From positions 1-40,921 of the IMG/VR virus record IMGVR_UViG_3300033553_000829: a DNA stretch of 40,921 nucleotides; one strand, written 5' to 3'. This document shows positions 1-40,921 of the stretch, piece by piece (positions within the stretch are counted from its first letter, which is position 1; every line of letters starts with the position of its first letter). This stretch comes from a virus. The notes under the pieces were generated by a model. That model ran no database searches, was not told the origin of the DNA, and saw only the letters and a list, made by a program, of their open reading frames with translations. A program made the translations under genes and the position numbers.

Positions 1-951
1 TTAGTCTATAAATTGTAGTACTTTGTAATCAGCACGGCTCAGTGAGAGGAAATTGATCTCTTCACGGCTAAACCATTCCCCATCTTCGTTAACAAAATCT
101 TCTTCAGAGATATAGACGTCGGCTTGTAGGGTAAAATGGCTGTAGTGCTGTGTAATGTGTCCTAAAAATTTTCCTTCGTTATTTTCTAATTCTTCATATT
201 GCATAAATCCCCATAATCCATGCAAAAAACGCTCTTTTCGTTGGGAGAGGGCAAATTGACCGTTGCGTGTATAAACGACGATAATACGGTTGCGTATGGG
301 TTTGATTTTTTTGATTTTCGGTTGGGGGTACTTTAGGGGAACAGATTTACCTTCGCACCCTTTTTCAAAAGGGCACACATCACAAAGCGGTTTTCTTGCC
401 AGACACACCATTGAACCGATATCCATCATCGCTTGATTGTAGTTGAAAGGATTACCTGAGTCAAAGAGTTCATAGGCCGCTTTCCACAGTAGTTTTTCGT
501 CACGCTTTTCAATGGCGAAATAGCGATGAAGTATCCGTTTGACATTGGCATCCAGAATAGGGAGTGGTTCTTTGTACGCAAATGCACTGATGGCATGGGC
601 GGTAGAACGTCCGATACCTGGTAGCTCTAGAAGTTCGAAGGCATTGTTAGGAAGTATTCCGTTACACTTTTTTGCAGCTGTATGCAAGTTTTTGGCGCGC
701 GTGTAGTAGCCAAGTCCCTCCCACATTTTGAGTACATCGTCCAAATCGCTTTGGGCAACATCCAAAAGAGTAGGAAATTTTTCTAAAAAAGGGAAATAAA
801 ACCGCTCTAACACTGTTTTGACCTGTGTTTGCTGTAGCATGATTTCACTCAGGTAAATTTTGTAGGGATCATCTGTAATGCGCCACGGCAAATCATGTCG
901 TCCATTGATTTTGTACCATTGCAAAAGTGAAGTATGAATTTGATTATGCAT
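1..951 (-). CDS. mutY: A/G-specific adenine DNA glycosylase MutY
   Basis: Base-excision repair enzyme that removes adenine mispaired with 8-oxoguanine. Seen: the HhH-GPD core with catalytic Glu in LSEIMLQQTQV (about residue 36), the helix-hairpin-helix LPGIGRSTA, the catalytic Asp in LDANVKRIL (about residue 133), and an iron-sulfur loop with four cysteines spaced C-x6-C-x2-C-x5-C. The C-terminal third fits the NUDIX-like 8-oxoG recognition domain. An upstream TTG in frame (966) is possible, but the ATG at 951 gives the usual N-terminus. It is complete, ends at the window edge, diverges from the tRNA gene, and is a host chromosomal gene outside the prophage. Confidence 0.95.
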   Translation of the reverse strand: MHNQIHTSLLQWYKINGRHDLPWRITDDPYKIYLSEIMLQQTQVKTVLERFYFPFLEKFPTLLDVAQSDLDDVLKMWEGLGYYTRAKNLHTAAKKCNGILPNNAFELLELPGIGRSTAHAISAFAYKEPLPILDANVKRILHRYFAIEKRDEKLLWKAAYELFDSGNPFNYNQAMMDIGSMVCLARKPLCDVCPFEKGCEGKSVPLKYPQPKIKKIKPIRNRIIVVYTRNGQFALSQRKERFLHGLWGFMQYEELENNEGKFLGHITQHYSHFTLQADVYISEEDFVNEDGEWFSREEINFLSLSRADYKVLQFID

Positions 952-1021
952 GAAATATTGTATCAAAATGTCTTATAAAAAAGATAATATTTATTACTGA
1001 AGTTTTTAAGTAAGTAAGGAG

Positions 1022-1027
1022 TATAAT
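1022..1027 (+). promoter_or_regulatory. -10 box of the tRNA-fMet promoter
   Basis: A perfect TATAAT lies 27 bases before the first base of the mature tRNA, the usual distance for a stable-RNA promoter. No strong -35 box is visible, as is common in Campylobacterota. Confidence 0.6.
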
Positions 1028-1054
1028 CCGCCTAGAAAAAGAATACCTTCATAC

Positions 1055-1131
<77 letters not shown>

Positions 1132-1163
1132 ACATTATCCCCTAAAATAGCCACTTTCAAGCC

Positions 1164-2381
1164 TTATCCAATCTTTTTAAAATCTGTCACATTTGTCACT
1201 GTGTCCATTTTGTGTCCACGCTGTGTCCGCTCGGATTGTGACCCAACCTCAAACTCATCAAGAAAGCTTGCTCTCTTGATCTCTTTCTCATAAATATACT
1301 TCGCATAAAATTTGAGTGTGATGCTTGGGTTGCTATGCCCCATCACTTTTGACACCCAAATAATGTCCTCTCCTCGGCTGATCATCATCGTAGCGAATGT
1401 GTGCCGCGTCTGATACTGATCTCTCGCCTCCATCTGTAACCGTTTAATAAGTGGGTTCCAGTATGTCTTTTGGACAGAGCTGGCATGCCTAAACGATTCC
1501 CCATGGGTATTGACAAATATCGCGCCACCCTTGAGCCCAGTTGTTTTGAACTGTTCCATCAGTGCTTTGGAGACTAGCGGCAACATATCAATCGTTCGGA
1601 TCGAACTCTCGGTTTTAGGATCAGAGGTGATCCCATTGCGTACCGATCTCTCGATTCGGATCTTATTACTGACAAAGTTGATATCTTCCCATCGTAGTGC
1701 CATCATCTCTCCGGTACGCATACCGCTGAAAAATGAGAGCGTTAAAAAGTTCCGATACCATCCTTCGGCATTTTCTAGGATGTATTTCACTTCATCTAGG
1801 GAAAATGGGTAGACCTCAGCGCTTTTTTGCTTGACCCCTTTCATCCCTTGAAAAGGACTCTTTGAAATCAGCCCATCAGCTGCCGCGTCGTTCATGATCC
1901 CTTGGAGTACCATACGGATGTTATGCACCCGCTTGGGGCTTACCCCGCTGTCTTTTAGTTTACCTTGCCACGATAGCAGATCAGTTTGTACAATCTTAGA
2001 TAGTGGAATCGTCCCAAAAAATGGTATAATTCTCTGCTTAAATATTCCAAGGTACTCTTTATGGGTATTCTCTCGTCGATCTGTTCTATGAGCTTCGAGA
2101 GATTTATAACCATACTCTTCGACCGTTATCTCTCCGTCGTTTTTCTCAACTTCGATCTTGTCATTTCCTAATATTCGATCCAGCTCTTTTTGCCAGTTCT
2201 TCTCGACGTATTTCAAATTAGCTGGCGTTGCAGGTCGTCCGGTACTCTTTCGATGCCGGACACCATCGACTCTTACATCGAGGTATACCATCCCGCCGCG
2301 TTCTTTACAGTTTTTATAATTGCTCATATCGTCTCCAATACTTGCAGTGCTTTGTGGGCGACGAATTGTACCCAATAGCAT
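1164..2381 (-). CDS. int: tyrosine-recombinase phage integrase
   Basis: Site-specific recombinase that would insert and excise the prophage at tRNA-fMet. Seen: an N-terminal arm-binding region, a SAM-like core-binding domain (about 80-180) and a catalytic domain with Arg222 (SGMRTGE), Lys256 (DPKTESS), Arg326 in YQTRHTFA, His349 (MGHS) and nucleophile Tyr359 (LKFYAKY). The first His of the usual HxxR box is Tyr here (YQTR), a variant I believe is common in this group. The ATG at 2381 follows AGGAGGG. A second start (MSNYKN, near 2327) after GGAG would give the more typical N-terminus, so the true start is uncertain by 18 residues. Its 3' end faces the tRNA. Confidence 0.95.
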   Translation of the reverse strand: MLLGTIRRPQSTASIGDDMSNYKNCKERGGMVYLDVRVDGVRHRKSTGRPATPANLKYVEKNWQKELDRILGNDKIEVEKNDGEITVEEYGYKSLEAHRTDRRENTHKEYLGIFKQRIIPFFGTIPLSKIVQTDLLSWQGKLKDSGVSPKRVHNIRMVLQGIMNDAAADGLISKSPFQGMKGVKQKSAEVYPFSLDEVKYILENAEGWYRNFLTLSFFSGMRTGEMMALRWEDINFVSNKIRIERSVRNGITSDPKTESSIRTIDMLPLVSKALMEQFKTTGLKGGAIFVNTHGESFRHASSVQKTYWNPLIKRLQMEARDQYQTRHTFATMMISRGEDIIWVSKVMGHSNPSITLKFYAKYIYEKEIKRASFLDEFEVGSQSERTQRGHKMDTVTNVTDFKKIG

Positions 2382-2527
2382 CTTACCCTCCTATTTTTGA
2401 ACTCTCGGTGATGGAGTGGCGCAGCCATCTTCTAATGGCATACCACTACATCATAAAAAGCTCAGTTTGACAATAAGTTTTCAAAGGACTTGTTAAGACT
2501 GCTGCTACATGTAGACAGTAGGCTTAA

Positions 2528-2803
2528 TTAAGCGCTTTTACGAACTGTTATATTGTGGATCGCCGTGCGGCGGATATACGTCTGTCTCCCATTTTTTCGG
2601 ATATCGTGCATCGGGTCGATATCCCCATTGCGGATCTTCTTACGAATTGCCTCTTCACTCACTCCCTTCATCGCCGCGACCTCTGCCACTGTGGCATAGT
2701 CGCTTTTAAACAGAGCACGCAACTCACCAATTTCATTCAGAGCACGGTCGAGCTTACTCGTCATCTCTTTCATCATTGCCATGATCCGCGCTTCAAACAT
2801 CAT
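2528..2803 (-). CDS. excisionase-like HTH DNA-binding protein
   Basis: A 91-residue protein: a helical, coiled-coil-like N-terminus (about 1-35), then an HTH segment (YATVAEVAAMKGVSEEAIRKKIRNGDI) ending in a positively charged wing (RKNGRQTYIRR). This is the layout of MerR/AlpA/Xis-type small regulators. Its position next to the integrase suggests an excisionase or integrase regulator, which is inferred. The ATG at 2803 overlaps the stop of the upstream gene as ATGA and follows AAGGGG, so I prefer it over a longer start. Confidence 0.6.
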   Translation of the reverse strand: MMFEARIMAMMKEMTSKLDRALNEIGELRALFKSDYATVAEVAAMKGVSEEAIRKKIRNGDIDPMHDIRKNGRQTYIRRTAIHNITVRKSA

Positions 2804-3312
2804 AAGACAACCCCTTTTCCATCCCATTGCCCTTTACGGCGGAGGTGATCACTTGTGATTGCTCCAGCTCTAATTGCATTGAGCATGACATTTGCCATAA
2901 TCACAGTTACTTCTTTAACATCATTTTCATGATAAATTGGCTCTTTTATGAGTTTTCCTCCAGTCTTGCTAATATATACTAATCCCCATTTTTCAGGAAT
3001 TTCTTCGGGCTTTATCAACCCATTAGGGCACGCATAGATTTTATAGTGCCCATAAGGATGATTATGAAGTTTTTTAGCATCTGCAAAAAAATCTGACCGA
3101 GACACTTTTACCTCAATATTAACCGTTGAGTTGGCACCCCATATTCCTAATACATCAGGCTGCTCATCACCATACATTGAGAGATAGTTTGTAGGTTCTT
3201 GAAGAATAATTCGACATCTCAAATTACTATCAATAGTAGTTTTTGTTGCTCTATTAGATAACCATGTTGCTGCCAATCGAGTACAGTGTTTATGATTCAG
3301 TTCATAGCTCAT
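2800..3312 (-). CDS. PD-(D/E)xK nuclease-like (MmcB/VRR-type) protein
   Basis: A 170-residue protein. A likely restriction-endonuclease-fold active site is visible: QPDVLGIW followed about 14 residues later by IEVKVSRSDF, which fits PD...ExK. After it comes a conserved-looking block with HNHPYGHYKIYACPNGLI and PEKWGLVYI. Phage proteins of this kind resemble MmcB-like DNA repair proteins, but no function is proven. The ATG at 3312 overlaps the upstream stop (ATGA) behind GGGAG. It belongs to the minus-strand lysogeny/replication cluster. The C-terminus overlaps the excisionase-like gene by 4 bases. Confidence 0.6.
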   Translation of the reverse strand: MSYELNHKHCTRLAATWLSNRATKTTIDSNLRCRIILQEPTNYLSMYGDEQPDVLGIWGANSTVNIEVKVSRSDFFADAKKLHNHPYGHYKIYACPNGLIKPEEIPEKWGLVYISKTGGKLIKEPIYHENDVKEVTVIMANVMLNAIRAGAITSDHLRRKGQWDGKGVVL

Positions 3313-4184
3313 CCCACACTCTCCCACACAGGCTTAATCTCATGCGCCACAAACCCACCGTCGCTGATATTACGCATGATATTGGCGAATCCAACCGCAG
3401 TGATAATTGATAGCTCTTTTTCATCGAAGCGTGCGGTATCCCACGATCCGTCCTCTTCCATCTTTGTAAGATTATTTGCTTGAGCACTATTAAAAAGCTC
3501 ATCTGAAAGAACCGAACACTTAGCGCGGAAACTCTCAAACGGGTCAAGCGGAGCCGCCGCCCCATTTGAAATTTTTTTGGGCTCACCTTTACCCTCATAA
3601 TCACACCATCGCTTCGCATTGAGCCACGCAGAAGCCATCTTCGGCTCTTGCCAAGACTTCTCTGCGAGGTCTGCTATGTAGTGATTGAGCCCAAACATGA
3701 TTTCGTTGAAATGTTTTGCGTGCTTCGCGAATACCTTGCAGGCATTTTCACGGTCGCGGTAGTTGATTGTATTGTAGAGTTCCCAAAAAGTAAGCCAGTT
3801 CGCGTGATCATCCGCGCCCATTTTCGCCTCATACTCTTTGCGCGGCTTAGAATCCGCCGGCGGATTTTCCCCTTGCTTAATAGCGGCCGCCCCATTTGCG
3901 ATTTTTTTGAGGCTATGAATCTCTCTCCACAACTTCGTCGTTCGCATCTTGAAATGTCCCGACTTCTCGACAACTCCGGTACAAACGAGCATATCGACCG
4001 ACCGAACCATAGTGCGGCTCGAAAAGTTGAACAACTCCCCGATCTCTTTGGACTTTTTAAACGCCCAAGGCTCTTCATTATACGGAGAGTACGCGTAAAA
4101 ATCGATAGCAGCGGCTATAACGTACTCATCTACGCTCAGACCTAGCTCCGCCCTTATATCATTGTGGACCGTCGTGGATAGCAT
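3309..4184 (-). CDS. winged-helix replication-type protein
   Basis: A 291-residue protein. The N-terminal 100 residues look like a winged-helix DNA-binding domain (FKKSKEIGELFNFSSRTMVRS VDMLV), as in phage replisome organisers. The C-terminal part is helical. Function is inferred from this and from its place behind the Cro-like gene. It carries three repeat insertions in frame: KKIANGAAA and KKISNGAAA, encoded by two copies of the CAAATGGGGCG repeat, and NPPAD, encoded by the 16-bp palindrome. These sit in linker-like stretches and look like acquired DNA tolerated between domains. The start at 4184 directly follows the stop of the Cro-like gene, and no strong ribosome binding site is seen. 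Confidence 0.55.
   Translation of the reverse strand: MLSTTVHNDIRAELGLSVDEYVIAAAIDFYAYSPYNEEPWAFKKSKEIGELFNFSSRTMVRSVDMLVCTGVVEKSGHFKMRTTKLWREIHSLKKIANGAAAIKQGENPPADSKPRKEYEAKMGADDHANWLTFWELYNTINYRDRENACKVFAKHAKHFNEIMFGLNHYIADLAEKSWQEPKMASAWLNAKRWCDYEGKGEPKKISNGAAAPLDPFESFRAKCSVLSDELFNSAQANNLTKMEEDGSWDTARFDEKELSIITAVGFANIMRNISDGGFVAHEIKPVWESVG
3556..3578 (-). repeat. repeat B copy 1 (CAAATGGGGCG family)
   Basis: On the minus strand this is a run of A, then ATTTCAAATGGGGCGGC. It lies inside the replication-type gene and encodes KKISNGAAA. Confidence 0.75.
3851..3866. repeat. palindromic repeat A copy 1
   Basis: Perfect 16-bp palindrome AATCCGCCGGCGGATT inside the replication-type gene, read there as NPPAD. 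It lies 20 bases from a copy of repeat B. Confidence 0.85.
3886..3908 (-). repeat. repeat B copy 2 (CAAATGGGGCG family)
   Basis: On the minus strand this is a run of A, then ATCGCAAATGGGGCGGC, encoding KKIANGAAA in the replication-type gene. It overlaps a NotI-type GCGGCCGC. Confidence 0.75.
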
Positions 4185-4409
4185 CTATTCGCTCGGCTTA
4201 GGGGTAATACCAAAGATATGATCAATACTTACTTGGTGCTCAATACAAGCCTCTATAAGGTTTCTAACTGGAGCAGTACCATTTGCTTTAGCTTTTGATA
4301 TTGCAGATCGGTCAACACCAATGATTTTAGCCAATGCCGTATCACTATCTGCATTGAAAGCCACTTTAGCTTTTGCAAGTGCTGCTAAGTATATTTCGGA
4401 TATTTGCAA
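4185..4409 (-). CDS. Cro-like HTH regulator
   Basis: A 74-residue protein with a Cro/CI-type helix-turn-helix: SDTALAKIIGVDRSAISKAKANG, with the recognition helix around residues 33-45. It is transcribed divergently from the CI-like repressor, the standard arrangement of a lysis-lysogeny switch, so it probably acts as Cro. The start is TTG (4409), supported by AAGGGA seven bases upstream and by the absence of any ATG before the HTH. It is followed without a gap by the replication-type gene, implying one leftward early operon. Confidence 0.72.
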   Translation of the reverse strand: MQISEIYLAALAKAKVAFNADSDTALAKIIGVDRSAISKAKANGTAPVRNLIEACIEHQVSIDHIFGITPKPSE

Positions 4410-4516
4410 TTTTTATCCCTTTTAATTGTGATTTTGTTGTATAATCATACATACCAATTAAGTTATTGTTGAATTATGTCATCATTAAACTTAAACTCTA
4501 ATTAGGAGAATCCGAA
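4410..4516. promoter_or_regulatory. divergent cro/cI control region
   Basis: This 107-base gap separates the divergent Cro-like and CI-like genes. It holds a plus-strand TATAAT (4440-4445) and a minus-strand CATAAT (4473-4478) as -10 candidates. TTGTTGTATAATCAT and TTGTTGAATTATGTCAT look like a direct repeat, and GTATAATCATAC (4439-4450) is an imperfect palindrome, so these are operator candidates. AGGAGA precedes the CI start. Operator borders are inferred. Confidence 0.6.
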
Positions 4517-5194
4517 ATGAAGTTAATATTTTCCGAAGTCATGGATAGACTGAAAGATGAATTGGGATTTACTGAAGATCAACAAATGGCAAAACACATG
4601 AAAATGTCTAACGCTGCCTACTCTGAGCGTAAAACTCGTGATTCATTACCGTATGAAAAGATTATTAATATCTGCCGTGATCGAGGGATCAGCTCAGATT
4701 ATATTTTTACAGGGATTCGTGGTGAGCTGAACGGGAAGATCATTCATACATTAGATCAGTCTGATTTTGATGAAACGAAAATGATAGTGGTCCCCTATTT
4801 TGAAAATATCAAATCCATACCTACTGTATCAACTGATCAGCCCGATAATCTCTCTTATATCATTCTCCCAAAATTAGATCACCCTGAGTTACTGAGTGAA
4901 GGTTATACCCTCAATGCGGTCAGTATAAATGATGACTCAATGGAGGGTACAATCTTAAATGGAGGGATATTGCTCTTTGATATTAATGATCACGGAATGG
5001 AGTCAGGTAAAATTTACGTTATTCAATCCGGTAGTGAGAAAATGCTTAAGCGAATTTTCAACGACCCATCCACCCCTGATAAAGTGTTATTAAAATCAGA
5101 CAATATTTATTACCCACCATTTGATGTAAATCGTAATGAAGTAGAAGTAATCGGTCGTGTTGTGGTTATTTATAACCGAGCAAAACTCATTTGA
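4517..5194 (+). CDS. CI-type repressor with S24 (LexA-like) peptidase domain
   Basis: Probable prophage repressor of 225 residues. Residues 1-70 form an HTH domain of the phage CI type (DQQMAKHMKMSNAAYSERKTR). Residues 90-225 match the S24 peptidase fold, with Ser141 in INDDSMEGT and Lys178 in MLKRIF as the catalytic dyad. The Ala-Gly bond usually cleaved in the linker is not apparent, so the cleavage site may differ or induction may rely on the antirepressor encoded at 8330. ATG follows AGGAGA. It is divergent from the Cro-like gene. Confidence 0.88.
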   Translation: MKLIFSEVMDRLKDELGFTEDQQMAKHMKMSNAAYSERKTRDSLPYEKIINICRDRGISSDYIFTGIRGELNGKIIHTLDQSDFDETKMIVVPYFENIKSIPTVSTDQPDNLSYIILPKLDHPELLSEGYTLNAVSINDDSMEGTILNGGILLFDINDHGMESGKIYVIQSGSEKMLKRIFNDPSTPDKVLLKSDNIYYPPFDVNRNEVEVIGRVVVIYNRAKLI

Positions 5195-5272
5195 GAAAAG
5201 AGAGAAAACACAATAATATACTTAATCTTTCTTATTATAGTAAGAGACACGCCAAAATGACACTTTAAAAAC

Positions 5273-5290
5273 GCCATTTTGGCACTTTGC
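5273..5290. repeat. repeat C copy 1
   Basis: GCCATTTTGGCACTTTGC, an exact direct repeat of 5306-5323 with start-to-start spacing of 33 bases. It contains the small inverted repeat GCCA-TTT-TGGC. A weaker relative, GCCAAAATGACACTTT, begins near 5251. Confidence 0.75.
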
Positions 5291-5305
5291 ACAGTTTTCT
5301 AACGT

Positions 5306-5323
5306 GCCATTTTGGCACTTTGC
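5306..5323. repeat. repeat C copy 2
   Basis: GCCATTTTGGCACTTTGC, identical to 5273-5290 and directly adjacent to repeat B copy 3. The spacing recalls iterons, but no initiator link is shown. Confidence 0.75.
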
Positions 5324-5327
5324 CACC

Positions 5328-5349
5328 GCGCCCCATTTGCACAAAATTT
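5328..5349 (-). repeat. repeat B copy 3
   Basis: Contains CGCCCCATTTGCAC on the plus strand, which is GTGCAAATGGGGCG on the minus strand. The A-run is degenerate (AAATTTTGTG). Confidence 0.65.
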
Positions 5350-5363
5350 GCCCGATCCGACCC

Positions 5364-5385
5364 GCGCCCCATTTGCGATTTTTTT
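5364..5385 (-). repeat. repeat B copy 4
   Basis: On the minus strand this is a run of A, then ATCGCAAATGGGGCGC. It matches copy 2 over the A-run and core and lies 36 bases from copy 3. Confidence 0.7.
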
Positions 5386-5501
5386 CTCTTGCACTCTTGG
5401 ACAGAGCTGTAGAATTTTTGGGAATTTTTCAGCGGTTCATTGTTGGACAATCGATATTTTCTATGTAATGGTGTATTTGCACCCATGGGGTGTATGGCGC
5501 A

Positions 5502-5525
5502 CCCCCGCGTGGGGGACAGCCCCCC
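5502..5525. other. two competing GC hairpins
   Basis: CCCCC-GCGT-GGGGG forms a 5-bp stem with a 4-base loop. The same GGGGG can instead pair with the following run of C across ACAG. The two stems are mutually exclusive. No U-tract follows, so a simple terminator is unlikely. A CCCATGGG palindrome lies just upstream (5482-5489). Confidence 0.55.
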
Positions 5526-5630
5526 GTCTCCTACAGAAAAAAATCATAGCCCAGTAGTAAAACGAATAAACCAAAGCAAACTATCACCGTAAATAAATTC
5601 CCAATCCCCACAATTCCTACGTACTATTTA

Positions 5631-5654
5631 GTCACAAAATCATAAAATTGTGAC
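5631..5654. promoter_or_regulatory. inverted repeat, possible protein-binding site
   Basis: GTCACAA and TTGTGAC are perfectly complementary arms around a 10-base AT-rich spacer. This resembles a dimeric regulator site; the binding protein is unknown. Confidence 0.4.
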
Positions 5655-5706
5655 CATACTATTATATCGGATGCCGTGCGCAGTGGGTCTATCAACTTTA
5701 AAGACG

Positions 5707-5723
5707 TCGGGCTATGTACCCGA
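5707..5723 (+). other. hairpin resembling the tRNA-fMet anticodon arm
   Basis: TCGGG-CTATGTA-CCCGA has the same 5-bp stem and 7-base loop as the anticodon arm of the tRNA at 1055-1131. Over the 21 bases 5705-5725 it is identical to 1080-1100 except for four bases in the loop. CAAATCC, also in the tRNA T arm, recurs at 5739-5745. No full cloverleaf forms. Confidence 0.4.
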
Positions 5724-5986
5724 AGTGCCCCGATTGTGCAAATCCGCTGGCGGATTATGTCGCCCTATCTGCTTGGTCGGTTCATACTAGAATTGGATTT
5801 TCGGACATGTCTAATTTTACGTGGGGATGCGGCGTTTACGCCCAAAAAACAGAGAAAAAGTCCGGAGTTATTTCACTCACAGGCAACAGTCGTTCCGATA
5901 AAGCCCAAAAAAGAGCCAAAAAAATTTCAAATGGGGCGGCGGTCGGAGGAAGAAAAGGGGATTTTCGCGCAAATGGGGCGTGGTGA
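5714..5986 (+). CDS. doubtful small Zn-finger-like frame
   Basis: A 90-residue open frame starting MYPKCPDCANPL, which has one CxxC knuckle as in small phage zinc-finger regulators (Ogr/Com type). The second cysteine pair is missing (only one later Cys, in WGCGVYAQ). The last third (KKISNGAAVGG, RANGAW) is only translation of repeat B, and no ribosome binding site is visible. It is either a decayed gene or chance; I lean toward not real. Confidence 0.2.
   Translation: MYPKCPDCANPLADYVALSAWSVHTRIGFSDMSNFTWGCGVYAQKTEKKSGVISLTGNSRSDKAQKRAKKISNGAAVGGRKGDFRANGAW
5741..5756. repeat. palindromic repeat A copy 2 (one mismatch)
   Basis: AATCCGCTGGCGGATT, 15 of 16 bases identical to the consensus palindrome, in the gene-poor stretch. 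Confidence 0.65.
5918..5940 (+). repeat. repeat B copy 5
   Basis: A run of A, then TTTCAAATGGGGCGGC, now on the plus strand. It matches copy 1 over the whole unit. Confidence 0.75.
5961..5983 (+). repeat. repeat B copy 6
   Basis: ATTTTCGCGCAAATGGGGCG; the core is intact and the A-run is degenerate. It starts 43 bases after copy 5. Confidence 0.65.
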
Positions 5987-6038
5987 ATATGGTGGGAAAT
6001 GTGTGGTAGAATATGAGAAATAACCTAGTGGAGTTCCT

Positions 6039-6605
6039 ATGCTCAAGCTATCATCGTTCATCGTTGCCTCAGCGCTGTTTATATCAGGATGTGCAACCAA
6101 GACTTATACCTTCACCCCGATCAATGAAACAGTGCCTATGCGTGCCGATACCGCCGCTATTACAGTCATCGCTCCACAAAACTTTCATATTGGTGTTGCT
6201 TTTAGTATGTTTACTAACTATGACTACTTCCTAGACTGCTTGGAAGATACTTGTAAGGTCGGAAAGATGAACTCACTCCAATACATTACACTCTACTCCA
6301 ATGGAGGAAAACATACACTCTACACAAAGCTATCAGAAGATGGATTCACAAACTCTCTCATTGTGATTGATAAGAATGCCACCGCCAGTATATCTTTTGA
6401 CGTAAATACTACAGATCGGTCCTATGTGTTACATGAGTGGGAACTTTCTTCAGCATCTCTTATGATGCCATTAGCAGCAGAGCCTTCAATTTTAAAAGTG
6501 ATTGATGAGGACAATGCAAAAATACTCTTACAAAAAATAATTGATGGTAATGATCGATTAGCCGCAGGCTTCATAAGTAAGCAGGGAATAACTTACCAAC
6601 ACTAA
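6039..6605 (+). CDS. small lipoprotein of unknown function
   Basis: A 188-residue protein with a clear lipoprotein signal: a basic-hydrophobic start and the lipobox LFISGC, with the acylated Cys at about residue 18. The mature part looks like a beta-rich envelope domain. No family recognised. The ATG follows GTGGAG. It opens the plus-strand gene set and is followed by a secreted and a membrane protein. Such envelope genes near an immunity region are often expressed by the prophage and may exclude other phages or alter the host surface; that is inference. Confidence 0.75.
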   Translation: MLKLSSFIVASALFISGCATKTYTFTPINETVPMRADTAAITVIAPQNFHIGVAFSMFTNYDYFLDCLEDTCKVGKMNSLQYITLYSNGGKHTLYTKLSEDGFTNSLIVIDKNATASISFDVNTTDRSYVLHEWELSSASLMMPLAAEPSILKVIDEDNAKILLQKIIDGNDRLAAGFISKQGITYQH

Positions 6606-6687
6606 AACAATCGCAACCCTACCATTACTACCTGAAATGTGATCGTTGCTTGTAGAGGCTCTGAGAGATAATACTAAAAGGATATCC

Positions 6688-6942
6688 ATGAGTAAAGTAG
6701 CATTTTTAATACTACTTTTGATTTCTATGACAAACGCAGAAGAATATGTAGATACTAATGGATGGGTTAATGATACATTGCCAGAAGGTTTCCATGTTAT
6801 TTATACCCCTCCTAAAGTAAAAAAATACATAGCAATCTATGAAGATGGTACTGTCATATTCCCCGATGGCACTAAAACAAAATTTGATCCTAAATCAGAT
6901 GAATACCTAAATCTTCTAAATCCTAAAAAGTTGCATGATTAA
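6688..6942 (+). CDS. small secreted/periplasmic protein
   Basis: An 84-residue protein with an N-terminal signal peptide (MSKVAFLILLLISMTNA, probable cleavage before EEYVD). The mature part is short and polar, with YIAIYEDGTVIFPDGTKTKF. I start it at the ATG at 6688, which follows AAGGA at good spacing; the upstream in-frame ATG would bury the signal peptide. Its stop directly abuts the next start, so the two are probably co-translated. Function unknown. Confidence 0.65.
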   Translation: MSKVAFLILLLISMTNAEEYVDTNGWVNDTLPEGFHVIYTPPKVKKYIAIYEDGTVIFPDGTKTKFDPKSDEYLNLLNPKKLHD

Positions 6943-7359
6943 ATGTTCATAAAACGATTAAATATAGCCCTGTACTCTATATCATTCTTAATTATATTCT
7001 CCCATCTTTGGTTTGGGTTATTTATTAGCTTTTATACTATGATTGATAGTTATGCATGGCTATGGATACGTATTGGTTATGCTCTCCATCTAATAGGAGC
7101 TGGATGGGTATTATATTTCTGGAAAGTAAAAATATGCCCAATATATAATACTTCCAAAGCTCCTATATTTATTGTCACTGCATCTTGGTATAGCTCAATT
7201 CCACTATTTATCGCCTATAACCAAGAAATAATCTCATATAAGTACCTATGCTTTAATCCAATCAGTCCTATGGTTCTAATCATGATAACTGCATCTATAT
7301 TTTTTATTTGGTTTTGGGATGAAATCAAAAATACGTTTGGTAACTCATGGTGTGAATAA
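6943..7359 (+). CDS. multi-pass membrane protein
   Basis: A 138-residue protein with about four hydrophobic segments (near residues 10-30, 42-60, 75-92 and 105-125) rich in Trp, Tyr and Phe. No family recognised. The ATG begins immediately after the stop of the preceding secreted protein. This lipoprotein/secreted/membrane trio is AT-richer than the operon further right, which suggests separate acquisition. A superinfection-exclusion role is a guess from position. Confidence 0.65.
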   Translation: MFIKRLNIALYSISFLIIFSHLWFGLFISFYTMIDSYAWLWIRIGYALHLIGAGWVLYFWKVKICPIYNTSKAPIFIVTASWYSSIPLFIAYNQEIISYKYLCFNPISPMVLIMITASIFFIWFWDEIKNTFGNSWCE

Positions 7360-7378
7360 AAAGTATCCTTAATACTTT
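7360..7378. terminator. hairpin after membrane gene
   Basis: AAAGTAT-CCTTA-ATACTTT gives a perfect 7-bp stem with a 5-base loop directly after the stop codon. It is AT-rich and lacks a long U-tract, so it is either a weak terminator or an operator for the gene at 7436. Confidence 0.35.
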
Positions 7379-7435
7379 CTCATACCGCCATAAGGCATAA
7401 TTACAACATTGTTACAATCTTGGAGCTACCAACCA

Positions 7436-8209
7436 ATGAAATATATTGATGAAATTAATATGTCAGACTATGACTTACTTACAAGTAAAGAACAGTGTGA
7501 GGCATTTGAAAAAGCTATGAAGATGGTGGATAAAAATATCCAACTTCATGAGCCTATTATTAAAGCCGTATTATATTTTGATACAGAAAAGTCATCATAC
7601 TCTGAAAGTGATAGTTTTGTTGATTCGGTACGAAACTTCATTGAAAAACATCCTATATCATTTCCATCTAAAAAACCGGATCAATCTATCACCCAAAAAT
7701 ACTTCCTATCCGATAATGGTTTTGTAAATACGAAAGCGGAAGCATCCACTATTCGTGATCCTGAATCAGTAGAGATGATCGAGGAGTGGTTACATGATAA
7801 ATCTATTGCTTCAGATAAGAAATTTGGGCTTAGTTCTTACTCTCTTAAACATCGTGCAGAATCTGATCTTGGCAAATACCTCACAAACGGAGCTTTCATA
7901 CAGGCGTGTATCAATGTGGGATATAAACTAGATCGCATCGAGGGTGGTACGAATGCCTATTTGTATGCAGATTTTGGAGATATGAACATCATTAAAATTG
8001 CTTGTAAGAATTTAGGAATTACCTATGGTGAGCTTGGAGAACTAATAGGATATGGTCTTGACTCTGTCAGAAAATCTGCATCTACAGGAAAAATAAGTGA
8101 ATCTATGCAGAAAGCTATTGAGTTATATCTTCGTAATGTTGAGCTTGAGCAGAAACTATCTAAAAGTGAATCATTTAAGAATATCCTCAAAGAATGGGTA
8201 AAAGATTGA
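7436..8209 (+). CDS. unknown protein with C-terminal HTH-like segment
   Basis: A 257-residue protein from the ATG at 7436; the frame extends upstream to a TTG, but GGAG at 7422 fits the ATG better. The C-terminal 70 residues (NIIKIACKNLGITYGELGELIGYGLDSVRKSASTGKIS) resemble a helix-turn-helix followed by a helical tail, suggesting DNA binding. The N-terminal two thirds are polar and not recognised. It lies between the membrane-protein cluster and the antirepressor, so a regulatory role is plausible but unproven. Confidence 0.6.
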   Translation: MKYIDEINMSDYDLLTSKEQCEAFEKAMKMVDKNIQLHEPIIKAVLYFDTEKSSYSESDSFVDSVRNFIEKHPISFPSKKPDQSITQKYFLSDNGFVNTKAEASTIRDPESVEMIEEWLHDKSIASDKKFGLSSYSLKHRAESDLGKYLTNGAFIQACINVGYKLDRIEGGTNAYLYADFGDMNIIKIACKNLGITYGELGELIGYGLDSVRKSASTGKISESMQKAIELYLRNVELEQKLSKSESFKNILKEWVKD

Positions 8210-8234
8210 TTTTTTACACTACTTATAAAATATA

Positions 8235-8251
8235 AATGTATTATTTACATT
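8235..8251. promoter_or_regulatory. operator-like palindrome 1
   Basis: AATGTA-TTATT-TACATT, 6-bp arms around a 5-base spacer, lying just upstream of the -35 box at 8259. It is part of a direct repeat: the box TTTTTACACTACT (8211-8223) precedes it by the same distance as in copy 2. Confidence 0.65.
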
Positions 8252-8258
8252 AAATTAC

Positions 8259-8287
8259 TTGACATAATATAATTTTTACACTACTAT
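8259..8287 (+). promoter_or_regulatory. promoter of the antirepressor gene
   Basis: A consensus TTGACA (8259-8264), a 17-base spacer, then TACTAT (8282-8287). The predicted start of transcription falls at the second palindrome (8296-8314). A protein binding either palindrome could block the promoter, and one binding both could loop or bridge it. Confidence 0.65.
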
Positions 8288-8295
8288 TCTTCTAT

Positions 8296-8314
8296 AAATG
8301 TATTATTTACATTT
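8296..8314. promoter_or_regulatory. operator-like palindrome 2
   Basis: AAATGTA-TTATT-TACATTT, 7-bp arms with the same spacer as palindrome 1. It lies at the predicted transcription start of the antirepressor gene and repeats 62 bases after copy 1, together with the TTTTTACACTACT box (8273-8285). Confidence 0.65.
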
Positions 8315-8329
8315 AAAAGAAGATTTTTG

Positions 8330-9115
8330 ATGAATAACATTACCCCCTTCAACTACGGTGATAATCTAATTAGAGTTGTTAATGACAATACCACAGGAGA
8401 GCCTCTATGGATTGTCAAAGACGTATGTAAGGTTCTTCAAATTAATAATCATCGCGATGCATTGAACCGTCTTGATGAAGATGAAAAGGGGGTAGTTTCA
8501 ACCGACACCCTTGGTGGAATCCAAAATATGAATGTTATAAATGAATCTGGGTTATATTCCTTGATTTTATCAAGTCGTAAACCAGAGGCAAAACCTTTTA
8601 AGCGTTGGGTAACACATGAAGTCCTCCCTAGTATCCGTAAAACTGGAACATACGCCATAAATCAAAATACCGGCATTGATCTTACTCCACTCTATACGAT
8701 TATGGAAACACAAACTCGGATCATGGAGACGATGCAGATGCAAAGTGCCATCACTCTGAGCTTGATCGACTCGATTAGCAAAACTCAAGACGATATCATA
8801 TTCGGTACGCGCCATATTTTTGGAAAAGTGACGACCATCTTGGAAGAAGTCGCTCCTAGATTTAGATATGACGGTCTACCTATGATGCAAAACAATCCTC
8901 GCATTAGCTCAGAACAGCGCGGTATCCTCTACAGTGCTACCACTACACGGGCCGCATATCTAGCAGAAGCGTTCTCTATCAAAACCGACGTTATCGCCAG
9001 TGCGATCTTCGCAGGATTAAAATCACGTTTCAGATACACCCACTACACCGATATCCAAGAACATGAGTTTGATGAAGCCATCGAGTTCGTCAACACTTTT
9101 GAAATTACAAGATAA
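8330..9115 (+). CDS. phage antirepressor (BRO-N domain)
   Basis: A 261-residue protein. Residues 1-115 form a BRO-N domain: LWIVKDVCKVLQI, RLDEDEKGV, VINESGLYSLILSSRKPEAKPFKRWVTHEVLPSIRKTG, all hallmark segments. The C-terminal part (about 170-261) is helical and probably confers partner specificity. Antirepressors of this class inactivate CI-type repressors. The ATG at 8330 is preferred over a TTG one codon earlier. The gene sits behind a promoter framed by two palindromic operators, so it is probably kept silent in the lysogen. Confidence 0.88.
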   Translation: MNNITPFNYGDNLIRVVNDNTTGEPLWIVKDVCKVLQINNHRDALNRLDEDEKGVVSTDTLGGIQNMNVINESGLYSLILSSRKPEAKPFKRWVTHEVLPSIRKTGTYAINQNTGIDLTPLYTIMETQTRIMETMQMQSAITLSLIDSISKTQDDIIFGTRHIFGKVTTILEEVAPRFRYDGLPMMQNNPRISSEQRGILYSATTTRAAYLAEAFSIKTDVIASAIFAGLKSRFRYTHYTDIQEHEFDEAIEFVNTFEITR

Positions 9116-9125
9116 GGAGTACATC

Positions 9126-9326
9126 ATGGCATCTCACACAGAAACCATAAAAACAGCAGTCACAAAATTGGAGTTCTTGGCAGGAGTCATTGCCAGCTCT
9201 GAAGAAGGTTCGATCCGTCTCGATGGATTGTATTACACATTCGCAGGGGTGATCGAAGAGATCCGCTCAGCACTGGACGGTGTAGAAGACCGCCCAGCAT
9301 ATGCAGCTATCAACAAAATAGCCTAA
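9126..9326 (+). CDS. small acidic protein, unknown
   Basis: A 66-residue protein (MASHTETIKTAVTKLEFLAG ... AINKIA). It is helical and acidic, with no recognised family. The ATG has a strong AAGGAG 7 bases upstream. It begins 10 bases after the antirepressor stop, so it probably belongs to the same transcript. Confidence 0.7.
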   Translation: MASHTETIKTAVTKLEFLAGVIASSEEGSIRLDGLYYTFAGVIEEIRSALDGVEDRPAYAAINKIA

Positions 9327-9336
9327 AGGAGCAGAA

Positions 9337-9648
9337 ATGTTAAACGTAGTCCCTAACGCTATCGGGGTTTCGCCAAACACCGATAAACAACAGTATCACA
9401 GCCGCAGTCAAAGCGATATCATACCAGCTATATTCCATACGATCCTCATTCCGCTAGGGTTATCACTCGGATCACCCACAGCCGGTTTAGTCTATTTCAT
9501 CTTAACGATAGTTGCGTATTCTACCAAATTCCGCGCCAAAAGTTATTATGTTTTTCAAATCGTGAAAATAGTAGGAGCATTCTTCGCAGTTGCCTCCGAA
9601 TGGGTTGGACTGCTTTACGCACTGGGGCGTATCGGGCACGCCCTATGA
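9337..9648 (+). CDS. small membrane protein
   Basis: A 103-residue protein with a polar N-terminus (about 1-28) and two or three hydrophobic segments (IIPAIFHTILIPLGLSLG, AGLVYFILTIVAYS, IVKIVGAFFAVASEWVGLLYAL). It follows AAAGGAG and overlaps the next start as ATGA. No family recognised. It is the first of a chain of tightly overlapping small genes leading to parA. Confidence 0.68.
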   Translation: MLNVVPNAIGVSPNTDKQQYHSRSQSDIIPAIFHTILIPLGLSLGSPTAGLVYFILTIVAYSTKFRAKSYYVFQIVKIVGAFFAVASEWVGLLYALGRIGHAL

Positions 9649-9881
9649 GAGTATCCCCTCAAACACAGATCGAGTTCGAGGAGCTATACAAAACCCTCAT
9701 TATGATCTATAGCGAGTACACGCTAAGTATGAAAATAGCGGATCAACTCGAAAAAACCACCATGGCGATCTATATGTATTTCCGTCAGCAGTTTATCGGC
9801 GGCAGCGAAGAGTACAAACGATCCATCATCACCGCGATGAAAACATTATCACCAAAAGCAGAAGCAGGAGAAGCAGCATGA
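9645..9881 (+). CDS. small helical protein, unknown
   Basis: A 78-residue protein, largely helical (QIEFEELYKTLIMIYSEYTL ... YKRSIITAMKTLSPKAEAG). The start is chosen at the ATG overlapping the previous stop as ATGA; longer forms would overlap the membrane protein heavily. It overlaps the next gene by 4 bases in the same way. Confidence 0.65.
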   Translation: MRVSPQTQIEFEELYKTLIMIYSEYTLSMKIADQLEKTTMAIYMYFRQQFIGGSEEYKRSIITAMKTLSPKAEAGEAA

Positions 9882-10039
9882 AAAAGCAACCCGACTTAAA
9901 TGAGTTAGCAAAATACGCAAAACGTCACGGCTATACCGTAGAGATCAAACACGATCACATCGTCGCCGCAAACAACAACGGAATAATCAGAACCGGATCG
10001 ATGGAGACATTGAAAAAAGTGGCAGGGGGTACGAAGTGA
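9878..10039 (+). CDS. very small protein, unknown
   Basis: A 53-residue frame (MKKQPDLNELAKYAKRHGYT ... LKKVAGGTK), basic with a helical start. It fits exactly between its neighbours, with ATGA overlap upstream and GTGA overlap downstream, which is the best evidence that it is real. No family recognised. Confidence 0.65.
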   Translation: MKKQPDLNELAKYAKRHGYTVEIKHDHIVAANNNGIIRTGSMETLKKVAGGTK

Positions 10040-10305
10040 TCCCTATATCTCGTAAAAAAATCGTATGCCATCTATCTACTCTAACACCTGAGCTTTCCGA
10101 TGCTATCGATGAGATCGTAAATCGCTCTTTCACCGATGGAGAGGCAGATATTGACTCGTTCAAAAGACAATGTAGGGCTTTTCAAATGCTGTTCAATGAT
10201 CGACTCCCACAAATCGGGATCAAACATGGTGCAGTGTTGCAAATGGTTTCAAAAGCATTAGGATACGGAAGCTGGAATCACCTGAGCGCGGAGGAAAAAA
10301 AATAA
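10036..10305 (+). CDS. small protein with LGYGSWNHL motif
   Basis: An 89-residue protein starting with GTG that overlaps the previous stop, behind AGGGGG. The C-terminus SKALGYGSWNHLSAEE resembles a short motif (ALGYxSWN) I associate with small mobile-element proteins sometimes labelled glyoxalase-related; no function is claimed. It ends in GAG GAA AAA AAA TAA, an A-run that forms a possible slippery heptamer at the junction with parA. Confidence 0.65.
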   Translation: MIPISRKKIVCHLSTLTPELSDAIDEIVNRSFTDGEADIDSFKRQCRAFQMLFNDRLPQIGIKHGAVLQMVSKALGYGSWNHLSAEEKK

Positions 10306-10940
10306 AAAAAGTAATCTCCCTAGCCAATTCCAAAGGCGGAGTGTCAAAATCCACGATGGCATGGAACCTCGCTATCACATTGCAAATGCTTGGTTTTCGC
10401 GTTGTTCTCATCGACATCGATATACAGCAGCTCACGATCACTAAAACAGCACAGGCACGTACAGCGTCAGGTTATGATCCGTTCACTGTCATCACCGCTT
10501 CATCCATCGATGAAATGGTACAGATCACACAGAGCGATGATTACGACATCGCTCTTATCGATGTCGGAGGATATGACTACGATCTTGGACGTGTAGCCAT
10601 GTCTCTATCGGATCGTATCGTCGTCCCGATCTCTGAAGATCCTACGGAGCTTTTTGGGTTCATATCGTTTTTGGGATCTCTAAAAACGATCTCCGAGCAC
10701 ACCGCGCTCCCCCCGATCATGATCGCCATCACCCGCGCCCATGCGCGAGCCAAAGCGTTTAGTGGTGTTAAATCTGCTGCCGCACTATGGCCATCAGCTA
10801 CCATCGCCGAAACGATCACCCGCCGCCGTGCGGTGTACTCCGCATCGATGGGTCATGGGTTCGGAGTCACTGAACTCGCGGCCAAGTTCCCCGAAGCGGC
10901 AGATGAGACGTACCGACTTGCACGGGAGGTGGTAGCGTGA
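10302..10940 (+). CDS. parA: ParA-family ATPase with an apparent ATA start
   Basis: A 212-residue P-loop ATPase that would segregate DNA together with ParB. Seen: deviant Walker A KGGVSKST, the LIDIDIQ box and Walker B ALIDVGG. The first ATG/GTG in frame (GTG 10341) would remove half of the Walker A motif, so translation must begin earlier. The only good position is ATA at 10302. It gives the family-typical start MKKVISLANSKGG, lies 7 bases after GGAGG and overlaps the previous TAA. Alternatively, -1 slippage on A AAA AAA fuses it to the upstream gene. A single G-to-A change from an ancestral ATGA junction would explain this. It overlaps the next start as GTGA. Confidence 0.85.
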   Translation: MKKVISLANSKGGVSKSTMAWNLAITLQMLGFRVVLIDIDIQQLTITKTAQARTASGYDPFTVITASSIDEMVQITQSDDYDIALIDVGGYDYDLGRVAMSLSDRIVVPISEDPTELFGFISFLGSLKTISEHTALPPIMIAITRAHARAKAFSGVKSAAALWPSATIAETITRRRAVYSASMGHGFGVTELAAKFPEAADETYRLAREVVA

Positions 10941-11092
10941 ACCTCAGAGAAATAAACCGAATAATAGCTTCCCTCATCGCCGAGGGCAAGAGCGAAAATG
11001 ACAAATTGATAGCGTTCTACCGACGTAAGCGCGAAGAACTTCTACAGAAGATAAAAGCTGATGTAGCTAAAAAATTGGAGGGATTATCATGA
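10937..11092 (+). CDS. very small basic protein, unknown
   Basis: A 51-residue frame with a GTG start overlapping the parA stop (GTGA) and an end overlapping the next start (ATGA). Highly charged and helical (IAEGKSENDKLIAFYRRKRE ELLQKIK). Its place between parA and the DUF2786 gene and the coupled overlaps support it. No function recognised. Confidence 0.6.
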   Translation: MNLREINRIIASLIAEGKSENDKLIAFYRRKREELLQKIKADVAKKLEGLS

Positions 11093-11805
11093 GCGACCCT
11101 AAAATCATCGAAAAAATCAAAAAGCTACTAGCACTCAGCCTGAGCGATAATCCCCATGAGGCAAAACTGGCAGCACAAAGAGCTGTAGACCTCATGGCAT
11201 CCTATGGCATCGCAGAAACAGATCTTGATAATAACCCGTTTGTCAGTGAGACATTCAAATCACGGCACTATTACAAACTCCCGATATGGGTATCGACTCT
11301 TTGGGGGCAGTTAGGATGGGCGAGTGGATGTTTTGTTGTATATCAGCACGGAGCCAAATGTTGGGGCAAAAAAGCATCTGTAACCGTAGCCGGTAAAAAA
11401 GCGGACGTAGAGATCATGCACTACATGGGTGAATATTTCGAGGATGAAATCTACAAAAAAAGCGAGGAGTTCAAAAAGCAGCACAAGCGGCTAAAACCCT
11501 CCGTGTACAACAAATATAAGCAAGGCCTAGCGATAGGAATATCCCATCTGATTAAAATGAGTCAGGATGATTTTTTTAAATATCACTCAGAGACAGTAGG
11601 CAAAGGCCTCATCCCAATCGATGTTAAATATCAAGAAGCGCAAGAGTATTTTGAAGAGTTCAATAAAGTGGACCGAACAGTCAAAAGAGATACTGAAGAC
11701 CCTGCCGTACTAAAAGGGATGCGAGACGCAAGTGAGATCAGCATTAGCAAAGGCGTTGCAGGTACGATAAATACTCTCGCGCTAGAGCATAAGGTGCAAC
11801 TATGA
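11089..11805 (+). CDS. DUF2786-domain protein
   Basis: A 238-residue protein. The first 50 residues match the DUF2786 signature (KIIEKIKKLLALSLSDNPHE AKLAAQRAVDLMASYGI). The rest fits the partner region usually found behind it, including KKASVTVAGKKADVEIMHYM and the basic FKKQHKRLKPSVYNKYKQGLA. The biochemical role of this family is not known to me; it is frequent in phages and plasmids. It lies inside the parA-parB operon with 4-base overlaps on both sides. Confidence 0.75.
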   Translation: MSDPKIIEKIKKLLALSLSDNPHEAKLAAQRAVDLMASYGIAETDLDNNPFVSETFKSRHYYKLPIWVSTLWGQLGWASGCFVVYQHGAKCWGKKASVTVAGKKADVEIMHYMGEYFEDEIYKKSEEFKKQHKRLKPSVYNKYKQGLAIGISHLIKMSQDDFFKYHSETVGKGLIPIDVKYQEAQEYFEEFNKVDRTVKRDTEDPAVLKGMRDASEISISKGVAGTINTLALEHKVQL

Positions 11806-12632
11806 AAAAACAACCCATAAACGCAGCCCTCTTAGCCTCTATAGCAGCAGGCGCAGCACTAAAAACCCAAGACGTTTCACACAGCGCACAAGCACCCTCA
11901 GAGATCTCCTGCGCCCTCATCGATCCCAACCCATACCAACCTCGCCTCGACTACGATCCGGCAGAGGTGCGTGCTCTATCAGACTCTATCGAAGAGTATG
12001 GATTGCTCCAGTCCATCGTCGTACGTCGTGACGGTGATCGTTATACCCTCGTCGCAGGACATACCCGCCTCGAAGCGTTTAAACTCTTAGGACGCACCAC
12101 GATCCCTGCTAACACTATCGACGTATCCGATATCGAAATGGCATCCTTGGCACTGATCGAGAACGTGCAGCGCTCCGATCTTCACCCGCTGGAGATTCAG
12201 ATCGCAATATCCCGTGAACCGTTCACATCGATGAAAGACGAAGATATCGCGCAGATCCTCGGATATTCCAATGTCACCAAGGTACGAAACATCCGATCCA
12301 TCAGCCGACTCTCCGAAGAAGTACGTGAGCACATGACCGCTAACCGACCGAAGATCGGAGTGGATCTCCTCGTCGAAATCCAAAAGTTTGATACATCGGA
12401 TCAGTTCCACTATTATGAGCTAATTATATGCGGGCAAGCTACCCGTCAAGAACTTCGCAACTGGCTATCATTAAAAGAGCTAAAAAAGCGGCAAGAAACC
12501 CGAAAACCGCATTTTCCCTTAACGCGAGTCGGCTCAGTCTATAAAATAGATTCGACTGTCATTTCTAATAAAGACATCAAGGCTTTTGAGAATGATCTGC
12601 ATACTATTATAAAAAAATACAGAAAAGGATAA
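11802..12632 (+). CDS. parB: ParB-family partition protein
   Basis: A 276-residue protein that would bind centromere-like parS sites and work with ParA. Seen: the N-terminal ParB/Srx domain with NPYQPRLDYD, LSDSIEEYGLLQSIVVRR, LVAGHTRLEAFKLLG (the CTP-binding box) and LIENVQRSDLHPLE. A central HTH follows (DEDIAQILGYSNVTKVRNIR SISRL). The ATG overlaps the upstream stop as ATGA. No parS-like site was recognised nearby. Partition genes in an integrated prophage suggest that the element can also be kept as a plasmid, or recently derives from one that was. Confidence 0.9.
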   Translation: MKKQPINAALLASIAAGAALKTQDVSHSAQAPSEISCALIDPNPYQPRLDYDPAEVRALSDSIEEYGLLQSIVVRRDGDRYTLVAGHTRLEAFKLLGRTTIPANTIDVSDIEMASLALIENVQRSDLHPLEIQIAISREPFTSMKDEDIAQILGYSNVTKVRNIRSISRLSEEVREHMTANRPKIGVDLLVEIQKFDTSDQFHYYELIICGQATRQELRNWLSLKELKKRQETRKPHFPLTRVGSVYKIDSTVISNKDIKAFENDLHTIIKKYRKG

Positions 12633-12635
12633 CCC

Positions 12636-12905
12636 ATGCAAAATACAACTACCACGATGCTCTACCTAATAGAGCCACAACACTTTGAAAGTGTAAAAAC
12701 AGAACATGCGAAATTCAAACACGGATTTTTAACCTCAGAGCTAGTGGAAAATATTACGCCAATTCAAGTCATAAGTGCAGCATCTTCCATGGACGGCAAT
12801 GTAGTAAAGAACAAATTTACGGGTGCATGGGCTTATCTCCCTGAGCCACTAAAACAACTTTTTGAACGGCACACAAAATCCTCCGGCGGATCGGAGACAA
12901 AATGA
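12636..12905 (+). CDS. small protein, unknown
   Basis: An 89-residue protein (MQNTTTTMLYLIEPQHF ...), last full gene of the plus-strand operon, behind AAAAGGA. No family recognised. Its C-terminus (TKSSGGSET) is encoded by a degenerate copy of palindrome A, so the tail may be a late addition. Confidence 0.6.
   Translation: MQNTTTTMLYLIEPQHFESVKTEHAKFKHGFLTSELVENITPIQVISAASSMDGNVVKNKFTGAWAYLPEPLKQLFERHTKSSGGSETK
12877..12892. repeat. palindromic repeat A copy 3 (two mismatches)
   Basis: AATCCTCCGGCGGATC, 14 of 16 bases identical to the consensus, at the 3' end of the gene at 12636 and close to the convergent border of the early and late modules. Confidence 0.55.
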
Positions 12906-13018
12906 AAAAAACTACACTTATGCTAGAACCAGTACCGCCACAACATGTCCCCTATCAACTCCCCATTTCCCCGCCCGTATCACCAACACTCACGCTGCTC
13001 TCACTAATATACTTCTGA
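12902..13018 (+). pseudogene. possible truncated gene at module border
   Basis: A 38-residue frame starting at an ATG that overlaps the previous stop (ATGA). Its start (MKKTTLMLEPVPPQH) recalls the start of the preceding gene (MQNTTTTMLYLIEPQH), suggesting a duplicated gene. From 12955 it runs antisense into the portal gene, so it may have been cut off when the two modules were joined. It could also be chance. Confidence 0.25.
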
Positions 13019-14766
13019 GCCTGTGCCGCGTTCTTCATCGATTTGGACTCCAGCTCTTTGATTTTCGATTGCATCTGTTGGAGGGTTAGCATCATCTGCT
13101 GTTGCTGCATCTGTGCGGCACTGTCATCTTTTGGCGCTTTTTGCATCTCTTCGATGATCTTGCGGATCTTATCAGCTCCAGCTGCTTCCACATCCGTCAG
13201 TAGCTCAGGCATATACGCCAGCCCGATTTGCCCCGTAGGATCAAACTCTTTCATCATCTTCATCAGCTCGACCCCTTGGGTATAACGCTCACCCGTAGCA
13301 CCGCGTGTTTGATTCACCATACTCATCGTGATGTCATAGCGACCGATATTGATGAGATTACGACGCACTGGAGCACCGGAGACTCGTTTCACGGCACCGT
13401 ACTGATCACGCTCGATCTCATTGATTGTGACGACGCGATCCACCCCACTAGGCTCTACGATACGGACAATCTGCTCCGCGCTAAAATACTGCTGCACAAA
13501 CTCACTGGCCAGTGTATAAAAATCGAGATCCTGCTTCATCGAGGTTTGTAAAAACCGCTGTAACCCTACCATCCCTACGTTCTGTCTTTGCTCGATAGCA
13601 TACCCGCTCATACGGTTCACTGCTGCACCAAGTATCTCATCATTTAACCCGATGATCTGCTCCGCTTGTTTACGCGCATCGACGATCAGCTGCATGAGAT
13701 GATTGATCTCCGCACTGTGCTTGATCTCTTTGATACGACCCTCTGATATTGCCCCATCCGCGAGCATCACTACCGCGTCGTCTTTGCTGTACTCATCGGC
13801 GAACAGATCACCATCATCGACCGCACTTGCTTCATAGAGAAGCTTCACTGATCCCAGCATATTCGCGATACGCAAATGCATAAAATTGATACGATCCTGT
13901 ATCGGTTTGATATTGCGGAAAATCCCGTAAAACTCTCCGGTACTGTGCATGTGATAGAGACGACGAATGGCAAAGGGGAATCTATCAAATTTGTATGGGG
14001 TATCCCCATGCTTTAGAATCGTCGTATTGCTCCACACATACCAACGAATAGTGGATTTTCCATCTACATACTCACGGCACCATGTGACCGTTACGAGGAT
14101 TCGGTCACGGTTTATATCCTGCCCGTTTGCCATATTGCGATATTGATCGATGCTAAAATCGCCCGTATAGTTTTGATTATTGATGAGTGTATCTACCGCT
14201 GCTTTATCGAAATGCAGATACAGATAATCACGATCCAGCCATCGTGCACGGTGAAAATACCGAGCATCACTGTAGTCAGGGGATTTATAGTACGGATCGA
14301 TAAAGGCCTCATCAAACGGTACATGATACCCACGGATCTCTTTCTCATGCTCTCCGAGAATATCCGCCTCCGGGAGGATATGCACTGAGGCTTCCATGAC
14401 TGATAACCCTGCGATGAGGAGATCTTCATCGCATCGCTCTTTATGGGCGTAGTAATCGGTACTGTCAGGGATAGAGAGTAGCACATCCGTGAGCAAAAGC
14501 GCAGCGGCGATATCAGAGCGTTGTCGCCCTTTGGCTTTTAGCTCCTGCTTCATCGACATTTTATAGCCGAGGATCTTATTGCCTATTTTTTGGTAAATGT
14601 TCTCCCATGTGATCGGCTGGCCACGGGATTGTAATACTGCCATAGTACCGGCATCGAGTTGTTCCCCATCAAAATAGCGCCGTTGCAGTTGCGCTTCCTC
14701 GCGTGACTTCTTGCTCAGATCATAGCTCTCTTTGAGCATCCCGCGCAGTTGTGTGATTGTTTTCAT
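12955..14766 (-). CDS. portal protein (P22-like)
   Basis: A 603-residue portal protein, forming the dodecameric ring through which DNA enters and leaves the capsid. It has the typical order of P22-type portals: helical start, WENIYQKIGNKILGYK, FDEAFIDPYYKSPDYSDARYF, RFPFAIRRLYHMHSTGEFYG, then IKPIQDRINFMHLRIANMLG and LNDEILGAAVNRMSGYAIEQ RQ. A Gln/Met-rich coiled C-terminus follows (about 530-603). The ATG follows AAAGG and overlaps the stop of the giant gene upstream. It is the last gene of the leftward late operon. Confidence 0.85.
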   Translation of the reverse strand: MKTITQLRGMLKESYDLSKKSREEAQLQRRYFDGEQLDAGTMAVLQSRGQPITWENIYQKIGNKILGYKMSMKQELKAKGRQRSDIAAALLLTDVLLSIPDSTDYYAHKERCDEDLLIAGLSVMEASVHILPEADILGEHEKEIRGYHVPFDEAFIDPYYKSPDYSDARYFHRARWLDRDYLYLHFDKAAVDTLINNQNYTGDFSIDQYRNMANGQDINRDRILVTVTWCREYVDGKSTIRWYVWSNTTILKHGDTPYKFDRFPFAIRRLYHMHSTGEFYGIFRNIKPIQDRINFMHLRIANMLGSVKLLYEASAVDDGDLFADEYSKDDAVVMLADGAISEGRIKEIKHSAEINHLMQLIVDARKQAEQIIGLNDEILGAAVNRMSGYAIEQRQNVGMVGLQRFLQTSMKQDLDFYTLASEFVQQYFSAEQIVRIVEPSGVDRVVTINEIERDQYGAVKRVSGAPVRRNLINIGRYDITMSMVNQTRGATGERYTQGVELMKMMKEFDPTGQIGLAYMPELLTDVEAAGADKIRKIIEEMQKAPKDDSAAQMQQQQMMLTLQQMQSKIKELESKSMKNAAQAQKYISESSVSVGDTGGEMGS

Positions 14767-17700
14767 TAGAATACCTTTTCTAATTTATTCATAGCTCGAT
14801 CCACTTTTTTGCTCCACTTTTCATCTCGTTTCTCTGATTTAATCTTATCTTTTCTCATCCGGTCTCGTTGATTGGATACGTCATACGTTTGCAGATTGAC
14901 AAAAAACGATGCTGCTTCCTGAGTAGGGGTGCGAGGCTCAAATACCCGATCAGTTCTACGTGTCTCTTTATCGAGTAGCTTACTCTCCGCTAGGTTGTAC
15001 GCTTTGTCGAGTACGTCAGGGCTAGGGAGAACATTTTGCACAGCATTTTTGACTTGATGGTAGGTTCCCTCTGTACCATCTTTCATGGTAATCGGTTTGC
15101 GAAAGTAGAAGTTATAGTTGGTAGCCGCTCCCAGTATCGTTTGCGGGATTCCGCTTGTGAGCGGTTCGAGAAACGTATTTTCAGGTTGTGCCAGCTGGAT
15201 ATGCGGAACCATAGAGCTCACCCGCAACCCAGTCACCTTATCCCCATCACGAGCTATCGCTACACGCTGAGCATCGAACCCTTTGGGCATAGTCTCATCA
15301 TCATAGGGATCAACCCCAAAGAGCCGATCCAGTCCATACCATCCTGCGGCTATAGCAGCTACACGAGTTGGGTGAGTGCGCAGCTGTTTAATCAGGATCG
15401 GAGTCGAGTAATACGTCCATGACATAAACGGAACCAGTCCGCTATCGCGCAGAGTCAGCGCGAGCTTGGACATCGGTTTTGAGTAGTCCGGGACGATGGT
15501 GTCATTGACATGCTTCATCGCTTCGTCGACATCCATCACGCTCTTAGAGCCATCCGCCCATACTCCATCATTCATTAGCTGTTTGATAGCGGAGAAACGC
15601 ATCACATCATCTTCGCCCTGGTATAGAGCTTTCATCGACTCAGAGACTTTATGAGAGAGCGATCCGGCTTTCGTATCGATGGATGGCGACATGTAGCTTC
15701 TGAGCATCTCATTGAGCTGTGAACGGCCAAACATCTTTTTCTCATCGAGAGACTTCCATAGACTCACATCGCTATTAGCTTCGAGTCGTGAGAGTTCAGC
15801 CGCTTCATCACCGCCCAAGCCACTAACACTCTTAGCTGATAGCTCTTTCCATCTCCCATAACGTCGTGCTGCGATAGTTCCGTCCGTAGCATATTTGATC
15901 GTCTTAAACGGATTAAGCCCCCCCGCTGCTTGCAAGAATACGTTTGATCCAATATTATTGACGTGTGCGGTCGGGTTGTAGATCGTATGGCTCATCTTCA
16001 CCGCTGAGACATAATCATTCCACAGCCGTTTAACATTTCCTTCTTCACCCATCGCATCATTGCTCACACGCTTCAAATCCCCCGCGATAGAGTGATTTAC
16101 CCATTTACCGTTTAGCGCACCGTATCGGCTTCCGCTGAGCTTCTCATAGCCCAACTGTTTCATCACCGCATCGCTGTACTGCCCTTGCTCCATGAGATAT
16201 TTAGCCGGCACGCCTTTAAGCATCTTCCCAAACTCGATCATCTGAGCCAACCGCCCAACCGTCTCAGGGAGACTGTACGCCGCGTTGCGGATCTCTCCCA
16301 TCTCTTTACGCTCTTGAGGTGTCCAGTCACGGCGAAGCTTATACCCACTGTCCGTATCTTTGAGTACCTCTATTTTCCCCTCAGAGACTTTCCCGATCTC
16401 ACCGTTTTTAAGTAACTCTTGATACTCATCCTCGGTAGCATTCCACGTTTTACCGCGCATGTGGATCTTCTCTACGCTAAACTCACCCTTACCGCTCGCC
16501 CAGTCACTCGCCTGTTTGATCTTCGAGGCGTATTTACGGTGGAGATATTGACCTTTCCACTCCTCATACGCCTCTTTAGTGAGAAAGCCCTCATCCACCA
16601 TCTCCTGACCCATACCATCGATTTTAGTGATAAACGTATCCGCAGCACGTTTTAACTCAGGAGTGAGAGCAACTGTTTTATCGCCGCTCATATAGACATA
16701 CATCGCCTCGCATGCTTCACTGGAGAGTTCTGAGAGTTGCAGATGCAGCCGTGCGGCGTTCTCCATCCCCGCATTGGCAGAGCGCAGAGCACCCTCACGG
16801 AGTTTCATATAATCTTCGAGCTTATAAATCTTATGCCCGATCACATAATCGACGAGATCGCTCTTGCTGATCTTTTCCGCTATCTTAGTGATACCGTTCG
16901 CCGTTACCTTATCGACACTCTTGATAGCGACCCTAACCATCCCTTGGATCGTCGCATCGCTCAGATGCTCAGCTTTCCCTGCGAGCTTCGATACCGCACC
17001 GCGCACGCTCTTAGACATCAGCGTACTCACTCCTGCGATACCTGCCAGTGCCATGATCGGATCAAACGTCACATTCCCGTTCTCATCCTCACCCACGCCT
17101 GCGAGCATCCCTCCCCCTTGGACATAGAGAGGCTGACCGTTTTTAGCGATCTCCTCTTTCATCTTCGCATTGACGGGGAAGCTATGGGCTTCGACACCGT
17201 TAGGGAGTGTTTTTTTCTCGACGGTTACGCCCCATTTTTTCGTGTACTTTTTCGCATAGTCTACGAGGATTTTGTCATAAAACCCTTTCATCCCATCCCC
17301 GCCGATATCGAGAGCTTCCCCCTTGATCTCATGGATACCGCTGTGGACTTCATTCTCCATCAGACGTTTAGCCGGTTCTTTCCCGATCAGCGCTTCGAGT
17401 TCACTCTCATCCGCGTTTTTGTACATCACCGATTTACCGTCTTTGTACCCCTCGATGACATGATAATTTTTGTTATAGACGAGACGATCTACACTGTGAC
17501 TCATCGCGTATCGATTCGCCTGAGTAGCACCATCCACCCACGCGACACGATCATATCCCTTAGTCACCGCTTCATCGATGATCTGACGCATACCGAACTC
17601 ATGCCATGTTTTTGACATAGGGGCTTGAGGGACTGCACTAATTGATTGACGTTCAGCATTTATTTTATTGACTAATTCTTCCCCCGCTCCTATTGATTTA

Positions 17701-20700
17701 AGCTCCTTAGCTCTTAACTTCTCTGCTTCGGTAAGCTCTCCACTCCATGACTTTGCATTTAACTCTTGTAGCTCAAGTGCATCTTTTGATAAAGGTTTTG
17801 GTTGTGACTTATATCCCTTCTTCCGCCCATCTTGATGCCAGTCGCTTTGGATCTCTTCAATGAGGAGCGTTTTATCCCCATCGATAATAGTGTCTTGTTT
17901 ACGGGTATGGAGGAGGACGTTTGGCTCACCCCAGTGCGAGGATCGATATAGTGCTTTATCAGAAGATACTAGCATTGTATCCAGTGCAGATTCATTGATT
18001 AAATCTTCTTTCGTTGCAAAACCTTTATGATATACCCACCCCTCTTCACCTTTAGTATCCCATAAATTCCAACTACCATCATCCATCTGCTTAGGTGAAA
18101 GTCCGCGTTTCCACTCAACATCTGCTTCACCTTTGAGTGTTGTCAACTCTTCCCGATAATTTTCCCCACCATTAGTAGAATATCTTTTATATTTTGTATT
18201 TCCAACATCTGTTGGCATTGCTTCTAAATAAGTATTCTTGGCATCAACATCTAATGAATCCCAAACCTCTTTATCGATATCAAAATGTTTTCTTGCCTCT
18301 TCATAATCATTCGTTTTATCGATAGGATTACTTTTTAGTACCTTACTCTCCATCACCGGATTTCCAAACTCCCCCTCGATCTCCGCTTTTGTAATCGACG
18401 TTTTACCCTCTACCGCCTTGGCAATTCCGCTATGAAGAATCTCATCGTCTTTGACCCCGTTGTTTTTGAGGTACTTGATAAACGCTTCACTCTCCATCTT
18501 CGGAGGCATCTTCTCGATGGCTCTTTGTGCGGCAGAGTAAAATCCGCCGGCGGATTTTTGTTGAGTTTGCAATAGCTCATCAGCTTTAGAGTTCATCACT
18601 TTGGACGGTTTCACATCCCCGAATACTCTCCCGGCTGCCTCTTTATTCCCCATAATCGCACGCATAAAATCGATATGATCGTCGTTTAGTTTAAATGTAC
18701 TCTCACGAGTAGCGACCACTCTCCACAAATCAACGAGCCAGTTTTTAAACTTCTCAAAAGCCCCAACCAGTTCATCCGTAGGAGCACTCCCATCGGATAG
18801 ATATTTCACAAACGCTTCGGCAAACGCTTCCTGTCGCGGTTTACCCTCAGCAAAGCTTGCGAATGCTTTATTATACGCCGCACGCTCAATCTCATCGAAC
18901 TGGGATTCGACGATGTGAGCATTCTCGTGGATCAGTGTAGAGAAATCAGCCGACTCGAAAAGACGGATCGTACTTTGCATCTCCCCTTTGGTATTAATAC
19001 CGATTGATACCATCCCCTTAATCAGCTTTTCGTCTTGGAAAAGTTCATCCACTTGACCATTAAGCATCTTCCCATTATGCCCGATGATCTCGATGTCGTC
19101 GTCGCTAAAAATGACATAGTTATGTTGAGTGTTGTCTGAGAGTTTCGTCGTCCATCCCTTCGCTTCTCTATCTGTGATATACGCTTTAGCTTGATTGATG
19201 TCGTGCCACTGAGTCTTTGCATATGGTTCACCATCCGAGGTTAAGAGTTCGACCTTATAGCGTTTTAGATTACGGCTATTCCCATCCACATACTTGATCC
19301 CACGGATACCGTTTTGATGGAGAAAATCTGATGCCGCTTTATCTGATCCTAATTTATCAGTGAGCCCATAATACAAACTCTCCCCATCCCAATCTTGGAG
19401 TTTTACGTTGAGAACACGTTTTTCAGCGATGGCCTTATTCCAGTCAGAAGTATCTAATTTGCCAGCTTTATCGAGCTGATTAAGCTCTTCTTTAAGTTCG
19501 TTGTATCGGATAAAATCAGCTTCGTTGTAGAGTCCCGCTTTTATAAGAGCTTCTTTAATGTCATTGCTTTGTTCTAAGAGTGGCTTATCCCATACTAACA
19601 TTTCAGTATCTTCGGGCTTCAGGTCGACCTTGTAGAGATTGCCTCTATGTATCTCTACTTTTCCACCACCCTCATTGATATGATCGAGTAGTGCTTGACG
19701 TTCAGGGGTCATATTTATTTTATCAATACTGTCTTTTCCTAGCATGCGCAAAAAAAACCGTTCTTGTTCTGTTTTTGGGATGTATTTTTTCCCGTTGATA
19801 TAGAAATCGCTTTCGGGGCTCAGCTTATTGCGATACCAATCTGCCACCTCTTTATCCCCGGCAAAATACAACCCATGCCCATACGCCTGAGCACCTTCGC
19901 CCGTTCCGATCTTTGCCGTAGTGAACTTGTCAACATTATGAGGTGCACCATGATATGCCGCCTGAAACAACCCATCCGCCTCTTCGATATCCGCTTTAAA
20001 CTGAGGATAATCAGAATGACGCATATCTTCGAGATCGTACCCCGTAGATTTCAGCCACTCATCGGTACTCACCCCTTTGGCTTTGGCGATCTCGTCGATC
20101 ACTTTCATATTTGCTTCGGCCATACCCTCACCGAACACCTCGGCCGCTTTTGCTATCTGAACATCGCGCAACGGTGTAGGATCGATTTTGGCATAGAGCG
20201 GGTCACTGTCGAGACGTTCGAGATCCGCTCTGAGCTTCGCCTCGATCTCAGGGGTGATCTTCCCTTTTTCGATCCGTACCACATCCCCTTTTGTGAGAGA
20301 GAAATCATAGTCATAGTTTTGCACGTCGCTCTCAGGGATCACGCTCGTCTCATATCCTCCGCCGTTGTTTTCATGTAACACGGTACGATCTGACTCTCGG
20401 ATAGCCTTGTACTCCGCACTCTTTGCAGAGACATTGCGACGCATCTGTAGGAGTTCGTCATAACGGGGGTGAGCTTGGAGCTCTTCGATGATAGGTTTAG
20501 GGGCGAGTTGCGCTTCGAGTTCTGCCTTGCGGGCTTTCCCCTCTGCGAGAGCTTTTTCGACTCTCTGTGCCTGTTGCTCTTGCGCTTTAGCTTTTGGATC
20601 TTCGGCTATCTCGACGACATTGGTGTCGCCGACATCAGGTTTGGTTGCGACATCGATGTCGTTAGCAGGAGTAGAATCCGCCGGCGGATTACTCTCTACT

Positions 20701-21668
20701 TTCGGCGCACCGTTCTCATCCGCAATCGCTTTGGCTATTGTTTCATCACGCTTAACATTCTTAGGGGTTTCTACTCCCATTGTTGCACTGGAACTTTTGA
20801 TGATATCATCAGCCGCATCGAAAATCTGTTGTTGCCCAGTCGTGAGTGCGCGCATCTCCGCTTTGTATCCTGCAACTCCTCCGACAATGAGCCCAGCCCC
20901 CATCTGTAATCCTGCGGCAAGAGTAGGGTTCTCTTTCTTCCACTTCTTATCCATCGCGGCATCAGTGCCTTCCATTGCTGCAACTGCACCGACCTGACCG
21001 GCAGCATCACCTACAGCGAACGCTCCCCCGGAGATGTTAGCTTTTGCCCCATGCTTAACCATCTCTTTATTCTTAAGTACCTTTCCTGCCACCATTTCAG
21101 CAGCACCCTTTATGCCATGGACAGCTCCACCGCCTATGAATGCAACATCAAGCGTAGTATCTTCCAGCGGTGCATCGCCAAGCAGCTGATTGAGTTTATT
21201 GTCAGTATCCTCTTTTTTATTTTGATCTTCCTCTAGTGCCACTTTCACTTTCGCCGGATCATTGGTGAGCAATCGAGTATCAATCTTTTTAGCCTCCATG
21301 AGATTATCCCATGGGGTGGTTCCTTTTGGTGTTGGCTCTTCGGGTTTGGGTTGTATGGTGGGTTTTGGTTGTGTCTTTTTTGCGGGGATAGGTTGACTAT
21401 TGTCATGCTTTCCGATGATATTTCCAATCGGATCTTTGGCAAACTCATCAACCGCATCCACAACTCGGCTGATCACCCCTTTTGGTGCAGGAGTAGGTAA
21501 AACTTCTTTGAGAAAATTATGATAAACAGTATTTCGCTGATCTTGATCGAGTAATTTGTAGGTATCCGCAGTAGCGAGAGTCTCTTTAAAATGCTCCCTT
21601 GCTACCTTGGTTTGTGCAGTAGGATCAAGCCCTAAAAAAGCATCGCTGCCAAACAACCCTTTGTCCAT
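14766..21668 (-). CDS. giant polyvalent protein (ART and zincin domains)
   Basis: About 2300 residues, the largest gene here. Recognisable parts: Pro/Lys-rich linker near 100-130; Gly/Ala-rich, possibly membrane-active stretches near 180-290; an ADP-ribosyltransferase-like domain from about 575 (AYHGAPHNVDKFTTAKIGTG, AYGHGLYFAGD); a zincin motif HENAH near 917; a long central region; and a C-terminal helical domain of the LPD38 type (about 1800-2200). Such polyvalent proteins are thought to be ejected with phage DNA to modify the host. Two copies of palindrome A lie in frame (NPPAD near 330, KSAGGF near 1041). The start is ATG at 21668 (or 21671) behind GGAG; a conserved late-promoter motif lies 42 bases upstream. 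Confidence 0.75.
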   Translation of the reverse strand: MDKGLFGSDAFLGLDPTAQTKVAREHFKETLATADTYKLLDQDQRNTVYHNFLKEVLPTPAPKGVISRVVDAVDEFAKDPIGNIIGKHDNSQPIPAKKTQPKPTIQPKPEEPTPKGTTPWDNLMEAKKIDTRLLTNDPAKVKVALEEDQNKKEDTDNKLNQLLGDAPLEDTTLDVAFIGGGAVHGIKGAAEMVAGKVLKNKEMVKHGAKANISGGAFAVGDAAGQVGAVAAMEGTDAAMDKKWKKENPTLAAGLQMGAGLIVGGVAGYKAEMRALTTGQQQIFDAADDIIKSSSATMGVETPKNVKRDETIAKAIADENGAPKVESNPPADSTPANDIDVATKPDVGDTNVVEIAEDPKAKAQEQQAQRVEKALAEGKARKAELEAQLAPKPIIEELQAHPRYDELLQMRRNVSAKSAEYKAIRESDRTVLHENNGGGYETSVIPESDVQNYDYDFSLTKGDVVRIEKGKITPEIEAKLRADLERLDSDPLYAKIDPTPLRDVQIAKAAEVFGEGMAEANMKVIDEIAKAKGVSTDEWLKSTGYDLEDMRHSDYPQFKADIEEADGLFQAAYHGAPHNVDKFTTAKIGTGEGAQAYGHGLYFAGDKEVADWYRNKLSPESDFYINGKKYIPKTEQERFFLRMLGKDSIDKINMTPERQALLDHINEGGGKVEIHRGNLYKVDLKPEDTEMLVWDKPLLEQSNDIKEALIKAGLYNEADFIRYNELKEELNQLDKAGKLDTSDWNKAIAEKRVLNVKLQDWDGESLYYGLTDKLGSDKAASDFLHQNGIRGIKYVDGNSRNLKRYKVELLTSDGEPYAKTQWHDINQAKAYITDREAKGWTTKLSDNTQHNYVIFSDDDIEIIGHNGKMLNGQVDELFQDEKLIKGMVSIGINTKGEMQSTIRLFESADFSTLIHENAHIVESQFDEIERAAYNKAFASFAEGKPRQEAFAEAFVKYLSDGSAPTDELVGAFEKFKNWLVDLWRVVATRESTFKLNDDHIDFMRAIMGNKEAAGRVFGDVKPSKVMNSKADELLQTQQKSAGGFYSAAQRAIEKMPPKMESEAFIKYLKNNGVKDDEILHSGIAKAVEGKTSITKAEIEGEFGNPVMESKVLKSNPIDKTNDYEEARKHFDIDKEVWDSLDVDAKNTYLEAMPTDVGNTKYKRYSTNGGENYREELTTLKGEADVEWKRGLSPKQMDDGSWNLWDTKGEEGWVYHKGFATKEDLINESALDTMLVSSDKALYRSSHWGEPNVLLHTRKQDTIIDGDKTLLIEEIQSDWHQDGRKKGYKSQPKPLSKDALELQELNAKSWSGELTEAEKLRAKELKSIGAGEELVNKINAERQSISAVPQAPMSKTWHEFGMRQIIDEAVTKGYDRVAWVDGATQANRYAMSHSVDRLVYNKNYHVIEGYKDGKSVMYKNADESELEALIGKEPAKRLMENEVHSGIHEIKGEALDIGGDGMKGFYDKILVDYAKKYTKKWGVTVEKKTLPNGVEAHSFPVNAKMKEEIAKNGQPLYVQGGGMLAGVGEDENGNVTFDPIMALAGIAGVSTLMSKSVRGAVSKLAGKAEHLSDATIQGMVRVAIKSVDKVTANGITKIAEKISKSDLVDYVIGHKIYKLEDYMKLREGALRSANAGMENAARLHLQLSELSSEACEAMYVYMSGDKTVALTPELKRAADTFITKIDGMGQEMVDEGFLTKEAYEEWKGQYLHRKYASKIKQASDWASGKGEFSVEKIHMRGKTWNATEDEYQELLKNGEIGKVSEGKIEVLKDTDSGYKLRRDWTPQERKEMGEIRNAAYSLPETVGRLAQMIEFGKMLKGVPAKYLMEQGQYSDAVMKQLGYEKLSGSRYGALNGKWVNHSIAGDLKRVSNDAMGEEGNVKRLWNDYVSAVKMSHTIYNPTAHVNNIGSNVFLQAAGGLNPFKTIKYATDGTIAARRYGRWKELSAKSVSGLGGDEAAELSRLEANSDVSLWKSLDEKKMFGRSQLNEMLRSYMSPSIDTKAGSLSHKVSESMKALYQGEDDVMRFSAIKQLMNDGVWADGSKSVMDVDEAMKHVNDTIVPDYSKPMSKLALTLRDSGLVPFMSWTYYSTPILIKQLRTHPTRVAAIAAGWYGLDRLFGVDPYDDETMPKGFDAQRVAIARDGDKVTGLRVSSMVPHIQLAQPENTFLEPLTSGIPQTILGAATNYNFYFRKPITMKDGTEGTYHQVKNAVQNVLPSPDVLDKAYNLAESKLLDKETRRTDRVFEPRTPTQEAASFFVNLQTYDVSNQRDRMRKDKIKSEKRDEKWSKKVDRAMNKLEKVF
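18541..18556. repeat. palindromic repeat A copy 4
   Basis: Perfect AATCCGCCGGCGGATT inside the giant gene, read there as KSAGGF. Confidence 0.85.
20675..20690. repeat. palindromic repeat A copy 5
   Basis: Perfect AATCCGCCGGCGGATT inside the giant gene, read there as NPPAD in a Pro/Ser-rich linker. Confidence 0.85.
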
Positions 21669-21710
21669 CATCAGCTCCAAATTTTTGCTTTGATGATAGG
21701 GTAAAATTAG

Positions 21711-21728
21711 TTTATAAAATAGGGACGT
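21711..21728 (-). promoter_or_regulatory. late promoter motif, copy 1
   Basis: Minus strand ACGTCCCTATTTTATAAA, identical in all 18 bases at 29638 and 35725. It ends 42 bases before the giant gene's start. It includes a TATAAA-like -10, but no TTGACA-like -35 is found at the usual distance, so an activator or dedicated factor may be needed. Confidence 0.65.
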
Positions 21729-21736
21729 AAGGGAGG

Positions 21737-22747
21737 TTACTTATTCAGCAGTCTCCCAATCTCATCATTGAAATTTTTAGTCTTAGGTACTTTTGATGGT
21801 ATAGGCTTAGGTTGGGTGATAAGTGTACCGGATGGGTAGACTGCTTGGTATTGCCCATCTACCTCTTGGAACTTCTTGGGTAATACCCCTTTTTCAACAA
21901 AGATTTTATTGACCTCTATTTGTTGAGTCCCTGTCAAGCTATCATAATCAGGGAGAAGATTTTTCATCCTACCAAGAGCAATATGATTTTGTCGCCCTTG
22001 CACTGTTTTAAGATCACTCGTCCCGTTATCCCCTTTCGTTTCAAACCATTTTTTATGCCTTGTATCCGTAGATACTTTTTCAGGTTCCAATGCAGCACGT
22101 ACATTATTGAGATTGGCAGCACTGGTATTTTGAGCGATCTTGGCCCTGGATTCAGGGATAACTGTTTGCGCTTCGAGTGTGGTCTTTTTGGTCGTCGCCT
22201 CTTTGTAAGCTATCTCGCCCTTCGTCTTCCCAGATTCGAGAGACTCTTTGCGATACCCATCTACCAACCCATCGAAAAGATGGATATTTGCATCTGCCCA
22301 TCCGCCCTCAGATTTAAATTGTGTCCGGGCTTTGGATGCAAGGTCATCAGAGAACTTGCCGGTAGCTGGATCGATAAATGTTTGCGAAGGGACAAGCTGT
22401 TTAAATTTATCCATAAATCCATTATCGGTCTGTTTCTTGACATCGGCTTTCCACTCGATCTCTTTCTTGAGCCCCTCAAGTGTTTTATTTCTTTTTTCCA
22501 GTAAATGGGTCTCTTTTTTACGTGACTGCTCCTCGCCGAAAACAGAGTTCTCATTCTTCTTGGCGATGATAGACTGACTTGCCTCTTCCATCTTTAGCGC
22601 ATTAAGGGCACTAGCAGATTGCTGCGCTTCAGCATCGACAAAAACTTTCCCTATATTTGCTATTCCATTGGCAACCGCACTAACCTCACTACCGTCAGGC
22701 ATGGCCAATGCTGCTATTTGTGGGTTGAACTGTGATGAGTCTCTCAT
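21737..22747 (-). CDS. putative internal virion protein
   Basis: A 336-residue, highly charged, helical protein (KKNENSVFGEEQSRKKETHL LEKRNK and similar) with a Gly/Ala-rich start (ANGIANIGKVFVDAEAQQSA). No family recognised. Its position directly before the giant polyvalent gene and its coiled-coil character suggest a virion or ejection protein; this is inferred from context. The ATG follows AAGGGGAT, the ribosome binding site used by many late genes here. Confidence 0.6.
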   Translation of the reverse strand: MRDSSQFNPQIAALAMPDGSEVSAVANGIANIGKVFVDAEAQQSASALNALKMEEASQSIIAKKNENSVFGEEQSRKKETHLLEKRNKTLEGLKKEIEWKADVKKQTDNGFMDKFKQLVPSQTFIDPATGKFSDDLASKARTQFKSEGGWADANIHLFDGLVDGYRKESLESGKTKGEIAYKEATTKKTTLEAQTVIPESRAKIAQNTSAANLNNVRAALEPEKVSTDTRHKKWFETKGDNGTSDLKTVQGRQNHIALGRMKNLLPDYDSLTGTQQIEVNKIFVEKGVLPKKFQEVDGQYQAVYPSGTLITQPKPIPSKVPKTKNFNDEIGRLLNK

Positions 22748-22756
22748 AATATCCCC

Positions 22757-22999
22757 TTAGTTTGCTGGAGCTGTTATTTTATTTAATATTGATCCGGCCT
22801 GATCCACATCAGTATAATTATGCGTATGCTGCGCCAGTGTATTAGACAGTGCCGTTATTTGATCTGATTGATCCGAAATCTGTTGTTGCATTGATGTCAA
22901 GGTGCTCAAAATAGAGCTTACATCACCATTGGCCAACTCTGCCATATTCTGAGCTTTTCGCGCCTTAGTAAAAGATACAAGATCAATTTTTCGTTTCAC
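22757..22999 (-). CDS. small coiled-coil protein
   Basis: An 80-residue protein: a basic start (MKRKIDLVSFTKARKAQN), then a Gln/Ser-rich amphipathic helix (LSTLTSMQQQISDQSDQITA LS). The GTG start overlaps the stop of the outer-spanin gene (GTGA). Probably a minor virion protein; function not recognised. Confidence 0.55.
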   Translation of the reverse strand: MKRKIDLVSFTKARKAQNMAELANGDVSSILSTLTSMQQQISDQSDQITALSNTLAQHTHNYTDVDQAGSILNKITAPAN

Positions 23000-23259
23000 T
23001 GATAGGCCTTGATATTCACATTCTGCATAGCAAAAGATTCACTCACTACAACGAAGTTGTACGTAGCAATACCAATAATGCACTCATACTCATGAGGCTT
23101 ACACCAATCTTTAGCGTTTAATGCATCAGGGAATGGTGTCGTTGCTATCTCTGACTTCTGTTTTACCTTGACGATCTGCGGCTGTGATTGTGCGGTTGAA
23201 CACCCCACGAAAATCAAACTCATACAACTTAGCCATACTGCTATTACAATCCGTTTCAT
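22996..23259 (-). CDS. outer-membrane spanin subunit (Rz1-like)
   Basis: An 87-residue lipoprotein: signal MKRIVIAVWLSCMSLIFVGC with the lipobox Cys at residue 20. Its first 134 bases overlap, in another frame, the 3' part of the inner-spanin gene, the classic Rz/Rz1 arrangement. Spanins fuse inner and outer membranes in the last step of lysis of Gram-negative hosts. The mature part carries several further Cys (DWCKPHEYEC), unusual for a short o-spanin. Confidence 0.75.
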   Translation of the reverse strand: MKRIVIAVWLSCMSLIFVGCSTAQSQPQIVKVKQKSEIATTPFPDALNAKDWCKPHEYECIIGIATYNFVVVSESFAMQNVNIKAYQ

Positions 23260-23560
23260 TACTCTCTCTCCATTGATAAATTGTGTGGTAGATCGGTTTT
23301 AGTTCCGTTCGGATCTTTTCAATCTGTAGGGGGATTTGATCCACCTTTTTTTCATCGACGGCGCTTACCTCTGCCGCGACGTTTTGGGCTAGAAGTAGGT
23401 TCTCTTTTGCTTGTATTGTTGCTTGCAATTCCTTCTTCTTCCCCTCCAGTATCGGTATCACCGAGAATTTGAGGTATAAGACCCACAACCCCAACATCAC
23501 GATCACTGCTATCAGCCCCATTATTATCCATGTTTTGATCTGCTCCGTTATCTTGAACAT
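23126..23560 (-). CDS. inner-membrane spanin subunit (Rz-like)
   Basis: A 144-residue protein with one N-terminal membrane anchor (about 12-34, WIIMGLIAVIVMLGLWVLYL) and a long periplasmic coiled coil (GKKKELQATIQAKENLLLAQ NV...). This is the topology of an i-spanin. It starts inside the holin-like gene and overlaps the o-spanin gene at its end, each in a different frame. AAGGGG precedes the ATG. Confidence 0.75.
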   Translation of the reverse strand: MFKITEQIKTWIIMGLIAVIVMLGLWVLYLKFSVIPILEGKKKELQATIQAKENLLLAQNVAAEVSAVDEKKVDQIPLQIEKIRTELKPIYHTIYQWRESNETDCNSSMAKLYEFDFRGVFNRTITAADRQGKTEVRDSNDTIP

Positions 23561-23768
23561 TCTTTTTTACCCCTTTTATCGGTTTTGTTGTAATAAATCG
23601 CATCATCACCATTACCGCAGGAAAAGAAATAGCAAACGCTAACCCTGCATCGGTATTGGTATGAGACGCGATGGCCGTTTTAACTTCCTCCATATGAAGC
23701 GTTACCTGTGCGAGGGCTTCCATGGCCATCGCCACTAGGATAGTTTTTGATAGATACCACTTTTTCAT
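23352..23768 (-). CDS. holin-like membrane protein
   Basis: A 138-residue protein: hydrophobic segments at about 9-22 and 41-58, then a polar tail ending in KRRGRGKRRR. Small size, two membrane segments, a strongly basic tail and a place right after the endolysin fit a holin. The C-terminal half overlaps the i-spanin gene in another frame, which probably explains its low-complexity sequence. The ATG overlaps the endolysin stop (ATGA). A second holin candidate is the gene at 24307. Confidence 0.55.
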   Translation of the reverse strand: MKKWYLSKTILVAMAMEALAQVTLHMEEVKTAIASHTNTDAGLAFAISFPAVMVMMRFITTKPIKGVKKNVQDNGADQNMDNNGADSSDRDVGVVGLIPQILGDTDTGGEEEGIASNNTSKREPTSSPKRRGRGKRRR

Positions 23769-24310
23769 GCGTATAGCTCCTTTAACTCTTCAATACTCAC
23801 TCTCACAAAATGGTGTGTTGCATCTTTTAGCTTGAGCTTACGTCGGTTATCCCCTGCGATGTATCCGATATGTACCCACCCGTTTGGAAAATGCTCCGCT
23901 ATGATCTCTCCAAACTCTTTGAGATTATGATACGCCCACTCCAACATCTCCATAAGAGAACCACCATCAAGCCGTTCAATGTCTCCACCGCCTCCAGTGG
24001 GATGAAACCCTACTGTTGACCCTCCGATATCCTTGTGGGTATTGAGCTCAATGCAGCGGAACCACGATTCAAGATGCAATGCTCCGAATCGATTACGTAA
24101 TGGCTGAAGCACGTTTTGTGCAAACGCTTCGGCACGCTTCCACTCTATTTCTGTAGGGATATTTTCAATCCCATGCTTTACTGCAATCTTAGACTGTACC
24201 ACCTCACCATAATAAAAATTAGGCGCTCCGGGGATCTGAGCATTTAGATCACGCCCATAATTAACATTTGGTAGGACTTTCCATCTTACATGTTGATCTG
24301 ATCGTATCAT
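23765..24310 (-). CDS. endolysin, M15-family peptidase
   Basis: A 181-residue zinc peptidase expected to cut peptidoglycan cross-peptides. Seen: the zinc ligands of family M15, His103 and Asp110 (GFHPTGGGGDIE, H-x6-D) and His147 in GWVHIGY. No signal peptide, so release would depend on the holin. It overlaps neighbours by 4 bases on both sides and sits in the lysis cassette. Confidence 0.82.
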   Translation of the reverse strand: MIRSDQHVRWKVLPNVNYGRDLNAQIPGAPNFYYGEVVQSKIAVKHGIENIPTEIEWKRAEAFAQNVLQPLRNRFGALHLESWFRCIELNTHKDIGGSTVGFHPTGGGGDIERLDGGSLMEMLEWAYHNLKEFGEIIAEHFPNGWVHIGYIAGDNRRKLKLKDATHHFVRVSIEELKELYA

Positions 24311-24561
24311 TTATCCGCCTTTCGATCAAGCTTGTCACTAATTTGGTCAAGCTTTGCAAATAGCGCCTCTTTGAGTTTGTCCTGGTCTGACCTTTTGACA
24401 TAATCACCCGCAACTAATACCTCAATCCCTTGAATCTTAGTTGCGAGCTTTGACAAATCAACCTCTTGCTCCTTCATACCCGCACGGATATCTCGATAGA
24501 GTATCCCCCCTAAAAATGAAACTACTACGAATAGCCCATTCGCTACTTGCTGCCAATCCAT
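24307..24561 (-). CDS. small membrane protein, holin/XhlA-like
   Basis: An 84-residue protein from the ATG at 24561: one membrane segment (about 8-24, GLFVVVSFLGGILY), then a charged coiled coil (LSKLATKIQGIEVL, LKEALFAKLDQISDKLDRKA). This is the layout of XhlA-like or accessory holin proteins. GTG starts at 24564 and 24570 are also in frame, but GGAG is best placed for the ATG. It is immediately upstream of the endolysin. Confidence 0.55.
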   Translation of the reverse strand: MDWQQVANGLFVVVSFLGGILYRDIRAGMKEQEVDLSKLATKIQGIEVLVAGDYVKRSDQDKLKEALFAKLDQISDKLDRKADK

Positions 24562-24905
24562 CACATCCACTCCGCTTTAAATTTTAATACTGCTGCCTCT
24601 TTGAAAAAGCTGTTTTCACAATGGCGCTTATCCCAAAACAAGAAGTTAATAAACCGCATAAAATAGGTCGCATACTTATTCCCTTTGCGATGGAGATGAT
24701 ACGTCCAACTTGAAACCATCCAATCCTCTTGACTGTACAAGATAGATCCTCCAATTTGATCGAAACCGGATGCTATGATTTTGAAATACTCGACAACACT
24801 GTCTCTTCGTTGCCATATTTTGCGAACCACATTTAAAACGATCACCGGCAAAGTCACGATTGTAATGACGATGAGTGCTATGAGCATTAAGAAAAAGGAT
24901 CTCAT
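24561..24905 (-). CDS. membrane-anchored phage protein, unknown
   Basis: A 114-residue protein with a strongly hydrophobic N-terminus (about 2-26), then a soluble domain with IGGSILYSQEDWMVSSWTYH and a C-terminal FWDKRHCENSF. I recall related small proteins next to lysis genes in other phages, function unknown. It overlaps the upstream gene (4 bases) and the downstream start. Confidence 0.6.
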   Translation of the reverse strand: MRSFFLMLIALIVITIVTLPVIVLNVVRKIWQRRDSVVEYFKIIASGFDQIGGSILYSQEDWMVSSWTYHLHRKGNKYATYFMRFINFLFWDKRHCENSFFKEAAVLKFKAEWM

Positions 24906-25330
24906 GGCAACACCAATACTGGCAGCATTAAAATGAAATCTTCTACCGCAGGTAAAGGGATAGTTCCCGCTTGAACTTGTGCCAAAACCTCATACCCCTT
25001 GGCATTACACGCATCCATCCATGCGCCATACACCAATCCCTCAGCATGATAGGGAGAGTTTACCAACGCGGCACGTAGTGAGGCGGTATGGATCGTTGTG
25101 TATCCGCGCTCATTGGCTTTTTTGTTCATGTGATCTTCGAGCGCTTTTTCATACGTCGTTTTTGTCTCAGTGAATACCAATGCAGCATATGCCGTATCCA
25201 CAGCCGTAATCTCAACTGGCAACAGCGCACGCCATGCCCCTTTATCCATTACTACAAACTCAGTCGCATTAAACCCGACTTGTAGCCCCGTTACTTTTCC
25301 GATTGCAGTTTTACGCAGCGCATTGCTCAT
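24902..25330 (-). CDS. putative tail-fibre accessory protein
   Basis: A 142-residue protein. The C-terminal part (HMNKKANERGYTTIHTASLRA, HAEGLVYGAWMDACNAKGYE) has the pattern of a domain frequent in phage tail-fibre or assembly proteins (DUF4376-like). The identity is tentative. The ATG lies inside the end of the reverse transcriptase gene (20-base overlap) behind AAGGGG. Confidence 0.5.
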   Translation of the reverse strand: MSNALRKTAIGKVTGLQVGFNATEFVVMDKGAWRALLPVEITAVDTAYAALVFTETKTTYEKALEDHMNKKANERGYTTIHTASLRAALVNSPYHAEGLVYGAWMDACNAKGYEVLAQVQAGTIPLPAVEDFILMLPVLVLP

Positions 25331-26309
25331 ACATTCCCCTTATTGTTGATTTTAAATTATGGCTATCAGCCGTTTGAACGTGTCCGTGCCATGAGGCTAG
25401 GAACGCTCTTAGGTTTTCACTATCACCGTTTGCCACGTACCGCTTCACTTTTCGTTTGGCTCTAGTCACGCTGTCTTTTCGGATGAGCTTATAAGTAGGA
25501 GCTATTCGGTATCCCAAGAAATTCACTTGCTTATGCACCGATGAGATCATCCAGTGGCTAAATTTGAGGTTCATGTGCGTACGGGCAAACGCTTCGAGAT
25601 AGTCGCGCAGCTCTTTGAGATGTTCTTTGTCATGACTGAGAATCACCGTATCATCCATGTATCTAAAATAGTGCTTTTTTCCCAGCTCTTCTTTGACATG
25701 ACGGTCAAAGATATGTCCGTATAAATTGGCGCATAACTGTGAGAGTAGATTACCGATAGGGATACCGACACCATTACGATCACCGAACTGCTCCAGCAAT
25801 GAGATCACTTTCTTATCGCTGATCTTGCGCTCGATCTCTGTGAACAAAACGCCTCTATCAATGCTCACATAATATTTGGAGAAGTCCATCTTTAGAAAAA
25901 ACACTTCTCCCTCTGACTCCATCTGTCGCATCGTCGATTGTACGGCTCTTACTCCTGCATGAGTACCTTTGTTCTTTCTGCAAGCATACGTGCATGAATA
26001 AAAGACGTTATCGAAGATAGGCTCGATGATGTTGTTGATAGCGTGTTGCACGATACGATCACCAAACGGCAGCGCATTGATAATCCGTTTCTTTGGTTCA
26101 TAGACTTCAAACTGACTGTATGCTCCATGATGGTAGCTTCCATCGATGAGAGCGGTTTGGATACGATAGAGATTTGCTTCGAGATCTTCTTGAAACTTCA
26201 AGTGTCCCTCGGTATATCGATTCCCCCCTCGGCTCGCCTTTCGGTATGCGCTTCTCAGGTTCTCGATATCGTGAATCAAATCGTAAAGATGTTTATGTTT
26301 AGCACCCAT
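25311..26309 (-). CDS. DGR reverse transcriptase
   Basis: A 332-residue reverse transcriptase of a diversity-generating retroelement. Motifs: FLKMDFSKYYVSID (first catalytic Asp142), GIPIGNLLSQLCANLY (182-197, the I-x-G-x-x-x-S-Q form typical of DGR enzymes) and FRYMDDTVIL (catalytic Asp219/Asp220). No maturase or endonuclease domain, as usual for DGRs. With Avd it would copy the TR RNA with errors at adenines and transfer the copy to the VR of the tail-fibre gene. The start MGAKHKHLYDLIH is at 26309; its ribosome binding site is weak. Confidence 0.95.
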   Translation of the reverse strand: MGAKHKHLYDLIHDIENLRSAYRKASRGGNRYTEGHLKFQEDLEANLYRIQTALIDGSYHHGAYSQFEVYEPKKRIINALPFGDRIVQHAINNIIEPIFDNVFYSCTYACRKNKGTHAGVRAVQSTMRQMESEGEVFFLKMDFSKYYVSIDRGVLFTEIERKISDKKVISLLEQFGDRNGVGIPIGNLLSQLCANLYGHIFDRHVKEELGKKHYFRYMDDTVILSHDKEHLKELRDYLEAFARTHMNLKFSHWMISSVHKQVNFLGYRIAPTYKLIRKDSVTRAKRKVKRYVANGDSENLRAFLASWHGHVQTADSHNLKSTIRGMYEQCAA

Positions 26310-26462
26310 GATGAGCCGCCATGTCGTCTTGATATTTCGTTTTCACTACTCCACCTTTTACGAACCTCGTAATGTATTCGCTTACGCAGGAAAAATGAGC
26401 TAACCACTGCGAGAGTGATCGCACCGAGTATCCCGTGAGATAGTCGAGTGCATTGTGTATGC

Positions 26463-26571
26463 GGTTACAGGCGTAGCGACAACCATTATTCCAATTCGTA
26501 TTCCACACGTAATTATTCCAATTAGACGCGCGCGAGCCGGACTCCACGGTGTTGTCACGATTGCCGCCAAA
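26463..26571 (-). repeat. DGR template repeat (TR)
   Basis: 109 bases that align without gaps to the VR at 26980-27088 (offset 517). On the minus strand it is rich in AAT/AAC codon-like triplets (SNWNNYVWNTNWNN if translated). At all 12 A-type differences TR has A and VR has T, G or C; the single other difference is G to T. It lies between avd and the reverse transcriptase gene. The open frame across it is probably not translated. Confidence 0.93.
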
Positions 26572-26600
26572 GATAGCCGTATGTCTCATTTTCCCCTGAA

Positions 26601-26936
26601 TCATCTCTTGATCCAAGTACCGAGTATTTTTCCCACTTCGTCAATCTTGATCGATGCGACTTGGTGTTGATGCTGTGAGATAAAGCGACGTTTATCGTTC
26701 GCCATAAATCGCAACCAATACCGTATCGTTGCGAGATTTGCATCTGCTTCGTGCAGTTTGGATTTCTGATCTGATTTAAGAGCTTTATAAAAAAGCTCTG
26801 TTTGGATAAAGATAGATTGGATAATCATCGCTTTTACAGTACCGTGCTTGCGCTCCATGTTCTGCACGACAGGGTAGATGTAGTTGATAAACCCGTCGTA
26901 TTTTTCGATGATGACCAGCAAACTATCGCGTCCCAT
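26601..26936 (-). CDS. avd: accessory variability determinant Avd
   Basis: A 111-residue, basic, all-helical protein (HEADANLATIRYWLRFMAND KRRF and others) with the size and pattern of Avd four-helix-bundle proteins. In known DGRs Avd forms a pentamer that binds the reverse transcriptase and the TR RNA and is needed for mutagenic cDNA synthesis. Its position between target gene and TR is the expected one. The ATG follows GGAGG. Confidence 0.85.
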   Translation of the reverse strand: MGRDSLLVIIEKYDGFINYIYPVVQNMERKHGTVKAMIIQSIFIQTELFYKALKSDQKSKLHEADANLATIRYWLRFMANDKRRFISQHQHQVASIKIDEVGKILGTWIKR

Positions 26937-26951
26937 TTAGAGCCTCCATTC

Positions 26952-26972
26952 GCTTTCGCTCATTACGCAAGC
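26952..26972 (-). other. hairpin just downstream of VR
   Basis: GCTTTCG and CGCAAGC pair with one mismatch (6 of 7 pairs) around the loop CTCATTA, 7 bases past the VR end. DGR target genes often need a DNA hairpin/cruciform at this place. The 7-base loop differs from the 4-base loops known elsewhere, so the role is inferred. Confidence 0.5.
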
Positions 26973-29299
26973 TCCAAGTGGTTACAGGCGTAGCGACAAC
27001 AATAATTCCAACCCGTATCCCACACGTAAGTAGCCCAAAAAGACGCGCGCGAGCCGGACTCCACGGTGTAGTCACGAAAGCCGCCAAAGCGAGCCCCTAC
27101 TGGGGAAGCGGCATTACCATAAATAGAACCCCTTCCCTCAGTATTGGCAGCCCATGCAGAAGCTACGCCATTATTCCCTATATCTTTACCCCAAATCCAT
27201 TGACAGCCCGTAGCCATACACATACCGAACTTAGAGGTAAAGTTAGCGAGATGCTGAGTGACACCTGTATCCGCTGCGCCCGCTGATGTTGCTTCGAGAA
27301 CCCCATAAGCGATGGCACAAAACTCTTCATACGAGATCATGTCTTTGCCGTATGCTTTACCAATCTCCGCCGCTTCAAACCATGTGAGTGTTCCGTAGGT
27401 AGTCGTACCGTTTCCACCGTAGAAAGTAGGAATTTTAGGGAAGTTACGCCCATTGAGTACCGTACCCCCTGCGATGGTTTTTCCTGCTGCCGATGTACCA
27501 AAAGTATGATGATCCACATTGAGTAAATAGAGGTCATACCATTTACCCGTATTGGCTTTGAACATACCACGGTTATCACCATTGGAAGCTCTAAACTTCA
27601 AATCCCAAAAAGAGTACGCATTGATACCAGCGATCTTCGTAGCATCTGCCGCAACGATGTTGTTGATAGCCGTAAACGCTTCAGGAACAACACCATAATG
27701 AAACCCACCGATTTGGCGAGAGTTCGCAGTCGTGTATCCCGTCGGATTCGTAGCATTGGCAGAGAGAATAAACCCACCCGCTTCGAGCGCATAGACATAG
27801 TAATCTGTCCCTGCGGCTTTCACACCTGTATCGAGTGCGCCTACTCCTACGCTGTTAAGTGAGAGGGTGTAGGCGGTTCCCGATACGGTGATAATATTTA
27901 CTCCGGCTTTTACTGATGTGCCGATGGGGATGGTGATTGTGGAGACTGAGGCTTTGGTGAATAATGGGGCGCCTTGGAAGGGTTTGGTGAAGTTTACGAC
28001 ACTGATGCCATTGATCGTAGGCGTTCCAGTTAGGTCAGGGGAAAGAAATAGTGATAATTTAAAATCACCAATTCCTATCTTTTTTAGAAGTCCTGATACA
28101 CTGTCCCAAAACCCAAGTTCGTCTATACTTGCTGGTGTTGTTTTTACAGGAGCTGCATGGATTTGAGCGGCGATATCTGATGAAGATATCCATGCTACTC
28201 CATTCCATGTTTCCCCTATGCCAATCTCAGTATTAAACCCTGTCGCTCTATCACTAGCTCCAAGCACAGGGCGTGTAGCCGTCGTCCACTGTGGTAACCC
28301 GATAGATCCGGTAAATACTGGATTTGCAGTTGGGGCTTTCGTTCCAATCAGCGTTGTCATTGTTGTCGCAAAAGCAGGATCATCACCCAGTGCTGCTGCC
28401 AACTCATTGAGGGTATCCAGTGTTGCAGGAGCAGTATCGGTAAGTGCCGCGATAGCAATAGAGATATTAGCATCCGTTTGAGTTTTGGTGTAGACATCGG
28501 TAATACCATACCCAGCAGCATTGGTAGGGGTATTTTGGATATGACTAAAATCTACACTTACATCATCGGCACTAATTGTCAGCGTATTGGTCACATCATC
28601 ATAAACTATGGATATATTAGTGCCTTGTTGGATTAATGCCGCAACGCGATCATCAACCCGTTCATCGGTGTAGTATAAATTATTGAAGCCCTCGGAGATA
28701 TCATCACTCGATAGTACGACTGCCCCTATGTGCCCATTGACGCTAAACACGCCACCGCTATTAAGCATTTTCCAGTTTGCCAATGTAGACGCAGGAAGAG
28801 CCAAAAGCATATACTGCCGCTGATCATCAATACGAAATGCTAAATCTCCGGGCTTTGCAGCGGCAAGCGCCAACATAGATGCTTCATCTGAAGTAGGGAA
28901 AATATCAATAATATTAAGGCTTTCTAGAAAAGATGGGTCAATTTTTCCATTTACACCAAGCGGTGCATATCCATTAGGAACCCCTCTGTTCGTTGTAAAC
29001 TCGACATTATCCATATCCGCAGGCTTGCCTGTAATCTCGCTCCAGTTTACATATCCAAAACCAGTATTACCGTTTGCGTCCGTTTTCACAAACTGCATCG
29101 GATATACACGGCCATCTATGATAGCTACGGGGTGAAAATCAGGGTGAGTATAGTTATTGGCATTTTCTGCTATAGCTTCTAATTTTGATTTTTCAGCACT
29201 CAAAAACTCGGCTTCGCTTAACCCCTTACCTACTACTTTATCAACTTTATTATCCTGAGTAGCAATGATGCTTTTTATTAATTCTATAAAACTAGGCAC
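26963..29299 (-). CDS. DGR-diversified tail fibre / receptor-binding protein
   Basis: About 778 residues. The fibre-like body contains linker and repeat segments typical of tail fibres (ATLDTLNELAAALGDDPAFA, GTKAPTANPVFTGSI). The C-terminal 180 residues look like a C-type-lectin/formylglycine-enzyme-like fold (GRNFPKIPTFYGGNG, MISYEEFCAIAYG, CQWIWGKD). The VR encodes the last part (about 738-773), before HLELA-stop. Variable residues in VR versus TR are F, Y, F, A, T, D, G, Y and C. I prefer the GTG at 29299, which follows AAAGGGGATACT as in the capsid gene, over an upstream TTG at 29329. Confidence 0.92.
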   Translation of the reverse strand: MPSFIELIKSIIATQDNKVDKVVGKGLSEAEFLSAEKSKLEAIAENANNYTHPDFHPVAIIDGRVYPMQFVKTDANGNTGFGYVNWSEITGKPADMDNVEFTTNRGVPNGYAPLGVNGKIDPSFLESLNIIDIFPTSDEASMLALAAAKPGDLAFRIDDQRQYMLLALPASTLANWKMLNSGGVFSVNGHIGAVVLSSDDISEGFNNLYYTDERVDDRVAALIQQGTNISIVYDDVTNTLTISADDVSVDFSHIQNTPTNAAGYGITDVYTKTQTDANISIAIAALTDTAPATLDTLNELAAALGDDPAFATTMTTLIGTKAPTANPVFTGSIGLPQWTTATRPVLGASDRATGFNTEIGIGETWNGVAWISSSDIAAQIHAAPVKTTPASIDELGFWDSVSGLLKKIGIGDFKLSLFLSPDLTGTPTINGISVVNFTKPFQGAPLFTKASVSTITIPIGTSVKAGVNIITVSGTAYTLSLNSVGVGALDTGVKAAGTDYYVYALEAGGFILSANATNPTGYTTANSRQIGGFHYGVVPEAFTAINNIVAADATKIAGINAYSFWDLKFRASNGDNRGMFKANTGKWYDLYLLNVDHHTFGTSAAGKTIAGGTVLNGRNFPKIPTFYGGNGTTTYGTLTWFEAAEIGKAYGKDMISYEEFCAIAYGVLEATSAGAADTGVTQHLANFTSKFGMCMATGCQWIWGKDIGNNGVASAWAANTEGRGSIYGNAASPVGARFGGFRDYTVESGSRASFWATYVWDTGWNYCCRYACNHLELA
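26980..27088 (-). repeat. DGR variable repeat (VR)
   Basis: 109-base copy of the TR inside the 3' end of the tail-fibre gene. 13 differences to TR: 12 where TR has A, one where TR has G (GGT to TGT). The final stretch TGTCGCTACGCCTGTAACC is identical in both and probably contains the initiation site for mutagenic homing. Confidence 0.93.
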
Positions 29300-29594
29300 A
29301 GTATCCCCTTTGTATTTCAGCACAGCCAAGTGTGCTGCTCACCATCGCAACCAACATATCATCCAATGCTTTTAGCTCTGGTCGTTCTACGATATCCCCA
29401 TCGCTGTATTTCACAAAATCATCAAATAGTTTTTTTTCTGTTTGAGTCATTGGGCTAGAACACCAACTCATCATGAAATGATCTATGACACCAATCGTAG
29501 AACAATGAATGACACAGACATCCCCATCCAATTTATGGAAAATAGTATAAGGATGAGCATTTGATCTACCAATACTTCCAGCGGATGAGAGCAT
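29292..29594 (-). CDS. small phage protein, unknown
   Basis: A 100-residue protein with several Cys and His (DGDVCVIHCSTIGVIDHFMM SWC). First gene of the second late unit: the conserved promoter motif lies 43 bases upstream and AAGGAA precedes the ATG. It ends 8 bases inside the start region of the tail-fibre gene, whose ribosome binding site it contains, so the two are probably translationally coupled. No family recognised. Confidence 0.6.
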   Translation of the reverse strand: MLSSAGSIGRSNAHPYTIFHKLDGDVCVIHCSTIGVIDHFMMSWCSSPMTQTEKKLFDDFVKYSDGDIVERPELKALDDMLVAMVSSTLGCAEIQRGYCA

Positions 29595-29637
29595 TATGGT
29601 TCCTTATTTTTTTGACATTAGTTTAGAGGTTTTGGAG

Positions 29638-29655
29638 TTTATAAAATAGGGACGT
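29638..29655 (-). promoter_or_regulatory. late promoter motif, copy 2
   Basis: Minus strand ACGTCCCTATTTTATAAA. Similarity to copy 3 extends upstream (29638-29668), with ACAAAATCC shared. It ends 43 bases before the start codon of the gene at 29292-29594 and should drive the tail-fibre, DGR and lysis genes. Confidence 0.7.
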
Positions 29656-29704
29656 ATTGGGATTTTGTTGAGTGGTAGTTAATATTTTGTTGATTGTATC
29701 CGGA

Positions 29705-30100
29705 TTAACCGAATACTTTGTCGTAGTTTGCTTGCTGTTTATCCTGCCTAGTAGTTTCTCTAGCTACACGAGCTTCTTCCATCCCAAACACTTTGTCCTG
29801 GTACTTCTTTTTATTATGAGCATCATAAAATCCTGCCGCCGCCTGAGCTACAGCCCCTATGCCTTGGATTGTTGTACCGACTCCTCCTAAATTAAATCCG
29901 CCGGCGGATTTTAGATCAGTCAGCCCATCGAGCTTTGCTGTTTTTAAAAAGTCAGTGCTAGTTACTTCACCAATACCATTGATATTTCCTACATCAATTT
30001 TATCCGCAGGATTAATCAAATCATTTCCAAACTCAATTGCAGACACCCCAGTATTGCTTTCTAACGCCCCGGTAGTAGGGTTTATTTTTGGTTCCATCAT
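29705..30100 (-). CDS. putative small virion protein
   Basis: A 131-residue protein with a Gly/Ala-rich middle (GGVGTTIQGIGAVAQAAAGF) and a charged helical tail (KKKYQDKVFGMEEARVARET TRQ). This layout is frequent in minor virion or ejection proteins of podoviruses, but no family is certain. The Gly-rich part starts with KSAGGF, encoded by palindrome A. AAGGAGAG precedes the ATG. Confidence 0.55.
   Translation of the reverse strand: MMEPKINPTTGALESNTGVSAIEFGNDLINPADKIDVGNINGIGEVTSTDFLKTAKLDGLTDLKSAGGFNLGGVGTTIQGIGAVAQAAAGFYDAHNKKKYQDKVFGMEEARVARETTRQDKQQANYDKVFG
29895..29910. repeat. palindromic repeat A copy 6
   Basis: Perfect AATCCGCCGGCGGATT, read as KSAGGF in the gene at 29705. Confidence 0.85.
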
Positions 30101-30106
30101 CTCTCC

Positions 30107-31075
30107 TTATTGTGGTTTAAACGCATAATTTCCGGCATACTGCGCGAAATACCGATTATTCATCAACCGATCCATCTCAGGATCACTTTTGTCAATCAGC
30201 CCCAACGCATAGCGTGGCTCAGCTACATTGGTAACAGAAAACAAATCGTGTCCAGCCCCCATATTAAACAGATCCCCTCCGGCTTGAATACGGTTGATCA
30301 TATCAGGGTTAGTCATCATATCAAACCACTGATCTTTAGCGGCCTGAGCTTGGCTTAATAGCTTACGATAATATTCTTCTGCCTCTACTAGAGCGGCTTT
30401 CCAATACTCTTGAGAAGCGATTATCGACTGAACAGCACTATAGATGGTATAAGCCCCATAGCCCATATTCGCCATATTGATGACACTCTGCCATGACTGT
30501 ATTGCTGCACCTAATCCGCTCCAATCGATAATATAGGGAGTAGCCATATAGCCTGCGTATAATGAAGCTCCTAGGGTGATTAGCCCTTGGATCTCTGCGG
30601 CATACGTCTCGATCATATTCGAGTTAAATACTATTGTCTCTATATCCCCGGCGATAGCTATCGTTCTGCTGAGTAATTCCCCTTGATTATGTTGGGCATC
30701 AAGAACGACTACCCCAGCAGCAACAAGCCACCAGTTCCAGGTAACAGCTCCGACTGCTATAGCTACTACAGCGATTGCAGTCGTTATAGTCCCCATAGCC
30801 CCATCTCTAAACTGCACCCAATCTCCCGACAATGCTCCATGTGCTGTCCCTGCAAGATTATCTATAGTTCCCATATAAGTGTTATAGACTAACCTACCGG
30901 TGAGTTTTTCATCAACATACTTGATTCCGGTAACGGTTAAAGTAGCATCAGTAATAATCTTAGCAGCACTCTCTGCAAGATCTACAAGGTCATGAGCAGC
31001 TTCACTCACCACATCGACAATATCATTAAAAACATCCGTAACGCTGTCAAATACATTGCCGATAGCCCCACCCAT
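30107..31075 (-). CDS. putative internal/ejection virion protein
   Basis: A 322-residue protein with an amphipathic start (VFDSVTDVFNDIVDVVSEAA), a hydrophobic region about 95-125 (TTAIAVVAIAVGAVTWNWWL) and further small-residue-rich segments. The last third is soluble. This fits proteins that insert into the host membrane during DNA injection, an inference from composition and from its place among virion genes. The ATG overlaps the upstream stop. Confidence 0.55.
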   Translation of the reverse strand: MGGAIGNVFDSVTDVFNDIVDVVSEAAHDLVDLAESAAKIITDATLTVTGIKYVDEKLTGRLVYNTYMGTIDNLAGTAHGALSGDWVQFRDGAMGTITTAIAVVAIAVGAVTWNWWLVAAGVVVLDAQHNQGELLSRTIAIAGDIETIVFNSNMIETYAAEIQGLITLGASLYAGYMATPYIIDWSGLGAAIQSWQSVINMANMGYGAYTIYSAVQSIIASQEYWKAALVEAEEYYRKLLSQAQAAKDQWFDMMTNPDMINRIQAGGDLFNMGAGHDLFSVTNVAEPRYALGLIDKSDPEMDRLMNNRYFAQYAGNYAFKPQ

Positions 31076-31512
31076 TATCGATTCCTTATCAGTGTATAAT
31101 TCCCGACACGCTTGATTGCTTTGGTATTTACAATCGCCTCAATGCTATTTTTGTAACCCTTGTACAAATACTCATCCCCGCCATAGATGATGTAATACGC
31201 CTGTGCATCCATGAGCAGGCGCTTCATCTCACGCAATAGCCGATAGGCCCACTTCGTCCCCTTGTATTCATCGAGTACCACACAGTCCATTACAAGCGGA
31301 TAATCAAGATCAACCACTCCGTATCGGATCAAACATACCCCCACAGGGACAACACCGTCATAAAGAACGACACCGGCATCTGCCATCGTTAGCTCATGCA
31401 GCACATCCGTTCCCCCTCCGTAGGTTTTTTCGATGATCCGATAGGCAAACAAAAATGTTTTATGGGACAACGGCTCAACATTAACCATCCCAGTGCTAAA
31501 TTTACGAGACAC
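31075..31512 (-). CDS. GNAT-like acetyltransferase-fold protein
   Basis: A 145-residue protein. LVMDCVVLDEYKGTKWAYRLL REM resembles the acetyl-CoA-binding motif of GNAT enzymes, preceded by strands as in that fold (GVVLYDGVVPVGVCLIRYG). Some phages carry GNAT-like proteins among structural genes. Substrate unknown. The GTG start at 31512 follows GGAG, and the gene overlaps both neighbours. Confidence 0.5.
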   Translation of the reverse strand: MSRKFSTGMVNVEPLSHKTFLFAYRIIEKTYGGGTDVLHELTMADAGVVLYDGVVPVGVCLIRYGVVDLDYPLVMDCVVLDEYKGTKWAYRLLREMKRLLMDAQAYYIIYGGDEYLYKGYKNSIEAIVNTKAIKRVGNYTLIRNR

Positions 31513-32200
31513 TACCGGTCTCCGGGTTGACAGCTAATGCGATATCGTCTATCTCAGTAAAGTATGCCACCGGTGCTGCTAAAATTCCATCGAGCCCATC
31601 TACCGCGCGCTGTAAATGAGTCGTAGATATTGTCAGGGTTTCATCCGTTGCAATGGCTTGGATCAGTGCTACTTCACGATCTGCCTTTTGAATCTGATCG
31701 TTGGACTCGGTAGAGTGGATCAAGATATAGCGTCGAGCTTCCTCGAACTTGGCACTCTGTGTCGTAGCATGAACTTGTGCATTTTTGACCAATATCCCCG
31801 CCATCACATCATAGGTTCGCTTTTTCTCTGTTTTGATTTGCTCATCGACAAGAAGTTTATTACTGGCCAATAGGGCGACTTCGTTTGTGACTTTAAGGGT
31901 ATTTTGTACCTCAGTTGCCAGTTGCTGAGTCAATAGATCCACTTTTGCGGCCTCTGTCGCAATCTGTTTCTCCACAAGCCCACTATTAACAACAACATCG
32001 ATGAGCTTGCTAACGACTTGAACACTAAACTGCATCTCGAAATTAGCGTACAGTTTTGATTTCTCGGCAGGGGTAATCTGAAACCCTTTTATGCCCGTCA
32101 ATACTGCCTCACGCGTTTTGGTTATCAGCGCATTGTTATCCAGTGCCGCGCTGATTGCTTCAATATTACCTAATACTTCAGTAACATAAGTTGGAGTCAT
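31502..32200 (-). CDS. coiled-coil virion protein, unknown
   Basis: A 232-residue protein with a long heptad-like central region (TEAAKVDLLTQQLATEVQNT LKVTNEV...), Ala/Gln/Lys-rich. I recall similar proteins next to head-tail connector genes of podoviruses. Structural role inferred. It starts 4 bases after the adaptor gene. Confidence 0.55.
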   Translation of the reverse strand: MTPTYVTEVLGNIEAISAALDNNALITKTREAVLTGIKGFQITPAEKSKLYANFEMQFSVQVVSKLIDVVVNSGLVEKQIATEAAKVDLLTQQLATEVQNTLKVTNEVALLASNKLLVDEQIKTEKKRTYDVMAGILVKNAQVHATTQSAKFEEARRYILIHSTESNDQIQKADREVALIQAIATDETLTISTTHLQRAVDGLDGILAAPVAYFTEIDDIALAVNPETGSVS

Positions 32201-32203
32201 TGC

Positions 32204-32800
32204 TTAGCACCTTTGATATGTAGATTTAGCAGTGCGGGAACTACGACGCTGCGAGGTTATTTTGGAGATATCCCCGCATCGTTCTCTATAGAGATTCAGG
32301 TAAAACCGACTTTGGGTTAAACTCTCTTCATTCGCTTGTTTTTGATGCGCGAGGGAAAGAGCATAATACAAAACCGTATCTTCCATTTCTGTACTGATAT
32401 GAAGCGCATCGTTTATATTTGTAACCAGTCGTTTTGCATGATAATTAAAAACAATTTGCTGCGCCTGTATCGGCATAGGGTAGATGATCAGTGAGTCCAT
32501 ATCGATAAAAGCTGCCGTATCGGGGCCCTCGTTGGACATCGACCATTCGATCCCTTTGATCTCTACTTTTTTACCGTTGATAAAAAGAGAGATAGGAGCC
32601 ATAAAATCTTCGGGAATACTGTATGTATCTACCCCGATAAGTGTCTCATTGACCCATCTCCCTTTCCATGGGAGCAGTTTACTGGCGACAGCGGTAAGAG
32701 CAAAGTTCACAGAGTCTAAAAGCTCTGCATCACTCCACCCCTCTTTTGCTTCATCACGCAAGCGTGAGCGCATTTTGCCGATCAGTTTACTGCAAAGCAT
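32204..32800 (-). CDS. head-tail adaptor (gateway) protein
   Basis: A 198-residue protein. The N-terminal helices (IGKMRSRLRDEAKEGWSDAE LLDSVNFALTAVA), followed by a beta-rich part with YSIPEDFMAPISLFINGKKV and the C-terminal helix (SRFYLNLYRERCG), are typical of phage adaptor proteins (P22 gp4/DUF6682 type) that bind below the portal. Stop and start overlap with the repeat protein gene upstream. Confidence 0.65.
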   Translation of the reverse strand: MLCSKLIGKMRSRLRDEAKEGWSDAELLDSVNFALTAVASKLLPWKGRWVNETLIGVDTYSIPEDFMAPISLFINGKKVEIKGIEWSMSNEGPDTAAFIDMDSLIIYPMPIQAQQIVFNYHAKRLVTNINDALHISTEMEDTVLYYALSLAHQKQANEESLTQSRFYLNLYRERCGDISKITSQRRSSRTAKSTYQRC

Positions 32801-33330
32801 TAGTTACCTTTCGGTTTTTTTGGAGCTTTAGTTTGTGCAACTTCTGCATCTGCTTGAGCTTGGGCTGCTTGTGCAGCTTCGGCATCTGCTTGAGCTTGGG
32901 CTGCTTGTGCAGCTTCGGCATCTGCTTGAGCTTGAGCTGCTTGTGCAGCTTCGGCATCTGCTTGAGCTTGAGCTGCTTGTGCAGCTTCGGCATCTGCTTG
33001 AGCTTGGGCTGCTTGTGCAGCTTCGGCATCTGCTTGAGCTTGGGCTGCTTGTGCAGCTTCGGCATCTGCTTGAGCTTGGGCTGCTTGTGCTTGGGTCAAT
33101 TCTTCAGCAGCAAGAAAAACATCGGCAGGGATGTAGCTCAAAAGCACATTTAGATCTATGGCTTTAAAATCTTTATTTTTACGCATCATATGCGCTGTCA
33201 GCTCAGGAACGATGACGATATCCCCATTTTCAAGAATAGGGAATACACGAACCGCAACCAGCTGTTTAAACCGCTGTGGTTCTTGACCCACGTATTTAAG
33301 TGCTTTTAGGTTCGGTGTGTGTATTTTCAT
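32800..33330 (-). CDS. virion protein with Ala/Gln tandem repeats
   Basis: A 176-residue protein. The first 75 residues are a small globular domain (LVAVRVFPILENGDIVIVPE). The rest is seven near-identical 12-residue repeats of the pattern AQAQADAEAAQA, predicted to form a long helix, and a basic tail (KAPKKPKGN). Probably a minor capsid or head-completion protein; identity unknown. The repeat tail may change length by recombination. Confidence 0.6.
   Translation of the reverse strand: MKIHTPNLKALKYVGQEPQRFKQLVAVRVFPILENGDIVIVPELTAHMMRKNKDFKAIDLNVLLSYIPADVFLAAEELTQAQAAQAQADAEAAQAAQAQADAEAAQAAQAQADAEAAQAAQAQADAEAAQAAQAQADAEAAQAAQAQADAEAAQAAQAQADAEVAQTKAPKKPKGN
32837..33088 (-). repeat. 36-bp tandem repeat, 7 units
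   Basis: Seven 36-base units encode 12 residues each. Units differ mainly by TTGGGCT versus TTGAGCT (two adjacent middle units); the outermost unit at 32837 has two more changes. The near identity points to recent expansion or gene conversion. Confidence 0.92.
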
Positions 33331-33686
33331 TAGTACACCACGCTCTGTTTTGATGGTTTAGCATACATAACGGTGACCATAGCGGTACCCGTTGTAGACG
33401 TACCTGTTACCGCTGCGATCACTTTTTTCTCAGTTGATACCACTTCATGTGTGATGGTAGAAGATAATCCCCCTAAAACATTCGCATCTTTGGTCACGAA
33501 TTTGTTAGCAGTGAGTTCACTCCCAACAGTGATCGTTGATGCAGCATCGCTAAACACCTCTAGTACGGTTACATTGACACTCAATACTACCCCGCCCACA
33601 GGTACGCCGCAGATTTCTACAGCTGTATCTGAAAAACGTACTTGCTTGCGGACTACGCCCACTTTATCCATTTCATATTGCAACAT
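33330..33686 (-). CDS. small virion protein, possibly head decoration
   Basis: A 118-residue, beta-rich, Val/Thr-rich protein (VPVGGVVLSVNVTVLEVFSD). Location right behind the major capsid gene suggests capsid decoration or head completion; no motif proves it. AAGGAGT precedes the ATG. Confidence 0.5.
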   Translation of the reverse strand: MLQYEMDKVGVVRKQVRFSDTAVEICGVPVGGVVLSVNVTVLEVFSDAASTITVGSELTANKFVTKDANVLGGLSSTITHEVVSTEKKVIAAVTGTSTTGTAMVTVMYAKPSKQSVVY

Positions 33687-33688
33687 GA

Positions 33689-34816
33689 TTACTCCTTACT
33701 CGCCGGTACGAGGATAACCCCATAGTCTTGGCCATGCCATACCTGCTTTTGCTCCAATGCCGTTTTACCGACAAACTTCGCTTTATCAAACGCCCATGTG
33801 CGGCTGATTGCAACACCCATTTTTTTGCCATAGTCAAACGTATCTTCGCTGTACTCAAAGCCGCTATCCATTGGACAAAGCCCCGCAGTAGCACCGAGGA
33901 AAAGGTTGAGCTCAGTAGTAAGACCTAATGCACCATCATAAGCATCGAGGCCCGTTGCATAGTGGCCATAATCACCCGAATCACTGCACATGATCCCTGC
34001 GTAGTTTTTCGTCCATGTTCCGAAATCAACAAGGATAACGTCATCGAATACACCCAACTGTCCGGTAAACAAATTATTCAATGATTTGTTATGGGTGAAT
34101 TTTTGAGACTCAATCCACAATGGATCATTTTTAAGCTGCTCAGCCGAATACCCTCCGACCGCCATAACAAAAACTTTACGAACATTTGGTACACCCTCGA
34201 TAGCACCTTCGCGCTTGAGCAAATATGGGCGCAAACGTGGAGCGAGAGTTCCATCTACTTTTACCCCGCGAGTCGCAACACGCTTCGCGATACGAATCGT
34301 CTCTGTTGAGAAGATATCCCCGGAAACCATCGAAGCCGTTCCATTTACTATCCCAGCTCCATTCGTCGCATGACAAGGAACGATATTAGTACATCCATGC
34401 GTAAGGCGTGCAGTTACGATTTTATCCGCTTTAGTAGCTCCCCATGTTGCGAGCTGACGCTTAGAATCGCCTTTGAAATTTTGGGCGACACTGGCATTAC
34501 TGATCTGAATCTTTTTAGACTTGACAGAGTTTCCGAAGAGCTCCATATCTACTTTTTGGTGCAGGTACGAGAGGGTGTCTTCGTTGCTGTCCAAATCAGT
34601 ATTACCCTCTACCCCATCACCTTCCAACATCCCGATCATAGACATCATGTGAGAGCCTGCGCTTGACTCAGTTGTGAGTTGTGTTTTAAGGATGTGCTGA
34701 TCGCTAGTCCCCATCAAACTATTCCACATGCTCTCTTCAGCAGCAGCGATAGTAACCTCTTTACCATACGAAATACGGAGTTCATCCGTTGTCAAAAAAT
34801 CTTCGGCACCTGCCAT
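33689..34816 (-). CDS. major capsid protein, N4-gp56 family
   Basis: A 375-residue major head protein. It resembles the N4-gp56/DUF4043 family: an N-terminal MWNSLMG and QLTTESSAGSHMMSMIGMLEG, DLDSNEDTLSYLHQKVDMEL, then a C-terminal beta-rich part with TGQLGVFDDVILVDF and TTELNLFLGATAGLCPM. It follows the scaffold-like gene, as usual. AAAGGGGATACC before the ATG is the strongest form of the late ribosome binding site in this phage. Confidence 0.82.
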   Translation of the reverse strand: MAGAEDFLTTDELRISYGKEVTIAAAEESMWNSLMGTSDQHILKTQLTTESSAGSHMMSMIGMLEGDGVEGNTDLDSNEDTLSYLHQKVDMELFGNSVKSKKIQISNASVAQNFKGDSKRQLATWGATKADKIVTARLTHGCTNIVPCHATNGAGIVNGTASMVSGDIFSTETIRIAKRVATRGVKVDGTLAPRLRPYLLKREGAIEGVPNVRKVFVMAVGGYSAEQLKNDPLWIESQKFTHNKSLNNLFTGQLGVFDDVILVDFGTWTKNYAGIMCSDSGDYGHYATGLDAYDGALGLTTELNLFLGATAGLCPMDSGFEYSEDTFDYGKKMGVAISRTWAFDKAKFVGKTALEQKQVWHGQDYGVILVPASKE

Positions 34817-34830
34817 GGTATCCCCTTTGT

Positions 34831-35022
34831 TTAGTTTCTAAAACCGATTTTTTTCAAAAAATCAGTGTCAGAGAGTGCTTTCATAGCCTCTGTTTGTTTA
34901 GTAAAAAACGCTTGCGCTTTTTCCAACCTCTTTGGATCTTCCACGATTTCTTTTGCACGCATCAGCGTTTCACAATCGCGTTGGATCTCCCATTGATCAT
35001 CTGTGCTATCACCTACTAACAT
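34831..35022 (-). CDS. small protein between scaffold and capsid
   Basis: A 63-residue, charged, helical protein (MLVGDSTDDQWEIQRDCETL). A good ribosome binding site (AAGGGGGATA) and tight spacing on both sides support it. Function unknown; perhaps an assembly helper. Confidence 0.55.
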   Translation of the reverse strand: MLVGDSTDDQWEIQRDCETLMRAKEIVEDPKRLEKAQAFFTKQTEAMKALSDTDFLKKIGFRN

Positions 35023-35043
35023 CCCGTATCCCCCTTTTTTTGA

Positions 35044-35679
35044 TTACCGCAATCCGATTGCTCGGTTGTAGTTTTCATCAATAGCTCCGGCATACGGGTT
35101 GCCTTTTGGTGCTGAGGATGCAGCGTCATTCATGTTTGGGGGGAGGTTAGGCTCTTCTTTTGTTGGGGCTTCGGGGGGATTTTTTTTGTTTTTTTTGCTG
35201 AAAAGCTCATACACTTTTTCCATAAACGGCACGAGATCCAAATCAATAAGATCCTCTTTTTGTCGAGCCGTCATATCATTTTTGTAGAACTCTGTGAGAG
35301 CACTCCAATCGGATTCAGGGTGGGCTTCTAAAAATACCCGTTTCCCATCTTCGATATCGATAGCTTCTTCCTCGTCCGATGCTTCTTTTTTAAGAGCATC
35401 AATTTGCGATTTGAGTTCATCGAGTTTGGTACGATAGAATCCCTCTTTTTTCTCTTCTACGAGAGCCAAGAATGGGCGAAAATCCTCATCGAGACGCATA
35501 TCTCCTTCCTCTTCGGTAAGCATGGAGGGCAGCTGCTCGATAAACTCTGCGTCTAAGGCCGCATCGATATCAGAGAGCTCACCCTCTAGGATTTGGATTT
35601 TTGCTTTTTTGAGGTTGAGCGCATCGCGAGGGTTTGCTTGTGTACTCTCTTGTGGTAGTGGTGTGTTATCCTGTGGCAT
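35044..35679 (-). CDS. capsid scaffolding protein
   Basis: A 211-residue, acidic, helical, proline-tailed protein (LKKAKIQILEGELSDIDAAL, EEKKEGFYRTKLDELKSQID ALKKE, KKNPPEAPTKEEPNLPPN). Composition, size and position right before the capsid gene fit a scaffolding protein. I start it at the ATG at 35679 behind GGGAG, not at the TTG nine codons earlier. First gene of its late unit; the promoter motif ends 45 bases upstream. Confidence 0.7.
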   Translation of the reverse strand: MPQDNTPLPQESTQANPRDALNLKKAKIQILEGELSDIDAALDAEFIEQLPSMLTEEEGDMRLDEDFRPFLALVEEKKEGFYRTKLDELKSQIDALKKEASDEEEAIDIEDGKRVFLEAHPESDWSALTEFYKNDMTARQKEDLIDLDLVPFMEKVYELFSKKNKKNPPEAPTKEEPNLPPNMNDAASSAPKGNPYAGAIDENYNRAIGLR

Positions 35680-35724
35680 AGTGACTCCCGTATTAACATT
35701 TTCCAAATTGTATGGGAGTTAATT

Positions 35725-35742
35725 TTTATAAAATAGGGACGT
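35725..35742 (-). promoter_or_regulatory. late promoter motif, copy 3
   Basis: Minus strand ACGTCCCTATTTTATAAA, 45 bases before the scaffold start. It should drive the capsid-to-29705 unit. Similarity to copy 2 continues to 35755, into the end of the neighbouring gene. Confidence 0.7.
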
Positions 35743-35743
35743 G

Positions 35744-35971
35744 TTAGGATTTTGTGAATATATTTTGCAGTTTAGTTAGTTTTTTGTTTTCTAGTATCAA
35801 TAAATTCTTGATTGCTACTTCTACAATACGGCTCTGGCATATCCCCATTTTTGATGAGCTGTCCTTGACTAATTCAATAACATCCTCCCCGATAGACCAG
35901 TTTGGGCAAGTGATGCGTTTAATCACTTTTAGTTTCACCTTTCGGTAACTTTCTCCTTTGTTTCGTCCCAT
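35744..35971 (-). CDS. small ribbon-helix-helix-like protein
   Basis: A 75-residue, basic protein. SSSKMGICQSRIVEVAIKNLL resembles the helix pair of ribbon-helix-helix DNA-binding proteins, preceded by a basic strand (RKVKLKVIKRITC). It lies directly behind the small terminase gene with AAGGGGAAT before the ATG. It may regulate late genes or aid packaging; unproven. Its 3' end touches the promoter motif. Confidence 0.5.
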   Translation of the reverse strand: MGRNKGESYRKVKLKVIKRITCPNWSIGEDVIELVKDSSSKMGICQSRIVEVAIKNLLILENKKLTKLQNIFTKS

Positions 35972-35972
35972 A

Positions 35973-36560
35973 TTATTCCCCTTTTAGTGGATTGTTTTGA
36001 ATCCCTTTAACCATCTGCAATAGCTCCTCTGTTGACGCATTCGCGACATCCACATCGGTGATCTTGGAAAAATCTCCAAGAAACACCATATCAGGGTTCT
36101 TCCCGAAAATAATCTCCTGCACCGTTTTGATACACTCGATCACAGTGCGCTGATCAGTGATACGGGTACTGACTCCGGCTAGTTTGATCGCGCTTCGCAA
36201 GGCCACGGATGCTTCCTCTTGCAACTCAGTACGCGTCAAAACATCCCGCATCACTTCGCTGGCCACCTTCCCGGCTCGATCTTTATTCAGATGTCCCGTA
36301 TGAGCATCGGCTTCCATAACCTCTCCGATCACTGCGTCCATAGCCCCGCTGCGAACCGCCTTCATCGCCGCCTCATCGATCAATCCGCCGGCGGATCTCT
36401 TCACCCCTTGATACTTGTTTTGTATCCAGCCATTTTTTTCAATCCACCCATACATAATCGAACGTGACACTTTAAATAGAGTTGCCACCTCAGGAGGCGT
36501 ATCATCATGCGTCTCAAAATATATCCCAACCTTTTCGATGAACTCAGGCGCGTATGCCAT
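35973..36560 (-). CDS. terminase small subunit
   Basis: A 195-residue protein with an N-terminal HTH (DTPPEVATLFKVSRSIMYGW IEKNGW), then a helical oligomerisation region and an acidic C-terminus: the plan of small terminases that recognise phage DNA for packaging. It directly precedes, 5' to 3', the scaffold region and directly follows the large subunit gene. It carries palindrome A just behind the HTH (RSAGGL). Confidence 0.75.
   Translation of the reverse strand: MAYAPEFIEKVGIYFETHDDTPPEVATLFKVSRSIMYGWIEKNGWIQNKYQGVKRSAGGLIDEAAMKAVRSGAMDAVIGEVMEADAHTGHLNKDRAGKVASEVMRDVLTRTELQEEASVALRSAIKLAGVSTRITDQRTVIECIKTVQEIIFGKNPDMVFLGDFSKITDVDVANASTEELLQMVKGIQNNPLKGE
36382..36397. repeat. palindromic repeat A copy 7 (one mismatch)
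   Basis: AATCCGCCGGCGGATC inside the small terminase gene, read as RSAGGL after the HTH. Confidence 0.8.
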
Positions 36561-38099
36561 CTAAAACCTCCATTTTCCGCTACTAGGCTTTTTATGCCTA
36601 CTTCTTATTGTCTGTTCTTTTTTAACTGAGCCTATTCGTTTAGGGCGGCAGTGCTCCTCACCGCTGTGTGCTGCATCGATACAGTCATCACGATTGCTCT
36701 CTTTGTTGGGGTCGAACCGTAAATACTCTTTTTTCATCTGATCAATTCCGTTTGCCCCGCGCCGAAACTTGAACCGCCCCGTCTCCAACTCTATAAGCCC
36801 TACAGATATTTTCTGATTCTTTGAGATTTTGTTACTTGGGGTATAGGTGATGATATGATTTTGTATGCGATCTTTGCGCTGCTCTTTGAGCACGGCATTA
36901 CGGCGTAGGATCTCTTTGTTGAGCTGCTGTCTAATGAGCAACCCTCCGCCGCTTGATTCGAGTAGCACCACAGCACTGGGATAGCGCATCATTGCCATGA
37001 TGATATAATCAACGAACTCATCAAGCCCCCATATCCCAAACCAACAATCCATCATCACCTTTAGCTCTATCTCGCTGCTGTCGATGCTGTACCCTATGAC
37101 ATCAATAGCGCGATTGTCCGCTGTTTGCTTTGTAGACATTGCAGGATCTATCTTGATATAGAGATTTTGCTCAGGGATATCAAACTCCCCAATCTCACTA
37201 AACCATGACTCTTGCACATACCCTGACTCATTAGGTTCAGGATCTTGCTGATACTGTGTATTGAACTTCGTTTCCCCCATGGCTCTACGCATTTTATGTA
37301 GCTGTTCAAGATTTTCATGTGCTTCAAACAGAGGCTCCATGGCAGGGCGCACATACTTAAACTTACCAAAATTATAATACGTCGTTGTAGGCTCCAACGC
37401 TTTGAGGGTGAAAAACTCCCAGTCATCCCCTTCTTCGGAATCTCGGATTTTTGCAACCTGATCATTAACATCCAACCGCTGCATAATCAGCCCGATAAAC
37501 CCATGCTCTTTATCTCGGATACGTGTCAAAATCGTCCCCGTATAAAAATCATAGGCTTCATCGTGCTTTGCCTTACTCGATGCGTCGATAGCCTTGAGTG
37601 GATCATCCATCATGATCCCATCATAGTGAGTCCCTGTCATTGCACCTCCGGTAGACGTAGCATACATGCCGCCCTCTAGCGTAGTTTGCCAGTCATCATT
37701 TTTATTTTTGACTTTGGAGAGTTTAGTATCTGAGAAAAGCCCCATGTAGGGTTTGCTCTCTACGATACTGCGAGTTTGGATACTGACCATAGTGGATAGG
37801 TCACCGCCATATGTTGTATAGGCATACTTCTTGCGAGGGTTCTGCCCTAATGCCCATGAGAATCCTTGTCGTACTGTTTCCTCTGTCTTTCCGGTAGAGG
37901 GTGCGATTTGTATCGAGAACCGATTTAGCTCTCCGGCAAACGCCGCCATCATGATCTCAGAGATAAAACCTTGATGCCAGTTTATTTTCAGAGGCCGCTG
38001 ATAGTGGAACTCAAAGACATAGCGCATATAATATTCAAGATTACGACGTGCGAGTTCCTGCTTTATAAGTACCTGTTTGATAATGTCATGCTGACTCAT
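36561..38099 (-). CDS. terminase large subunit
   Basis: A 512-residue packaging motor and nuclease. ATPase half: variant Walker A APSTGKTE (about 67-74) and Walker B GIMMDDPL. Nuclease half: IKIDPAMS, LLESSGGGLL and RDDCIDAAHSG with the metal-binding Asp residues. The frame is open upstream, but the ATG at 38099 (MSQHDIIKQ) overlaps the previous stop as ATGA and gives the usual N-terminus. Followed immediately by the small subunit gene. Confidence 0.92.
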   Translation of the reverse strand: MSQHDIIKQVLIKQELARRNLEYYMRYVFEFHYQRPLKINWHQGFISEIMMAAFAGELNRFSIQIAPSTGKTEETVRQGFSWALGQNPRKKYAYTTYGGDLSTMVSIQTRSIVESKPYMGLFSDTKLSKVKNKNDDWQTTLEGGMYATSTGGAMTGTHYDGIMMDDPLKAIDASSKAKHDEAYDFYTGTILTRIRDKEHGFIGLIMQRLDVNDQVAKIRDSEEGDDWEFFTLKALEPTTTYYNFGKFKYVRPAMEPLFEAHENLEQLHKMRRAMGETKFNTQYQQDPEPNESGYVQESWFSEIGEFDIPEQNLYIKIDPAMSTKQTADNRAIDVIGYSIDSSEIELKVMMDCWFGIWGLDEFVDYIIMAMMRYPSAVVLLESSGGGLLIRQQLNKEILRRNAVLKEQRKDRIQNHIITYTPSNKISKNQKISVGLIELETGRFKFRRGANGIDQMKKEYLRFDPNKESNRDDCIDAAHSGEEHCRPKRIGSVKKEQTIRSRHKKPSSGKWRF

Positions 38100-38785
38100 G
38101 CTGACAAACTTTTCTCTTGAGAGGTAGACGTATTGTTTTGCGGTTGGCGATTTTTCTTCTTCCAATCCAGCGCATTCGCATTCACCTGTTCCCGATTATT
38201 TTTCTGCCACTGACTCATGTACTTTTTCGCAGCCTCTCTCTCTTCTGGGGTTCTATTCTCCCGTCTGATCCGTGCTGCTTTGAGCATCTTCTCTTTGTTA
38301 TTTTTATAGTATTCATTGCAGTATTTTCTCTGCTTTTTCTTGCGCTCCTCGCTCATGGGTTTTAATTCCCCATTTTTCTTATCCTTTACTCGACGCTCCC
38401 TAGCGAGTTTATTACGATGCTCTTGACGCTCTTTTTTGTTCATCCCCTGTAGAGAGGTTTTAGGAATAGCATTCGCTCTGCGTGTGATCTCTTTTTGTAC
38501 GGGGAGGGCTTTGGTTTTTTTTGGTATTGGTTTCTCTATCGTTTTGCTAGGGACAGGGATACGATCCATCAGATTAACTTTGAGAGGAGCTGATGCCCTC
38601 GGATCTTCATGATTTGATAGCGTTGGAACTACATTGCGAAAACTCTCTTTTTTACGGGCCACGAATGGGATATGTTCTTCTTCATCTTTGATCCCGACCC
38701 CATCCTTCCAATCCTTTTCAGACATAGGATTGCCCATTCCTTTCGATGCCAATACATCGAGATAGTTTTTATATCCTTCGTGCAT
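38096..38785 (-). CDS. basic phage protein, unknown
   Basis: A 229-residue, strongly basic protein. The C-terminal half contains two similar helical blocks (RKKKQRKYCNEYYKNNKEKM and KKYMSQWQKNNREQVNANAL), a pattern I associate with DNA-binding parts of phage HNH-type proteins, but no HNH site is visible. The N-terminus is acidic (EKDWKDGVGIKDEEEH). Possibly nucleic-acid binding near the packaging genes. GGGGAGG precedes the ATG. Confidence 0.55.
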   Translation of the reverse strand: MHEGYKNYLDVLASKGMGNPMSEKDWKDGVGIKDEEEHIPFVARKKESFRNVVPTLSNHEDPRASAPLKVNLMDRIPVPSKTIEKPIPKKTKALPVQKEITRRANAIPKTSLQGMNKKERQEHRNKLARERRVKDKKNGELKPMSEERKKKQRKYCNEYYKNNKEKMLKAARIRRENRTPEEREAAKKYMSQWQKNNREQVNANALDWKKKNRQPQNNTSTSQEKSLSA

Positions 38786-39336
38786 TATGCCACCTCCCCA
38801 AGGTTTCGTTCTACTTTATGCTTTAGAGCGCGTAACCGCCCGTTTACTTTAATCCCCATCTCTGAGGCCAACAGTTCCGTGAGATACCCTCCGAACACTG
38901 CCCCCGCTGTTTTATTCACCTCGTCCCCATCGTTACCCTCAGCGGCATATGCATCGATCTGCTCTTTGCGTATCCGTGCGTGCTTATGCAGCACTTCGGG
39001 TAAAAACTCATAGAGAGCAACAACGGTCGATATCGCATCGATTTTGAGTGAGTGCTTTGCATACCGTTCCAGTGCAGAATTCCAAATCGTATTCGCGATC
39101 TTCATCGTCTCTAAAAACTGCTCATGCCGTTTTTTATCGGTCACGCGCGGGGTCATTATCCGACCCCCAAACTTCCCGCGCACCATCACCAGTTCAACCC
39201 CTGAGCGTTTATCGGTAAATTTGGTACACGCATCGATGAGAGTTCGGATAGAGGGAGTGATCTCATCTTCTTGATACTCCGTGAGTAGAGTTCCGATAAA
39301 CCCTGTGAGGATGATTGCTCTTCGTACTTCGGTCAT
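38785..39336 (-). CDS. phage protein, unknown
   Basis: A 183-residue, mostly helical protein (TIWNSALERYAKHSLKIDAI STVVALYEFLPEVLHKHARI). No recognised motif. Stop and start overlap with both neighbours, indicating one operon with the terminase genes. Confidence 0.6.
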   Translation of the reverse strand: MTEVRRAIILTGFIGTLLTEYQEDEITPSIRTLIDACTKFTDKRSGVELVMVRGKFGGRIMTPRVTDKKRHEQFLETMKIANTIWNSALERYAKHSLKIDAISTVVALYEFLPEVLHKHARIRKEQIDAYAAEGNDGDEVNKTAGAVFGGYLTELLASEMGIKVNGRLRALKHKVERNLGEVA

Positions 39337-39650
39337 GATTGATCCTTAATAAAAATATCTTTCCCAAAAACAAACCCACTCCCGCCACACACTGGACATC
39401 CACCACCTTGACATGATGGACAATGTAGGGCTTGAAAGCCTTTAGATTTTAGTTCTTTAAGTACCGATGTAAGCATCGCCTTATCATTTTTTAAATCAAC
39501 GATCACTCTGCCTAATCCCTTGTTCGCTTCATCGGTAATAAACCTATCTCTTTCAATTTGTTCAATGTAGGTTTTTAATACAACTGCCTCATTCTTAAAA
39601 TAATCATCATCTCCAATAGATTCTAATATCTCTTGTATTTGCTGTGTCAT
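39333..39650 (-). CDS. small zinc-knuckle protein
   Basis: A 105-residue protein: a coiled-coil start (about 1-70), then a DnaJ-like zinc motif CPSCQGGGCPVCGGSGFVFG with two CxxC pairs. Such zinc modules occur in small phage proteins without an assigned role. ATGA overlaps at both ends couple it to its neighbours. Confidence 0.6.
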   Translation of the reverse strand: MTQQIQEILESIGDDDYFKNEAVVLKTYIEQIERDRFITDEANKGLGRVIVDLKNDKAMLTSVLKELKSKGFQALHCPSCQGGGCPVCGGSGFVFGKDIFIKDQS

Positions 39651-40507
39651 GATTGCACCTCACTGATCTTATGCACATAAACCATATCATCATCCGTAAA
39701 ATAGGGTTCATACTCCAGCCACATTTCAAGCAGTCCTACAAACCCGAACTGTTCAGGGGTATAAAACCCATTATCAAACAAAGAACAAAAAGCCGGCATA
39801 GTGAGTGCAATTTCAAACACTGCTTCAAACCGCTCATCATTGATAGTAAATTCACCCGACTTATCCCGCTTTCGTGCTGTTCGTATTTTAGTACGATCTA
39901 AGATTTTTTGATGGTGATGGGGGGAAAATGATAGAGCCTCTTCCCCTAAGTATACTTTGCGGAGAAAAGCATCGCGCTCTTCATCGAATTTTTCAGAGGC
40001 GTTATCATTTCCATACGGGCATGGAGTTTGAAATGATTGTGGAGGCAGTGGAATACCATCGAGATATTTAAACTCTCCCTCTTCACATTTACTTAGGAGC
40101 ATCATCGAGATCCCGACAAGATCAGCGGCATCGCGTCGGTTATTCATCCCACGATCTTTGAACTTTTCTACATGATCTTCAAGCATTTCTAAAAGATGCT
40201 CTTTGCTGCAAGTTTCCCAACAGCATCTACCCTTATCAATCACTGCCTCTCTGAATTTTGCTTTTACGATATGAGCAGCTGTATCAATTACCACTTCATC
40301 TTTGAGTAGTTCTTTGTAAATATTGATTTTGTTTATTTGTTGGTTTGGAAATTCCATCACTTTCCCCCTCTTAAAAATACCCAAAATATTCGGTGGATTC
40401 TCCCCATACTTTCGGAACTTACACAGTGCGTAATCGATCAACCCGATCACCAATAACCCAAGCCCTATGACTACGGCTATAATCTTCATATAGTCCATCG
40501 ATTCCAT
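39647..40507 (-). CDS. membrane-anchored phage protein, unknown
   Basis: A 286-residue protein with one N-terminal membrane segment (about 8-26, IIAVVIGLGLLVIGLIDYAL) and a large soluble part (GMNNRRDAADLVGISMMLLS, several Cys near RCCWETCSKEH). An internal ATG (MEFPNQQINK) could give a soluble form without the anchor. AGGAG precedes the first ATG. No family recognised. Confidence 0.55.
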   Translation of the reverse strand: MESMDYMKIIAVVIGLGLLVIGLIDYALCKFRKYGENPPNILGIFKRGKVMEFPNQQINKINIYKELLKDEVVIDTAAHIVKAKFREAVIDKGRCCWETCSKEHLLEMLEDHVEKFKDRGMNNRRDAADLVGISMMLLSKCEEGEFKYLDGIPLPPQSFQTPCPYGNDNASEKFDEERDAFLRKVYLGEEALSFSPHHHQKILDRTKIRTARKRDKSGEFTINDERFEAVFEIALTMPAFCSLFDNGFYTPEQFGFVGLLEMWLEYEPYFTDDDMVYVHKISEVQS

Positions 40508-40516
40508 TGTTATCTC

Positions 40517-40921
40517 CTAATTATTGGGGTGATATTCCCCATGTCCGGTTGTGTTTCCTGCTGCATCTTGTTGCTCTACAGGTATCCCGCCATCCCCTTT
40601 GCTATCCAGCATCTGCATACTCTCAACGATCATGGAGTGCTTAGAGCGCTTTTGCCCACTTGTCTTATCAACCCATTGCTCAAAGTTCAATCGTCCCTCT
40701 ACGAGGATTTTAGAACCCTTGCGAAGGTATTGATTGGCAACCTCACCGCTACGCCCAAAAAAGGTGATATCAACAAAACATGTCTCTTCTTTTTTCTCAC
40801 CGTTTACCGTAAACTTACGGCTTATAGCAATCGCAGTGTTTGCAATCGCAGAACCATTTTGAGAATATCTAAGTTCAATATCGCGGGTTAGGTTCCCGAC
40901 TAAGATCACTTTATTGAACAT
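40517..40921 (-). CDS. ssb: single-stranded DNA-binding protein
   Basis: A 134-residue SSB with a complete OB fold: FNKVILVGNLTRDIELRYS, AIANTAIAIS, EETCFVDITFFGRSGEVANQ YLRKGSKILVEG. The C-terminus (TGHGEYHPNN) lacks the acidic DDDIPF-like tip that binds partner proteins in host SSBs, which suggests a phage-specific version. The start codon is the last triplet of the window, so the gene is complete but its promoter is not visible. Confidence 0.9.
   Translation of the reverse strand: MFNKVILVGNLTRDIELRYSQNGSAIANTAIAISRKFTVNGEKKEETCFVDITFFGRSGEVANQYLRKGSKILVEGRLNFEQWVDKTSGQKRSKHSMIVESMQMLDSKGDGGIPVEQQDAAGNTTGHGEYHPNN

Follow-up and report, generated by a model that had tools for sequence, protein, structure and literature searches.

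A BPP-1-type diversity-generating retroelement in a Sulfuricurvum-like prophage, with a tail-fibre target and a probable second target in the replication operon

The window analysed here, the whole stretch of 40,921 nucleotides of viral DNA, carries a complete BPP-1-type diversity-generating retroelement (DGR) of a P22-like prophage in a Sulfuricurvum-like bacterium, which probably serves two targets. One is the tip of a tail fibre, and the second is a lectin-type protein encoded in the replication operon. We tentatively propose that one mutagenic retroelement diversifies two proteins on either side of the host envelope: a tail tip outside and, inside, an early lectin-type binder that could act as a re-aimable defence inhibitor. 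The first-pass annotation of the window had read the element as a device for switching host receptors; that account is incomplete and covers only half of the DGR's role, as a further target exists besides the tail fibre.

The prophage and its retroelement cassette

The carrier of the DGR is a P22-like prophage integrated in tRNA-Met of a Sulfuricurvum-like genome (host MutY 80–84% identical to Sulfuricurvum, in a search with MutY of the genome contigs), in keeping with the Campylobacterota origin first suggested. The distance between two identical 47-bp repeats gives a prophage of ~43 kb, which extends ~3.5 kb beyond the window end. The host of this dormant virus is a sulfur-oxidising bacterium. 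A search of the genome contigs with the reverse transcriptase (RT) found no relatives.

1087..1133, plus strand: left attachment-site repeat, 3' part of tRNA-Met (identical 47 bp at L028:6493-6539, window-equivalent ~44337-44383)
1164..2381, minus strand: tyrosine integrase (phrog_1, 1.5e-61; Pfam Phage_integrase)

DGRs look uncommon in Campylobacterota: a search placed the accessory variability determinant (Avd) above cut-off in 8 of 397 genomes, a DGR count that leaves out weak matches under the cut-off in 15 of 23 genomes. In the literature library searched, no publication ties DGRs to Sulfuricurvum; the first-pass annotation had placed the element in a host lineage with few described DGRs.

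The cassette is complete on the minus strand, with fibre gene, avd, template repeat (TR) and RT in the order read at first pass.

24902..25330, minus strand: gene for a 142-aa protein that shares 20 nt with the end of the RT gene and accompanies the cassette in close relatives
25311..26309, minus strand: DGR RT, 332 aa (IGNLLSQ and YMDD; phrog_1423, 1.5e-109)
26323..26450, minus strand: Phage_DGR RNA, a structured element separating TR from RT (Rfam RF03022, 83.4 bits against a gathering threshold of 50)
26463..26578, minus strand: TR, from repeat comparison with the variable repeat VR1
26601..26936, minus strand: avd (Pfam bAvd 4.3e-35; NCBIfam NF033474 equivalog above cut-off; PHROG Avd)
26948..26963, minus strand: hairpin 3' of VR1, ATGAGC-GAAA-GCGAAT, IMH-side target element, with tandem G.A in the stem
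26980..27095, minus strand: VR1, 3' end of target 1, with 15 mismatches to TR, 13 of them at TR adenines
26963..29329, minus strand: target 1, 788-aa tail-fibre protein (TTG start; in-frame GTG at 29299)

Profile searches of RT and Avd, which the first-pass annotation had proposed, matched both to DGR families. The closest solved relative of RT residues 1–326 is the BPP-1 DGR RT (8ub7, E 2.7e-94), against 1.6e-15 for the next best solved match, a group II intron RT. Where the element had been given an extent of 25311–29299, its RT end stands and its fibre start does not, since 29299 is an in-frame GTG of a reading frame that runs from the TTG at 29329. The Rfam RNA and the hairpin are both absent from that annotation. 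A family search with the 142-aa gene gave no match. A 105-aa reading frame across TR (26299–26616) was not accepted as a gene: although close relatives keep it open, in one related phage (G350) a stop follows soon after TR.

The C-terminal ~340 aa of target 1 resemble BPP-1 Mtd, with a beta-sandwich and a C-type lectin domain; the protein matches Pfam mtd_2nd (3e-21), and residues 447–787 match Mtd structures 1yu0–1yu4 with E values down to 1e-51, from which receptor switching via target 1 can soundly be inferred. Over the 116 nt of TR and VR1, 13 of the 27 adenines are changed but just 2 of the 89 remaining positions (Fisher 3e-8), the two non-adenine changes both lying close to the VR1 ends; this bias, like those reported below, is read from sequences of single genomes and reflects past changes.

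A second target and its family

The whole genome holds one TR and two VRs. The second, VR2, lies in a target encoded in a DnaB-helicase/exonuclease/SSB operon, 15 kb away and past the window end, with gene order DnaB > 58 aa > target 2 > exonuclease > SSB.

40517..40921, minus strand: SSB gene at the window edge; upstream of it exonuclease, target 2, 58-aa ORF and DnaB
window-equivalent 41542-42543, beyond the window (G000:C3:178697-179698 = L028:3698-4699): target 2, upstream of the exonuclease

Target 2 is a 333-aa Mtd-like protein with no fibre parts, in which the beta-sandwich and lectin domain of Mtd are both detected. Over 112 nt, VR2 differs from TR at 11 of 27 adenines vs 0 of 85 other sites. 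The 17-nt string of the VR1 hairpin recurs after VR2, where it is coding, and is missing after TR. Hairpins of GNAA type, with a GAAA or GGAA loop, were found 3' of all ten VRs checked and were absent from the TR flanks, and VR2 of G495 has a similar one. Their stems span 6–10 positions, mostly with two G.A mismatches, and are not GC-rich; stem letters covary between targets, and the hairpin of VR2 in G405 has a bulge. The DGR hairpin described 3' of VRs has a GRNA loop and a GC-rich stem of 7–10 bp (PMC3240598).

The target 2 family was found in six further phages or prophages, each time adjoining replication genes: G350, G403 (= L188), G404 (= L197), G405 (= L204), G495 and, as a remnant, G455. 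An IMG/VR scan with target 2 alone as query found nothing, and the family surfaced there only with alignment A1 as query. G403 is a complete genome, judged by its 127-bp terminal repeat. The gene follows DnaB in G405, adjoins the attachment site in G404, and in G495 lies between a CII-like activator and an O-like initiator, in an early operon that also carries a methyltransferase. Counting this prophage, VR2 is intact in six cases (plus the G455 remnant), in two of which (G350 and G495) the second target and TR are on separate contigs. Pooled over the six, changes fall on 55 of 148 adenines vs 1 of 524 other sites; the values are 48 of 124 vs 1 of 434 for the five phages without G495 (Fisher 4e-34), and 7 of 24 vs 0 of 90 for G495.

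In a tree that excludes the VR, all six members of the target 2 family group in a single clade (100/100), separate from 41 tail tips, with the members from this prophage and G403 on long branches and several members of biased composition. Target 2 is an old conserved paralogue and no recent copy of the fibre tip. Mtd-like genes in G348, G207, G506, G586, G414 and G261 were rejected as second targets, lying among tail genes or within a DGR cassette; their charged residues amount to 15–21% where measured, and for G348 and G207 no Avd, DGR RT or TR was found.

By homology, the transcript of TR would fold together with the Phage_DGR RNA and be reverse-transcribed by an RT-Avd complex making errors at adenines. 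The sequences show past events in which mutated cDNA replaced both VR1 in the fibre tip and VR2 in the replication-operon protein. Diversity in VR1 would alter receptor recognition.

Possible roles of target 2

Gene position and composition suggest that target 2 is expressed early and inside the cell. We favour, at somewhat below even confidence, an early intracellular variable lectin-type binder, for which counter-defence or host takeover would be the likeliest role; such a binder would need to track variable host proteins. A PADLOC search of one family member and its neighbours returned no defence family for target 2.

It is possible, with a lower probability, that target 2 instead serves the dormant prophage in lysogenic conversion or superinfection exclusion, diversified against varied incoming phages. 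The G404 gene adjoins the attachment site, a usual location for cargo, and in the present prophage only DnaB and the 58-aa ORF separate target 2 from attR. However, helicase, exonuclease and SSB genes crowd target 2 here, leaving scant space for a promoter of its own, and the early-operon position in G495 also argues against such a role.

Slightly less likely again, target 2 could act in the virion as a further receptor-binding protein: made as a free Mtd-like tip, it would attach to the tail, and only its gene would have moved to the early region. Homology to Mtd across both domains would fit, as would the PHROG 11262 label 'tail protein', which comes via that homology, and BPP-1 Mtd is likewise a small separate protein adjoining tail genes. 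Against this, the fold model of the L188 member matches Mtd (Z 28.7) only from residue ~55 onward, aligning from Mtd residue 52–58, and would thus lack the Mtd N-terminal domain; it begins with a predicted beta-beta-alpha piece of its own (low confidence at 31–43), to which Foldseek found no separate match. The G405 and G495 members lack this piece and begin straight at the beta-sandwich, and no member has a fibre domain. Charged residues make up 24–29% of target 2 proteins vs 11–24% (mostly 12–18%) of tail tips, about a twofold difference. Among the cases seen, none of the genes lies beside tail genes, all being in replication or early regions, including the CII–O position in G495.

That VR2 is a passive by-product of a single-target tropism DGR, a stray homing site retained by chance, is very improbable: although the BPP-1 mechanism needs VR1, avd, TR and RT alone, and most related IMG/VR phages with the same cassette show no second target in the available sequence, the target 2 frame is intact in every case not cut by a contig end, across different hosts and in one clade on a long branch, VR and hairpin are kept each time, and the decay expected of a by-product was seen in one remnant (G455).

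Relation to known systems

So far, phage DGRs have been viewed nearly always as a means of switching receptors. A replication-operon target that is conserved, forms one clade and is served by the same template suggests a need in some phages for rapid, directed diversity inside the cell as well, and the target 2 family provides a defined protein set for asking what this diversity binds. Pipelines confined to the RT neighbourhood miss distal targets, a limit that one survey states for itself (PMC8144416).

The closest parallel is the BPP-1 DGR (mtd-avd-TR-brt), with which the present system shares gene order, RT, Avd, the Mtd-type target fold, the RNA element and a 20-nt overlap between RT and the next gene (brt/bbp4 in BPP-1), and probably also the hairpin 3' of the VR. 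Unlike in BPP-1, the Mtd-like part of target 1 belongs to a long fibre protein, there is a second distal target, and the hairpin stems of most targets carry a tandem G.A mismatch.

In tentaclins, for which a role as receptors or adhesins has been proposed, Ig domains come after an N-terminal lectin domain (PMC10743442); their phages nd4 and nd12 likewise combine one TR with two lectin-type targets, but both targets are described within the DGR cassette. The bacterial DGRs of PMC10907252 similarly diversify proteins proposed for conflict systems (putative antigen sensors); those DGRs, however, are cellular, belong to multicellular bacteria and stand on the defence side, whereas the present one is phage-encoded.

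Temperate gut prophages of four species are reported to have a second VR distant from the RT cassette (PMC12629997), a feature shared here, and the methyltransferase in the G495 early operon is a further likeness to them. They come from the gut and the present phage from Campylobacterota, and in the text consulted a conserved family, its phylogeny and a replication-operon position are not described. Distal second VRs in prophages have thus already been reported, whereas the conserved early-operon target 2 family appears to be new.

The prophage and its DGR cassette

The prophage is integrated at a tRNA-Met and carries genes for a P22-type portal, terminase, major head protein, endolysin, CI-type repressor and integrase. 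The adjoining MutY gene has 80–84% identity to Sulfuricurvum genes. Its att repeat and its diversity-generating retroelement (DGR) are arranged as follows:

Window 1087-1133: 47-bp att repeat; second copy 3.5 kb past the window end
Window, minus strand, listed 5' to 3': fibre gene (788 aa), avd (accessory gene), template repeat (TR), reverse transcriptase (RT) gene

The integrated prophage has ParA-like and ParB-like genes (window 10341-12632), which suggests that it could exist in plasmid form as well. A 2304-aa protein (window 14766-21680) is probably an injected virion protein; its match to a polyvalent ADP-ribosyltransferase domain is weak and under the cut-off. A protein with a long AEAAQAAQAQAD repeat array is encoded between head genes (window 32800-33330).

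The first-pass annotation had claimed a complete DGR, and several features bear this out. The gene order is that of mtd-avd-TR-brt in Bordetella phage BPP-1, including a 20-nt overlap between the RT gene and the next gene. TR and the variable repeat ending the fibre gene (VR1), 116 nt each, differ at 15 positions, 13 of which are TR adenines (Fisher 3e-8). The stretch separating TR from the RT gene matches the Rfam family Phage_DGR RNA (83 bits), and the C-terminal 340 residues of the fibre match the BPP-1 receptor-binding protein Mtd (E = 1e-51). Avd passed the NCBIfam cut-off in a profile search. That annotation would have been refuted by an RT outside the DGR clade; the RT, which has IGNLLSQ and YMDD motifs, gave no such result, its best solved match being 8ub7 (titled 'Reverse transcriptase', which we take to be the BPP-1 DGR RT; E = 2.7e-94, nearly full length), far ahead of a group II intron RT (1.6e-15). 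Separately, part of the fibre gene (window 28350-28455) has 76–82% DNA identity to tail-fibre genes of phage P1 and Salmonella phages; the P1 counterpart lies near an inversion crossover site, and the part is likely a shared recombination module.

A second target among replication genes

A second, 333-aa target protein (target 2), 38% identical to the fibre tip, is encoded past the window end and terminates in a third repeat copy, VR2; TR, VR1 and VR2 are the only copies in the whole genome. Over 112 nt, all 11 differences between VR2 and TR fall on TR adenines. The gene sits in a tightly packed operon of DnaB helicase, a 58-aa ORF, target 2, exonuclease and SSB.

Searches recovered relatives of target 2 in other phages or prophages (G350, G403, G404, G405 and G495), together with a damaged remnant at a contig edge in G455, a Sulfuricurvum-group genome of the same genus (L286:1-237). 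A 127-bp terminal repeat shows the G403 genome to be complete, and it contains the whole set of fibre, avd, TR, RT and target 2. Pooled over five phages, 48 of 124 TR adenines are changed in VR2, against 1 of 434 sites with another base (Fisher 4e-34). The corresponding counts are 44 of 124 and 3 of 438 for VR1 of the same phages, and 7 of 24 and 0 of 90 for VR2 of G495. Judged from these repeat comparisons, both VR1 and VR2 have been overwritten from TR in the window prophage and five other phages, recently enough that almost no other change remains.

The relatives share the loss of two loops and a charged composition (24–29% charged residues versus 11–24%, mostly 12–18%, in tail tips). In a tree built without the VR, the target 2 proteins grouped as a single clade (100/100), separate from 41 tail tips, among them fibres of the same phages. 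A tree with six target 2 members gave the same clade. A caveat on these trees is that some rows have long branches or a biased composition. A fold model of the G403 protein (pLDDT 79) aligned to five Mtd structures over ~257 residues (Z 28.6–28.7), starting at Mtd residue 52–58. Residues 1–37 of the model are predicted to form a separate beta-beta-alpha piece, missing in the G405 and G495 members. In Mtd, the N-terminal domain probably serves assembly.

Neighbouring genes were DnaB directly upstream in G405, an exonuclease downstream in G404 and of the G455 remnant, and SSB two genes downstream in G403; the G350 contig also encodes a primase. In G495, the gene lies between an upstream CII-like activator and a downstream O-like replication initiator, and a DNA methyltransferase gene follows at a greater distance. 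Target 2 was among tail genes in none of the cases seen.

Cassette mobility and distribution

The cassette of fibre tip, avd, TR and RT is a moving unit. It recurs in IMG/VR with 78–91% RT identity, in phages that differ widely in structural genes; one of them has a siphovirus-type tail-tip protein of 1369 aa. TRs vary between phages, yet each VR matches the TR of the phage that carries it at almost every non-adenine site, the signature of repeated homing. Within the phylum Campylobacterota, Avd exceeded the cut-off in 8 of 397 genomes and Phage_DGR RNA was found in 3 of 397; six genomes combined an above-cut-off Avd with an RT bearing the DGR motif. A search of the available library for DGRs of Sulfuricurvum found no paper; among the papers retrieved under the phylum's names, one assigned its DGRs to Gammaproteobacteria.

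The TR of a close relative (L002:3748-3870) is without 27 nt that its VR has, the loss lying between two AATTGGAATAAT copies, and a VR rewritten from this TR would become shorter. Another contig of G350 carries an additional DGR-like RT/Avd pair, distinct from the first (G350:C109:4833-6513). Two prophages in which no Avd, DGR RT or TR was detected have Mtd-like tail-tip genes (L171:8559-9641, L172:9464-10960), possibly leftovers of a lost DGR.

Proposed role and relation to known DGRs

By homology, RT and Avd would perform mutagenic retrohoming, and changes in VR1 would alter tropism. We tentatively suggest that target 2 acts within the host cell at an early stage of infection, where it would most probably bind host factors that vary, defence proteins for example. 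PMC12629997 describes four gut prophage species in which an additional VR lies at a distance, close to counter-defence genes, which fits such an early intracellular role.

VR1 and VR2 are each followed by an identical 17-nt hairpin string, non-coding in the first case and coding in the second; TR is not. In five phages, all ten VRs are followed by a stem with a GAAA or GGAA loop, one stem being bulged. The commonest form, GTGAGC-GAAA-GCGAAC, keeps two G.A mismatches while its outer letters covary; inner stem pairs covary too in G495. PMC3240598 showed that BPP-1 requires a hairpin of this type, its loop being GRNA; the stems there are GC-rich and paired, so the G.A-mismatched hairpins here would be a variant.

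Two-target cassettes of another kind are reported in PMC10743442, where the role of mutating two different genes is called unclear, and PMC8144416 states that its own survey would miss distal targets. The DGR itself is of a known kind; what sets it apart is the conserved second target in the replication operon, which appears new.
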